Shown: positions 1 to 64,000 of the stretch, piece after piece | Layout of the letters: each line of letters starts with the position of its first letter | How positions within the stretch are numbered: position 1 is the first letter of the stretch | Source of the DNA: Fragum whitleyi | Taxonomy: Eukaryota; Mollusca; Bivalvia; Cardiida; Cardiidae | Assembly (NCBI GenBank): GCA_948146395.1 | Contig: OX411552.1 | Location: forward strand, 1,350,001 to 1,414,000 | DNA: 64,000 nt | Reading direction: 5' to 3' | Notes under the pieces: generated by a model | What the model was told of the DNA's origin: nothing | Seen by the model: only the letters and a program-made list of their open reading frames with translations | The model's database searches: none | Translations under genes and position numbers: made by a program

Positions 1-530
1 CAAAGCCAGGTATAATTGGCAAAAAGTTTGAACCATTTTGTCATGCTGAATGCAGGGCAGTTTTCCAGAGGAAGCTTTCTTCTATCCAAACAATTCTGTG
101 AACATATCTGATAATACAAGGGTTTATCTATAAGTCAATGGACATGCTGTATGAAAATGGCACATTTTTGGAAAAACTTGTGTGTAAATTGTTTCATATT
201 TTTGCAAAAATGTTCCAAATTTTGTTAAAAAATATTAAAAGTTTTCAATTTTACAATCAATTGTATGAAGACATGTACAGCAAATCACCCCCATGTCAAA
301 ATTTGAAATGAAATTGTGACTTTATTACATTTAAATTTTTATTTCTCAGAAGGTTGCTGATTTTGAAACTATTTGCTTGCTATAATGTCATATATCACAT
401 CCTAAATATAAGTTAACATGTTTTCTTTGGAAGCATCTTGACAAAACAATATGTAGCTAATGAAAATGGTAATTTTTTCTCCTGTTTAAAGTATTTCCTA
501 AAAACGAGAAGGCAGCAAAACTTTTTTATA
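1..530. other. intergenic, nothing recognised
   Basis: AT-rich sequence without a conserved coding frame, RNA gene or clear repeat. Confidence 0.5.
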
Positions 531-790
531 CCCCCCACCAACGAAGTAGAGGGGGTATATTGGTTTCACCATGTCTGTCTGTGTGTTCATCTGTCCGTAG
601 ACCTTTTCCTTTCTGGACTCTAACTCAAGAACCAAGTGACCTACAATCACAAAACTTTATTGTTTTTTTAGTGACATAGGTCAAAGGTCAAGGTTAGAGT
701 CAAACTTTGTTCAATTTTCGTTTCCGGACTCTAACTCCAGAACCAAGCAACCTACAATCATGAAACTTTAAATCCTCGTATTTGTGGACT
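531..790. mobile_element. fragment of a CCCCC/GGGGG-ended DNA element
   Basis: Begins ccccccaccaacgaagtaga then ggggtatat, resembling the right end of the element at 3825-4093. It holds two imperfect direct repeats of ggactctaactc..agaaccaag about 105 bp apart. Confidence 0.5.
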
Positions 791-930
791 TCAAAGCGTT
801 TACCAGATTATTTTGAGTGGAAATACATTACGTGTTTGCCTTCCTATGCTTTACAACTGATCAGCCCCTTTTCTCCAAAAGAAGCTTCCTTTTGACCTAC
901 AATTATTCTGTGAAAGTTTCCTTTGGTCAG

Positions 931-1140
931 TATGTTATGGGAGACCACTCTCACCACTGTCCTGCATAGCTTCTTTGGTTTAAATACAATGTCCGACACC
1001 TGCGTCAGAGAAGATCTTCATTGGCTCAGTGGTTAGCGCATTGGACTTGTAAACCAATAATTTGAACATTACTTGTCCGCGCAGGTTTGATACTGGCTTT
1101 CGTCAGTAGCTTTCAGCAATGCTTCGGTTTTAGACAATTT
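931..1140 (+). mobile_element. tRNA-derived SINE, copy a
   Basis: Contains an RNA polymerase III A-box-like TGGCTCAGTGGTTAGCGC and B-box-like GGTTTGATACTG, 55 or so bases apart, preceded by the block ttatgggagaccactctcac. The same module is repeated at 1281-1485 and 12451-12620. The head looks like a threonine-type tRNA (CTTGTAA loop), but the stem pairing is poor, so this is not a functional tRNA. Confidence 0.65.
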
Positions 1141-1280
1141 GTTTGTAAGATAGGGGCTTGTTCCAGATTTGGCCATCAAGCTAATTATGTCGGCATTGTA
1201 CTGACTTTGTTAGTACATGGGGCACATTACTGCCTATATAGGCTTATCATCAACAATATATGAGACTCTTAAGGGGGATT

Positions 1281-1485
1281 GTGTTATGGGAGACCACTCT
1301 CACTACTGTGCTGCATAGCTTCCTTTGGTTTAAATAAAAATGTCTGACACCTGCATCAGGGAAGATCTTTGGATCCGTGGTTAGTGCATTGTACTTGTAA
1401 ACCAATAATTTAAATGTTACTTGTCTGTGTGGCTTCGACACTGGCTTTCATCAGTAATTTTCAGATATGCTTCGGTTTTGGACAT
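1281..1485 (+). mobile_element. tRNA-derived SINE, copy b
   Basis: Second copy of the same module (ttatgggagaccactctcac, then tccgtggttagtgcattgta). It is more decayed in the A box. It lies about 350 bp from copy a in the same orientation. Confidence 0.6.
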
Positions 1486-1593
1486 TAGAGCTTTTAAATA
1501 TGGTTTAATGAGAAGAACAAAGTGACTCTGGGGGGTTAAAGAATATGAGGAATTAGATACACAGAAAACAAACAAAATGAATTTAAAATCAGT

Positions 1594-1599
1594 TTTATT
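1594..1599 (-). promoter_or_regulatory. candidate AATAAA polyadenylation signal
   Basis: AATAAA on the minus strand followed within about 25 nt by the T/G-rich TTTTGTTTGTTTTCTG, the expected downstream element. Other AATAAA hexamers occur at 1724-1729 and 1893-1898, so the choice is uncertain. Confidence 0.35.
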
Positions 1600-2563
1600 A
1601 TTCATTATTTTGTACAAAATGTATCGTCAACAAATTAACAGCTCTTTAACATGGAGAAATTATTGACATGTACAGTAAACTCCAGCCTTTTGACATCATT
1701 TAGGGAATGGGAGAAATCACTTATTTATTTCTGAACATCATCACAGAATGACTGCCTTTGTCTTATACCTTATGCCTTATACTTTGAATAGACGATATCA
1801 TTTTCTGAGAGTAGTGATTTCACCCTTTCCAACAATGTTTTAGAAAGATCCAAGGATATTTCTCAGTTTCATGAAAATTGGGATTAAGTAGCATTTATTT
1901 GTAGACAATGACCAGTCTAATAAATCCTAACAATGGGGCTTTCTACATATAAAGTAAACTCCACTTATAACAATCTCTCTCGATATTCAAAATTATCTTC
2001 TACCAGCCATTAGAGATATCCTTACACATGTGCTAGATCACATTCCAAATGGCATTATTTAACACGTGTTTTGGCAGTATTTCTATCATCAGAGCATTTT
2101 TAAAATTGGTATTTCACATAAAAAATTGTTGTTAATGTGAGAAAAAGAATTTCTAACTTAATTTGATAATCGCTTAATAACATTTCAATTCTAGACTCAG
2201 GTTAAGATCAGCTTGTCTAAAACAAAATCTCATGACAGATCTTATATATCTCCCACACCTCTTTAAATCTCCCCATGCTGTTCCCAGTATATTTCTGTCA
2301 GTTGTAGCAGGGACTCTCAATGTAAATTTAGGGTCTGTGGTAGTAGAGTCCATCAAATAATTCAACCACCCTCCACAATAGCCATCTAGAAGTGGGCTGT
2401 AGTCCTGTCTTAGTATTTCTGTCAGTTGTAGAGTCCATCAAATAATTCAATCCCCCTCCACAATGGCCATCTAGAAGTGGGCTGTAGCCCTGTCTATTTC
2501 CAACAGTATTTCTGTCAGTTGTAGAGTCCATCAAATAATTCAACCACCCTCCACAAAAGCCAT
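1594..2563 (-). other. CPSF1: probable CPSF1 3' UTR
   Basis: Non-coding sequence after the stop codon. It begins with the repeated stop-codon units and is otherwise AT-rich and unique-looking. The far end is set by the best polyadenylation candidate and is an inference. Confidence 0.45.
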
Positions 2564-2594
2564 CTAGAAGTGGGCTGTAGTCCTGTCTATTTCC
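2330..2594 (-). repeat. 3-copy tandem repeat of the CPSF1 stop-codon region
   Basis: Three units spaced 85 and 93 bp (marker gccatctagaag at 2382, 2466 and 2559). Each contains the GACAGGACTACAGCCCACTT coding end, the TAG and about 55 nt of 3' UTR ending in CTACAACTGACAGAAATACT. Only the uppermost unit is joined to the real exon. Confidence 0.9.
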
Positions 2595-2611
2595 ATCAAG
2601 TCATCAACCAG
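2564..2611 (-). CDS. CPSF1: CPSF1 exon 36, final coding segment, residues 1421-1435
   Basis: Encodes [15 protein letters not shown] then TAG (2566-2564), matching ILDDLLETDRVTAHF. Acceptor CTTTTACAG. The stop codon and start of the 3' UTR are themselves tandemly copied just downstream. Confidence 0.97.
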   Translation of the reverse strand: MVDDLMEIDRTTAHF

Positions 2612-5600
2612 CTGTAAAAGAGTGTGGCATTTACACTAGAAATATTCAACTCATACAGACTGATGGCCAATAGGAAGATTACCATTACTCTGACTGTGAT
2701 AATTATAAAAATATGATTCTTTATCTATTGATTCTTTTATGACAGCCTATTCATTTGACAGACAAATAGACCTAAACACATAACTGTAAACAAGACACTT
2801 TCAGGGAAAGCTATTGCACCAATATCAGTTTTATTTGTTTGTTTTGATTGACCTTCAAATATGACCTTGACTAATGATCTTGACAATAAATTATGCATAC
2901 CAATTAGGTTTCACCCCATGCAAAATATGAAATTTTATATTTAATACTATATAAAGTTATGGTGGTGTCTATGGTCTAGAGGTAGAGCGTCGGGAGTGGC
3001 TATAAATCTTGGTTCTTTCATTCAGCCACACACTCAGCGCGAGTACTGGTGAATTTTCCAGGGAGCAGATTCAAATAGGTTTAATATAAATTGTTATAAC
3101 TTCTTGACCAATCAATGCTGGATATAAAGGTTTAAACAAAAATATAAAGTTATAAAAAATAATCTTTAGCTTACAGGTTAAGTTCCGAGGATTGCGGTAT
3201 CAATTTTTGTTTTTGACCCTTATCATTTACCTCTTGTAAGATAGCTGCATCACAAATATACTACTCAAAGTTTGCTAAGCACCAAACTTTTTGCCGTCCT
3301 TAGTTTTTCACATAAAAATTGACAAACAGCTGGTACTTTCAGTGCTTTTTGCCCTTTGATTTTGATGAAAATTTTTAGCCAAAATTTATTTAGCATGACA
3401 AGGGTTAATTAATTCCTTTTGGGATGATCAATATGTGAAACATATACCAGTTGTTCTGACCTGATCGGTTGAGGTACCAATCCTCTTGGCTATTTCTATT
3501 TTCTCTAACACACTCAGATGTAAAAACTTCCATAGTAATTCTCCATCTAGAATGTTCTTATGAGAATTGGTGAGATCAAGGGCAGGGTTCTTCACTGCTC
3601 TGTAAATAATCAAATATATCATCATTGTTATTCTAAAACCTCGTAACTACAGCTTTCATCAAGCTGCAGTAACGAGGTTTTAGAATTACATCGACGATAT
3701 ATTCAGTAAACAATTATGGAAACAAGTTTGAAAATTGTCACAAGATACCTGTCACACAGCTTGATCTCAAAGTATAAAAATCAACAAAGGAAAATAACTC
3801 AATAACAAGTGTTTGTAAATTATTTATGCCCCCCATAAAAGCAGGTCAGGTCAATTGCCTATTCTTTGTTAATCACCAAAGTCATAACTCACAAAATATG
3901 ATGTAGAATTATGGTTCTTGTGCACTGAAAAGCACTTCTCCTCAATGAGATCTATCCACCTGTGAAGTTTCATGATTCTAGCTTGCATACTTTTTGAGTT
4001 ATGCACCTGACGAAAAAGGTCTAAGGAATGACCGACTGACTGACTGACAAGTGCAAAGCAATATACCCCCTCTACTTCGAAGGGGGGCATAATTAAGCTA
4101 GGTAGAGTAACTATTCTTGTGCAGTGCACTATGTAATCATAAAAGGAATATAACTGCCTAGTTTCACGTCAATCGGACATAAAGTGACAGCGCAATGCTT
4201 AGAATAAAGAAGTTGAAGCTGCACACCCACTAGTTGCCCAGTGCAAAGGTGATCACACCACATCCCATCTATCAAAAAGCACTGCAAATTGATACAAAAG
4301 CACTATATATTTTGTTACAAACACTTGGCTACAAGTGCTGGAAAATGCAAAAAATCTCAGTCGAACCATGACAAGGAAACTGTACTCAGATTTTTTTCCC
4401 AATAGGTCTATAGCTGTTTTAACATTCATTAAAAAAAAGAATCTTTCTCATTACTAGCTATGCTGAAAAGGCTCTTTATACCTTGTTCCATTGTCTTGTA
4501 CACTTATAATAAATCTTATCCTACTCTTTTTAGAGAAAACCCAGCTGTATTCTTGTGTTGTTGTTGTTCTGGTTGTTTTCATTGTGTAACCTTTATTTTA
4601 CCAATTTTTATTTTTGTTTTTAATTGTCAATTTTTGGGATATTTCAATCAGTCTGGCTTAAATTTATTATCCAATAATTCACTAGAAAGCAGACAATGCA
4701 GGCAAGGGTCATACGGCATACCTGTGTAACCTGATGCTTGTCTATAATGTCTACCAAAGATTTAAGTATTGCAAGTATAAATTAGAAACAACTAGGGAAT
4801 AACAAGTCAACACATTTTGAAGCATGAATCTAGGTTAAAAGTTACCAGTAAGATTTAGGGTTGAGCCCTGCTGCATGGGGTATATGTGTAGTTAAGGTGT
4901 TTTGTAACATGAATAACCTGAGGTAAGAGTTTCCTGTAAGATTTAGGGTTGAGACCAGCAGCATGTGGTATATGTGTAGTTAAGGCATTTTGTAACATGA
5001 ATAACCTGAGGTAAGAGTTTCCTGTAAGATTTAGGGTTGAGACCAGCAGCATGGGGTATATGTGTAGTTAAGGCGTTTTGTAACATGAATAACTTGAGGT
5101 AAGAGTTACCTGTAAGATTTAGGGTTGAGACCAGCAGCATGTGGTATATGTGTAGTTAAGGCGTTTTGTAACATGAATAACCTGAGGTAAGAGTTTCCTG
5201 TAAGATTTAGGGTTGAGACCAGCAGCATGTGGTATATGTGTAGTTAAGGCGTTTTGTAACATGAATAACCTGAGGTAAGAGTTACCTGTAAAATTTAGGG
5301 TTGAGACCAGCAGCATGTGGTATATGTGTAGTTAAGGTGTTTTGTAACATGAATAACCTGAAGTAAGAGTTACCTGTAAGATTTAGGGTTGAGACCAGCA
5401 GCATGTGGTATATGTGTAGTTAAGGCGTTTTGTAACATGAATAACCTGAGGTAAGAGTTACCTGTAAGATTTAGGGTTGAGACCAGCAGCATGTGGTATA
5501 TGTGTAGTTGAGGCGTTTAACAACATGAATAACCTGAAGTAAGAGTTTCCTGTAAAATTTAGGGTTGAGCCCTGCTGCATGGGGTATATGTGTAGTTGAG

Positions 5601-8600
5601 GCGTTTTGTAACATGAATAACCTGAGGTAAGAGTTACCTGTAAGATTTAGGGTTGAGACCTGCAGCATGTGGTATATGTGTAGTTAAGGTGTTTTGTAAC
5701 ATGAATAACCTGAAGTAAGAGTTACCTGTAAAATTTAGGGTTGAGACCAGCAGCATGTGGTATATGTGTAGTTGAGGTGTTTTGTAACATGAATAACCTG
5801 AGGTAAGAGTTACCTGTAAGATTTAGGGTTGAGACCTGCAGCATGTGGTATATGTTAAGTTAAGGCGTTTAATAACATGAATAACCTGAGGTAAGAGTTA
5901 CCTGTAAGATTTAGGGTTCAGCCCCGCAGCATGTGATATATGTGTAGTTAAGACTTTTTGTAACATGAATGACCTGAGGTAAGAGTTACCTGTAAGATTT
6001 AGGGTTGAGACCAGCAGCATGGGGTATATGTGTAGTTAAGACGTTTTGTAACATGAATAACCTGAAGTAAGAGTTACCTGTAAGATTTAGGGTTGAGACC
6101 AGCAGCATGTGGTATATGTGTAGTTGAGGCGTTTTGTAACATGAATAACCTGAGGTAAGAGTTACCTGTAAAATTTAGGGTTGAGCCCTGCTGCATGGGG
6201 TATATGTGTAGTTGAGGCGTTTTGTAACATGAATAACCTGAAGTAAGAGTTACCTGTAAGATTTAGGGTTGAGACCAGCAGCATGTGGTATATGTGTAGT
6301 TAAGGCGTTTTGTAACATGAATAACCTGAGGTAAGAGTTACCTGTAAGATTTAGGGTTGAGACCAGCAGCATGTGGTATATGTGTAGTTGAGGCGTTTTG
6401 TAACATGAATAACCTGAGGTAAGAGTTACCTGTAAGATTTAGGGTTGAGACCAGCAGCATGTGGTATATGTGTAGTTAAGGTGTTTTGTAACATGAATAA
6501 CCTGAGGTAAGAGTTACCTGTAAGATTTAGGGTTGAGACCAGTAGCATGTGGTATATGTGTAGTTGAGGCGTTTAATAACATGAATAACCTGAAGTAAGA
6601 GTTTCCTGTAAAATTTAGGGTTGAGCCCTGCTGCATGGGGTATATGTGTAGTTGAGGCGTTTTGTAACATGAATAACCTGAGGTAAGAGTTACCTGTAAG
6701 ATTTAGGGTTGAGACCTGCAGCATGTGGTATATGTGTAGTTAAGGTGTTTTGTAACATGAATAACCTGAAGTAAGAGTTACCTGTAAAATTTAGGGTTGA
6801 GACCAGCAGCATGTGGTATATGTGTAGTTGAGGCGTTTTGTAACATGAATAACCTGAGGTAAGAGTTACCTGTAAGATTTAGGGTTGAGACCTGCAGCAT
6901 GTGGTATATGTGTAGTTGAGGCGTTTTGTAACATGAATAACCTGAAGTAAGAGTTTCCTGTAAGATTTAGGGTTGAGACCAGCAGCATGTGGTATATGTG
7001 TAGTTGAGGCGTTTTGTAACATGAATAACCTGAAGTAACAGTTACCTGTAAGATTTAGGGTTGAGACAAGCAGCATGTGATATATGTGTAGTTGAGGCGT
7101 TTTGTAACATGAATAACCTGAAGTAAGAGTTACCTGTAAAATTTAGGGTTGAGACCAGCAGCATGTGGTATATGTGTAGTTAAGGCGTTTTGTAACATGA
7201 ATAACCTGAAGTAAGAGTTACCTGTAAAATTTAGGGTTGAGACCAGCAGCATGTGGTATATGTGTAGTTAAGGTGTTTTGTAACATGAATAACCTGAAGT
7301 AAGAGTTACCTGTAAGATTTAGGGTTGAGACCTGCAGCATGTGGTATATGTGTAGTTAAGGCGTTTTGTAACATGAATAATCTACGGAACAGCTTCTCTG
7401 TGATGGGGAGTAAGAATCCTAGACTGCCATCCAAGCTTGCTGAAATTTGATAAACAGTGAGGTAAAATGTAAATGAAAAGAAATCTGTATGAAGTTGTGC
7501 ACCAGTTATTTTAGGCTTCCAGTCATTTCTTACACTAGTACAACTGTAACATTTATATGAACCACACGCTATTTCCTAAATAAATAAATAAATAATCAAT
7601 CACCAATTTTTCAGAGACAAAGGATGTTTTCCAATGAGATCACACAGGAATCCCTGGACCAGGAAAAGAGCAAGAAAAGGCAAAGATTGGTGGTATATTC
7701 TAGTACTGTTGCAAGCCAAGGTTTCTAATTTCAAGGTGTTCCTTACAAACATAAGGAACAAAGTGGAGTTAGAACCATAGCTTGAAAAAAATCTTATTAA
7801 AAGTACACCTAAATTTCATGGATAAAGAAGTATTCTTATGAAAAAGTGTAATGGTGATAGTATGTCAGGACTCCAAGGTTTCCAAACTATTTGGAGGGAT
7901 CCCATTGGTTCAAAGCAAGGGATTACATAAGAATACTTGATCCCTTGCTTTAAACTAATGGTGTCCCTCCCAAGATTTGTGGATCTTCCAGATCCTGGGA
8001 CACTGTTAGTGTCAAACCCAGCAATGACTTTCGTGGAATATCTAATGAATGAGCATGTATTCAAACTGAGACACTAGGAATGACAGCCCACTATATGAAT
8101 CAGACATCAGGGCCCAAGGTTATAAAACTTTCTTCAGGCTCCATTCAAACTTTTCTCGGGGTCTGATATCTGGACTCCGTGTAACAAATATTTAAAGGCA
8201 AGAAAATTGTTTTACCAATAAATTGTATATTGAAAGATTTTCCTAACTTTTAGCAACATATTCATGAATATATAATGAACATACCAAAGTATGTGACTTG
8301 TTTCCTCTCTATTGGTCCAGCCAATTTCTTATCAGTAGAAGGATCCGTGAGTTTACATCTGATTCTAAACATTGTATTGATGTTGGATCCCACATTGATA
8401 TCTCCTCGTCTAACTAATCTGGTCCCACCATGGCTTTCTCTGGCTGAAATATTAAATGACAGATAAGATACTACATGTAGTAACAATTCCTACAAGAAAA
8501 CATGATTACAGATAATTCAAGTTAAAATGATTGTATACAAATCATTAATCTAATTGATGGGATAAACAATGTAGTTGGAAGAGCATCAAAAGGCCCATGA

Positions 8601-11600
8601 GGACAATAATATAATTAAAGTTGTGTCTTTGCAATCTGATTGGCCTAGAACTTAGTATCATAACTCATTAAAACTAATTTTGAGTACACAGCTATTTTGT
8701 AAGTTTTCAAGAAATTTTATCCCGTAAACAATCTATTTTATTATGGTAAATCTTTATCATATTGCTTTGTGATATTAAATCATTCGATAAGAAAAAAGTA
8801 TTTCTTGCCTTCATAGAGGTATGAAACTAAAATCATTTTCACAATAAGGTATAAATCAGCTTCAAGTTTTCATACAATGTGATTAGGTTTTTACTTTCAC
8901 ACCTCCATGAAAGCAATAAATACTCTCTTCATCAGTAGTATAAAATGATTACTTACTCTCTGGTAGATACATATAGATGAGCATGTTTTTGTGTCTGTCT
9001 GTCACTGAAATAGAGATTTAAATCCTTATGTGAATTGTCAAATTGTAGGGAGCTATCTTATATACACCAATAACAATAGCAAACACTAAAATATGCATTG
9101 AAATTAAATCCTTGCAGTAAGCTAAATGTTTATTTATCCCCTAAATGAACTACTCATGCAATACAATCAGATTTTAAATCAAGCTTCATTCAAGTTGTAA
9201 ACAATAACCTTGTAATACAAGAAATATCCACATACCAACAAATGACAAGGCTGATCCATCCACCATATAGTCTATAGAGAATACTTCCATGTTCTTAACA
9301 TCCTACAAGTAGATTTAACATGTTTTTATCTACAAACTCCAAAAGTATTAAATCTGATACTTTCTCCCTCAAAACTACATCATAGGGAAAGATGTTTAAA
9401 GAAATGAGCAATTTTAAACTTTGTCGTATGTATGAAGGATTTTGAAATTGCTCCTTACAATATCTCCTTTCAGTTATAACTGAAAAATGAAAAATATCTA
9501 AACAAAACAAACTTCTAACTCAAGTTATACCGGCTCTGATGATTGGTTATGTAAATTATGAAAAGAGCTTCAGAATTCCTCTGACTTTGGATGTATCTTA
9601 TACCTCATAAACTAGTAATAGACAATGTACCAAAACCTTTCAACAATTTTTCAGGTTATGGTAATCAGTGTATTAAGTGACCACTTACATGACTGCTTAA
9701 AGTAGTCATTAAAGAGAATTGCCACATAGAACACATTTTGATTACTAATTTGAAACATAATTTTGATTGAGTATGTATTGTTTTTGAGATTTTCTCAATC
9801 ATCCTATGTTGTTTAAACTCAAAAGGACAGTCTCATTGAGAGGATTCCAATGAATTTGCATAACATAGGATGCATTTACATTATTTTTTTAACCAATTAT
9901 AATCACTTTCTAAGATATTTTGATTTAAAGAAGGGATTTTGGAAAATGGTCACTTGATAAAAGTGGACACTTAATAGACATGGTCACTTGAACAAGATGG
10001 ACTGTATCACCTACCCTAGCCACCTGTGAAAGAACCCTCTGATCCTCCTGGTATCTGTATAAAGTCACACTTTTCAAGATGTCTGCCGCAAAGATGAGAT
10101 TTTTGATGGAGGTCAGTGAATGAATGTAGATATGTGTGTCTATAAATGCTATACCAACTAGATCATTGTCCTTCAGGGTCCACATGAAGATCTGTAAACA
10201 AACAACAGCAATGTCTGATATGCATATGTATCAATGAGTGAAGATATGCAATGGCTTTTAGCGACTTAAAGTAATTACTAAGTCCAAAAATTATTCAAAG
10301 GGAATTGAATAAACACTTTTAAATAATATTAGATATTTTGGCTAATGCCTTGTTCAAATGAAACTACATGAGAATATCACAACTACATCTTTACATTCTT
10401 ACTGTGCAGCCATATTGAATGTTTGTATTAGTAAACCTTGTCACTAAGTCCAAAAATTATCCCACAGGGAATCAAAGTATTAATTAAAGTAATCAGACTA
10501 TACTCCATTTAACAAAGCATTTCCATGGCTCAGCCTGATGCAGTTTAAACTGCTTATATGTTTATGGCAGTCACAACTGTTTTGCGCTGAGTCATCAATT
10601 TTACAGCCACACTCTTATTAAAGATGGGCCGACACTATGTGCTTTCAATATATCACTATTTAATCAAAATATTTGTTTTTACCCCCCCTTTTTTTTTATA
10701 TATCAAAATACTATAAGAATCAAGACTTTCAAAAGATTGCAGAACTTCACAGTTATTAATGTACATATTTTTTAACATGTCTTTTGGAAGAACACAAAAC
10801 TGACCTACCTTTTGACCAATGGCTGAGACTAGAAAACCATTACAATGTGCTAGAGCTGTTACTGGACCTTTCTGTTCTTTATCATACACCACCTACACAA
10901 ATAGTAATATGGAATATTAGAGATATATATTTTTTCTTATGAATTTCTTTCTTTGTTAAATGTTAAATAGATAGATTAAAAGTAGACCTTTATGTTTGCC
11001 CAGTAATAGCTAAGTCTCAAATTATTTTCAGAGATTAACTCTGGTATTGATGATGAAGAAACTGACAAATTATCTATATCTAATCATATTGTTACTTTAG
11101 AATTGTTTAATGATATTAAATATTAAACATCACTAGGTGACCAGAATGTTGTAACTAAAGCTTAAATGATATGAAAGATATAGTAATGCTGCATTATATT
11201 CCTCGATGATTTATACATGACTTGTCACGTGAAAATGCACCACTGGGGAAGTGAGTAAAGTGTTGATCCTTGACAGCCTGCGGGGATTGTGCAGATTGAC
11301 AAGGTCCGAAACCTTTCGCACTTTACAAATTTTCTGCATCTAGAATGATAATTCTGCCTTCCCATGAAAGAAGTTTTGAAATGCTACCTTAGGTTGATCC
11401 ATACTAGAATAAATTTTTTTTCACAGTTTTATTCTACAAAGTTCCCAGATGGCCCCTTTTGGTGTGTTAGGTCACATATTATGACTTTTAAAGTGAACAA
11501 TCAATGGCAAACCTTTATCTTATTTTTGGTCAGTGGTAATCCAGGCTCCGGTACAACCTCAATGATATCAAATATGATGATCTGAAATAAATGCACATTC

Positions 11601-14600
11601 AATCACTTTAAAATTGGTTTCATCACCAATTAACAAGTTTTCAAGAATACTAATATCCTCTGTTGGTTTTCACAATAGTTACAAAAACAACCATAGCAAA
11701 GTGTGATACATATACATGTATATTAGTCAATGCATAGTAGGTTACATTTGATAGAAATTTGCAAATTTCTTGTAACCTGAATACATGGCTATATCAATAC
11801 ATTTTGTACTAAAGGTAGTGGAACCATAATAGGTCAAGAACATTTGAATTCATGATCTTTAACAGTGTTAACCGAGGTTTCCAAATGTAAATCATTAGGA
11901 AACCTGGGTTAACACTGTTAAAGTTCATTACTTCTGAAACATGGCAGAACTATTACAGGTTTACCACAAAAAACAAATGATCATTCAAAGATCTTGTAAA
12001 TTGAAAAGTTTCATAATCAAATATTTTTAGAATGTTTGTCAAAAATGTCCTCTCACCCTTCCTCTAGACAGTACCTCCTCCCCTAGACTGTAATTGGTTC
12101 CTATGGCAACATAACCTTTGACCCCTGACACTGTCTCCTCAGACTTCAAGGACACATATTTTAGTGAGGTCACATGTTCATAATCATCCATTTCAATCCT
12201 GGAAAGTAGATAAGAATTAAACCATTCTACATAATCTATATTCTTTATAATTCTTGAGAAAAGATAGTTTTTAAAGCATTATTTATTCCACATCTATTTT
12301 TCTCTTTACAATTTGCATAAGTCTGAAATTAGTAATGTACAAAACTTTATGCTTGACAAAAAATTGATATGACAGGAAATAAAAAATCTAATACCTGAAG
12401 ACAAGTTAACACCTGCAAATCAGTGCATTCGACTTTAGTTTCAGCAAAAGGTTGTTATGGGAGACCACTCTCACCACTGACCTGCATAGCTTGGTATGTT
12501 TAGACAATCTTCTTTGGCTCAGTGGTTAGCCCATTAGACTTGTTAACCAAATATTTGAATATTGTTGTCAGTGTGGATTCTAAATGGCTCACGTCGAATA
12601 TTTTTCAGCTATGCTTCAGTTGAGGACAGTTCGTACATAACAAGGTTAAGAATCAACCTCTAAGAGATTTTTTTTATCAATAATAGAACAGAAAATATCA
12701 AGGACATCACTGTAAAATAGAAATTGTTAACTTTTTTCATTTTGACCATAAAATTTTGAGTTATTATTTAAACTATACTTCATAACAGTCAATATTACTC
12801 GAGCAACCACGTCTATTATGTGACCAATTCTATTAAGCAACCACCATAAAAAGCCCATTCACCGTAAGCCAAATGTGTGAAAAAGAGGACACTCTTAACG
12901 AAAAATTGGTAAACATTGAATCTTATGTTGATAAGATGATTCTAATGGGTTCGAACATCATAGGATTCAGTACCACTTGACCGACAATCTATAAATGCTA
13001 TCAAAATCAGCTGTGACATTTATCATAGTATTTCGTATTAAGCGATCATTCCCATAAACGACTGCTTTTGTTGGTCTCTTAAGTGGTCACTTAATACAAG
13101 TTTTACTGTACTTACTGAGTGTTTGGGACAACTTCCCATGATGTAGGACTGTATAGCTGACATGAAAACTTTGGGGTGGTGGGGTACACAAATCGTTCAT
13201 CTGTAAACAAAGTATAATATGCATTGCATTCAAGCTACATAATGCTATGAAAACATTTTGAAATGATACCCCACAATGCATGTACACACTTACAAAACTG
13301 GGTATCATTTCTAAAATCTTTAATCTTCGGCTGATATTCAACATGAACACGGGGCAGGTAAAGGCTCATGACAAACAGATCAGTTATAGATATTATTCAC
13401 TACTGGAATTACAAAATCAATATCAGTTGTTCATAAATGAGCTTATTGAATCTTGTCTTTCCATTCCTTCTTTATTCCAGATTCAGGGAGGCTATATATC
13501 AAAAGCTCTGCAATTAAGATACATGACAAATCTTGGTCTATAAAACCTAATTATATCTCATTTTAGGCTGCAAAAATTAAATTTCATTAACATTTGTTGG
13601 GTTTTAACTAAATTTACTGACCTCTTTCAATGGTTTCAAATTCTCTTTCCCCTGTTTCTGTGGTGGACTTTGGTAATTTGTTGCTGATTTCTGGATTATG
13701 GACAACTACAGCATATGTCTGTCAATAAAAACAATTCCATGGTACCAAATTTGAGCTTGATTATTGACCTTGACATTTGACCTTTACAAATGTGCAATGA
13801 TGAGAGGGACAATCAAACCAAATATGAGCATATGAACTAAGTGTTTGAGGTAGTGGACATGTAATAGTTCCGCAACATTTCGGAACTCATGAACTTTCAC
13901 AATGTTGACTGAGGTTTCCTAATGAAAATCATTAGGAAACCTTGGTTAACACTGTTCAAGCTCATTACGTCTGAAAAGTTGTGGAACTATTATATGTCCC
14001 CTACCTTAAGTTCGAGGAAAAAGTTTATTTTGCACGCCAAGCTTTCTCAGACAGACTCACCTACAGACAGTTGGACAACAGTAAAGCAACATGCTTTCTA
14101 TCCATGTCTATTGATGGCACAAAACATTACATTGATCAGTGAAGCATTTATCATGCATTTTGACTGTAAAGATATTACTACTTCTCTGCTTGGAAATCCC
14201 GTATTGCATCTCAAATAGTGATGTTAAGAAAACTTACCTTAGAGAAGACAATAAATATTGATTATTCTTTTTAGAAATTCAAAAGTTACAAACTCGATTT
14301 TAATCATTTTTATGGCCTTGATTGCAGATATAAACACATCCTAAATAATGTTTTATGAAAATAATCTGACATTCATGTATTTCCATTGAACTTTTGGATC
14401 TGCTAATAGTTGTTCATAATATAATTGACATGAAAACAAATTTTTAAACAAACCTTGCTGTCTGAATGATAGATGACAAAATGTGGTGAACATCGTAACG
14501 GAACTTTTCTGATTGGCCAGGGAGCATCGTAGGTGAGATGAGTCGGTAATACTGATATTCGTAACTCTCCCTAAAATATGAGTCAGTTTTTGTTAATCTT

Positions 14601-17600
14601 TGTCATAGCGAATATCAAAACCTTGGCAAAAATTGAATTTAAATCAAAGTGCTCAAAGCACTGGACGTACTAACTTGAAATCAGTATTTATTTTTAAAAT
14701 ACAATCTTGAGACTTTTTTGCCTTGAAAAGTAAAATCAATTGGTATAAACAAAGATCAGACTGCACATATGTGCAGGCTGATCTTTGTCTATACCTCATG
14801 CGAAGGCAGGAATATTTGGGTTTCAGCAAGATAAGGGTTAAAACTTAAAATATTCTTCTTTACCAAAATGCAATAGTACTGACATAAATATGAATGCCTT
14901 CAGAAACAAAGTCGGTTTTCGTCTAAACCCTATAACTACAGCTTCTAAAAAGCTGTAGTTATAGGGTTTTGGAAGAAAATCTCTGAAATGAGTTTGTGAA
15001 ACATGAATATCAAACTTTACCCTATTTGTTGAATGATAATATGGCTTTTAATATCACTTGTAACAATATTTCAGAATTATTTCATCATTTCTAAAAAACA
15101 AAAGTCTGACATAAGTATAGGAAGTTGGTTGTTGAATATTGCCAGTCAAAATGAACAATTTCAATTAGCTTTTTGATCAACATAAATTAATCGTCATTTA
15201 CACTTTATCAAGTATAGATACATCTAAACCCATTTAATTTCATACAGTACTGTTACAGTTTTTAGAAGGTTTAACTTACCTGTCTGTTAAAGTATAGGAA
15301 CCCTTTGGGACAATTAACATTATGAAATTCAGCAAAACATGTGATAGAACCGTCTATACCCATTGGATGGATTCTCAAAGATCCCCTGTGGGTCATAAAT
15401 AACCAGTGTGGATAGGGTCCACAAATAAACACCTGAAATTACATGTGAGAGAACATTCCAGAACACTTTATCTTTCACAATGTTAGCCAAGGTTTCCTAG
15501 TTGTCTCTTTATTGTGTTATTCTTGGTTTGAGGTCATTTAATGGGTAGTATAGCTCTTTGAAAAGCTTGTTTCTTTGTATAATTTTTAGATTGTAACAAT
15601 GTTTTTTACGCAAGTATTTTAATATTGTTACGTAATTTGTCTTTTAAAGTATGATTGCATTATCATATTGATTGTTATATTGTACTACTTGATTATTCTA
15701 TGATCTGTTATGATATTTTTTTGGTTGGCGGATAGACCAACTGTTATATGCATGTTAACTTGAGACAAAATTGACCAAGGGGTCACCAAAATTGGCACAT
15801 ACATTCACCTACAGGTTTAGATTATCCTTGGTTCAGCAGTTCGCATGTTGGTCTTGTAAACCTATTATTTCAATATTACTTTTCTGATTGGGTAGTATCT
15901 TTTCAGCTATGCTTCAGTTGCCAACTATTGGTTCATATGTCTTACCCCACCATAACCCAAATATCATGAAAATATCTGAAGTGACACGCTCGTTCATCTT
16001 CAAACAAATTAAGGACAAAGCCTTCTTTAACGCTTTTGGGTGGATTATCCAGAACTAATGATAGATTATCTCTTGATAACCTTACTGCCAAAGTAAAGAG
16101 TTCACCAAAAGTTATAAATGTTTGGTTTTTTGTTTGTAGGATCAATAAATCTTTCAATTAGCAAACAACAAAGCTATATTTTCACACATGGCTTTGCCAT
16201 CTGTGAAAATATAGCTTTTGGTTGTTCACTCAATGAAAGAATAATCCATTTTACACTGACTCAAACAATTATCCTCCACTTACCCCACTATAACCCGAGA
16301 TATCATGGAAGTATCTAAAGTGACACGCTCGTTCATCTTTAAATTCTTCAGGCTCCTCCAAAATGTCAACATCAGGTCTTTTTCTTGGCTTGATCTTACG
16401 TTCTTTGAGAATTAGATTGTGTTGAACCTTCTTAAACCTTATCTTAATTCTGTCATCAGTCTTAGATTGTTGGTACGGAAATGCTTCGTAGATTAATAAA
16501 CCGTCCTCAACCCTGGCCTGAAAATATCAAAAAAGATTCAGGGGTCCAGATAAGAGCGGGTAAAGCCAGTCTAAAATCTTTATTGCCCAGATAAACCCTA
16601 TGTAGTAGGTACTCATTTGAATTGTCAACATAGGGTTTCAGTTACATATAATAAATTATTTGGTAACCAAAGTATCCCCTCTATCTGTGTCTCTGGGCTT
16701 GATAAGAAATGATGTCACCTTACTAAGTTATCTTCATTACAGACTTAAACCTTTGAACAAGCCAACCTTCAAAGAACAAATTTTACCTTTTCAAAGAATT
16801 TTTGACAAATAATTATTAATTTTTGGAAACATCACAAAAAGAAATTCGAAACATGCATTGCATTTCCTTTCTAAGGTCCAACACTCCATTTTCAGTCATC
16901 AATATGATACAAGGACATTTTTCATATTGAAAATTTTTGTATGGAGAATTGACATTAACATCAAGAGTTAAAGTCCCTACCATTAGGAATGGTCTTGAGT
17001 TTTTCTGCCCTAAACCAACCAACATTAGTTCATAGACACTTGTATTTGTGGGTTCACTAGCTGTTAACTTCTCCTGAGATGTGCTGGACCTGAAAGTACA
17101 GTACAGACGCCATTGCTCAAGAGACCACTTCTTTTATATGTCCCTTCAAAACAAAATCTCTGAAAAAGAAGACATTCTTATAAAATTGTTTATTAATGAA
17201 TCTTTTGCTTCTGGAACCCATTAGAGTTGTCTCAATGAGACAAATCCATTGTGTTTGAATATCAAAGGATTCAGTAAGAATTATGCAACAATCTATATAA
17301 TGCTATCAAAATTATCTGTCTTATTTATCATGAAATATGGTACGAGGCAACCATTCCCAAAAGCAGCGGCTTTTTGGTAGTCCCCTAAGTGGCCGCATAA
17401 CAGGAGTTTGACTGAATATGGTATAAATATATTGACTATAGTTCTTAACACAATCACACATATTCCATTATAATTTACTTGCATCCTTGAAATAAGACCT
17501 CAGTCTCATTGAAATTTTCAACATAGTGCCAGATTAAGCCAAAAGAATAAATTTATCAAATATGAGTACCCCATTGAATTTAAATTCAAGCTGAAAGCTG

Positions 17601-20600
17601 AAACATTCTTACTCTCCACTGCTTTTCCAAAACTTCAGACTTGACCAAATTCAAATTAAGGTACTTGTAATCACCTTGGAAAGTAATGGCATACAAATAT
17701 TCTGCAGTTTGTTACTGGAGATTGAATAAATGCTGGAAATCAAATTTCTTTGGCCTTCATATTGAGATAGTATCATAACCCTGGCTGTTTATATCAAAGT
17801 ATAAAACATGTACTTACAATGATTTATCCAATAGTTGCTGACTGTCAACCAAGACTTTCTGTCCAATAGGGAATGACTTCACATAATAACAAACTCGAAA
17901 ATCTGGTAAACTACAGATCTGCAATCAAATGCACATGATATTAACATCATACTAGTGATTCTACAGTCAAGAATTCACCGGACTTTGCAAATTATCACAT
18001 CAGTGCTTAAACATTGTATATGCCTAAACAGTGTATCAACACTTGCTATCTTTAAGAACTGGGGCCTGAATATTATATTAAAGACGATTCTTTTTAATTG
18101 AGTAAACTTTAATATATCAATATGCTTCCTTTTTAAAAGATCTTATCATATATATAGAGGATATTGAATGAGTGGTCATTGAATACTGAATTTATCAAAC
18201 GAGTCATCTAAAAACAGATAAAAACGAGGTTGCGCCGAGTTTTTATCTGTTTTAGATGACAAGTTTAATAAATTCTGTATTTTATGAGCACAAATTTTAT
18301 ATTCTGTTTATACTATGACCCGAAATTTAGCAAAAAATCGTCAAAATTCCTGAAATTCAACATTTCAATTTTCCACGAAACTTATAACGCCGTTCAGTGC
18401 TCTCAATAAGGGCCAAAATCAGGAATTTTTGTAATTCCATGTTGGGATTTCAGGAATTTTTTACTAAGTAAGGAATTTTTAACCCCTCCCCCTGCTATCC
18501 CCACCCGCACACACACCCTCCTTTTCTGTACACTTCGTAAATGCTTGTTTCCTTGTTAAATGTAAGTTTTTTTGCTCCCAAAGTCAATGATTCTGGTTGG
18601 TTCTCTAAGAATAAAGGACTTCCAAGCCTTAAAACTTGTAGCCTTGACTTTAAGCTGTAGGGACGAGCTTTGGTTTCACAATCCCCTTTTATTAATTTCA
18701 TTGAATAAACTATGGAAACTAATATGAGAAAATGTGGAGTTTCTATTTGAAATCTGTCCTTAGCTGTATCTTGCGCGGTGGGCCTAGGAAATGCGGCTTA
18801 CTCAAATTTTAGTAACGATGTTTTGGTATCCGGCGATATTACAGAAATTAATGCAGCTTTAATTTTCCTCGGCCTGTCGTTCCAAAGGTGGCGAACTTTC
18901 TAGGTAGTGTGCCAATAAAACTTAAAGTTCCAAGCCTATTTAAACTTACGCAGAATTATCCAAATAGCAGAAGTCAAGAAAAAATCGTCATTTCAAATCG
19001 CTCGTCAGACATGTTGCAAACAACTTAAATGACGTCATTGGGATTTCCCCACGTTCTCCGAAGATGCCGATTCTACACATATTTAAACGAGGACACTCGA
19101 ATGACCTTTCGTAAATGTTTTCCGGTAGCGTCTTTTTCACTTCGGATAAATTACCCGTAGATCTATTTTAAGAGTTTTAGGAAGTGATATTTCGAAATTT
19201 TATTGGTCTGAGCTGCATAAACTACGTTTGATATAACGAATTTTCCCCTGATTTAAATTTCGTTTGTTTTGATAATCCGACAAAGGACCCTCGCGATCTG
19301 TATCCGACTAAGAAAGATAATGACAGAAGCGGTAAAGACGCGTCGCTAACCCGATAACTGATTGCGTTTACAATCAAAGACTGGTTGTTATAGCGACAGT
19401 TTAATACACCACGCGTTACACATGGCTTGTTATGGTCAGCTATAATGTGTATGCTCGCGTTGATTATCGATTTTTTGCACGTGTAGACTTACGTTTAATC
19501 CTTTATTAGGTAAATTCGTAAAACGTCCGGGGTTAAATTACAGGACGTTTTCCTCGAATCTCGGACGTTTTTTTTACGTCCAGGTTTGATTTTCCGGACG
19601 TAATTTCTGAAATTCTGGACGTATATTACGTCGACGTCCGCTTATTGAGAGCACTGGCCATTTAAATATGACGTCACAAAACATAGATTATGACGTCGTT
19701 TTCGCGGTTACAAAATAGCATTGCTATTCGCCCTGAGCTCATTTGCATAGTTATTTCACTAGTGTAATAACACCCGTGTAATATCAAAAATATTCAACGG
19801 CGTTATTTCACTTCGGCAATGTAGGTCATATTATAAATATAATCTATAATATATCACTAGATTGATTTCTATACAATTCATAAAACATAACAATTTACTG
19901 ACAAAAAATACCCCTTCTTTTAACATCATAATTTGATGTAAGTAAATTTCTACACATTGACTACCACTCAAATTGATAGCTCAGTTCAAAACACTTGTAA
20001 CTTCCAATAAAGGTAGTACTAATTGTTTTGCACTGCTAAATCAAAAAGTGCCAAAAAGTCGTACCTCTAAACTCCCATTATCTCTACTAATAGCTGCCCA
20101 GTATGTGGACCTTACTTCTTTCTTTGACTTTTTCCTGAAATGTCAGAATAAGGAAGAGAATTTTTTATCACTTGAGGAAAGTTCTGCAGAATTCCTCGAA
20201 TATGAACTATGACAATGCAGAAGAGAATTTTAATGATTTCACAAGAAAAATATTGTTGGACTATATTGGAGAAACCTACCCTGCCTTTAGGATGACAAAA
20301 CAATGTAAACTGTTTGCAAATTATTCCTCACTTTGCACACAAGTGCATGTGCAAAGTGGGGTATGATTTGCAAACAGTTTGCACTGTTTTGTCACCTTGA
20401 AAGCAGGGAAGATGTACTGTTATTGTGTCTGTAATGTTGTGAAGGGGACACTTATGCCATGTTTGGTTGAAATCTGCCAACTGGTAACTTAGGAAAAGAT
20501 AATCAAAGATTTCAGGTTTTAAATTTCCTTGTCCTACCACACTCATATTTTGGGGGCAGGTAGGGGATGGATGTTACAAAAGATCACCTTGAGCATTTTG

Positions 20601-23600
20601 TGCTTAAGGTAGTGGACCCATATTAGTTCTGCAACATTTCAGACCAAATATTGTTTCACAATGTTAACTGAGGTTTCCTAATGAAAATCATTAGGAAACC
20701 TTGGTTAACATTGTTTAAGTTCATTACTTCGGAAACATTGCAGAACTATTACTGTTCCACTACCTAAAAAGGCAACGAATACTATCAAGAGGGTAACTCT
20801 AAATATATTTTTTGTATAACTGATTCCCCCTTAAAGTACTAGAATCCAAGGGTGTAGGGCATCTTTCTTTTTTAACATTAATTTCAATGAACAACTCTGC
20901 CTTGAAAAGGGCTGAACAGGCCGAAAAGACTATGATGTGCAGGCTGATCTTTGTCTTTACCTGTTCTGCTACAGCATAAATATTTTGGGTTCAGCATGAC
21001 AAGGGTTAAATTTTATCCACAATCTAGTGCTCAAACAGCCACGCCTTGGGACCTACATGTGGCCCTTCTAGTTATTATCTCCTTTATTAGCTTAAAAATT
21101 TTGTTAGCTAATTAAGTTGCATATTTTGACTTGCATTCTCTTTCAAATCTTGATGTTTCCATTAATAAAAGTTCCTATGTCAATGTATAATCATATATAT
21201 ATAATACATACTTTGTGTATCATATGAAAAAAATATCTAACAAGGTTGTTAGGGAGAATTGAATATTTGGAGAATTGAATATTGTTGAGGCTCTGCCGAG
21301 ACAATTATCAATTCTCACAACTGAGGTTGATATTTTTTCATTCAATACACTAAATATTTATTATATTTATCTTATAACCTATATTTGTCTTGCTTTTGTC
21401 AGTGTTTCTTACTGAAATGCAAGTTTCTAAAAATAACCGCATTATATCATTGTTCTGAAAATAACTATGTGATATCATGAAAAATATCATACCGGATGTT
21501 ATCACACAGATATTTGTGTAGTTATAAGATAAATCTTTATATCTATATCTATCTTTTAGTCTCTAGATATTCTTACTTTGACTTGGCCTCTCCTTGTACA
21601 CTAGTAGTTGATGTATCAAACATTGATGTATCTGTGTCACCGTAGAGAAGTTCATCTTCATCGTCAACCGTACTACAAATATACAGAAATATAAACCCTT
21701 ATCATACTGAACCTGGAATATTCCTGCTTTGGCAGGAGCTATAGACAAATATCAGCCTGCACATATGTGCAGTCTGATGTTAGTCTACACCACCTATTTC
21801 TCACTGTCAAACCAGAATTGTCAATTGATTTAGCTTTTCAAATAAAAATTGACTTACAGTTGGTACTTTCGGTGCTTTTTGCCTTTTTATTTTGATGGGG
21901 TTTTTTTGTCAAAATTTATTTAGAATGACAAGGGTTAATTTATGCTCATTTTTATTGTCTTTTTGATATTGCTATTTCTTTTCTATGTAAGTTTTCACAC
22001 ATACTAATAGCTTAAAAGAGTGATTGTCATTTCAGTACTTCCCTACTTCATGAGAAAATCAAGGCAAATTTTTTTTTTTCTTCATAAATCTCTTTCCTTT
22101 TCTATTGAGAACAACAATCTTTTCTCTAGTTCAACTTTAATTCTAATAGGTCATATTCAATCAAGTAAGAGTGCATTAGATAGACAATTATAACATGCTT
22201 TTTTTCTTTGATGCACAGCTAATGAAAAGATACCACTAACTGGTTTGCTAATTTTGAAAGTTCAACTACCTTAATACCTGATACAGATACAGAATACTAA
22301 CCCAATAGTTTTGTGACTACCAAGAACACTGTCTTAATGACAGAATTCAAATGAAGTTCCAAAAACATACCATTCAATGAGATACAATAGACAGTTATCA
22401 TCTTTCCAAATAAAATTTTCAGTTTCATATATTACCTGTGTTCCATACTAAACACCTTATCTAGTGATGTTTTGGAAGTGTTCAGCTGTTCTACATTATT
22501 GACATCATCTTCCAATTCAACAGCTGCAGTTGTAAACATTCCACTCGTGTCCTTGTAGGCACACATATACGTCACTCGGGGCTTCTGAAGAAAATATTTG
22601 CAATGGTTGATATAATTATAGTATGTGAATAATTCAATGAATCTATCAAAGTTGCAGAAATAATCAAATAATCAATCCTCTACACTATTGAAAACATTAT
22701 TAGAAGTTTTGACAACAATTCCAATTCAATGAAAATAAGAACTATATGATAATCGGACTAACAATTGGTTCAATTAAATTTGTGTTTTTGAAATTTAAAC
22801 AAGAGGACCAAGATGGTCCTAGATCGCTCACCTGAGTCTCTTTGACCCTTGGGACAACACATTAATTAGATAGGCAGATGTCATAAAGAAGATAATTGCC
22901 TAAGATCAATACCATGGAACATTTTCAGCAAAGAGCAAGACAGATATGCCTTTTTGCTCTTTGATTCTATGTAAAAAGGGATGCACCCGAGTGGACCCCA
23001 AATGTGACCCCAGCGTCTTGATATGAACAAACTTGAAAGAGGTCCATAAGATGATGATACATACTAAATATGAAAGCTGTCAGCCTTCTGGTTTCAAAAA
23101 AGAAGATTTTTGACAGTTTTTCTATTTTCACCCATTATGCTCAGATAAGCTGAGACCGATGTGCCCGGGCGGAGCCCAAATATGACCCAAGGGTCTTGAT
23201 ATGAACAAACTTGGTAGGGGCCCACTAGATGATGCTACATACCAAAAATGAAAGCACTGTGCCCTCTGGTTTCGATTTAAGAAGATTTTAAAAGATTTTC
23301 GCTCTTCCATTATATGTTAAAAGGGTTGCGCCCTGGTGGAGCCCAAATATGATCCTAGGGTCTTGATATGAACAAACTTGGTAGAGGTCCACTAGATGTA
23401 GATGATGCTACATACTAAATATGAAAGCTGTCTGCCTTCTGGTTTCATAGAAGAAGATTTTTGAAGATTTTCATTTTTTTACCCTTCGTGCTCTAAAGAG
23501 ATAAAGGGATGCACCCGTGCAAAGCCCAAATATGACACAAGGGTCTTGATATGAACAAACTTGGTAGAGGCCACCTAGGTGATGCTACACACCAAGTATT

Positions 23601-26600
23601 AAAGATGTCTGCCATCTGGATTCAGAGAAGAAGATTTTTAAAGATTTTCACTCTTTGATTCAATGTAAAAAGGGTTAAGCCCGGGCAAAGCCAAAATATG
23701 ACCCCAGGGTCTTGATATGAACAAACTTGGTAGAGGTCCACTAGATGATGCTACATACCAAATATGAAAGCTGTCTGCCATCTGGTTTCATAGAAGAAGA
23801 TTTTTGAAGATTTTCATTTTTTTACCCTTCATGCTCATAAGAGATAAAGGGATGCACCTGTGCAAAGCCTAAATATGACCCAAGGGTTTTGATATGAACA
23901 AACTTGGTAGAGGCCCACTAGGTGATGCCACACACCAAATATAAAAGCTGTCTACCATCTGGTTACAGAGAAGAAGAATTTTAAAGATTTTCATTCTTTG
24001 ATTCTATGTAAAAAGGGTTGGGCCCAGGCAAAGCCCAAATATGACCCCAGAGTTTGATATGAACAAACTTGGTAGCGGTCCACTAGATGATGCTACATAC
24101 CAAATATGAAAGCTGTCTGCCTTCTGGTTTCAGAGAAGAAGATTTTTAAAGTTTTTCATATTTTCACCCATTTTATTAAGGGTTAAGGGAAAGTTAAGGG
24201 TGGATTTCATTTATTTGAACAACTTTGGTAGAGCTTGACCCAAGTAACAACCCTGCCAAGCTTCATCAAGATTGGCCCACTGGTTTAGGAGGAGAAGATG
24301 TTTAAAGAAATTGTGGACGACGCACATCGCACGACGGACGACAGACATTCTACGATCCCAATAGCTCACCTTGAGCACTTCGTGCTCAGGTGAGCTAATG
24401 ATGCCAAAAATGCACATTTTCTCAAGTTTTATCACTGTAGATGATGTATGCTCAGTTTCAAAAATGACATTTATTAACATAATCACTTTATCATCAAAAT
24501 TCTTCAGATATTAGAGTATGTAAAGTTTATTTGACGAGTTTGGCAGACAACTGGACAGGTCAAAAAGATTGACAGTAAGAAAGACAAAAGTAAAACAATG
24601 AATATGCCTGAAATCCTTGGATATTAGCCCAAATAAATAATTAAGTTTTAATAACAATTTCTCAAGTTCCATCAAAGCTGTCTCTCTTCTCTCTCAAACA
24701 AATCTATATCAGTAAAAGATTGCCTTCAGATACCATCTAAGATTTACTTGAACTCTACCCTTCTCATGCTGTTTTAAGATATATGTTTCTTCAGTACATT
24801 TAGCTTTGATAGACAGTATAAAATATGATCAGCCTGCACAGGAGTGCAATATGATATTAGCAAATACTTTGTGTGGGTAAAAATTAAGACAGGCTAGTAA
24901 TTTGTGAGAAAAAAGGGCAATTTGCATGAAACAAAATGTAAAATTTAGCAGGTTAAGACAAGAGGACCAAGATGGTCCTAGATTGCTCACCTGAGTCTCT
25001 TTGACACCTGAGATATCACGTCAATTAAAAAGGGAAATGTCATAAAGGAGGTAATTTCTACACAAAACCAAGATTCATGAAGATAGGGCCAAAATTTTGG
25101 CCTCTAGAGTTACAACAAGAAAATTATTGTTAAGACCCCTTTTCCTGTGATATGACATAGATCTTTCCCTTTTCCAATAGGGTTCATCCTTGTGACCTGG
25201 CCAACGTTCTGACCAAGTTTCATGAAGATTGGGCCCTATTTGTGGCCTCTAGAGTGTAAACAAGAAAATAGTCATTAAGGCCCCTTTTCCTGTGATATGG
25301 CATGGATCCTTCCCATTTTCGTTAGGGATAATCTTTGTGACATGGCCAACATTCTGACCAAGTTTCATGAAGATTGGGCCCTATTTGTGGCCTCTAGAGT
25401 GTAAACAAGAAAATAGTCATTAAGGCCCCTTTTCCTGTGATATTACTTGGATCCTTCCCATTTTCGTTAGGGATAATCATTGTGACCTGGCCAACATTCT
25501 GACCAAGATTCATGAAGATTGGACCATATTTGTGGCCTCTAGAGTGTAAACAAGAAAATTGTCATTCAGGCCCCTTTTCCTGTGATATTACTTGGATCCT
25601 TCCCATTTTCAATAGGGTTAATCTTTGTGACTTGGCCATCTTTCTGGCCACGTTTCATAGAGATTGGGCCATATTTATCATCATTGTGACCTGACCAACA
25701 TTTTGACCGAGTTTCATGAAGATTGGATCATATTTGTGGCCTCTAGAGTGTAAACACTTAACTTGTTGACGCCAGATGACGAACGACGGACAACAGATGA
25801 CAGACATTCAATGATCACAAAAGTTCACCTTGACCAAGATGTGCTCAGGTGAGCTTTTTAAAACACTAAGACATTCCCCTCTATTGAATGTTGCGCTACT
25901 TACATTAGATAGAAGTGGTTTACTGAGAACTAATCTAGCTGTAGACCCTGATCCTTCCTGTCTTAATACTAACATCATAATAACACCTTCATCACTCATG
26001 ATGAGAATATACGGATCCGCTACAGAACAGTGAACAATGGGTGTACCCATCTCTATAGGGATGTTTTGAATCTGTTCAACTGGAATATACAAAAATACAG
26101 AATATATGGATCAGATGCAGAAAAGTGAACAATCCCTCTCTATACGGATGTTTTGAATCTGTTCAACAGGAATAAAGAAATATAACATTGAAAAAAATGC
26201 AATAAAATAAAAGTGTTGAAATTAAAGTGTGGACCCAAATATGGGTCAATATTTGTTTTAAAAATTTAATTTTCAATTTTTTCTAATTTACAAATGAAAA
26301 TCAGGTGGCAAAGATTAAGATCAGACTGCACATATGTGCAGGCTGATCTTTGTCTAAATCTCCTATCAAAGCAGGAATATTCCAGGTTCAGCATGACAAG
26401 GGTTTAAAGAATTTAATAAATTTTGTTCTACATTGGCATAATGAGTGAATATCACTCTTTCACTAATATAAGACTCTTACATCCTTCAGCTGCAAAATTT
26501 ATCAAACTTACAAATAACAACAAACATTTCCACATCTATAAGTATCAGTTGGATCTACTGAATTGAAACAAAAGGAAGGAAAGATTTTTTTCTTCTTAGA

Positions 26601-29600
26601 AATGGTCTTAAATATGTATCTTACCAGCAGTCTTACAGCAGATGTTGACATTTGTAGTATATATTTCCAGTGACCGGTCAACTCGGCCCATCGGCAACTC
26701 GGCCCAACGTATAACTCTGCCCCAAAATCATTTCATGTCAAAACAACTCTATTATCAATTATTTATTAAGCATTATTGTTACAATTGCATTATAATTTAA
26801 TCTTCATTCTGTCTTAATGAAATTTGCGTATGCATTTGAAATTAAAACAGATAAATTGAAATTAGGAATACTTAAATGAGTTACAGGTATTCATACAATG
26901 ATTCTTTATAATAATATCAAAAACAAAAAAATGATATCTTTAAAATAATAAAAATAGATATACTAAAGTATAACTGCATCATTTATATAAAAATTATAAT
27001 ATAATTTACCTTACTATAGACTGTATATTGGGGCCGAGTTGACCGAGCCAAGTTATTCAATGGGCCGAGTTGACTGGTAACATATATTTCCCATCTACCC
27101 CTTCACCAGCATTTATTACGTCTAAACCTACCTCCGACCAGCAGTCTTACAGCAGATGATGACACTTGTAGTATATATTTTCCATCTCCTACATTTCCAG
27201 CATAGATTGTAGCTGTTTGGGTACTGAATCCACTATGATCTAATTCTTGGATCTCCTGACCAGTTTGTAAGATCTGCAGAGAAATCAAGAAATTCACTTT
27301 TGATAAACATTGTTTTTTTTTAATATCTTAGAAGCAACAAGAAAATGGTACATAAGCACTACAGCATTTTTGATAGGACAGAAGTGTTTAAATTGAGTTT
27401 GACAAATCTTAAGTAGTTAAAGTTGTATTGCAGCAGCTTGAGAACTTAACCACATATTCCCTTAGTCATGAAATATTCCCACAAGCAAATAACAAGAGAA
27501 ATTTCCTAGATTTAAACCCATTAACTCTATTTGCTAAAATTTCAGATCTCCTTCATACAAAAGTTGACTGGTTGTATCTTCGAATTATTTTGAAAGAAAA
27601 CGATCTAATCATTTCGGAGGAATAATTGTGGTAAACTAGACATTGCTAGTTACAATAGAAATTTGGACTTCCTTATTTATCTTGGACTCCTAGATATCAT
27701 AAGTTGGAACTCCATTTGACTCCTTTCACTCACAAATAGGTGTCCGACCCTACTAATACCCCTCCCACTAGTTTTTTGAGCCAGTTAAGTGGCATCAGTT
27801 CAGGATGCGAATGCAAGAAAAATTAATTTTGGAATCTGAAAACTGTTTTCAGAGAAAGTTCTAATGTCCCACACAGAAAAGGACACTTCCTTGGGTTATG
27901 GGAACAATGAATAAAGCTTCAAGATTCTTGGTTTCTCCATTCTTCAGTTAGAGTCTGGAGAACCATTTTCATACCAAGTTCAATTATGATTTTAAACTTG
28001 GACCTTGGTGACCCCTAAACAAGATGGCACTTCCTTTGGTGACAGACAACAACTGAATAAAGTTTAACAAATCTAAGTCACTTCCTTCTTGAATTAGAAA
28101 ATGGTTTTGGACACTGTATCATTGTGACGTTGACTTAGTTTTATCAAAAAACAACAGAGTGCTTCCTTAGGGGAACAACTGTATAAAATTTCATGATTCT
28201 TGGTCACATGCTTTTTGAGTAAGAGTCTAGATACAAAATGGTCTATGGTAGGACAGACAGAGGGAAGAATGGACATATAGGTGGAGAGGCAGACAGACAT
28301 GGTTAAACCAACATTTAGACCTCTTCTTCATAAGTTGGGGCTATAATTTATCTACAGGCTGACCATGCTAGAGTCTGGTGTTGTTAGTATCAAGAAGGTG
28401 TGTCCCTCATCTTCTTCTGCGGTATTTGAAATCAGGTAGTTTAATCTAAAATCAGCTTGCACAGATTTAAGCTATGATCAGACTGCACATCTTTGCAGGC
28501 TGATCTTAAACTTTATTGTTAGCCAAGCTTTGTGTACAGCAGAAATATGTGACCTGTCACATGAAACAAGAGGACCATGATGGTCCTATATCACACATCT
28601 TCATATCTTTGTCTAAATTAAGAATTATCCAATTTTCCAGTAAAAGTCGTAATTGTACTTTTAAGATTTGTGGTCTTTTGAGTGAAACAAGGATATTGTG
28701 AGTAAAGTCCTTTTTCTAGTGATAAGACAAGAATACTTCCCATTTTCATAGAGTTCATCCTGGGGACCAGACAAACATTCTGACCAAGTTTCATAAAGAT
28801 TGGACAATATTTGTTGCATCTAGAGCGTAAACAAGAAAATTGTCATGAAGGCCCCTTTTCCCGTGATATGACACAGATCCTTCCCATTTTAAATATGGTA
28901 CATCCTTGTAACCTGACAAACCTTCTGACCAAGTTTCATGAAGGTTGGATAATATTTGTGGCCTCTAGTGCATAAACAAGAAAATTGTCAATAAGGCCCC
29001 TTTTCCTGTGATATGGCATAGATCCATCCCATTTTCAATAGGGTTCATCCTTGGGACCTGACAAATATTCTGACCAAGTTTGAGAAGATTGGATACTATT
29101 TATGGCCTCTAGAGTGTAAACAAGAACTCGCTTGAGCGCCTGATTTACTCCACAGGCCTGAATATCCTGATAATGATTATTAGAGGATGATAAGGCTGTT
29201 AAAAAAAAGGATCATTCCAGTGAAATTTGTTTGAAATCCAAAAATAAAAATTTCAATACTAACAGAATGTTACTGCATTATAAACTGGTACTTTGTCCAC
29301 AAAATTTTGATTGTAGATCTTTCCGCTTTTCATTACTATAAGGGTGTTACTTCACAATAATTGCTTGTCACCAAAACAAAATTCTATCTAAAGATAATAA
29401 GAAGTAAAATATTAAATCCAATATTTTTTTCTGCCCAATGCCTAAAAGTGCAGTTAACTCAGCTTTTTCTTCCCCACTCTGAACCTCATTAGGCCAATTT
29501 ACACCTCTTTGTGCAGAGTCACCCTTCGTTCAACTAAACTGATCAATTCTAAGGGGGTATCTCAGGCTCCCTATTTCACCTAATGTTTCTACACATTTGG

Positions 29601-32600
29601 ATTCTAACAAAGCTTTTGTTCCTTCTAACCTACAATCTTTACACCCATTAAATTATATGAGTCTAAAAAAATTCATCATTTAGGTGATACCAAAAGGGTG
29701 GTCAAATATTCACTTTATATGTTGAAATGTCCTCTGCCAATATAGAGCATGCTGTTCAACTTATCAAATATTTTTTGCAGCTTGATACAACTTCACAGAC
29801 ATAAAATTCCTATGATATTTGGTTGAAATTCATCTGTTTGAACTTTGAAAAAAGTATGTTTTACCCCATATTGGATATTACACCATATAACATATCAAAA
29901 GAAATGACCTCTGACAATAAAATACATATTTTGCATCTGATCACAATAATTTTTTGCAGACTGATAAAGTATCACTAAAGAATCATTTCAGTGAAATTCG
30001 GTTGATATCCATCAGTTAGATTCTGAGAAAATGATTTTCAAAGTTTTCACTATATAACATATAGAGAAATAACCTCCGCCCATAAAACACTTATTTTTCA
30101 TCTGTTCACAATATATATTTACAAATTTGTAAAGGATAATTCAAGAATCATTCAAATGAAATTTTGTTGTTATTGAAATTTTGTTGTTATCCACTTAAGG
30201 ATCATTCATGTAAAATTTAATTGGTTTCCATCCATTACATTCTGAGAAATTAATTTTCAAAGTTTCCACTTTATAACATATAGAGAAATGACCTGCGCCC
30301 ATAAAATACATTTTTTCCATCCGATCACAATAATTTTTGGTAGACTGATAAAAGGTCACCCAAGGAATATTCATGTAAAATTTAATTGGTATCCATCAAT
30401 TAGAATCTGAGAAAACTCACCTATTACCATATATGGAAATGAGCAACACCCACAACAGCCATGATTTTCAACCGATTTAAATTCTTTGAAGGAATCTGAT
30501 AGAGGGTCACCCAAGGAACATTCCTGTGAAATTTGATTAAAATCCATCCAGTACTTGAGGAAGAGAAGTTTTTTAAAGTAAAAGTTTATGGACGCACGGA
30601 AGGACGCACGCCTGACGGACACCACGCCATGACAATAGCCCGCTGGCCTTTCAGCCAGTGGAGCTAAAAATGTCATGAAATTCCCTTTTCCCATGACATG
30701 GCATAGATCCTTCCCATTTTCAATAGGATTCATCCTTGGGACCTGACGAATTTGACCAAGTTTGATGAAAATTGGACAATATTTGTGGCTTCTAGAATGA
30801 AAACAAGAAAATTGTTTTTAAGGCCTCTTTTCCCGTGATATGGCATGGATCCTTTCCATTTGTAATAGGCTTCATCCTTGGGTTGTGACAAACATTCTAA
30901 CCAAGTTTCATGAAGATTGGACAATTTTTGTGGCCTCTAGACTGTAAACACTAAAATTGTTGACGTCTGACGTTGCACAATGTACGACGGACATTCAATG
31001 ATCACAAAAGCTCAACTTGAGCACGATGTGCTCAGGTGAGCTAAAAAGTTCATCTGGTAATTCTTTAAAGTTAATGTTTGAAAAAGAGATTAGGTCCAGC
31101 ATAGGTCAACTGGAGGTCCTAGTTCTAAACTTTTTATACAGAAAGGTAGAATGATCATTAAAATCAACCAATTTGAAAAGTTTGGACCCATGTCAGCCTG
31201 TGCACTCTGTGCAGTCTGACTGGTGTTGATACTTTTTGCACTTTCCAGATTGTCCATTTTTGTGATGGGTCACATATGCTTTGAACAGCGTAAGAAATGC
31301 TAACATATCAATAAATCCAAACGACTTACCATGCTAGAGTCCGGTGTTGTAAGAATCAAAAAGGCGTGTCCCTCATCCTCCCCAGCCATATTTGACTTCC
31401 CATCTTTATTACGTTTTTTACTCTCCACTACTGGAGGTGCCCCCTTCACCGTCCACATGTTTACACAGCTTGGCAACTCAAATGTTGTAACGACTTGAGG
31501 ACGGACACTTCTCTGGAAATAAACAAAATATTTGTCAGTAAATTTAGAAGTTTTACATGATGTATTTGTGAAAAACAAATGCCCTCGAAACATCTTTTTT
31601 AAAAAACTTTTGACCTTGACAGATGACCTTCACCTTGGCATCTGTCGATGCACATAATCAAGATCTATCATCATACCAAATATGAGCATTTTATCTGATT
31701 TTGGCAATGTAAAGTTTTTTTGTTAAGTTTTGCAGACAGACAGACACACAGACAGACGGACATGGGTAAACAAGGGTAAAGTTTTTATCCCTATAGAGGT
31801 CTGAATTTGGATATCCTTTAAATTCAGGACTAGCCTGAAGTAGGGCTCCATTTCATACTGTTTAGTCTTTCCTATGATACTAGAAGTGATTTGAAGTAAA
31901 TGAATAAATGTCTATAAGATGCATCTAATCCTATTCCTTTAATATTCTACCCAGTAAAATTTTTATTCCTATAGAGGTCTGAATTGAGATATCCTTAAAA
32001 TTCATGACTAACCTAAAGCACTGATATGGCTCCATTTCATACAACTTAGTCTTTCCGATGATGCTAGAAGTGATTTGAAGTAAATGAATAAATGTCTATA
32101 GGATGCATCTTATCCTATTCCTTTGATATTCTACCAAGTAAAATTTTCATTCCTATAGAGGTCTGAATTGAGATATCCTTAAAATTCATTACAAACCTAA
32201 AGTACTGGTATGGCTTCATTTTATAATGTTTAGCCTTTCCTATGAAACTAGAATTAATTTGAAGTAAATGAATAAATGCCTGTAGGATGCATCTTATCCT
32301 ATTCCTTTGATCTCCTACATTGTAAATTCTATTTCCCAGCGCTCTCAATTTCAAGGGGGTCAGCACAATAATATTGTAAGTGCCTATATTCATAGGCACT
32401 TACAATAGAATTGCACTGACCCCTCTATTTGGATATCCTTTCAATGCATGACTGACTAACCTGAAGTACTGATAGAGCTCCATTTTTACCATAACCTGAT
32501 GTTGTCACTAGCTCTAGATCTGGGTCTACACTACTGCTAAACTCCTCAGATAGGAACGCAGGTTCTCCCATAACAATCTGACCACATGGGGCAATGTTCC

Positions 32601-35600
32601 AGATATTGTCACAAACCTGTATAAATAGACACATAGAAGATATTGAATGAGTGGTCATGAACTACCACATTTCAGATATTGTCACACACCTAGAATATAT
32701 ACATATACAGTCAAAATAATGAAAGCAGTCATCTGAGAATAGTGGCTTAAATACCCATAGCAGCATATCTGCCCATGCAATTTTGCTTTTTAACATTACT
32801 CTGAATATACCAGACTGTTAAATGCAGGGAGGGTCGCCTTTCATTGACTAGTTTTGCCTTTACTTGGCATGTTAGAAGTCAGCAGGGCAAGATATGGTTT
32901 AAAACCCAACTGTCTTATGCAGGCAATTTTGGCTTGTCCCTTGATTAGTTTCTAAAGACAGCTCTGACAGTAATTACTGAATTGGAAATATATTTTTCTT
33001 TTATTTTTTAAAAATGTGTTTTGCACCACTTTTAGCAATTTATGAGTCACATCACAGGTAAATGCATCTAAGCATGCATCTTGAGTATCATAAGTATGAG
33101 GCTTTGAAGTACCTTGATCAATCAAAATCCCATATGCAGTGTTCTGCCAAGGATTTTTAGATGGGGGGACTATTGTCACATCAGCCCTAATTTTGGAGGG
33201 ACATTTTCAAAATGAAAGAGACATTATCATTTTAATTATCATTCTAGATCAGCTGTAATATGCAACAATACATCAGAATTACAATTTCACTAAAGTTTGT
33301 CCTGCAGAATAATTAGATAAGACTCAGCAGGTCTATGAGTTATCTGTTTTGTCTCACATTTTAATTAAAATGTTCAAGATTTTTTGCTATATTAGTGTGT
33401 GCATGAATTGGAATTTTTTAGTGCGATCATAAGTCAATAAGTTTGCCCATAAAAATGTGGTCGCATGGTAACTTCATTGATTTTTTAATGCGACATCTGA
33501 AAATTTTATGCAAGAATATCCTGGAAACCAAGCCCCAGCAGAACATGACAAGACAGATTTGAACTCACAATCTTCAATTTCTCTTGGGCAAATAGTCCAC
33601 ACCCTTAAACACCCTTAAATACCGAGCACTAAATTTAATAAGAACCAATTGAACTAAAGGCTTATTTTACCTCAAACACAAATGAGGTTATAGTAGTACC
33701 AGCAGGGTTCTCACTAGCACCATATACCTCTAACTCATCTATGTTTTCTATCAGGGATACATCTGACGCTGAAAATAAAAGAGTAAATTATACAACTATA
33801 GTTCAACAAAAAAACCTTACAAATCTTTTTACCACTATCAATTAGCACTACTCAAAATGCAATATGAAATAAGAAGACTAATTGCAAAAAATCTTGGCTT
33901 AAATGTAGAATAACTTGTTTATAAAGTTATTAATAATATAGGTATCTGATCCAAATGAAGAAAATATTCTGTCAATTGAGAATGGAGCATTAACAACATC
34001 TTTGAAAAAATTGATGCCCCCCCCCTTTTAAGAGCAGGTCCATGGCCTATTCTTCGTTAATAAACAAAGGGCAATAACTCAAAAAATATTATGAGTAGAA
34101 TTGTGGTTCTTGTGCACTGCTATTCTCCTCAATCAATCTACCAATGAAGTTTCATGATTCTAGCTTGCATACTTTTCAAGACTTACCCATATCTTTTGGC
34201 CCATCTGTCTTTTTCTTCTTGTTTGGTGGTTCATTCTAAAGGTAGAAAAACAATTAGAATTAATTTGAAAGCATTGTTTTATTTCCATAATTGACAATTA
34301 AGTCTCGGTCTAACTTATAACCATATCTCTATAGCTGTAAATGACATAGTTTATTTTAAACATGCTCATTTGCCTTAAGGATAACTAACTTTAAATTTAC
34401 ATTTTTCAAACTAACTTTAATTTGAATATGAAATTACAAAATGTAGCAACAGAATTCATATGTGATATCAAATACTATCATTGTCTCTTACTTTGAATAA
34501 ATTGTTCACTTCTTAAATTTATACATAAAAGCTGTAAAGATATTAATTTGGCAACGGCTTCTAAACAAGACTTTTATGTTGACAATGTAGCTTGCCCAAA
34601 CTGCTGCTTGTCACAAACAGCACTAGACCAAAGTTCAAGGTCATTTGTTCTTCATAAAAGTCTATGATCAGCCTGTTTAGAAGTAAAAGGTTAAGTAAAC
34701 GGAAAGCCTACAGCCTGATGAAGTTACTAAAGGAGTTCCATTGTTTAAATATACATGTATTTTTGATCATCTAATCAGTAAATTTATGAACAATAATTGT
34801 CCTAACCGTAAGCAAACAGAAAATATGTGCAAGTTTAAAGCAATATGCTTAGGTTTCAAAAGTCAAGGTCACAAAGTAAAGGGACTTGACCAAAGGTGAA
34901 ACCTATCTCACCTGTTGAGTAAGGATATCAAGTTAAATGGCCATAGGTACTCAGAACATACATACTCAGAACATGATGATTGCTTGGGACAAGACCTTTC
35001 AGAAGGCACCATCTCTAAGGTCAAATGTTGAGGTCAAAGTCGTTTTCAAGGTCAAATTTTGTAGTATTAAAACAAACTTTTGCCATAACTTTGGAATGAG
35101 CTAATATATGTCCCAAGCAAATATCATGTGAAATATGAAGGCTCTATCAATTACAATTCAAAGGTAATGGCCAATGTTGAACTTTTACATGGGACAAACA
35201 GTCAAACAGAGTAACAGACAAACAGATAAACAGACAAACTGACAGGCCAAAATACTATGCCCCAGATCTTTTGCATATTTAAGTAAAAAAGAGTTCCCTA
35301 ATTGAGATCCCAGAAACAGGAAACTATCTTACTTGATAGTAGAAACATAATTCTTACATTTTTGTCACCATCTGTTTTATCAGTGACAGCCTTTTCTGTA
35401 TATTTCAGTAATAAAGAGTTCCCTAATCGAGATCCTAGAAATAGGAAACTATTTTACATAATAGTAGAAACATAATTCTTACATTTTTGTCACCATCTGT
35501 TTTATCAGTGACGGCTTTCTCTGTATATTTCAGTAATAAAGAGTTTCCTAAACGAGATCCCAGAAACAGGTATCCATCCTCACATACACACATCTGAAAT

Positions 35601-38600
35601 GGGAAACATCGGTTTATAATGTACAAAGTTTAAACTGTAGTTTATAATGAACTTTGATTAATGGTATAATTTAATTCAGTTATTGTACATACAGCTACAT
35701 TTGGCTGAATTGATGATATTTTGGAAGCAGTCCGGAGATCTGCATGTAGTATAATATTAAAATACTGACTGAGTTTATCATAATAGTTGAAGATAAACAA
35801 GGCATAAAATTGTCAAACAATATGCCTGCTACATTAGATGTCCAAGTATGAAAAGCAACAAAAGGAGATAACTAAAAATTAAGCTGGGTAAAGTAACTGT
35901 CCTTAAGCACTTCACTTCGTGATCATGAGAGGAACATAACTGCCAAGTTTGAAGTCAATCAGACATAAGGTGACAGAAATATACTCCGGACAAAGAAGTG
36001 GAGGCTGTTTGTCCACCCACAAGACACAAATGGTGATCCAATAATACATCCTGTCTTTCAACTGGCGTATAAAAAGGACTCAGAGTAAAACACTGGCTCA
36101 CTGTGAAACAAAAATTAAGTTTATCCAAATGAACCATAGACACACAAGAATGAAGTGTAAATCTAATAACTTACACAAGTAGTTAAAACACTGGCTGCTG
36201 ATTTATCAAAATGAAAACTTCTGACACTTCTCATACCATCCACCATTAGTGTCAATACATATCTGAAATAGTTAGACAAGTAGTTAAGATACTGGCTGCT
36301 GATTTATCAAAATGAAAACTTCTGACACTTCTCATACCATCCACCATTAGTGTCAATACATATCTGAAACAGTCACCTATAGTTAATTCTAGGCAAAATT
36401 ACTCATTCTTGTAGTTGGTTAAATAAATAATAAATACTTGTTTATTTTCTTCATCAAATTTTTATAATCATATTAAGTACTAACAAATGAACTCCCCTGA
36501 ACATAAAATAATGTCCAATGTCCCTGAAAAAAATTTCAACTTCAAAAGTTTGACCTAGAAAGATGATTTTTACCTTGTCAGATGACCTGGTCACTAAAAG
36601 TTCTGTATAGAACCCTTTATTCAAAATATGTACTTTGGTTTACAGGCAGACCGGCAATGGTAAAACAATTTATCTTATAACAAATGCAAATATCTGTGTG
36701 ATAACATCCCGTATGATATTTTTTATAATATCACATAGTTATTTTTAGAACAATGATATAATGTGTTTATTTTTAGAAACTTGCAATTCAGTTAGAAACA
36801 TCAACAAAAACAAGGCAAATAGAGGTTATAAGATAAATATAATACACCCTTAGTGTTTTGTATGAAAAAAATATCTAACTCGGTCATGAGAATTGATAAT
36901 TGTATCAGCAGAGCCTCGACAATTATCAATTCTCCTAACCTCGCTAGATATTTCCTTTCATACAAAATACTTAGTATGTATTAGATATATACGCCCAATC
37001 AATGATCAATGGGCACTTACGAGTACATGCAAACAATTATGTAAGGTAATGACACTCTTAAGGTACAGTGCAAGAAGATGTGTTTGTGAAATATGAATGT
37101 CACTAAAATGACCTTGGTTTCTGTAGATGCGCATATTTAAAGAACATCATCCCAAATATGAGAATTATATCTTGAATAGCCTTGGAGAAATTAGCAATAT
37201 TAAGTCTTTTGATTAATTTGTGTAGACAGACAGACAGATAGACAGAAGGACAACAGTAAAACAATATGCTCCCAATCTTTCTATGCATTAAACATTGAAT
37301 GATTAGAAATCTAATCCCTGAACTAATTGCATGTATGTTGGTTTCACTGCATGGCAACTCCTTGACTTATACATAAAACCTATTCTTAAGTTTTTGTCCA
37401 AGCATAAAATGGCTATATAATTGGATGGTGTGTATCAATATTACATAGAAAACAGTACGGTCAATCTTGCTAGAGCAACCACGTCTATTAAGGGACCATT
37501 TTATTAAGGGACTGCTTTGAAAATCCCCTTCTTTACAACAAAATATCCTAAACAGTAACTATTATTGGACTTAAAATTATTGTAAATGAATCTTATGTTG
37601 TTAAAACTCACCAGAATCGTCTCAATGAGACAATTCTATTGAGTTGTAACAATAAAGGAATTTGAAAATTTTGCAACAATATGCATATTCAATCAAAAAG
37701 TATGTTTCTTATTTGTAAACAAAACATGTATTAAGCAGCCAATTTATTAAATGACCTCTTTTTGGTGGTCCCTGTTGCGGTCACTTAAAACAAGTTTGAC
37801 AGTAAATGTACTCACAGTTCCCCCCCTTTCAGAGATAACACCAGTTTGTCATAGGATATGAAAGCTGCTTGTGCACAGTCTAGAGTAATTCTTACATTCT
37901 CTTGAGTTCCTGATAAAATTGAAATTTGGTAATTGTAAAGGTGTGTCAAAGTAATTGTAAAAGTACACTTAGATTATCAATAAAGTTTTACAAAAAATCT
38001 GTAATACAGCAAGCAGCAAGCAAAATATTATAGTTAAAAAGTTTTGGTTTTTTTCCTCAAGATGTTGTTACACATTATGTGACTCAAGGTTGAATTGGGA
38101 AGATGAAACATGATACACACTAATAAGAACAAGTGTACTTCACTACATCTCAAGTAGTTGGCTTTGGGCTTTTTAGATGTAGAGGTTTTTTTTATTTTAG
38201 TGAACATATTCATATAATTCAATCTTCATTTTTTCCCTTAAATTCTATTCACTAATAAATCAATTGAAATTGTCTTAATCAAGATTCATGTATTCTGATT
38301 AGATGACAAAACTTGTTTCACATCTCCATGAAAACAATTTTAAGTATGCAGCTATTATGCATGTTTGCACACTCAGTAGTTCTATAAGAGACCTGCTTCA
38401 TATTGATAAAATCTCAATTCATATTTCATTATAACAAACAGGAAACTACTTACTTAATGGAAATGCACTACATGTGGATGCTATACTGTTTAATGAAACC
38501 CCATAGGGTGGAACACTTTGGTTTAGATATATCAGTGAGTTCACAGCAAATACCAATACACCACCTATAATAAAAGATAAAATTCATTATAATAATTAAA

Positions 38601-41600
38601 TTTATATATATAGATTTTGAAGACATATAAAATCATACCAAATATGACAATATCCTTTTAAAGTTGAAAGATAATAAGAGCATCACCTAGGGGTTCCTAA
38701 GCTTGGCTGTTGGGTGCTGGTTGGTGGATAAAAACCTAAGTCGAAAAACAGGTTATAATTCACACAAAATGCATAGAGTTATCCCCCTTGATAGTATGTG
38801 TTCCTCTTTTGATAGTGACCATGTTGGCCAAGTTTCAAGTGAAAACCTTCAGAAAAACCAGAGATATCACAAAATGTCAAAGTTTTTGCACAATGACAAC
38901 AAAACCAATGCTTTAGCAATACCTCGGGTTTTCTCCAAAAACAGTTGAGCAAATAATGATAGAGCAGAAAATAAATTTTTCAGATAAATGATTAACAGGT
39001 ATGTATTGTATTGACTCTTAGTATTCTGGCAGATTTGGTTAAAATAAAAACTGGAGAACCAGATCAAACTTATCCTCAAGAAGCAGCTCAATCTGGGTCT
39101 AATTTTTTTGACTACCAGTAAATTTAACATGTAGTCATTAACATAATAACATTCCACTCCTTAGGAATTTTCCAAAAGTAATTACTCAACTTTTGGTAGT
39201 CTGAAATTTTAGGGAGGTTATTGTAAAGTTTACATAAAAAAAAATACAGAGCGAAAACATTAGTAGGTTTTATTCAGACTCACCTATAGGTTTAGGGACA
39301 GACATACACTGTAAACAATCAAAGGGCAAGTTTGACAATGACCAGATAATGGGATGAGCTTTTTCTGCAATGTTAAGTGAGATGGCTACTATACTACAGG
39401 TGTCTGTACGGACCGCCACTCTCCTGTAATAAAAAGATAGTTAAACTCTTAAAAATTGGTAGATATGACCAGATAATCAAATGATTTTTTTCTGCAATGT
39501 TGAGTGAGATGGCTACAATACTACAGGTGTCTGAACTGACAGCTACTCTCCTGTAATAACAAACTTTTATCAACGATAGGCTAGATAATGATCAGATTAT
39601 TAGATGAGCTATGTGATAACATGAGCTAATAATTTTTGAACCAGTTGGATTTTAATTACAAAACTACAAATCCTTAACAAGTTATCAATCTTTTTTTAAG
39701 TTCCCCTTTAGTGTGGAAGCAAAACTGAGGGAGGAGTTTGCAAAGACAAAATTGGAAGTATTTTGTACAGAGACAGAGCACAGACACACACATACAGGCT
39801 GATTCCAGTTTACCCCTGAGAGAATTCATTTTGCAGGTGTTTGTTAATCAAGTCTAGCTTAAAGAGACTAATATGGTGTGGAATATTCCAAACATATGTA
39901 CTGATCTTAATCTATACTTCCTGTAAACACAGACACAATTTAGGTTGTGCATGACAATAATTCAACAGTGGATACCTAATGATGGGACGATTAATCGATA
40001 TAATCGATAATCAGTTGGTTTTTGCTTGTGATGACAACTATTGATTAAGAAATGTCAGATTCGATTAATCATTCATTAATGGGCAAATTGCAGCCATTTA
40101 ATGTGTTGAAACATTAACTTCACTTATTTGGTCTGGTTTACTTCTAATTTTCTGGTAACATCCTTTTACTTGAGAAAAACAATTTATTCTAAACTAACAC
40201 TATGAATGGACCTACACTCAACAATCGGTGGTCATTGACCACCGATGGTTAAGTGTAGGTTAATTCCAGATATGCTAAAGGATACAACACATGCCATAAC
40301 TTTTCATAATCTATATCAAACACCAAAGATAAGAAGTTTTAACACATATCTTGTTTAGCCAAAGTGTACATTCATTGAAAATTGTAATGATTTCCAAGAA
40401 CCGATTTCCATTAGTTGATTGTCCTCATTCATCTTAAAACCGATAATTGATCATGATTTGAAACCGATTACCCAACACTACTGTTCGCTCATTACTTGAT
40501 TGTCCTCTTTTGACTTTAAACCGATAACCAATCATGATTTGAAACAAATTGCCAAACACAACTGATACCTACCCAGCCCAAGTAGGATATGGCTCAAACA
40601 GTATGAAGACGGTGGGTTCGTAATATCCATGTAGAAATTGGAAATCTAGAATGTTGGTGATCTTTTCATCAAAACTTCTCATATCAATAATGTAGGAATT
40701 TTGTATAGGATGTCTGAAACAAAAACAGCAAAAGCAACCTGTGAATTTCAAGAGAACAGCTGGGTGAAAATGAGAGCCAGCTTGTAAGAAGTAATAAGTC
40801 TATGTCCTTATCCAAAAGCTACTTTCTTAATACAAAATTGAATTCAATACATGATGGCTCTGTGAAAAAATGTTGTAACTGCCTATATGTTTATAGGCAG
40901 TTACAACTGTTTCTCACTGACCCATCAAATAATTTCTTTCTTCAACTGTTATAAACGGTAACCCCTCTTAAATGTTGACTTTTCTAATTTAAAAGAACAG
41001 GTTAGTGTCTTCATATTGTTGAGCTTAAATAATCCTTTCCTACATATTTACCTTTTTTCTTTTCATAATTGAAACTAATAATTAAAAAGAACAGGTTAGT
41101 GTCTTCATATTGTTGAGCTTAAATAATCCTTTCCTACATATTTACCTTTTTTCTTTTCATAATTGAAACTAATAATTAAAAAGAACAGGTTAGTGTCTTC
41201 ATATTGTTGAGCTTAAATAATCCTTTCCTACATATTTACCTTTTTTCTTTTCATAATTGAAACTAATAATTAAAAAGAACAGGTTAGTGTCTTCATATTG
41301 TTGAGCTTAAATAATCCTTTCTTACATATTTACCTTTTTTCTTTTCATAATTGAAACTAATACTTATGTTGTAAAGTTTCTTGCAAAAATATTTTAAAAC
41401 AAAGTTGTATTTGTCTAATTATGAAGAAAAAATAAGCTGGATTATTGAGAATTAGAGAATATAAGAAGAGATCAAAATAAGTAAGTAACTGTCATAACTT
41501 CAGCATATCAACATAAGATGAAGTTTAAAAAAGAAATCCTATCATAATAAAATAATTTGATACTATAAAAGCTATGTTTACCTTGTTTTTGAGCTCCTAT

Positions 41601-44600
41601 CATTTTCTCCTATCATATTTTCCATATCCTCAGTGTATACATCTTTATGGAATGGTAGAATGACTAGTTTTGATCCATAAATCAACATGGCAGCACAGCG
41701 AGCATCTGGGTCTACACGTATTGTGGGTATGGCAGTAGCATCAGAAAAATCCTAGAGAAAAATGAAAATAAGTTGAATAAATTTCAGGACTCATGTTTGT
41801 CCCCTTAACCCTTTCCTGTTTAATCCCTGCTTTTTACGTGCTTGTGATTTTATGATTGAGTAAACATTGTGAAATATGAAGAAATTGCTTCTGACAAGCA
41901 ATTTCTTCTTTTTCCACACTATTTTCTACCCTACTGAATGTTTTTTTTTCAAATTAAATGCACTTTAAATTTTCGTCTGCAAAACCTTTGAATTTTGACA
42001 GGTCAAAATTTTGTAAAACAGGAAAGGGTTAACCAGGGTTTGGTCCCCTGAAATCTAAAAATGTCTTATTCTGACCCTAAGAAATTTCTCCCTAGGGGGT
42101 CATTGTGACTCCCTTGGAAAAAAATTCCAAAGGGTCAAATCAAGGTTTTATCCCTTAAACTTTCTATGATGCACCCTGTATACTATCTAAAATTTTACAA
42201 ATGAAGTGATAACTGAATAAATCTTTACAAAACCTTCAGAATTCCTATCAATGATTTGTTCTCTTTTTTATTTTGACCCATTTGGAATCAGATCTGACCC
42301 CCAGAGTTTCATGGTAAAGGGGTTGCTGACTCTCCAGTTGCAAGCACTAGCATGAGCCCTGAATCTGTATTAAAATCTTTAACTTGTTCATAAAATAAGG
42401 TTTTTGTCAATAATTCTACTGTATCATTTTAACACTTCAACTTAGTCAAATCATCAAATGCAGCTGTTCATACATATAACCATATCCATATAGACAAATA
42501 CAACAATTACATCATACCAAGTCTCTACTCTTTAACAAGACCTGGGCCCAAGATTATAAAACTTTTCTCAGGCTCAACTGAGAATTTTCTCAAAATTTAA
42601 ATTTAAATAAATGTATGAAAATAAAAGATAATATCAACAAGTGCATGTCCTATTGCAATGCAGTGCAGGAGTCCCCCACTGGATAACAAAAAATCCTTTC
42701 TTATAATATATCTCCTACTTAGTAGATCTATAACTGTATACAAAATTTGAAGTTGCTAGCACATTAGGTTTTGAACAAATGTCCCAAACAAAAATATAGT
42801 AGTAAAAACAACCAATGGCAAAAACTCCAAAAGTGGGCGGAGAAGAATGATTCTTGTACATGCCACTTGTCCATAATGAGATCTATAAGTGTACCAAGTT
42901 TGAAGTTGCTAGCACTGATGGCTCAGAAGATATGGTCCGGACAAAAATGTCAGGATAAAAAACAACAACGGACAATAACTAAAAAAGTGGCTGTGGCAGA
43001 GTACCAGTTCTTGTGCATTACACTTCTTCTCAATGAGATCTACCAGTGTACAAAGTTTGAAGTTGCTAGGGCATATGGTTTAGGAGATAAGTACGGGACA
43101 AAAATGTAAGGATAGAAACAATAAAGGGCAATAACTCAAAAAAGTGGACATGGCAGAGTGACAATTTTTGTACATGCCACTTGTCCTCACTGATATCTAT
43201 AAGTGTAGCAAGTTTGTAGTTTCTAGCACTTATGGTTTAGAAGATATGTTCCGGACAAAAATGTAAAGATAAAAACAACAAAGGGCAATAACTCAAAAAG
43301 TAGGTGTGGCAGAGTAACAGTTCTTGTACATGTCACTTGTCCTCAATGAGATCTATACGTGTACAAAGTTTAAAGTTGCTAGCACTTATAGTTTAGGGAG
43401 ATGATCCGGATAAGAATGTAAGACTAAAAACAACAAAGGGCAATAACTAAAAAAGTGGACATGGCAGAGTAACAGTTCTTCTACATGACACTTGTCCTTG
43501 ATAAGATCTATAAGTGTACAAAGTTTGAAGTTGCTAGCACTTATAGTTTAGGAGATATGCTCCTGACAAGAATGTAAGGGTAAAAACAACAAAGGGCAAT
43601 AACTCAAACAGTGGGTGTGGCAGAGTTATGGTTATTCTACATGACACTTGTACTCGATAAGATCTATAAGTGTACAAAGTTTGAAATTGCTGGCACTTAT
43701 AGTTTAGGAGATATGTTCCGGACAAGAATGTAAGGATAAAAACAACAAAGGGCAATAACTCAAAAAGTGGGTGTGGCTGAGTTATGGTTCTAGAATATGA
43801 CACTTGTCCTCAATGAGATCTATAAGTGTACAAAGTTTGAAGTTGCTAGGGCATATGGTTTAGGAGATAAGTACAGGACAAAAATGTAAGGATAGAAACA
43901 ATAAAGGGCAATAACTCAAAAAAGTGGACATGGCAGAGTGACAGTTCTTGTACATGACACTTGTCCTCACTGATATCTATAAGTGAAGCAAGTTTGTAGT
44001 TTCTAGCACTTATGGTTTAGAAGATATGTTCCGGACAAAAATGTAAAGATAAAAACAACAAAGGGCAATAACTCAAACAGTAGGTGTGGCAGAGTAACAG
44101 TTCTTGTACATGTCACTTGTCCTCAATGAGATCTATATGTGTACAAAGTTTAAAGTTGCTAGCACTTATAGTTTAGGGAGATGATCTGGATAAGAATGTA
44201 AGACTAAAAACAACAAAGGGCAATAACTAAAAAAGTGGACATGGCAGAGTAACAGTTCTTCTACATGACACTTGTCCTCGATAAGATCTATAAGTGTACA
44301 AAGTTTGAAGTTGCTAGCACTTATAGTTTAGGAGATATGTTCCTGACAAGAATGTAAGGGTAAAAACAACAAAAAGGGCAATAACTCAAAAAGTGGGTGT
44401 GGCAGAGTTATGGTTCTTCTACAAGACACTTGTACTCGATAAGATCTATAAGTGTACAAAGTTTGAAATTGCTGGCACTTATAGTTTAGGAGACATGTTC
44501 CGGACAAGAATGTAAGGATAAAAACAACAAAGGGCAATAACTCAAAAAGTGGGTGTGGCTGAGTTATGGTTCTTGAATATGACACTTGTCCTCAATGAGA

Positions 44601-47520
44601 TCTATAAGTGTACAAAGTTTGAAGTTGCTGGCACTTATAGTTTAGGAGATACGTTCCAGACAAGAATGTAAGGGTAAAAACAACAAAGGGCAATAACTCA
44701 AAAAGTGGGCATGGCAGAGTAACTGTTCTTGTACATGACACTTGTCCTCACTGATATCTATATGTGCACAAAGTTTGAAGTTGCAAGCATATATGGTTTA
44801 GAAGATATAGCCCGGACAAACGTGTGACGGACAGACGGATGGACGGAGGGACAGACAGACAGACGGATGGACAGACAGATGGAATAGAGCAAACCTATAG
44901 TCCCCCAACCGGTAACGGGTGGGGGACTAATAAGTTGTTATGTATAACAACTTATTAATATCATCCCTTACGTTAATACATCAAAATGAGTATTAAAACA
45001 GAATTATAGCTTTAATCTCAAATTGTATTTTTTAGAAAATTTTGAATTGAGAATGAGAAAAGTTTTATAATCTCTGGCCCTAGTGTATTTTTCCAGTGAA
45101 AATACAGAACATATCAATTTGACTGTCTTTACCATTTTTTTCAAAAAAGCTTTTAAAGTTGAAAAGGTAGGTGATAAGGAGTGTACTACTTGTCTGTACC
45201 ATCTACAAGTGCAAACTTGACTATTAAAACCATTAGTAAAACATATATAACACATACTTGGAGATTTGTATGAAAAAAATATCTAACAAGGTTGGGGTAA
45301 TTGATAATTGTAGAGGCTCTGCCCAGACAATTATCAATTCCCATTACCGAGTTAGATATTTTTTAATACAATACACTAAGTATGTACTTTATTTATCTGC
45401 CTGCTTTATTAATTGCCTTGTTTTCTGTCGATGTTTCTGTCAGAAATGCAAGTTTCTAAAGAAAAATGCATTATGTCATTGTTCTAGAAATATCCATGTG
45501 ATATCATAAAAAATATCATATGAGATGTTATCACACGGATATTATTATATTCATATGATAAAAATATTTACCTTATAGGCATCATTCTCAAAGTAATGTA
45601 GAGAAGTAGTCTGTAAATCATGCATACCAGGATCATATTCAACGACAGATAGCTGTAACAATATATGAAGAAAATATAATCACAATGTTTCTTTTGTCAT
45701 CTTTAAGGTAGAGGACCCGAAATAGTTCCACAATGTTTGGGGAGTAATCACTTATCAATGTTAAACAAGGTTTCCCAATGATTTTCATTAGGAAACCTTG
45801 GTCAACATCATGAAAGATCATGAGGACCAAAATGTAGTGGAACTATTAGGGGACCTCTACCTTAAAATAAGTCCTTGATAAGTCCAAAGGAAAATTGAGA
45901 AACATGTCTTTTGGAACATCAAATATTCAATTGAACCTCACATGCATTACATAAATTAATCAGAGAACAATGGACTTATTTCTATTCTATTTGACATAAA
46001 TTGCCATTAGGGTATCTCCTTGACTTTAAGTCAAATTTTTGCTAGAGCTATTTCTTTCTTTTTTTCCACACAAGATTTGCTAACTCAAACAATAGTTTTT
46101 GAGAAATCTCTCTTTGACCAAACTAACTTTCAGTCACAAAAAATTCAACTTGAAGTGCTCATTTATTTTGTAATACAAGTTTCTCATTAAGATTATTACT
46201 GCCTTCAAAATCAAGTCACCATATTTCTCATGATAAATGCTTTTGATAGCTATGTAAAACAGACTGGGTGCTTTTAGTTTAAAAGATTTAGTTATGTTGG
46301 ATTGCAACAAAAGCTCAAGCTTATAGAGTTGCTACCTTCCTGAAGGTCACAAGTAAAGTGCCTATCTTACTAAGCCACAGACAAAAGGTGCTCTTGTTCT
46401 GTAGTTAATTTTCTAAGTACACAAAACTCTGTATATAATGTTTGAAACAGTCTTCAATACTTTTCTTGAGTTGAGCCTAAGAGGGTCTAATGGACTCTCA
46501 TCAGAGAGTTTTGAGAGTCCTGGCTACTTGCTTAAGAGTCTGCACAAATCCTGCCTCCCTTAAAATCATACCTATGTACACATGCAAGGGTACCATTTCT
46601 TAAACATTTTCGAGTATTTTTTTCATCCTGAACACAGGATGTTTTTACCCACCTTTGCATCCATAAATCCTAATAACAATGCATCTCTCTGTGCTCCGGG
46701 TAATCTGACAGATTTCATAGAAGCCACATTACCAAACAAACTGTAAGAAGCTAGACATTCTAACTTCATCTTGGAAATCTCTTCTGGTTTATCATTGTTT
46801 ATCTGCAAGTTACAGAAAAATTCAAAATTCAATAACAACTTATTAATGTAATCTTTTATTTTCATACATTCATTTAATTCAAAATTTGAGAAAATTCTCA
46901 GTTAAGCCTGAAAAAAAGTTATTTTTACTTTGGGGCCAGACTTCTTGAAAATTAAAGGTGTTTTGAGTCAATCATTAAGCAAATCAGGTATTAAACAATG
47001 AAAAGCTATTTATAGCTTTTTTCTCCTATGGTTTCTTCTTTATGAAAAATACCAATATTGAACCCAATGGTTGATAAAGTATAAATGTACAAAGTACATG
47101 ATAAAGTACAAGTGCCAGAGGAGACACATCAACTCTCAGTAAAGATAGAAAAGTAAAGATTTGCTTAATTTTCATGTCAATCTATATAGAACCTAAAGAA
47201 AAATTCATCAAGCCCAATTAGGTCAATTGGTAATTAATCTCATCCTCAATCCTAGGGTTGTATATCCCTTCCTACGCAAACTTTCATCTGACATCGGAAA
47301 AAAGTGTGACTAGGTTGTTAGTTTCATACCTCCATGAAATCAACAAATATTCTACTAATCTCTTAATAAAACTTACATCTGTCTCAGGATTCAGCCTGTA
47401 TATGTGGATCTGATTGACTGCTGCAATGACCAGATTCATCTCAGACGAGCTGAGAAAATTACAATACAATGAATGTTCAACACCCGTAGGTGGGTGGGTT
47501 TGTTTGTATATAGCATACAT
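2564..47520 (-). CDS. CPSF1: CPSF1 (CPSF160), 36 coding exons, complete
   Basis: Cleavage and polyadenylation specificity factor subunit 1, the nuclear scaffold that holds WDR33, CPSF30 and FIP1 for recognition of the AAUAAA signal in pre-mRNA 3' end formation. Seen: 36 exons joined by GT-AG introns whose lengths sum to 4308 nt (1435 residues plus stop) with every phase compatible. The chain aligns in order with remembered vertebrate CPSF1 from [13 protein letters not shown] to [13 protein letters not shown]. Known of the family: three seven-bladed WD-like beta-propellers and a helical C-terminal domain, about 1440 residues. Basic patches occur at about residues 411-426 (NKKKK) and 895-905 ([10 protein letters not shown]), where the family carries nuclear-localisation-type sequence. 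Introns run from about 230 nt to 4 kb and are packed with transposons. At least ten exons have partial copies of themselves nearby. Identification is very secure; a few junctions could shift by a few bases. Confidence 0.97.
2960..3055 (+). mobile_element. possible second tRNA-like SINE head
   Basis: tggtctagaggtagagcg resembles an A box and ggttctttcattc a weak B box. Isolated and low confidence. Confidence 0.25.
3461..3599 (-). CDS. CPSF1: CPSF1 exon 35, residues 1374-1420
   Basis: 139 nt. [17 protein letters not shown] and [10 protein letters not shown] match AVRNVLDGELLNRYLYLS and AKKIGTTPD. Acceptor TATTTACAG, donor GTCAGA. Its first base completes the arginine codon split by the exon 34 donor, which fixes that donor's phase. 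Confidence 0.97.
3636..3688. repeat. hairpin repeat
   Basis: Inverted repeat ctaaaacctcgtaactacag / ctgcagtaacgaggttttag with a short loop, in CPSF1 intron 34. A related hairpin with aaccctataactacagctt occurs at 14926-14974. Confidence 0.7.
3825..4093. mobile_element. 270-bp non-autonomous TIR element
   Basis: Ends tatgccccccat and, reversed, ttatgccccccttcg. The body includes gattctagcttgcatacttt and a short actgactgactgac run near the right end. Fragments of the same body recur at 34013-34180. Confidence 0.7.
4829..7380 (-). repeat. 29 x 88-bp tandem array built from the CPSF1 exon 34 / donor boundary
   Basis: The ttaggg marker recurs at 4855 and every 88 bp up to 7319, 29 units with no length change. 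Read on the minus strand, each unit is 72 nt of exon 34 coding sequence ([20 protein letters not shown] and following), then GTAACTCTTACCTCAG, then the next unit. Unit 1 is the real exon end. By eye 23 units keep the GT; six (markers 4943, 5031, 5207, 5559, 6615, 6967) read GA. Nearly all keep the CAG before the next unit. A degraded partial unit continues to about 4822. Sequence variants are shared among non-adjacent units, indicating later block duplication. Confidence 0.97.
7310..7439 (-). CDS. CPSF1: CPSF1 exon 34, residues 1331-1374; source of the 88-bp array
   Basis: 130 nt. [19 protein letters not shown] is followed by [17 protein letters not shown], matching TLDGGIGLLLPMQEKTYRR and LQNALTTMLPHHAGLNP. 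Acceptor CAAATTTCAG. It ends TAC-AG before GTAAC, so the intron's first bases also form an in-frame TAA if unspliced. Its last 71 bases are unit 1 of the tandem array that fills the following intron; without the array the exon would look ordinary. Confidence 0.97.
7892..7972. repeat. imperfect palindrome
   Basis: ggagggatcccattggttca pairs with the reverse of tgaa..aatggtgtccctcc around tcaaagcaagggat / atcccttgcttta, within intron 33. Confidence 0.6.
8285..8443 (-). CDS. CPSF1: CPSF1 exon 33, residues 1278-1331
   Basis: 159 nt. [20 protein letters not shown] matches [20 protein letters not shown]. It ends QVTYF, split into exon 34. Acceptor AATATTTCAG, donor GTATGT. Confidence 0.97.
8957..9004 (-). 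CDS. CPSF1: CPSF1 exon 32, residues 1262-1278
   Basis: 48 nt micro-exon. [15 protein letters not shown] matches SDRDRNLMVYMYLPE. Acceptor TATTTCAG, donor GTAAGT. Confidence 0.95.
9236..9302 (-). CDS. CPSF1: CPSF1 exon 31, residues 1240-1262
   Basis: 67 nt. [18 protein letters not shown] matches LEVYSVDFMVDNAQLGFL. Acceptor CTTGTAG, donor GTATGT. Confidence 0.95.
9655..10006. mobile_element. mariner-like MITE, copy 1 (intron 30)
   Basis: Right end ggactgta reads TACAGTCC on the minus strand, starting at intron position 9. Family features: terminal CAGT, repeated aagtgaccac motifs and a central inverted gtctcattgag block. The left end is decayed. Confidence 0.65.
10015..10191 (-). CDS. CPSF1: CPSF1 exon 30, residues 1181-1239
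   Basis: 177 nt, phase 0/0. [14 protein letters not shown] and [16 protein letters not shown] match CPSF1. Acceptor TGTTTACAG, donor GTAGGT. A mariner-like MITE end lies 9 nt into the next intron. Confidence 0.98.
10523..10597. repeat. 70-bp hairpin MITE, copy 1
   Basis: Palindromic unit of the form GGCTCAG...CAGTT.AACTGC / GGCAGT.ACAACTG...CTGAGTCATC. The same family is at 32355, 40853 and 48942. Confidence 0.7.
10809..10892 (-). CDS. CPSF1: CPSF1 exon 29, residues 1153-1180
   Basis: 84 nt, phase 0/0. [20 protein letters not shown] and LVSAIGQK are almost identical to vertebrate CPSF1. Acceptor TTGTGTAG, donor GTAGGT. Confidence 0.98.
11513..11581 (-). CDS. CPSF1: CPSF1 exon 28, residues 1130-1152
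   Basis: 69 nt, phase 0/0. [15 protein letters not shown] matches [15 protein letters not shown]. Acceptor TATTTCAG, donor GTTTGC. Confidence 0.97.
11812..11962. mobile_element. 150-bp palindromic MITE, copy 1
   Basis: Starts aaggtagtggaaccataata and pairs end to end through gtgttaaccgaggtttcc / ggaaacctgggttaacac. It lies in CPSF1 intron 27. Confidence 0.7.
12057..12198 (-). CDS. CPSF1: CPSF1 exon 27, residues 1082-1129
   Basis: 142 nt, ends phase 0. [19 protein letters not shown] and GYVAIGT match CPSF1. Acceptor CTTTCCAG, donor GTGAGA. Confidence 0.97.
12451..12620 (+). mobile_element. tRNA-derived SINE, copy c
   Basis: Third copy, in CPSF1 intron 26. It shares ttatgggagaccactctcac and ttggctcagtggttagc. 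A probable fourth fragment is at 15826-15915 (cttggttcagcagttcgcat). Confidence 0.6.
12787..13110. mobile_element. mariner-like MITE, copy 2 (intron 26)
   Basis: Left end cagtcaatattactcgagca, right end ttttactgta. It shares caaccacgtctatta and aagtggtcacttaatacaag with the other copies. On the minus strand the TA that ends it is at intron positions 5-6, directly after the GTAAG donor. Confidence 0.75.
13116..13200 (-). CDS. CPSF1: CPSF1 exon 26, residues 1054-1082
   Basis: 85 nt. DERFVYP and [11 protein letters not shown] match DERYIHP and SPVSWEAIPNA. Acceptor GTTTACAG, donor GTAAGT. A mariner-like MITE begins at intron position 6. Confidence 0.95.
13622..13718 (-). CDS. CPSF1: CPSF1 exon 25, residues 1022-1054
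   Basis: 97 nt. [10 protein letters not shown] and REFETIER match CPSF1. Acceptor TTGACAG, donor GTCAGT. Confidence 0.95.
13848..14007. mobile_element. 150-bp palindromic MITE, copy 2
   Basis: aggtagtggacatgtaatag ... ctattatatgtcccctacct, centre tttcctaatgaaaatcattaggaaa. Intron 24. Confidence 0.8.
14454..14570 (-). CDS. CPSF1: CPSF1 exon 24, residues 983-1021
   Basis: 117 nt, phase 0/0. [19 protein letters not shown] and RKVPLRC match the conserved propeller C region. Acceptor ATTTTAG, donor GTTTGT. Confidence 0.97.
14755..14840. repeat. GATCAGACTGCACATATGTGCAG hairpin module (9 or so copies)
   Basis: Near-palindrome agatcagactgcacatatgt / gcaggctgatctttgtctat followed by gcaggaatatt and cagca.ga.aagggttaa. 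Other copies or fragments: 20935-21008, 21735-21790, 24826-24850, 26310-26404, 28468-28512, 31193-31222, 47757-47842, 61796-61822. The most frequent short repeat in the window. Confidence 0.75.
15280..15432 (-). CDS. CPSF1: CPSF1 exon 23, residues 932-982
   Basis: 153 nt, phase 0/0. [20 protein letters not shown] and [16 protein letters not shown] match CPSF1. Acceptor TAATTTCAG, donor GTAAGT. Confidence 0.97.
15941..16013 (-). pseudogene. partial copy of CPSF1 exon 22 3' edge
   Basis: Copy of the last 60 or so bases of exon 22 with the GTAAG donor, inside intron 22. It encodes [14 protein letters not shown] and then a 1-bp deletion shifts the frame. Before the deletion, four of five changes are synonymous. 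A palindromic MITE separates it from the true exon edge. Confidence 0.85.
16145..16240. repeat. palindromic MITE between exon 22 and its copy
   Basis: aaagctatattttcacacatggc / gccatctgtgaaaatatagctttt with outer arms ctttcaattagcaaacaac / gttgttcactcaatgaaag. A full foldback of about 95 bp in intron 22. Confidence 0.8.
16284..16517 (-). CDS. CPSF1: CPSF1 exon 22, residues 854-931
   Basis: 234 nt, phase 0/0, the longest exon. [21 protein letters not shown] and [15 protein letters not shown] match CPSF1. The basic run [10 protein letters not shown] occupies the family's nuclear-signal position. Acceptor ATTTTCAG, donor GTAAGT. Confidence 0.97.
16981..17089 (-). CDS. CPSF1: CPSF1 exon 21, residues 817-853
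   Basis: 109 nt. [17 protein letters not shown] matches EVLLVALGSRQSRPYLL. Acceptor TACTTTCAG, donor GTAGGG. A mariner-like MITE ends 6-11 nt upstream of the acceptor. Confidence 0.96.
17097..17418. mobile_element. mariner-like MITE, copy 3 (intron 20)
   Basis: Left end tacagtacagacgccattgc, right end ggagtttgactgaata, with the central gtctcaatgagac palindrome. Its left end is 6-11 nt upstream of the exon 21 acceptor. Confidence 0.75.
17818..17918 (-). CDS. CPSF1: CPSF1 exon 20, residues 784-817
   Basis: 101 nt. [20 protein letters not shown] matches [20 protein letters not shown]. Acceptor GATTGCAG, donor GTAAGT. Confidence 0.96.
18150..19860. mobile_element. composite TE region in intron 19, includes a nested hAT-like element
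   Basis: The outer part holds a hairpin (catctaaaaacagataaaaac / gtttttatctgttttagatg) and AT-rich arms. Within it, 18396-19658 is bounded by the 16-bp inverted repeat CAGTGCTCTCAATAAG, a CAG(T/G)G-type end typical of hAT transposons. The inner element is CpG-rich (acg/cgt frequent) unlike the flanks, with no long reading frame. I did not find a convincing 8-bp target duplication. Confidence 0.6.
20065..20134 (-). CDS. CPSF1: CPSF1 exon 19, residues 760-783
   Basis: 70 nt. [15 protein letters not shown] matches THWCLLVRENGTMEI. Acceptor ACATTTCAG, donor GTACGA. Its length (1 mod 3) is what is needed to join the phases of exons 18 and 20. Confidence 0.93.
20276..20412. repeat. 137-bp palindrome next to exon 19
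   Basis: ctaccctgcctttaggatga / tcaccttgaaagcaggga and tgtttgcaaatta / tgatttgcaaaca around cactttgcacacaagtgcatgtgcaaagtg. A foldback element in intron 18. Confidence 0.75.
20606..20768. mobile_element. 150-bp palindromic MITE, copy 3
   Basis: aaggtagtggacccatatta ... ctattactgttccactacct, same centre as copy 2. Intron 18. Confidence 0.8.
21195..21545. mobile_element. 320-bp AT-rich palindromic MITE, copy 1
   Basis: Shares tatgaaaaaaatatctaac, gaggctctgcc, aaatgcaagtttctaaaaataac and gttatcacac with the copies at 36663, 45243 and 58995. Intron 18. Confidence 0.75.
21577..21672 (-). CDS. CPSF1: CPSF1 exon 18, residues 728-760
   Basis: 96 nt. [14 protein letters not shown] matches TVDDEEEMLYGDSG. 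Acceptor TTTGTAG, donor GTAAGA. A repeated palindromic MITE starts about 30 nt into the following intron. Confidence 0.95.
22436..22584 (-). CDS. CPSF1: CPSF1 exon 17, residues 679-728
   Basis: 149 nt. Contains [19 protein letters not shown], matching LCLYRDLSGMFTTES. Acceptor CTTCAG, donor GTAATA. The rest is an acidic, poorly conserved linker. Confidence 0.93.
22798..24398. mobile_element. 1.6-kb non-autonomous element with seven internal repeats
   Basis: Starts caagaggaccaagatggtcc then cgctcacctgag; ends gagcacttcgtgctcaggtgagc, preceded by the cgacgcacatcgcacgacggacgac tract. Between are seven direct repeats containing tcttgatatgaacaaacttg at 23015, 23193, 23360, 23543, 23709, 23886 and 24051. 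Spacing alternates about 178 and 166 bp, so the basic period is a dimer of about 345 bp. No coding capacity. Confidence 0.8.
24957..25857. mobile_element. 0.9-kb relative of the 22.8-kb element
   Basis: Same ends (caagaggaccaagatggtcc; gatgtgctcaggtgagc) and a gacgaacgacggacaacaga tract. The internal repeats differ: four units of about 145 bp with ttcctgtgatat and gaagattgggccctatttgtgg. It ends 46 nt from the exon 16 donor. Confidence 0.8.
25904..26079 (-). CDS. CPSF1: CPSF1 exon 16, residues 620-678
   Basis: 176 nt, ends phase 0. Contains [20 protein letters not shown], matching [20 protein letters not shown]. Acceptor TATTCCAG, donor GTAAGT. Confidence 0.97.
26096..26172 (-). pseudogene. 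partial copy of CPSF1 exon 16 5' edge
   Basis: Matches the first 65 or so bases of exon 16 and its acceptor side (TTCCTGTTGAACAGATTCAA), with a 12-bp internal deletion. It lies directly upstream of the true acceptor, so this duplication extends on the 5' side of the exon. Confidence 0.75.
26625..27120 (-). pseudogene. partial copy of CPSF1 exon 15 split by a transposon
   Basis: The two ends of this interval (26625-26668 and 27082-27120) together match the last 75 or so bases of exon 15. The copy reads [14 protein letters not shown] with two replacements and then a GTAAGA donor. A 413-bp inverted-repeat element splits it and is flanked by the 10-bp direct repeat atatatttcc. Confidence 0.85.
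26669..27081. mobile_element. 413-bp TIR element with 10-bp flanking duplication
   Basis: Ends TGACCGGTCAACTCGGCCCA and, reversed, TTACCAGTCAACTCGGCCCA. The flanking direct repeats ATATATTTCC are at 26659-26668 and 27082-27091. The AT-rich interior has no coding capacity, so it is a non-autonomous DNA transposon. The TSD length of about 8-10 bp would suit hAT or Mutator-type insertion, but the superfamily is not assigned. Confidence 0.85.
27132..27273 (-). CDS. CPSF1: CPSF1 exon 15, residues 573-620
   Basis: 142 nt. Contains [19 protein letters not shown] and [15 protein letters not shown], as in CPSF1. Acceptor TTCTCTGCAG, donor GTAGGT. Confidence 0.97.
28363..28435 (-). pseudogene. displaced partial copy of CPSF1 exon 14
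   Basis: Matches the last 23 or so codons of exon 14 ([17 protein letters not shown]) followed by a GTCAGC donor-like sequence. Most codon differences over the conserved part are synonymous (TTT/TTC, ATT/ATA, CTT/CTA, CCG/CCA) with one replacement (Ala to Thr). It now lies about 2.9 kb downstream, probably because the nested transposons at 28.56-31.04 kb inserted between it and the source exon. Confidence 0.85.
28562..31042. mobile_element. outer element of a nested pair (145-bp units)
   Basis: Same family as 24957-25857 (caagaggaccatgatggtcc at the left, cacgatgtgctcaggtgagc at the right; ttcccgtgatatgaca units). It is interrupted at about 29128-30667 by a second element: the unit sequence gtaaacaagaa breaks off at 29128 and resumes at aatgtcatgaaattccc near 30668. 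Confidence 0.8.
29128..30667. mobile_element. inner nested 1.5-kb element
   Basis: Begins cgcttgagcgcctgatttac with tccacaggcc; ends cgccatgacaatagcccgctggc ctttcagccagtggagc. It carries diverged repeats of the gagaaatgacctc / gaaattcggttgatatccatc type and a ggacgcacggaaggacgcacg tract near its right end. Related to 57447-58320. Confidence 0.75.
31330..31512 (-). CDS. CPSF1: CPSF1 exon 14, residues 512-572
   Basis: 183 nt, phase 0/0. Contains [22 protein letters not shown] and GHAFLIL, as in CPSF1. Acceptor ATTTCCAG, donor GTAAGT. The variable [10 protein letters not shown] linker replaces the longer acidic linker of vertebrates. Confidence 0.97.
31598..31790. repeat. short element with GACAGACAG tail
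   Basis: gaccttgacagatgacctt then ccaaatatgagca and a tract of gacagacagacacacagac. Similar blocks with cagacagacagataga-type tails occur at 34830-35270, 36540-36660 and 37100-37290 in neighbouring introns. Confidence 0.5.
31785..32340 (-). repeat. 184-bp tandem repeat carrying the exon 13 donor edge, 3 copies
   Basis: Three units spaced about 185 and 184 bp (marker motif ggctccattt at about 31843, 32028 and 32212). Each contains a degraded version of the exon 13 end (ATGGAGCCATATCAGTGCTTTAG in one unit), the GTTAGTCATGA donor context and about 40 nt of adjoining intron. The true exon edge follows at 32461, separated by an inserted hairpin MITE. Confidence 0.75.
32355..32425. repeat. 70-bp hairpin MITE, copy 2
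   Basis: ggtcagcacaataatattgt then aagtgcctat/ataggcactt and acaatagaattgcactgacc, nearly self-complementary. It is inserted between exon 13 and its duplicated edge units. Confidence 0.75.
32461..32616 (-). CDS. CPSF1: CPSF1 exon 13, residues 460-511
   Basis: 156 nt, phase 0/0. Contains [14 protein letters not shown] and [12 protein letters not shown]. Acceptor TATACAG, donor GTTAGT. Its last 30 or so bases with the donor recur three times downstream in a 184-bp tandem series. Confidence 0.97.
33671..33768 (-). CDS. CPSF1: CPSF1 exon 12, residues 427-459
   Basis: 98 nt, ends phase 0. Contains [20 protein letters not shown] and SFVFE, matching EVDEIEVYGSEAQSG and YSFEV. Acceptor TATTTTCAG, donor GTAAAA. 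Confidence 0.96.
34013..34180. mobile_element. fragment of the 270-bp TIR element at the exon 11 donor
   Basis: Homologous to 3825-3985 (gatgccccccccc, gattctagcttgcatacttt). The match runs to within about 7 nt of the exon 11 donor, so almost the whole 5' end of intron 11 is transposon sequence. Confidence 0.65.
34187..34235 (-). CDS. CPSF1: CPSF1 exon 11, residues 411-427
   Basis: 49 nt micro-exon encoding [16 protein letters not shown], the basic linker corresponding to EEPPSKKKR. Acceptor CTTTAG, donor GTAAGT. A transposon fragment begins about 7 nt into the following intron. Confidence 0.93.
35284..35345 (-). pseudogene. truncated third copy of CPSF1 exon 10
   Basis: A shorter copy matching the middle of exon 10 ([12 protein letters not shown] in frame) and preceded, like copy two, by a TTTCCTGTTTCTGGGATCT block. 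It lacks the KTDGDKN end. It continues the 125-bp tandem series. Confidence 0.7.
35358..35455 (-). pseudogene. partial copy of CPSF1 exon 10 (second copy)
   Basis: Copy of the last 29 or so codons of exon 10 plus its GTAAGA donor, 125 bp downstream of the true one. The peptide from FLGSRLGNS to DGDKN is unchanged. The six base differences I count (CTG/CTA, CGT/CGA, GGA/GGG, GAG/GAA, AAA/AAG, GCC/GCT) are all third-position synonymous changes. The upstream edge reads CTATTTCTAG, an acceptor-like sequence, but the resulting phase would not join exon 9 in frame. Confidence 0.85.
35483..35593 (-). CDS. CPSF1: CPSF1 exon 10, residues 374-410
   Basis: 111 nt, phase 0/0. Contains [20 protein letters not shown], identical to vertebrate CPSF1 over the stretch. 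Acceptor CCATTTCAG, donor GTAAGA. Two partial copies follow in the intron at about 125-bp spacing. Confidence 0.97.
36175..36262 (-). CDS. CPSF1: CPSF1 exon 9, residues 344-373
   Basis: 88 nt, ends phase 0. Contains [19 protein letters not shown]. Acceptor CTATTTCAG, donor GTAAGT. A near-identical second copy without a donor (36276-36363) sits immediately upstream, 13 nt away, so this exon's own acceptor lies inside a tandem duplication. Confidence 0.93.
36276..36363 (-). pseudogene. donor-less tandem copy of CPSF1 exon 9
   Basis: Copy of exon 9 offset by exactly 101 bp. The acceptor (GACTGTTTCAG) and all 29 codons are kept with one coding change (AGT-ATC for AGT-GTT), but the donor GTAAGT reads CTAACT. 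If this acceptor were spliced and the sequence read through to exon 9's donor, the frame would shift and stop at a TGA inside exon 9. It is either a dead copy or a poison extension. Confidence 0.85.
36663..36985. mobile_element. 320-bp AT-rich palindromic MITE, copy 2
   Basis: Inverted orientation relative to copy 1: ttatcttataacaaatgcaa at one end, tatgaaaaaaatatctaactcgg and caattatcaattctcctaac toward the other. Intron 8. Confidence 0.75.
37446..37804. mobile_element. mariner-like MITE, copy 4 (intron 8)
   Basis: Left end cagtacggtcaatcttgcta, right end aacaagtttgacagta, with caaccacgtctattaaggga and the central gtctcaatgagac. The right end lies at intron position 12 after the exon 8 donor. 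Confidence 0.75.
37816..37909 (-). CDS. CPSF1: CPSF1 exon 8, residues 313-344
   Basis: 94 nt. Contains [20 protein letters not shown] and KGGEL, matching [20 protein letters not shown]. Acceptor TTATCAG, donor GTGAGT. A mariner-like MITE starts 12 nt into the following intron. Confidence 0.97.
38454..38564 (-). CDS. CPSF1: CPSF1 exon 7, residues 276-313
   Basis: 111 nt. Contains [19 protein letters not shown], matching [19 protein letters not shown]. Acceptor TTATAG, donor GTAAGT; the last base joins exon 8 to give an arginine codon (PL-R-TQEN). Confidence 0.97.
39284..39423 (-). CDS. CPSF1: CPSF1 exon 6, residues 229-276
   Basis: 140 nt. Contains [17 protein letters not shown] and [15 protein letters not shown], as in CPSF1. 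Acceptor TTATTACAG, donor GTGAGT. A partial copy of its 5' half with an acceptor lies upstream at about 39456-39548. Confidence 0.97.
39456..39548 (-). pseudogene. partial copy of CPSF1 exon 6 5' half
   Basis: Matches the first 85 or so bases of exon 6 with an acceptor (TTGTTATTACAG). It keeps [15 protein letters not shown] with synonymous changes (GTG/GTA, GCG/GCT, ATA/ATT, CTT/CTC) and a few replacements (RT to SS near the start, KA to KN). It lacks the second half of the exon and the donor. Confidence 0.85.
40203..40262. repeat. hairpin
   Basis: cctacactcaacaatcggtgg / ccaccgatggttaagtgtagg, a near-perfect inverted repeat of 24-bp arms with a short loop. Confidence 0.75.
40400..40562. repeat. 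two-copy 84-bp tandem repeat beside the exon 5 donor
   Basis: ttgattgtcctcattcatct and ttgattgtcctcttttgact begin two imperfect copies that include aaaccgataa and aatcatgatttgaaac. The second copy ends about 10 nt from the exon 5 donor. Confidence 0.7.
40573..40713 (-). CDS. CPSF1: CPSF1 exon 5, residues 182-229
   Basis: 141 nt, phase 2/1 (starts with one base of a split codon, ends GG). Contains [18 protein letters not shown], nearly identical to the vertebrate protein. Acceptor TTTCAG, donor GTAGGT. The intron just past the donor contains an imperfect tandem duplication of about 84 bp (40.40-40.56 kb). Confidence 0.97.
40853..40928. repeat. 70-bp hairpin MITE, copy 3
   Basis: gatggctctgtgaaaaaatg, gtaactgcctat/ataggcagttac, actgtttctcactgacccatc: the same palindromic plan as copies 1 and 4. 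Confidence 0.75.
40995..41370. repeat. 4 x 94-bp tandem repeat in intron 4
   Basis: The marker gaacaggttagtg occurs at 40995, 41089, 41183 and 41277, exactly 94 bp apart, with almost no divergence. The unit contains catattgttgagcttaaata and ttaccttttttcttttcata. I see no exon sequence in it. Confidence 0.9.
41582..41751 (-). CDS. CPSF1: CPSF1 exon 4, residues 126-182
   Basis: 170 nt, phase 0/2. Carries [20 protein letters not shown], matching [22 protein letters not shown]. Acceptor TTTCTCTAG, donor GTAAAC. Confidence 0.96.
42666..44930. mobile_element. 2.3-kb non-autonomous element with 13 or so internal 155-bp repeats
   Basis: Ends aggagtcccccact and, reversed, tagtcccccacccgttacc, with a gacggacagacggatggacg tract near the right end. 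The internal unit has gggcaataact, gatctataagtgtacaaagt and agttgctagcactta at about 155-bp spacing, 13 times. A block of five units (about 43060-43845) is repeated as a whole at about 43845-44630. Intron 3. Confidence 0.85.
44929..44957. repeat. hairpin at element right end
   Basis: aataagttgtta / taacaacttatt around tgta, directly following the TIR element. Confidence 0.7.
45243..45566. mobile_element. 320-bp AT-rich palindromic MITE, copy 3
   Basis: tatgaaaaaaatatctaaca, gagataa-type hairpin gataattgtagaggctctgcc..acaattatc, and gttatcacacggatatt. Its end abuts the exon 3 donor within about 5-10 nt. Confidence 0.75.
45572..45652 (-). CDS. CPSF1: CPSF1 exon 3, residues 99-125
   Basis: 81 nt, phase 0/0. 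[15 protein letters not shown] matches the [15 protein letters not shown] strand of propeller A. Acceptor TGTTACAG, donor GTAAAT. A repeated palindromic MITE ends only a few bases into the following intron. Confidence 0.95.
45704..45864. mobile_element. 150-bp palindromic MITE, copy 4
   Basis: aaggtagaggacccgaaata ... aggggacctctaccttaa, centre tttcccaatgattttcattaggaaa. Intron 2, just upstream of exon 3. Confidence 0.8.
46653..46802 (-). CDS. CPSF1: CPSF1 exon 2, residues 49-98
   Basis: 150 nt, phase 0/0. Contains [20 protein letters not shown], matching vertebrate [20 protein letters not shown]. Acceptor ACTTGCAG, donor GTGGGT. Confidence 0.96.
47377..47520 (-). CDS. CPSF1: CPSF1 exon 1 (coding), residues 1-48
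   Basis: Begins [20 protein letters not shown], the conserved N-terminus and first strand of propeller A, so the start is secure. The ATG has A at -3 (AAG-ATG). Ends GAG-ACA-GAT before a GTAAGT donor, phase 0. Confidence 0.97.
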
Positions 47521-47557
47521 CTTAATTTCTATTTCACTTCATGACTTGAAAACAAAC
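47521..47557 (-). other. CPSF1: CPSF1 5' UTR part of exon 1
   Basis: The 37 nt before the ATG follow a plausible acceptor (ATATTTCCAG at about 47558-47567), so the leader is probably spliced. The upstream non-coding exon and the promoter were not identified; 47.6-51.3 kb is largely transposon sequence. Confidence 0.55.
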
Positions 47558-47850
47558 CTGGAAATATAGATACACAATATACAGTTTTTTTTAAGTTAGC
47601 TACTTAATCCTCGTCATGCTGAATCTTTGCAAAATAAATGTAAAATCAAAGTGATAAAAGCACTCGAAGTTACCAAATGTGAGTGTCTATTGATTTCATA
47701 AATGCATTGTTTTACACCTTTCTGGTTTAAAAATGAAATTCAGGTGGTATGTACTAAGATCAGACTGCACATCTGTGCAGGCTGATCTTTGTCTATATCT
47801 CCTGTAAAAGCAGGAATATTCCTGGTTCAGCATGACAAGGGTTAATTTCT

Positions 47851-48660
47851 CAGTCATGGCGAAGACCGTCGGACCGTCGGACATGTCCGACAAAAATCCC
47901 CTAGGTCCGGTAAAGTGTACCATATCGTCAGTCCGAATGTCCGACACTATTTTCTGGGCAGAAAAATCTGTTTAAACAGTAAATCCAAACTTTCACTCAA
48001 GAAAACATTATTTCTGATCAACCTTCTCACGAAAACACACTTTGATTTTAAACTTAACATAGGTCTAGAATCCAACAATTAACAGTTCCTCTACGACTTT
48101 CGGCACCGCTAGAATATGCAAATTCTCTTCTACAAATTGTACCAATTAAGAGAAATAAGAGATGATTTAAGGATCCAATTTAGAAAGAATTATTGGTAAC
48201 TAGTTTTATCTTACCTGAATTTTTTGTATTTTTTCATTTTCAAAGGCACACAGACTAAAATATTTTCTGCTTATTCATACCCAAGAATGTTGGACCCATC
48301 AAATAATGTCTTTCTTTTTTTAATGAAAAAATACAAATGACTGTTACCTTTTGACTTGAAAAGACATTTTTTTAAAATTCTGAAAATATCTTAAAGCATT
48401 TTTTATCTCAGAATCTTTGTTTTTAAATCAAAGCACTGAAATCACTGACAGAATGAGAGGACTTTGACAAGCTAGTTAGGCCTTTAATTATATTGCTGCT
48501 AATTTCATAAGTTTTCTCTCTCAATGAGGAAACACTACAATGATGATATTATTTGCCCCCTTTAATGTTCGGTCTGACAGGTCCGACTTCGGTCTGACAG
48601 TTTTTCAAGGACTGTCAGACCGACTGTCTGACAGATTTTCTGGGTCCTTCGCCATGTCTG
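47851..48660. mobile_element. 810-bp TIR element with ATTTCT target duplication
   Basis: Ends cagtcatggcgaagacc and, reversed, cagacatggcgaaggacc, flanked by ATTTCT on both sides (47845-47850 and 48661-48666). Subterminal parts are dense in gtccga / gtcggac (left) and gtctgaca / ctgtcagac (right) motifs. No coding capacity. It lies just upstream of the CPSF1 first coding exon. Confidence 0.8.
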
Positions 48661-48941
48661 ATTTCTTACCTAAAATTCATATGAATAATTCCCTTTTACA
48701 TTAATAATGAATAATTACTCCTGATAATCTCAGAAAAAGTGTAATTATAAATCTCTATGATAATAATTAATAATTGCTGTTCTGCTATTTCACTGGAAAG
48801 GTCTTTCAATTGAGAAACAGCAAAGTAACATTACAATTTCTATAAGCCAGGTTGCTAGCTTAAAGAGACAGTCAGTCATGATAATGTTTGATATACTAGA
48901 ACACCATCTCACAGATGAAGCAGGTATCTTTGTTGAGATTG

Positions 48942-49012
48942 ATGGCTCAGCATGAAACAATTGTAACTGCCAGCTTGTAGGCAGTTACAACCGTTTCACA
49001 CTGAGCCATCGA
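48942..49012. repeat. 70-bp hairpin MITE, copy 4
   Basis: gatggctcagcatgaaacaa, tgtaactgcc/ggcagttaca, ccgtttcacactgagccatc. This is the clearest copy, almost a perfect inverted repeat. Confidence 0.8.
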
Positions 49013-49332
49013 GATGATCCAAGCAAATGGAGACTATGGAGCTTGAATATTTGACATGATTGAGCGCGATCTCTATCTTGATAATTACACACTTCATTGA
49101 TTACACCTTCATATAATCAGAAGACTTTGTTTTATTTCAAATGTTTCAATCGTAACAATTTAAATGATTCTTTAGCTCCACCGTAGGTAGAGAGTCATTC
49201 TAGATATAGATGAAAGGTCACCTACACCAGATCGCAAGGTCCATGGTTCAAGCCCGGTATATCTTATTTTTATTTTTCACAGACAACAATATGTGTTTTC
49301 CCCTTTACGTGTTATTATTTCTTTCCTTTTAC

Positions 49333-51295
49333 ATACATGTGATATTTCCATGGGCTCTCATAGGGAGATTAAGACCTTTTCGTAGGGAGATTGGGTCTCA
49401 AATAGGGAGATTTTGCGTAACGCGCATTATGGCTAAAAAAGAGGGGTTTTGCAATGCACATATACACCGAAAAATGATTATAACACCTTCCATAAAAGGT
49501 TGTTGTTTTTTTTACTAACAGAAGTTTATCATTTAAAGTATTTTGACAGAGGATAGTATTGCAATGCTATAGAATTCAGTCTCATAATGTAAGAGAAATA
49601 GATGTTACAAATTAATTTTTTATTTCTATGCAAAGTTCAGGATCCCACAATATAGTTTGTTTGGGTTTTTTTTGTAGATAATCAGTAGAAAATAATATCT
49701 TAACCAAATTTAAAAGATGTAAGCCTTGCAATTTAGGAGGAGATTGTTAAAGTTTTTCTTTATTTCTTTGAGTAATCTTTAAGCCCAAAGCACAAGGCTT
49801 ATTTTTATTGGAGAGAACTTCAAGTGGTTTGATAGTAAAGAATTAGGTAATACCGTATTTATGCAATACAGCTTTTTGTAAAAAATGAAATTTTAGGCCT
49901 TGTAATTGGAGACGTTTTTTCACGTCATGGTTGCCATGGCAACCAGAGTTCTTCATGATTTACAATATTTTGAAAGGCCTTGTCCTAAGGATCATCTCTG
50001 TGTAGTTTGTGTATGAAATCCGATGACTGGATTAGGTGATTTTTATACTTGTTGACGGATGGATGCATGGATGGACGAAGAGACAGATCAATTAATCGTA
50101 ATTGCTATTGAACTACGCTAATAATAAATGTTTTTGATAGCAAAATGACGATAAAAGATGAAATTACGGACATCATATTCCGAGTCCGTGAACGTTCAAG
50201 ACGAACACGGTAGAAATCGGAAAGTGAAAGAGCTACCTCTCGGCAAATTAATCCATGTTGAATAGCTTTATGAGAAGATCTGTACTTGCAGTAAAGATCG
50301 AGCCAGTCCACAATTTTCTATTCTCAAATCTGCAAAATTTGTGTTGACAAATGACTTGATTAGACCATTCGCTTCCGATTTCAAAGACGGTCGCAAATTT
50401 ATGAATTATGTGTAAACTCTCAAACGACCCCAGCGAGGATCCGGTGAAATCGCCGTGGCATTTAAGAAATGCGTGTCCGATGTTTCTTTAAATTCAATAT
50501 CAAATATTAAATTTGAATGACAATTCGAGATCGCATGAGGCAGTTTTCACTTTTTTTTCTTTAATAAATTGATCATAAAACATGCGTAGATTTACTGAAT
50601 ATATATCTGCGTCAAAATTAAAGCATGACCGCTTCTTGTTTTACTCAATCGTGCGTTACATGCGTAAACGACACTAGGGTTATTCTGCGATGCCGCCTTA
50701 TTTTACCAAGGTCGCGTGACGCGTCGCTTTGCATATCATGTTCGACCTTTTCCTTCATGACGCTTATCGCGTACAGTGGAAATTTTTAGCGTCTTTTTGG
50801 AAAAGGATATTAAAATACGGCGGAAAATTACTGTGTTTACAGCTATTTCAATTTTTCAAAATATGTGATAAAAATCAAATCACAGCTTAACTCGCATCCA
50901 CTCCATTTTTATGTTTTCATGTAATATCGGGTCACGACGTTTCACCCGGATTAGACCTTGTTTCTAAAAAAGGTCAATATTGCTAGTCGTTATTCGTTCC
51001 GTATACCGTGTGAAGGGTGATAGGTACAGAAGCACCCGTTTGTCGGCACTAGTTGATCTACCCGACGACGATAAACGATGACACTTCCAGACAGATAAAC
51101 AACGCTTTACCCGATATTGGCTTTCTCCCTCGCAATACAGCCTTCAGACCGGAGATTTTGCATTTTTGGCTCCCCGATTTTTTTTCAGGCTCAAATTTCT
51201 TCAGGTCGGGAGAAATGGTCTCCCGATCGGGAGAGCGGGAGGAAGGGTAAAATATCGGGAGAATACGCCGAGATCGGGAGATATCACATGTCTGC
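49333..51295. mobile_element. 2-kb putative transposon, CpG-rich, with GGGAGA subterminal repeats
   Basis: Ends acatgtgatatttcc and, reversed, acatgtgatatctcc. The left subterminal part has three tagggagatt motifs and the right part at least six cgggag motifs. The interior (about 50.1-51.1 kb) is CpG-rich compared with surrounding DNA. It could instead contain the CPSF1 promoter; the inverted ends and subterminal repeats favour a transposon. Confidence 0.5.
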
Positions 51296-51299
51296 TTTT

Positions 51300-52130
51300 A
51301 ATTTCATGTCTAGTCCATCTTTATTTCTAATATCTCTACATGTATCTCTCAGGAAATAATTAATAAGTTTATATACTATAAGATCTGCATGCAGCTCTTT
51401 AAGATTGTAGTCTGATTTATACTTTTTAGTTATTTTTGTTCAATGTCAACACACCAGTAAATTGACAATTTCTTTGACAAACGTTTCTGATATACATATT
51501 GCAAGAAAACACTTTTTTATGATCTTTCTAGAGAAAAAAAATCAAGATTTGGAATTCATACCGATTCGACCCCAAAAATATGGTTCATATCATTGTGATC
51601 TACACCTCTCAACCATGGATCCGTTGAATATTATGGGCAATATGTTACGATCCTATGAAAACATTCTTCCCCTAGTTAAAACTAAAATATCTATAAACCA
51701 CCTACCTTTCTGGATGGTAAATGTATTTATCAGTTAATTAATTCAATGCATAAAAGACAAATCATGTCAATAATTTCAAGTAATAAATGCTATTATTCAG
51801 GTCAGAAAGGTCCCCACGGACTGGGAAGAGTGATTGATTATATGTCTTAACAAAGACAAAGGTGATGGAAAAAATTAAAACTGAGATGGATCAAAAAGAT
51901 TCAGGAACAATTAAATGCCAAGGTATAAATTCTGTAGGAATTGATGCAGAGGTACTTGTCAATCATGCAATTCCTACAAGATATTTTTTTACTTAAAATC
52001 ATTCAGGGGTGTGGAATTCCCATGCCCAACTTGTCTGACATTGGTTTTTCTACCTGTGGACAAGAACTTTTTACTTTGCCACTTGTCCCTGGACAAGTAA
52101 ATAACAGGACAAAATTAGAATGGTAGTGGT
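51300..52130. other. intergenic, nothing recognised
   Basis: AT-rich sequence with no conserved coding frame. A 91-codon frame at 51462-51737 resembles nothing I know and shows no coding bias. Confidence 0.4.
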
Positions 52131-52135
52131 AGGGG

Positions 52136-52787
52136 GTCATACTAAACTATGCCTCACGGGAAAGTATGCCCCACCAAGCCCCACGGTACAAATGAGCAAT
52201 GTGTCTAGGGGTAATTTTATGTTTTTTATATAGGAAAACACATTTCTAATCATGAGTCCAAATTTTATTTGTCTATCTTAAAAAATAAGCGAGATATAAG
52301 TGAAAATATTTTACGACTAAGCTAGTTCAGTCACGACCCCATGCCCTACCAGTGCTCCAGCTAGGTTTCCAAAAGGGGAGGGTGCTAAGTGTCCTGAAAG
52401 GGCACTTTCGAGTCGCAAAGCGCCGAGAGGGGGAGGATGTGGGAGGGGGTGTCTCCAAATGGGACAGATTTTTTTCATTTTGTCATTTTGTACCATGGGG
52501 CTTGGTGGGGCATACTTTCTCCGTGGGGCATAGTTTAGTATGACCGGTGGTAGGGCGTGGCGGCCAAACTTGATCAACTTAATGAGGAAATATTTTCACT
52601 AATTTCTTGCTTATTTTTCATGATAGACAAATAAAACTTTATCAAATGATCAATATTGAGTTTTCGTATCAGAAAAACATAAAATGTCCCCTAGACACCT
52701 TTCCAAAACCCGTGGAGCATACTTTCGTACCATAGGGCTTGGTAGGGCATATTTTCTCCATAGGGCATAGTTTAGTATGACCACTAG
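52136..52787. mobile_element. foldback element with a nested second end
   Basis: Left arm gtcatactaaactatgcc..aagtatgccccaccaagcc (52136-52316) pairs with the right arm (52580-52787), including ttatgttttt..tctagggg / cccctagacacc. A third copy of the terminal motif, in right-arm orientation, sits at 52490-52545 (ggcttggtggggcatacttt), indicating that a related element inserted into the loop. Confidence 0.8.
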
Positions 52788-52799
52788 AAACTAGTTGTG

Positions 52800-53510
52800 C
52801 CAGGATACTTCTTAAGAGAGAGCTAAATATACATGTATTAAGTTAATCCTTGAAAGAAGTCGAGCCTGAAAACCTATGTACGAACTGTAATGGGTACGAA
52901 AAATATTGTTCCTTTATGAAGTCCCAATTTTACTATTTCCTAAAAATGAAGTCGTTTTTACAGGGAAAAAAATCTTTATTCGTTTATTTATTTTCTTCGT
53001 CATTTAGATCTACACAATGCTGAACAATACGGAAAGACGCTAGACATGTGTTTTCGTCATATGTGTAGTTAACACCTGTCAGGCGATTATATGTTTCAAA
53101 TGTAATAACTTAGTTACCGTTTATCAGCTATGAGTCTATTTTTGCTAGATTTTTCTGGCGAGCATACGTACCGGTTTCCTTTCATTCTTTTTTATAGGTC
53201 GAAAGTTGTGGTGGACGCTTCTCTTGTAAGAATCGGACTTCGTGTGAAATACAACGGCCACACACATCCCCCCTCTCTCTCTTTAATTAAAGAAAATATC
53301 GAGAAATTAAGAAATACTGACAGAACATATTTATGTAAAGAAAAACAGTTTTATAGCTGCAGAATAATAGGAGGTTATGTTTTTTTTCTCAAATCTTTCA
53401 TTGGCCAATAGTCTAGAGGAATATCACAATAAATGTTGTGACGTTACGCTAAGTAGATTTCAAGATATTCGAAACCTAAAAGTGCACACTTTTATTTTGA
53501 AACTGAGTAT
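52800..53510. other. intergenic, nothing recognised
   Basis: Contains a 93-codon frame (53130-53411) without recognisable similarity or motifs. Confidence 0.4.
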
Positions 53511-53519
53511 ACACAGACA

Positions 53520-53771
53520 AGCACACTTTAGGGCCTTCACTGATGGTTCATGCGCGTCAAACTCGGGTCCATGTGGTGCCGGTGCGGTTCCAATCCCGCC
53601 ATATCAAGCTGGTGCCATTTAAAAGACCAGCCACCAACCCGGCCAAGGGGCCGAATCCCACAGGCAGGCCCAGTGGCAATACGGCAGCGTTGGAATACTT
53701 CCCGCACTGAAATCTAGAAATCATTCAGCGATAGCCAGGCTTCAGTAGGCATTTTAACTATGAAATAAGAA

Positions 53772-53802
<31 letters not shown>
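53520..53802 (+). pseudogene. fragment of a retroelement RNase H-like frame with A tail
   Basis: The frame AFTDGSCASNSGPCGAGAV resembles the start of a retroelement RNase H domain (TDGS..NPGPCGAGA). It ends after about 30 codons and is followed by sequence with many stops and a run of about 29 A at 53771-53801. No other RNase H motif could be found, so this is a short remnant at best. Confidence 0.4.
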
Positions 53803-53803
<1 letters not shown>

Positions 53804-54155
53804 ACATAGAGACATCATTTTACACAAAATCCGATGATAAATCATGAAAAGCTTGAAAAACAAAACTGTAGAACAATCGACATCTCATGGTCCCAAGACA
53901 TGCAATCAGGAGATGAAGAAAACCTTTTTAGATTCATTTAGATATTAGAAAAATAGTCTAACTGTATGATTACGCAAAGCGGATTCATGCATAAGTGTGA
54001 TAAGCTTTTTTAGTTTCATACCTCAAAATTCAAGAAGTATTTCTTCATCTCTAATAATTTAATGTTATGAAGCAAAAATATTAAGATTTCTTCAATATGA
54101 GACAGATTTCACATTGGACTACTTACCTACTGCGCAAGTTTACAAAATGACTGCT

Positions 54156-54269
54156 GCATACATACATACATACATACATACATACATACATACATACATA
54201 CATACATACATACATACATACATACATACATACATACATACATACATACATACATACATACATACATAC
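54156..54269. repeat. (ACAT)n microsatellite, about 28 units
   Basis: Uninterrupted cata repeat of about 112 bp; the apparent YIHTYIHT frame is an artefact of the repeat. Confidence 0.98.
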
Positions 54270-54504
54270 GATAGATCGTCTACAGAGGCGCTCATTTAAA
54301 GAACTTTTTCAAGCCGGCAATTATGCGATTTTTACACATTATATCAAATAAACTCAAAGAAAAAGGCGTAGTCACCAAGTAGTTCTTCAGTTTAACACAA
54401 TGCGTATATAGAGATTTCACCAAGCCGAGAGAACCACCAAGTTGCATTCGAAACTAAAATCAATTAGATTGTTGGTATATTAACTTCCAAAGGGCCGCAA
54501 TTTT

Positions 54505-54785
54505 CAGCGTTGATTGATTGATTGAATGGAGTTTTACGCCGCTTTCAACATTATTTCAGTTACATCGCGGCGGCTGGAGACCTAACAATGGTTTCCTAGT
54601 ATTTCTCTCACCAGTACAACCATCACATCCTCTCCTAGCCTCCAGCTGCTATCTCACATAGGTCTACGATTATCAACCCATTGGTGAAAGACAAATAGTC
54701 GGAAATGATGAGTGCCGCCGTCGGGGATCGAACCCGGGACCTCTAGATTGACAGTCCGACGTGCTACCAACTGCGCTATGACGAT
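54505..54785 (-). mobile_element. tRNA-derived SINE, molluscan type
   Basis: On the minus strand: a tRNA-like head with A box TAGCGCAGTTGGTAGCACG and B box GGTTCGATCC, a GTC (Asp-type) anticodon loop CTGTCAA with poor stem pairing; then a conserved middle (TCCGACTATTTGTCTTTCAC, TTGATAATCGTAGACCTATG); then a tail GCGGCGTAAAACTCCATTC with (AATC)n. The middle recurs at 58545-58660. It could be mistaken for a tRNA-Asp gene, but the acceptor stem does not pair and the SINE body follows directly. Confidence 0.85.
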
Positions 54786-54799
54786 TCAGCGTTGAAATT

Positions 54800-55950
54800 A
54801 AAAACAAAAACATGCCTTCTAAATACTTTGATATGTAATTTGTTATCCCGATTTTAAAAATATTTGAAAGGTGATACTTTCTTCTTTGGTGGTGATACTT
54901 TTCCTTTATATCGGTGAGATGTCCAACAAGTACACTGAAACGGATTTCTAAACGGCCCTCTTACATTTGTCATCTTCAAACATACCCGCCGTCCTTATAT
55001 AATCTAAGAGAAATAGATTCAAATGAATTGTCATTCAAATTTGTGACGCATTCTGAAGGAAGATTAAAAGGATTCCAAAAATAATCGTTAGTGTCTGTTC
55101 TTAAAAAAAACTTTCCCTAAGAATATCGCTTTAGTCACATTTTAGAGAACTGTCATGCCTATTCATCAGTCTAAGAAATGCTGAAATCAGGGATCGGTGC
55201 AATGTTTTTCCTTAACAGCTTTCGGGTCAAGTCTAAAATTCATTCATGATTGACACACTTGGAATACTACCCGTTTCAGAAATTTAAGGATGTATTACTC
55301 TTTTTAGAAATTCAGTTTCAGTGTATGTGTTAATGTAAGTTTATTTTGCATCATCTTACCTCTAAAATCGTATCGAAAACAGAATTCATATTATCGATGC
55401 TATTAATCGGTCCTGCGTTCGGGATGCACAAACGCCGCAAACGGTTCGCCAATTTTACCCCGCTTTGCAATCAAGTGAACAAGTAAGAAATCGTTTCACA
55501 ATCGATGAAAACTGATGTGTACCTGACTTGTTGCTAAAGATTGACCCCTTGGATACCCTTTGGTGTCGGATGGTGAATGAGAAGATACACCAGCTGGTGT
55601 AACAATGTTAAAGCCAATTATTCATAACAAGACCCGAACGTGTTCTGTAACCCATTATTGCAAATTGTTTATCAACAAGATAGAAAGATAGATTTTAAGC
55701 TGCATGATATTACATGGTAAAACATGAAATAAATTATCATAGTTTAGCAAGAAAATAAAATAACATAAAACAAATGATCACAGATATTAAATAGATACCA
55801 TGTCTGCTACATCCCTACCTAGGATAATGCAAAAAAGAGAAAGGTTATCTCTTATTTCCATTGCGGTCCTATGCAAGGGTGTGGCCGACATAGAGAAACA
55901 TCGTGATTAACTTTCGTAATTATTAATTACTCATATTATCACAGCATTTT
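54800..55950. other. intergenic, nothing recognised
   Basis: No coding frame, RNA gene or repeat I can identify over this stretch. Confidence 0.4.
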
Positions 55951-55954
55951 TATC

Positions 55955-57400
55955 ACAGTAAAATGAGCTTAGGTATTACAAAGCGTAGCTTTAATGCCCT
56001 TTAATCTTAGCTTTAAATTGAGAAAATGACTCAATAGCTTTGATATCGACTGGTAAGCGATCCCAAAGGCTGCATTCCATGTAAGAAAACGACTTTCTCC
56101 CATGGGACCCAGCCTTCGGTACCGCAAAACAACCACTGCTGTTAAATATGCTATCATAGCTGTTTAAGGATGCCGGGACTGCAAAGTGTTGTTTCATTTA
56201 GTCAGGCGCTAAACCGTTTTTAATTTTGAACATATGTAAAAGCGCAATCTCTTCTACTCTTTTGAAAACGGGCAACCATCTTAGAATTTTGAAATGTATA
56301 TCTGAAATTTGGGATCTACGAGTTAACTCTAGAACAAACCTTATCGTTTTATTTTGCATGGTTTGGAGCTTATCAGTCACATTCTTGTTTAAACCAAAAA
56401 TACCAAAATGCACGAACGTAATGAAATTGACATTGAATTAAGACTGAAACAAGCACTTTTCTAGTGTGGAATGATTGCTTTTATGATACAAGAATTTCAG
56501 ACTTGTGTTTGCTTTGTTGAGTAATGAACTAGCCATTAATTCACCGGATAAGTTTTGGTCTAGAGTAGCTCCAAGATATTTGACAGATGAAGTTGAATTA
56601 ATAATATTACCATTACATATAACATTAATATTTGTATTAGATTTAATATTTTGCTTAGTAACAAAAAGAATACATTCAGTTTTACTAAGATATAAAGACA
56701 GCTTATTGTCAATAAGCCATGGTCTTACAAGGTTAAGGTCCCCAGACAATGCCTTTTCCAGTCACAGTAGACCAAGTACCGAACCCCGGGGAACACCACA
56801 TGTAATACTAGTAAGTGAATGAACTTTATTTACGCCAACAAGATATTTTCTGTCGTTGAGATATGAAGAAAACAAATTAATAATGTCATTACAGTATTGA
56901 GTGAACAACAGTATCGAATGCTTTTTGTTAATCAAGTAGGACCATACCTACATAGTTACCTTTATCCATTTGAAATCTAATGTGGTCAGACAGATGGATG
57001 AGACAGGTATCTGTGGAAAAGCCTCTTGGGAATCCAGATTGAAGATTATAGAATATGTCTTTTTCTTTCAGATAATTTTCCACTTGGTCAAAAACAACCC
57101 GTTATTTTTTAGATAACACTCAATATAGTTACTGGTCGATAATTACCAACGTTAGTCTTATCACTTTTCTTATATAAGGGAACGACTTATAGCTGATTTT
57201 AAATCAGGCGTGACAATTACTTGGATCAAAGAAAAATTCACAATATGAGTCAAAGGGTACGCAATAATCGAAGAGCAGTCTTTTACAAAACGTGCTAGAG
57301 AACCATCTAAACCAGCAGACTTGTTTGCATCTAATTTATTTAAAAAAAACTATATTGTGTACACTGACTAAATACAAAGAAAAAGTAGTTCTACATATAC
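55955..57400 (-). pseudogene. broken LINE (non-LTR retrotransposon) reverse transcriptase
   Basis: Minus-strand fragments in order of a non-LTR reverse transcriptase: LDANKSAGLDGSLARFVKD (about 57330-57270), GNYVGMVLLD and QKAFDTVVHSIL around 56960-56900 with an internal stop, CGVPRGSVLGLL (about 56800), WLIDNKLSLYLSKTECILF and SSVKYLGATLDQ (56740-56570), then LQTMQNKTIRFVL and LRWLPVFKRVEEIALLHMF (56370-56230) and ECSLWDRLPVDIK (about 56060). The part between GSVLGLL and the thumb, where the YADD catalytic motif should be, is missing, and several frameshifts and stops occur. Probably Jockey/CR1-like. Non-functional. Confidence 0.88.
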
Positions 57401-57446
57401 CCTTCCTGGCAAAGAATGATCCTACAAAATCTCTACCCAATACAAC

Positions 57447-58320
57447 AACAAAGGGGCCCAAGAGGGCCTGAATCGCTCCACTGGCTTTAATAACCCTTGA
57501 CTTTATAAATGCTCTACCACGCCCATATTTTGAAGGTCAATCATAATTTCTTGAACAATTTACGTAAAGGGTCACCAAAGGAACATCCATGCCAAGTTTC
57601 ATCAAAATATGCCCAATGGTTTGGGAGGAGACGGATTTTTAAAGATTTTACGTGAAAAAAATGCCCCGCCCTGCCTCGCCAATGTTTGGAGGTGAATCAA
57701 ATTCATTTCACAATTTAAGTAAAGGAACATCCATGCCAAGTTTCATTGAAATATGCCCAATGGTTTGTGAGAAGAAGATTTTTTTAAGATTTTTAATGTG
57801 AAAACAAATGCCACACCCTTCCACATCTATATTTTGAGGTCAATCAAAATTTCTTGAACAATTTAAGTAAAAGGTCACCCAAGGAACGCCCATTCCAAAT
57901 TTTATTTAAATCGGCTGAATGGTTTGGAAGGAGACGGATTTTTAAAGAATTAACGTAAAAAACTGCCCTGCCATACCACGCCCATATTTGGGGTCAATAA
58001 AAATTTCTTGAACAATTTGAGTAAAGGGTCACCCAAGGGACATTTATGCAAAGTTTCATTGAAATCGGAGGGAGAAGAATTTTAAATATTTTATTATGAA
58101 AAAATGCCACGCCCATATTTTGGGAGTCAATCAAAATTTCTTTATCAATTTAAGAAGAGGGTCACCCAAGGATTATTTCTACCAATTTTTTTCAAAATAC
58201 GCCCATTGGTTTTGGGAGGAGAAAAGGTTTAAAGAAAAGGTTTACGGACGGTCGGAAGGACGCAAGCACGCACGCACGACGAACACTCCGCCATGACAAT
58301 AGCTCGCTAGCCTTCATTTG
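57447..58320. mobile_element. 0.87-kb relative of the inner nested element
   Basis: Starts aaaggggcccaagagggcct then gaatcgctccactggc; ends gccatgacaatagctcgctagcc after the aggacgcaagcacgcacgcac tract. Four to five units of about 150 bp contain gtcacccaaggaac and caagtttcat.gaaat. Confidence 0.75.
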
Positions 58321-58544
58321 CACTTAAAACAAATCAAACCTTGGTTCTCTTTAAACTGTTCTTTCACTCAATAAAGCCTGGACAGTTTAGCATGTACATA
58401 CACACGTACATGTGATGATCAATCATCTCTGGTCAAGGGTGACGCCCACCGAACCAGCAGTTGGCATCACCCTTGGCTAGCGAAGATGAAATGATAGATA
58501 GAACCTACGGAATCTCGGAAAATACTGTAAATGCAAAGTACATG

Positions 58545-58660
58545 GCCGTGTCCGACTATTTGTCTTCCCGTGACCAATGTGTTGATAATCGTAGACATAT
58601 GCGCGATAACAACTTGAGTCTAGGAAAGGATGTTATGGTAGTACTGGTATGAGAAAGACT
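58545..58660 (+). mobile_element. SINE middle-domain fragment
   Basis: gtccgactatttgtcttccc and gttgataatcgtagacatat through ggatgttatggtagtactgg match the body of the SINE at 54505-54785, opposite orientation. Head and tail are missing or unrecognisable. The 63-codon frame here is a by-product. Confidence 0.8.
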
Positions 58661-58994
58661 AGAAATGTATTGTTACGTTCTTCGGCGTGAAATATATAAC
58701 ATAGTAATTATTAGAACAATAATTGTTGATGGCGCAATATAAGGAAACGCAGTCACAAGTCACTCTTTTAGACATCTTGTACATATGTACATAGACTCAG
58801 AGAGAGTATAAAGTTACCCTAGCTCAGTTTGGTGCCTCAGTTTGGTGCCTACACGATCTATTGTCAATAACGAGGACACACCGAGATACCAAAATTCAAG
58901 GTCGTCTGAAATGACAAGTTCATATAACAAGGTCAAACGTCGCAAACATTGACCAAAGAGATAATAGATCTCGTTGATAAGCATCAAAGGTAAA

Positions 58995-59285
58995 TATAAT
59001 ACATGTACATACTTAGTGTTTTGTATGATAAAAAATATCTAACGAGGTTGGGAGACTTGATTATTGTCGAGGCTCTGAGTTATTTTTTTCATACAATACA
59101 TTAAGTATGTATTATATTTATCTTATAACCTCTAGTTGTCTTGTTTTCGTCCATGTTTCTAACTGAAATGCAAGTTTCTAAAAATAACCGCATTTTATCA
59201 TTGTTCTAAAAATAACTAAGTGATATCATAAAAATATCATACGGGGTGTTATCACATGGATATTTGCATAGTTATAAGTTTCAAT
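58995..59285. mobile_element. 320-bp AT-rich palindromic MITE, copy 4
   Basis: tgataaaaaatatctaacga, gattattgtcgaggctctg, aaatgcaagtttctaaaaataac and gttatcacatggatatt. Slightly deleted in the centre. Intergenic. Confidence 0.7.
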
Positions 59286-59853
59286 GTCATTTATAACTGG
59301 TTTGTGCGCAGTGGAATTTTTACTTTGTTAATTTCTTTGTTCGCAATCGATATAAAACACATGGTAAAATTTGAAGTTATCGATAAAGAATTAATTGATC
59401 GTGCCGAATAAACCTTGTTGTCGATATTGCATACATTAAGTTAAATGCAGAGTAAATAGATACTGATTATGTTTTTGTGAGGAATGTACAGCGTAATATA
59501 GTGCCCAGTGATATATATTTGTTGTATCTTTGAGTGTAAAACTGTACGTATACAATCAAATCTACAAGTCGTGTTTTCATTTCATCATTTTCTTTTATTA
59601 TTACTATCAATGTTAATGTTGCACACAAACATGAATGTAACCTTCTTCTGAAGAAAACCCGTTGAATCTATGTTTGTCTATCTTGTCCAAGATATTTTAA
59701 CAAATTGCAGTTAGCGAAGAATAGAATTTCATGCAATCATTTGTTGTCGAATGTTTTTGCTTTTATTAGGACAATAAAAAAGTTTAATACATGTAAAATG
59801 ACTAAAAACCAATATAATATTGATAAAAATGGGCTATTGCGTAAACTGGGTCG

Positions 59854-59857
<4 letters not shown>

Positions 59858-59897
<40 letters not shown>
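59858..59897 (+). repeat. poly(A) tract, about 40 nt
   Basis: Long A run within intergenic DNA, possibly the 3' tail of a retroposed sequence, but I see no source gene upstream. Confidence 0.9.
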
Positions 59898-59901
<4 letters not shown>

Positions 59902-59961
59902 AAATATTGGCTGTGTACGCTTTCATCAATCTACCGTTAGTAAGTTTGCAACATTTGTGTC

Positions 59962-60091
59962 GAGGTAGTGGACCAGTAATAGTCCCGGAACATTTATTTC
60001 AATGTTGACCGAGATTTCTAAATGAAATCGATTTACACTGTTAAAATTCATTACTGCCAAAACGCTGCGGTACTATTAAGTGTCCACAACC
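59962..60091. mobile_element. 150-bp palindromic MITE, copy 5 (decayed)
   Basis: gaggtagtggaccagtaata at one end and actattaagtgtccacaacc at the other. The centre is shortened and arms are mismatched. Confidence 0.6.
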
Positions 60092-60125
60092 ATAAAGGGC
60101 TACCACTTGTATCACTTTTTACACC

Positions 60126-60670
60126 TTTAGCTCACCTGAGCACGATGTGCTCAAGGTGGGCTTTTGTGGTCGCATGATGTCCGTCGTCCGTCTTGCGTCG
60201 TGTGTCGTCAACATTTACCTTGTAGACACTCTAGAAACCATATTTTTTGCTCTATCAACCTGAAAATTGGTCAGAATGATTGTCTTGATAAAATCTCGGA
60301 CAAGTTCGAAATTGGGTCAAGTGGGGTAAAAAATGAGATCACGGGTTCAAATATTGGAAAAAAAACTTGTAGACACTCTAGAAGCCATATTTTTAGCTCA
60401 ATCAACCTGAAATGATTTTCTTGATAAAATCCCGGACAAGTTTGAAATTGGGTCAAGCAGGGTCAAAAATGAGGTCACAGGGTCAAATATTAGAAATAAC
60501 TTTGTAGACATTCTAGAGGCTATCCTTTTGCCCAATCACCCAGAGAATTGTCTTTAAAAATCTGTCTGATTTGAATTTGGGTTAAGTGTGGTTAAAAACA
60601 AAGTAAAGAGGTCAGATTTTAAGACTGTTAACTCAGGTGAACGATTTCGGGCCACTTTGGCCCTCTTGTT
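60126..60670. mobile_element. 0.54-kb element of the CTCACCTGAG family, opposite orientation
   Basis: Begins ttagctcacctgagcacgat, then a gtccgtcgtccgtcttgcg tract; ends cactttggccctcttgtt. Three internal repeats of cttgtagacactctagaa..cat and aatttgggt(c)aag. Confidence 0.75.
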
Positions 60671-60679
60671 GAGTATTAT

Positions 60680-61800
60680 TTTGGCATCTCCCTTTATTTG
60701 ATCGACTTATTCAGTTTGTTGATGTCAATTTTTTCGTATTATAAAACCGCCGTATAACGGATCTCAAGTAATAATGTACATGTAATTTTGCAAGGCACCG
60801 TATTCTAACTGTTCATTCAAGGTTAAGAAGTTTGGACAAAATGTTTGTGGACATATTTAAAGAAATAGGTAGTCGAGCGCGTTCGAAATAGTAAAAGAAG
60901 TTGCCTTGTTCACTGTTTGAAGCTGATAAAAACATGTTTTAGAAAATGATTTAGAGATGGCTGTGGTGGTCTGCAAGTCTGTTTAAGGCACATGCATAGT
61001 CGACAATTTTGAAGCAATATATTTATTCTCCATCCGGAAATGATCAAAATATGAATGAACAATAAGAATGAGGTTGTTTCACTTACGATTACCATATTGA
61101 AAATACAGTATCGTCAAAGATACAAATTTGGCCACTTTTCTGCAACTTGATAATATACCTGTTAGAAAAACAAAAAACAAACAAACAAACAAAAAACCAA
61201 AACATCCGCCATCTACCAAAAGTTTTTGATTATGGACATCTGATGTTGCTTCTTGGTGAGATTAGAATAAACAAGTATTATTCACTAAATAATATAATGA
61301 TACATTTACCAGCCCAGAAAAGGGTAAATCAAAAAGGTCGGCAGGTTCTTTATTCTTTATTTTGACTCCGTTCTTTCAAAAGGAAAAAAAAAAAAACATC
61401 TTAAAAACAACCAGTTTCTAAAATCAATTACAGACAAAGTAGGCCATTTCCAAAGAAAATAGATTTCAAAGCACTAGAACAAATTTTAATATTCTTTAAT
61501 ATCCTATGTATCTTTGATTATTTCAGTTAAGTTTCTGAATAACATTAATTCTATTTATTCATTCTGCATTATCAGTGTTTGATAAAATAAATTGTATGAC
61601 AGTGTGGTCCACCTGGCTTAATTGTGACAGGTCACGCAAAAAGGGACCATCTTGAAACTCTGTAAAATATATGTTTAAAAAACTCGAAGAGATTGATCCA
61701 AGCACAGGTTTACCAGAGGTCTCAATTCTAATGAAGACAGACTAATCATTCTTGTTTCAGAAAATTAACAAAGAGTGGAAAGTTTCGACGGTTGTCAGCC
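60680..61800. other. intergenic, nothing recognised
   Basis: Only simple A-rich runs (61167-61190, 61380-61395) stand out. Confidence 0.4.
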
Positions 61801-61821
61801 TGCGCAGTCCGCACAGGCTAA

Positions 61822-62339
61822 CTACGATCGACAATTGACGCACTTACGAAACAGTCCCTTTCTGCATAACGTGTCATTTACATTTAAACATGTTGACAGT
61901 TCTGGATAACGATTGATATGGAACCATGGAGGATATCCTGTGTTTTGGAGATTCGGTTTCTCTCTATTGTGATGAACAAGGCGGATATATTTTCTCAAAT
62001 CACAGCAGGTTTGTAAAGAGCGCAGCATATGGTTCGTATTAAAGGGATAAATCACGATTTAGACGGCGTCAGCATTTGTAGTTCCCCGAAAATTGGGTTT
62101 GCGTTAACATGTTTAGGATCTTTAAACAAATTTAACGCTCTCGAAAGGTGAATTACCCATATAGTATTGTATAATGTGCAAGTTTTACCGTCTTTTAGAC
62201 GTTTGAACGGGTGAAATCTGATTTTGATCGTAAATGTGGGATAAAGACGTCTATGTGGCAATGTATATCTTCTCAAATCACTGTAGGTAAACAAGAGAAC
62301 GCAAGCGGACGCCAAGCTCGGTTCATTCATAGTCGACAA
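61822..62339 (-). pseudogene. two diverged, tandem, possibly coding segments of unknown family
   Basis: Two adjacent minus-strand frames look related: one with CCDLRKYIRLVHHNREKPN (about 61990) and one with YSDLRRYTLPHRRLYPTF (about 62270), about 280 bp apart. Underlying DNA is also similar (tctcaaatcacagcaggtttgt versus tctcaaatcactgtaggtaaac). I do not recognise the family. They could be exons of an unannotated gene, a duplicated gene remnant, or repeat sequence. Confidence 0.3.
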
Positions 62340-62349
62340 AGGGTCAGTA

Positions 62350-64000
62350 TTCTTTAACGAGGTATTAACAATTATATCCCTTGAGAGAAGTAGTTGCTTT
62401 TATGATGGAAAAATGCACACGCCTTGTGTCAAGCACGAATATTTTGTATACATGAGATATAGCCAAAGGTAAAGTTTGGAACGCCGCCAACTTCTATCAT
62501 TATAACTACGCCTAAATCTACGCATACGCCTACGGCTACACTGGCAGGTTGACAAGAACGACACTACTTTTTTTCAAAACAGCAGAAATGATTTTCTAGT
62601 AACGGGTATTTGCGTTATGCATAAAATCTTGGTTTCCTTGAATCCAGCATTTTCTGTCATACTCCAAATACCATAAAATAAACCCTGAATTCATTCTTTT
62701 CGGCTCTAAGTCAGCCCTATTTTACAATGACATTGACCTCGACCCCTCTTTAATGCGCTTTATGTAAATTACTGATACACAATGCATTATCTATTGGTTC
62801 CTTCATTAGTGTCACTGTATAATCATGCATTTATTCACCAAAACTCAGTTTTTGGCGCAAGCTCTTCATATTTGATTAAAATTTTAACTTGGCACATTGA
62901 AAAAGTACGTGTATTTGAATTTAGAAGGACCTTAAAGGATTGATTTAAAGAATATTTTTGGGTGATAAAATACTTAAGCAGGGTTGAAAATATACTGAGC
63001 GCAAAAAGTTTAATCGTTTCGTATTTTGCCTTTTACTTGTTATCAATATAATGTTTGGTTATCTGATCTCAATACAAAAGAAATTAAGTTCCGAAATGGA
63101 AGCTTCTGAAGGCTCTGCACTGTCATTCTTACAACACAACCACCAAAATGTAACAATTATTGATTCAGTAACAAATGAGTAGAATAGTGCAAGTCAAGGA
63201 AAGAAAATATGTCCAATGCTACTTCTCATCCTCAGAAATGAGGCATTGCCTTTTTCAGGTTCAGTGACCTCTAACTTTCTGTTTACGGCCAAGGCAAAGT
63301 TTTGTTTAAGTTGTTTCAAATAATCAAAAATAAGGCATAAATGGTGTTAAGTGATGTTTTTGCCGGTTGCAACCAATAGAGATAGAGAAAGGTTCCATTT
63401 CTCGACGTTACGTCTAAACGTTTATGTGCAGATTTTAGTGCATTTAGCAAGGCCTGTGAAAGGAAAGTCGCTCGTGCAATGTCAATGTTATTAGCAACAA
63501 TCAATATGACAATCCAAACAGCAATGGCAGAAACTCAAGTATATTTCTACATCTCGAAGATAACCTCACCAAAGCCGATATGTCATGGTGTGTCTTCCTG
63601 ATTTAACGTCATCTCATAAGTTTGTTTTTTTTCGAAGAAGACAATGCATTTGAGTGTTTCGTGTTAGACGGGAATAAGAATAAAATAATTAGACGAAAAA
63701 GAATAACTAGTCCCTTTGCTAAACACATTTACGACCATGTACGTAGAATTTACATTTACGTCACTTTAGACGTTAGGATGCGAAGAATAATTCGAAACAA
63801 TTGACACAAAGAAAGCTTGTTGGATGACAAATATATTTCAAATTGAATCTTGCTTCTCACTTAACACAATGAGTTTGTGTGACGTTATCAAAATTGGGAC
63901 TTAACATTTTGTGTTCTTTATAATTGATTATCGGTAAAAGATAACGATATTTACTTTTCAATTAAGGCTTAGTCCGTATTATAAAATTGGTATAAAGTAA
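62350..64000. other. window end, nothing recognised
   Basis: Moderately AT-rich, with short unrecognised frames (63316-63504 minus; 63622-63804 plus) that show no motif or splice-linked continuation. Confidence 0.4.

Follow-up and report, generated by a model that had tools for sequence, protein, structure and literature searches.

In a bivalve CPSF1 gene, the edge of exon 34 and the start of intron 34 recur as a tandem array of 29 units of 88 bp, each pairing 71 nt of exon end with 17 nt of intron (4829..7380, minus strand), and this array is most likely a minisatellite of the 'mirage' type that has grown to 29 units and is ignored by the cell. It lies within the window, the 64,000-nt stretch of DNA analysed here, and its units 2-29 sit inside intron 34. 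Local tandem duplication is frequent in CPSF1, affecting exons and introns alike, and the array is one of its outcomes, the largest that is founded on an exon. As such it looks like a kind of repeat that has already been described; what differs here is its occurrence in a mollusc, its copy number, its in-frame geometry and the many exons affected.

We modelled the coding part of CPSF1 (2564..47520, minus strand) as 36 exons encoding 1435 amino acids, with an open frame whose sole stop is the last codon and with GT and AG at 35 of 35 introns, the shortest of them 231 nt long. The true exon 34, of 130 nt (7310..7439, minus strand), was placed by the gene model, by phmmer against the PDB and by tblastn; it ends in phase 2 at the donor CAG/GTAACT, which is weak for CPSF1, ranking fifth lowest of 35 under a small own-gene PWM. 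Exon 35, the next true exon in the gene model (3461..3599, minus strand), begins after the acceptor TTTACAG/AGCAG. The 145 amino acids around unit 1 matched human CPSF1 (PDB 6bly_A) at E 2.6e-39 with phmmer and Pfam CPSF_A at E 6.2e-23, and a Pfam scan of three ORFs returned no family. Among the best 120 of 835 matches to the CPSF1 protein, the closest named relatives were Mercenaria (78% identity), Mya (76%) and Dreissena (75%), and a short C-terminal protein query gave 11 matches topped by Ruditapes at 76%; neither these 11 nor the best 120 of 835 included a near-identical CPSF1 protein.

TRF placed the array at 4836-7380, with a period of 88, 28.9 copies, 94% matches, 0% indels and a score of 4439, and cutting the minus strand from 7380 every 88 nt yielded 29 units with zero indels, unit 29 ending at 4829. 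The coordinates given for the 29 units in the preliminary description are thereby right to the base, and each unit measures exactly 88 bp. An array free of constraint might be expected to contain some indels, a point against the view that the cell ignores it. Unit 1 combines the final 71 nt of exon 34 (7380-7310) with 17 nt of intron 34 and translates as 23 amino acids followed by (R); units 2-29 run head to tail after it, gap-free. Homology and phase bear out this split at the exon edge, the exon number 34 in the 36-exon model and the predicted junction of 7310 to 3599, all of which had been proposed earlier, and they support a minisatellite founded on the CPSF1 exon-intron boundary, with coding near-copies adjoining the true exon. 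The figure of 29 stands as the total of units, but the extra copies number 28, since the 29 include the true unit. The distal unit 29 (4829..4916, minus strand) has the donor CTG/GTAACT and the intron part GTAACTTTTAACCTAGA. Past it, in register, is a putative 30th copy of the exon edge, partial and decayed (4805..4829, minus strand; ATTCATGCTTCAAAATGTGTTGACT), whose alignment score was attained by 2 out of 5276 control segments drawn from introns and into which an nhmmer match to a rotated profile, starting inside unit 29, extends as far as 4805; against register-blind local-alignment controls (95 and 36 of 6100 segments) this copy is not outstanding.

On average the 28 intronic units differ pairwise at 5.4 of 88 positions, which makes simple stuttering of one sequence unlikely. 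Unit 1, the exon, falls within the array's variation, differing at 1 position from unit 13 and from unit 23 and at 2 from the consensus, and the proximal edge of the array, which is the exon, has not diverged. The most diverged is unit 29, with 9-15 differences from units 2-28 (own mean 4.9) and 11 from unit 1. Variants are distributed mosaically, 28 of 66 informative column pairs showing all four combinations across units 1-28, and unit-unit similarity does not drop with distance along the array. In the coding frame, 8 changes among units are synonymous and 13 are not (P 0.07-0.23, depending on transition weight), against 6 of 21 and 4 of 20 synonymous in the other two frames. With 8 of 21 changes synonymous, the units give no demonstration that the array copies are held to the coding sequence. 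Judged from the units themselves, the variation appears to fit neutrality, and for this reason we read the copies as intronic.

These features suggest a history in which a local tandem duplication, by chance spanning the point where exon 34 of CPSF1 meets intron 34, would have expanded to 29 units through unequal exchange or slippage. Exchange between units, in which exon 34 itself may take part, would keep the middle of the array alike as its far edge decays. We infer that the shortest splice-site pair defines exon 34, with the first donor joined to the exon's own acceptor, and that units 2-29 would be removed together with intron 34.

The units nonetheless carry splice signals that invite other readings. 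Each repeats the 5' splice site, its intron piece ends in AG and phase is preserved at both ends; 27 of 28 copies have no internal stop, and 21 of 28 combine AG, GT and an open frame as a 72-nt in-frame exon (20 when joined to exon 35, where unit 29 would create a TGA at the junction). In units preceded by CTTCAG the AG context resembles that of real CPSF1 acceptors, scoring 10.3-12.3 with a top value equal to or above 30 of 35 of them, and in units preceded by CCTCAG it scores just 2.6-4.6. Together with the freedom from indels, such features would be expected if units served as cassette exons, sometimes spliced in between AG and GT and each lengthening the C-terminal part of CPSF1 by 24 in-frame amino acids. 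We consider this improbable. The 16 nt between neighbours is far below the shortest intron, so adjacent units are hardly both usable, and nonsynonymous variants are frequent (L>S in 12 of 29 units, S>F in 8, A>T in 7). Among 131 proteins of relatives, none of them known to come from the host species, the motif LQNAL occurs in 100 and AGLNP in 124, and twice in none. Self-BLAST of 120 relatives' proteins at E 1e-3 found no internal duplicates, and a six-motif count over the 131 proteins picked out one with a repeat, Mya arenaria protein P0019. Units two or more apart are, by arithmetic, at least 104 nt from each other, and at this spacing partial use would be possible. An 'exon nursery', with every other unit or every few spliceable as an in-frame 24-amino-acid exon, is still less probable in our judgement; if true, it would imply a ladder of CPSF1 isoforms with C-terminal repeats, their range varying with array length between individuals.

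CPSF1 is a component of the polyadenylation machinery, and the array might instead have a regulatory task, in which a row of putative 5' splice sites in intron 34 binds U1 snRNP and acts on how the CPSF1 transcript itself is polyadenylated or spliced. GT is kept in 22 of 28 copies, and the three AATAAA of intron 34 (4668, 4612 and 4597) all lie downstream of the array. Even so, we hold such a task to be very unlikely: donors are dead in 6 of 28 copies, the variation among units gives no demonstration of donor constraint, and other CPSF1 introns hold other tandem arrays. In addition, the donor of 13 copies is covered by a perfect 6-bp hairpin in the predicted fold, and many may consequently bind U1 poorly. 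When unit position 83 is C, a 27-nt piece is predicted to fold as AGGTAA-CTC-TTACCT at -4.0 kcal/mol, and the same piece with T, as in the true exon, takes a different fold at -2.4 kcal/mol. Perfect donor hairpins of this kind occur at 26 of 2514 GT sites, and for predicted openness the donor of exon 34 ranks in the middle of the 35 CPSF1 donors; the idea that hairpins mask the decoy donors was set aside as a curiosity. Heterozygosity is common in bivalve genomes, and copies could have been added through misassembly of such a genome. This, too, has very little probability, given that the units differ mosaically from each other and that copies at ten exons are quite different in divergence and unit length.

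A mirage-type minisatellite, the reading we prefer, has precedents in amphioxus, where 'mirages' are described in Adh3, the globins BflGb6 and BflGb9 and troponin C, with similar imperfect repeats in PGBD5 (PMC3087553, PMC3902484). In the first of these accounts, mirages duplicate exon-intron boundaries, often with AG/GT, leave splicing reportedly undisturbed, show length instability and are presented as possibly a general cephalochordate phenomenon (PMC3087553). Boundary repeats being already known from these papers, the phenomenon is not new in kind. As in the amphioxus descriptions, the CPSF1 unit spans an exon-intron boundary, AG/GT are present in many but not all units, and concerted evolution inside the array leaves out an edge, here distal unit 29, with the proximal exon edge undiverged. 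Unlike the mirages as reported, the CPSF1 array is found in a bivalve, numbers 29 units against 6 and 3 in two BflGb6 haplotypes, keeps frame as a 72-nt cassette and belongs to a gene with many affected exons. A 29-unit bivalve case in a core mRNA 3'-processing gene that has several more copies of exon edges suggests that mirages can emerge in any setting with frequent local tandem duplication.

The human IFI6 (6-16/G1P3) minisatellite, whose repeat unit is short, was reportedly described by Turri et al. in 1995 as having multiple splice donor sites. Two of its downstream repeat units are said to serve as donors (PMC4526556). CPSF1 is similar to that account in having several donors provided by repeats at the end of an exon, but whereas IFI6 uses the extra ones, stretching exon 34 to its second, third or fourth donor leads immediately to a stop (SYR-stop). 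In human segmental duplications, minisatellites at an exon-intron boundary are reported as potentially activating splice sites and forming new introns (PMC2812944); the CPSF1 minisatellite shares their position, but those internal tandem repeats are described as varying between paralogues, with a mean of 4 units of 30 bp, whereas CPSF1 has one long 88-bp array in an old intron. Potato RdRp is reported to have gained an intron by tandem duplication across an intron-exon boundary (PMC4974935). The CPSF1 duplication likewise crosses a boundary and carries splice signals, yet the potato case is presented as a single duplication turned new intron, and CPSF1 holds an array with no new intron shown. 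Ivanov and Pervouchine 2022 (PMC9013439) and Exonize 2025 (PMC12343006) cover exon copies in adjoining introns, partial and degenerate ones included, and as published centre on alternatively usable exons, whereas CPSF1 has mostly copies of exon edges, once at high copy number. With its in-frame geometry, the array offers the sort of material from which new exons and introns have been proposed to arise.

Across CPSF1, same-strand copies lie near 10 of the 36 exons, and a search for local inverted exon copies in the gene found none; copies in direct orientation only are what tandem duplication predicts. Local direct duplicates cover 15.1% of exon bases and 26.4% of intron bases, in a comparison based on exon coordinates that preceded refinement of five exon ends. 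We thus rejected a preference of duplication for exons, and the view of the exon edge as a special seed is not supported. All further copies are on the minus strand. The end of exon 36, with the stop codon and the start of the 3'UTR, forms a 2.8-copy array of period 93 (2343..2588). Exon 22 has a downstream copy of its 3' end (15941..16004; 59 exonic nt aligned with one gap, donor GGG/GTAAGA), exon 16 an upstream copy of its 5' end with the acceptor AG changed to TG (26099..26184), and exon 15 a downstream copy of an inner piece (26623..26666; 44 nt, 95%). The 3' end of exon 14 recurs 2.9 kb downstream (28359..28429; 71 nt, 83%), with donor GTAAGT changed to GTCAGC, and exon 13 has a weak copy of its end together with intron sequence (31988..32037; 25 exonic nt) within a 31776-32318 array. 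Upstream copies include exon 9 whole with its acceptor and without a GT donor (36272..36373; 96%), and the 5' part of exon 6 with its acceptor, ending short of the donor (39465..39562; 88%).

Extension of exons 6, 9, 10, 14 and 22 to the decoy site shifts the frame and then meets a stop; for these exons and for exon 34, an intact protein therefore needs the shorter exon. CPSF1 is thus a natural test of splice-site choice, in which six exons need the shortest acceptor-donor pair despite a nearby copied site. For exon 14, that site is 2.9 kb away. In a pool of ten copies from eight exons (6, 9, 10 twice, 14, 15, 16, 22 and 36 twice), which omits the array with its flank as well as the two weak copies of exon 13, 31 of 56 differences fall at third codon positions, against a rough expectation of about 45% for a constrained exon compared with a freely decaying copy, and these figures make no case for translated exon copies.

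Exon 10 has two downstream copies with a period of 125 (35272..35445, minus strand). Splicing it into an AG created by one change in its copy leads, by eye, to a stop. The first copy keeps the donor AAT/GTAAGA, and each of its 7 differences from the exon falls at a third codon position; free decay would not most often give this pattern, which is the best single hint of translated copies.

The array in intron 34 of CPSF1 is real and was correctly read in the preliminary description. TRF reported it at 4836-7380 (period 88, 28.9 copies, 0% indels), and cutting the minus strand from 7380 gave 29 units of exactly 88 bp each, ending at 4829, as originally placed. Cutting likewise confirmed that unit 1 comprises 7380-7310, the final 71 nt of exon 34, plus the adjoining 17 nt of intron, with 28 further units behind it. 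CPSF1 lies on the minus strand, and 145 amino acids around the array matched human CPSF1 in the PDB (E 2.6e-39) and Pfam CPSF_A (6.2e-23). A gene model, made by tblastn with a human CPSF1 probe, spliced alignment and manual adjustment of exon boundaries, has 36 exons from 47520 to 2564 (4308 nt, 1435 amino acids, one terminal stop), and all 35 introns carry GT and AG. We found 835 relatives in a set of 5.8 billion proteins; the best among the 120 listed was from Mercenaria mercenaria (78%), followed by two entries at 77%, Mya arenaria (76%) and Dreissena polymorpha (75%), which places the host among bivalves of this broad group.

The intronic units are near-copies of the exon unit. The exon unit departs from the array consensus twice, once synonymously and once in the intron piece; units 13 and 23 are each one change away from the exon unit, and the 28 intronic units differ pairwise at a mean of 5.4 of 88 positions. 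Units 19-25 repeat units 7-13 with 0-3 differences each, which makes block duplication of a segment of the array probable. The variation is mosaic (all four combinations in 28 of 66 informative column pairs), and unit similarity did not fall with distance along the array. The most diverged copy is unit 29, at the far end, with 9-15 differences from units 2-28 and 11 from unit 1. Beyond it, 4829-4805 (minus strand) appears to be a decayed partial copy in register. Among 5276 intronic control segments 2 align with as high a score, but in two local-alignment scorings blind to register the numbers are 95 and 36 out of 6100. This remnant may be an older copy from which array growth began.

Many copies retain splice signals and reading frame. 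A GT donor is present in 22 of the 28 intronic copies (GA in the other 6), and 27 contain no stop in the exon frame. The 17-nt intron piece, mostly GTAACTCTTACYTCAGG, closes with AG plus one base, which lets a unit be parsed as a 72-nt stretch between AG and GT, running from phase 2 to phase 2 and adding 24 amino acids. AG, GT and an open frame occur together in 21 of 28 copies, or 20 when unit 29 is set aside, which joined to exon 35 would yield TGA. We scored sites with a matrix built from the gene's own 35 sites; because it is small and its AG background includes array sites, we read it as no more than an indication that units serving as acceptors would not be absurd. On this matrix the exon 34 donor ranks fifth lowest among 35, and unit AGs following CTTCAG score 10.3-12.3, the upper value being at least as high as 30 of 35 real acceptors; those following CCTCAG score 2.6-4.6. 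Against acceptor use stand the 16 nt between neighbouring units, compared with 231 nt for the shortest intron in the model, and the amino-acid variants common among copies. Were exon 34 lengthened to donor 2, 3 or 4, it would read SYR-stop, because the first donor, GTAACT, supplies TAA when read through. In units with C at position 83, the intron piece holds the reverse complement of the donor, giving a predicted perfect 6-bp hairpin (AGGTAA-CTC-TTACCT); the exon's own unit has T there. The array is not demonstrably functional.

Exon 34 is one of several duplicated exons. We compared exons with 40-nt flanks to the window, and the window to itself in 150-nt tiles, taking local direct copies as those within 3.5 kb at E up to 1e-6 and counting an exon at 25 or more bases covered. 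Ten of 36 exons had such copies (6, 9, 10, 13, 14, 15, 16, 22, 34 and 36), and the tile comparison revealed no local inverted copies over exon bases. Local direct copies account for 15.1% of bases in exons, 26.4% in introns and 10.5% outside the gene; exons are thus not a preferred target. A special role of the exon edge as seed is not supported: the array is not the product of an exon-targeted process but one of many local duplications, and of those founded on an exon it is the largest.

These exon copies vary in divergence and in the splice sites they carry. Copies of exons 6 and 9 lie upstream and have an acceptor without a donor, and those of exons 10, 14 and 22 lie downstream and have a donor, changed in 14. 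We considered extension to decoys, the splice sites carried by duplicated exon edges near the true exon, for exons 6, 9, 10, 14, 22 and 34. Lengthening exons 6, 9, 10, 14 and 22 to the decoy would add bases not a multiple of three and meet a stop; as extension ends in a stop, an intact protein requires the shorter exon at all six, exon 34 included. Shorter exons would be the outcome expected from exon definition by nearest pair. Of the exon 10 copies lying downstream (35272-35445), the first differs from the exon over 88 nt at seven positions, all third codon positions, and one of these changes makes an out-of-frame AG after a pyrimidine-rich stretch. A 2.8-copy repeat with period 93, at 2343-2588, is made of the final CPSF1 exon's end together with the stop codon and the start of the 3'UTR.

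A comparable duplication may occur in Mya arenaria, where an annotated CPSF1-like protein (P0019) has a second copy of the exon 14 end, GHTFLILIRPVSSM, after a 14-amino-acid stretch. This repeat has Mya's own upstream residues, QEGEKGE, and the exon 14 copy in the window (28359-28429) has the window's own; the same exon end looks to have been duplicated independently in two bivalves. P0019 may itself be a mis-annotation, with an intronic copy swept into the protein. Among 131 proteins it alone repeats any of six motifs counted; self-BLAST with a cutoff of E 1e-3 missed this repeat.

The closest known systems are the amphioxus mirages, described in two reports (PMC3087553; PMC3902484) as minisatellite-like tandem duplications of exon-intron boundaries, with units of 10-72 and 150-160 bp, many containing AG/GT signals. 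Their clusters show concerted evolution from which the edges are excluded, as well as length instability, and the mRNA of the genes is reported to be normally spliced. The CPSF1 array agrees with this account in the features testable from sequence. It is best classed with the mirages, among which it is unusually large, and its gene is one with frequent local tandem duplication. Searches of the open-licence literature brought up no mirage described from a mollusc. Human IFI6 contains a minisatellite with repeat donors that are reportedly in use (PMC4526556).

By eye, the ORF at 56438-56761 (minus strand) resembles the terminal part of a reverse transcriptase from a retrotransposon, with no match in Pfam. 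A short inverted repeat seen by eye in intron 34 near exon 35 (3631-3685) is perhaps a small inverted-repeat element. Six other intronic minisatellites, at 22957-24169, 25067-25676, 28662-29126, 30685-30961, 31776-32318 and 42724-44820, have units of ~145-184 bp in up to 13 copies, and the three with 145-bp units are alike by eye.
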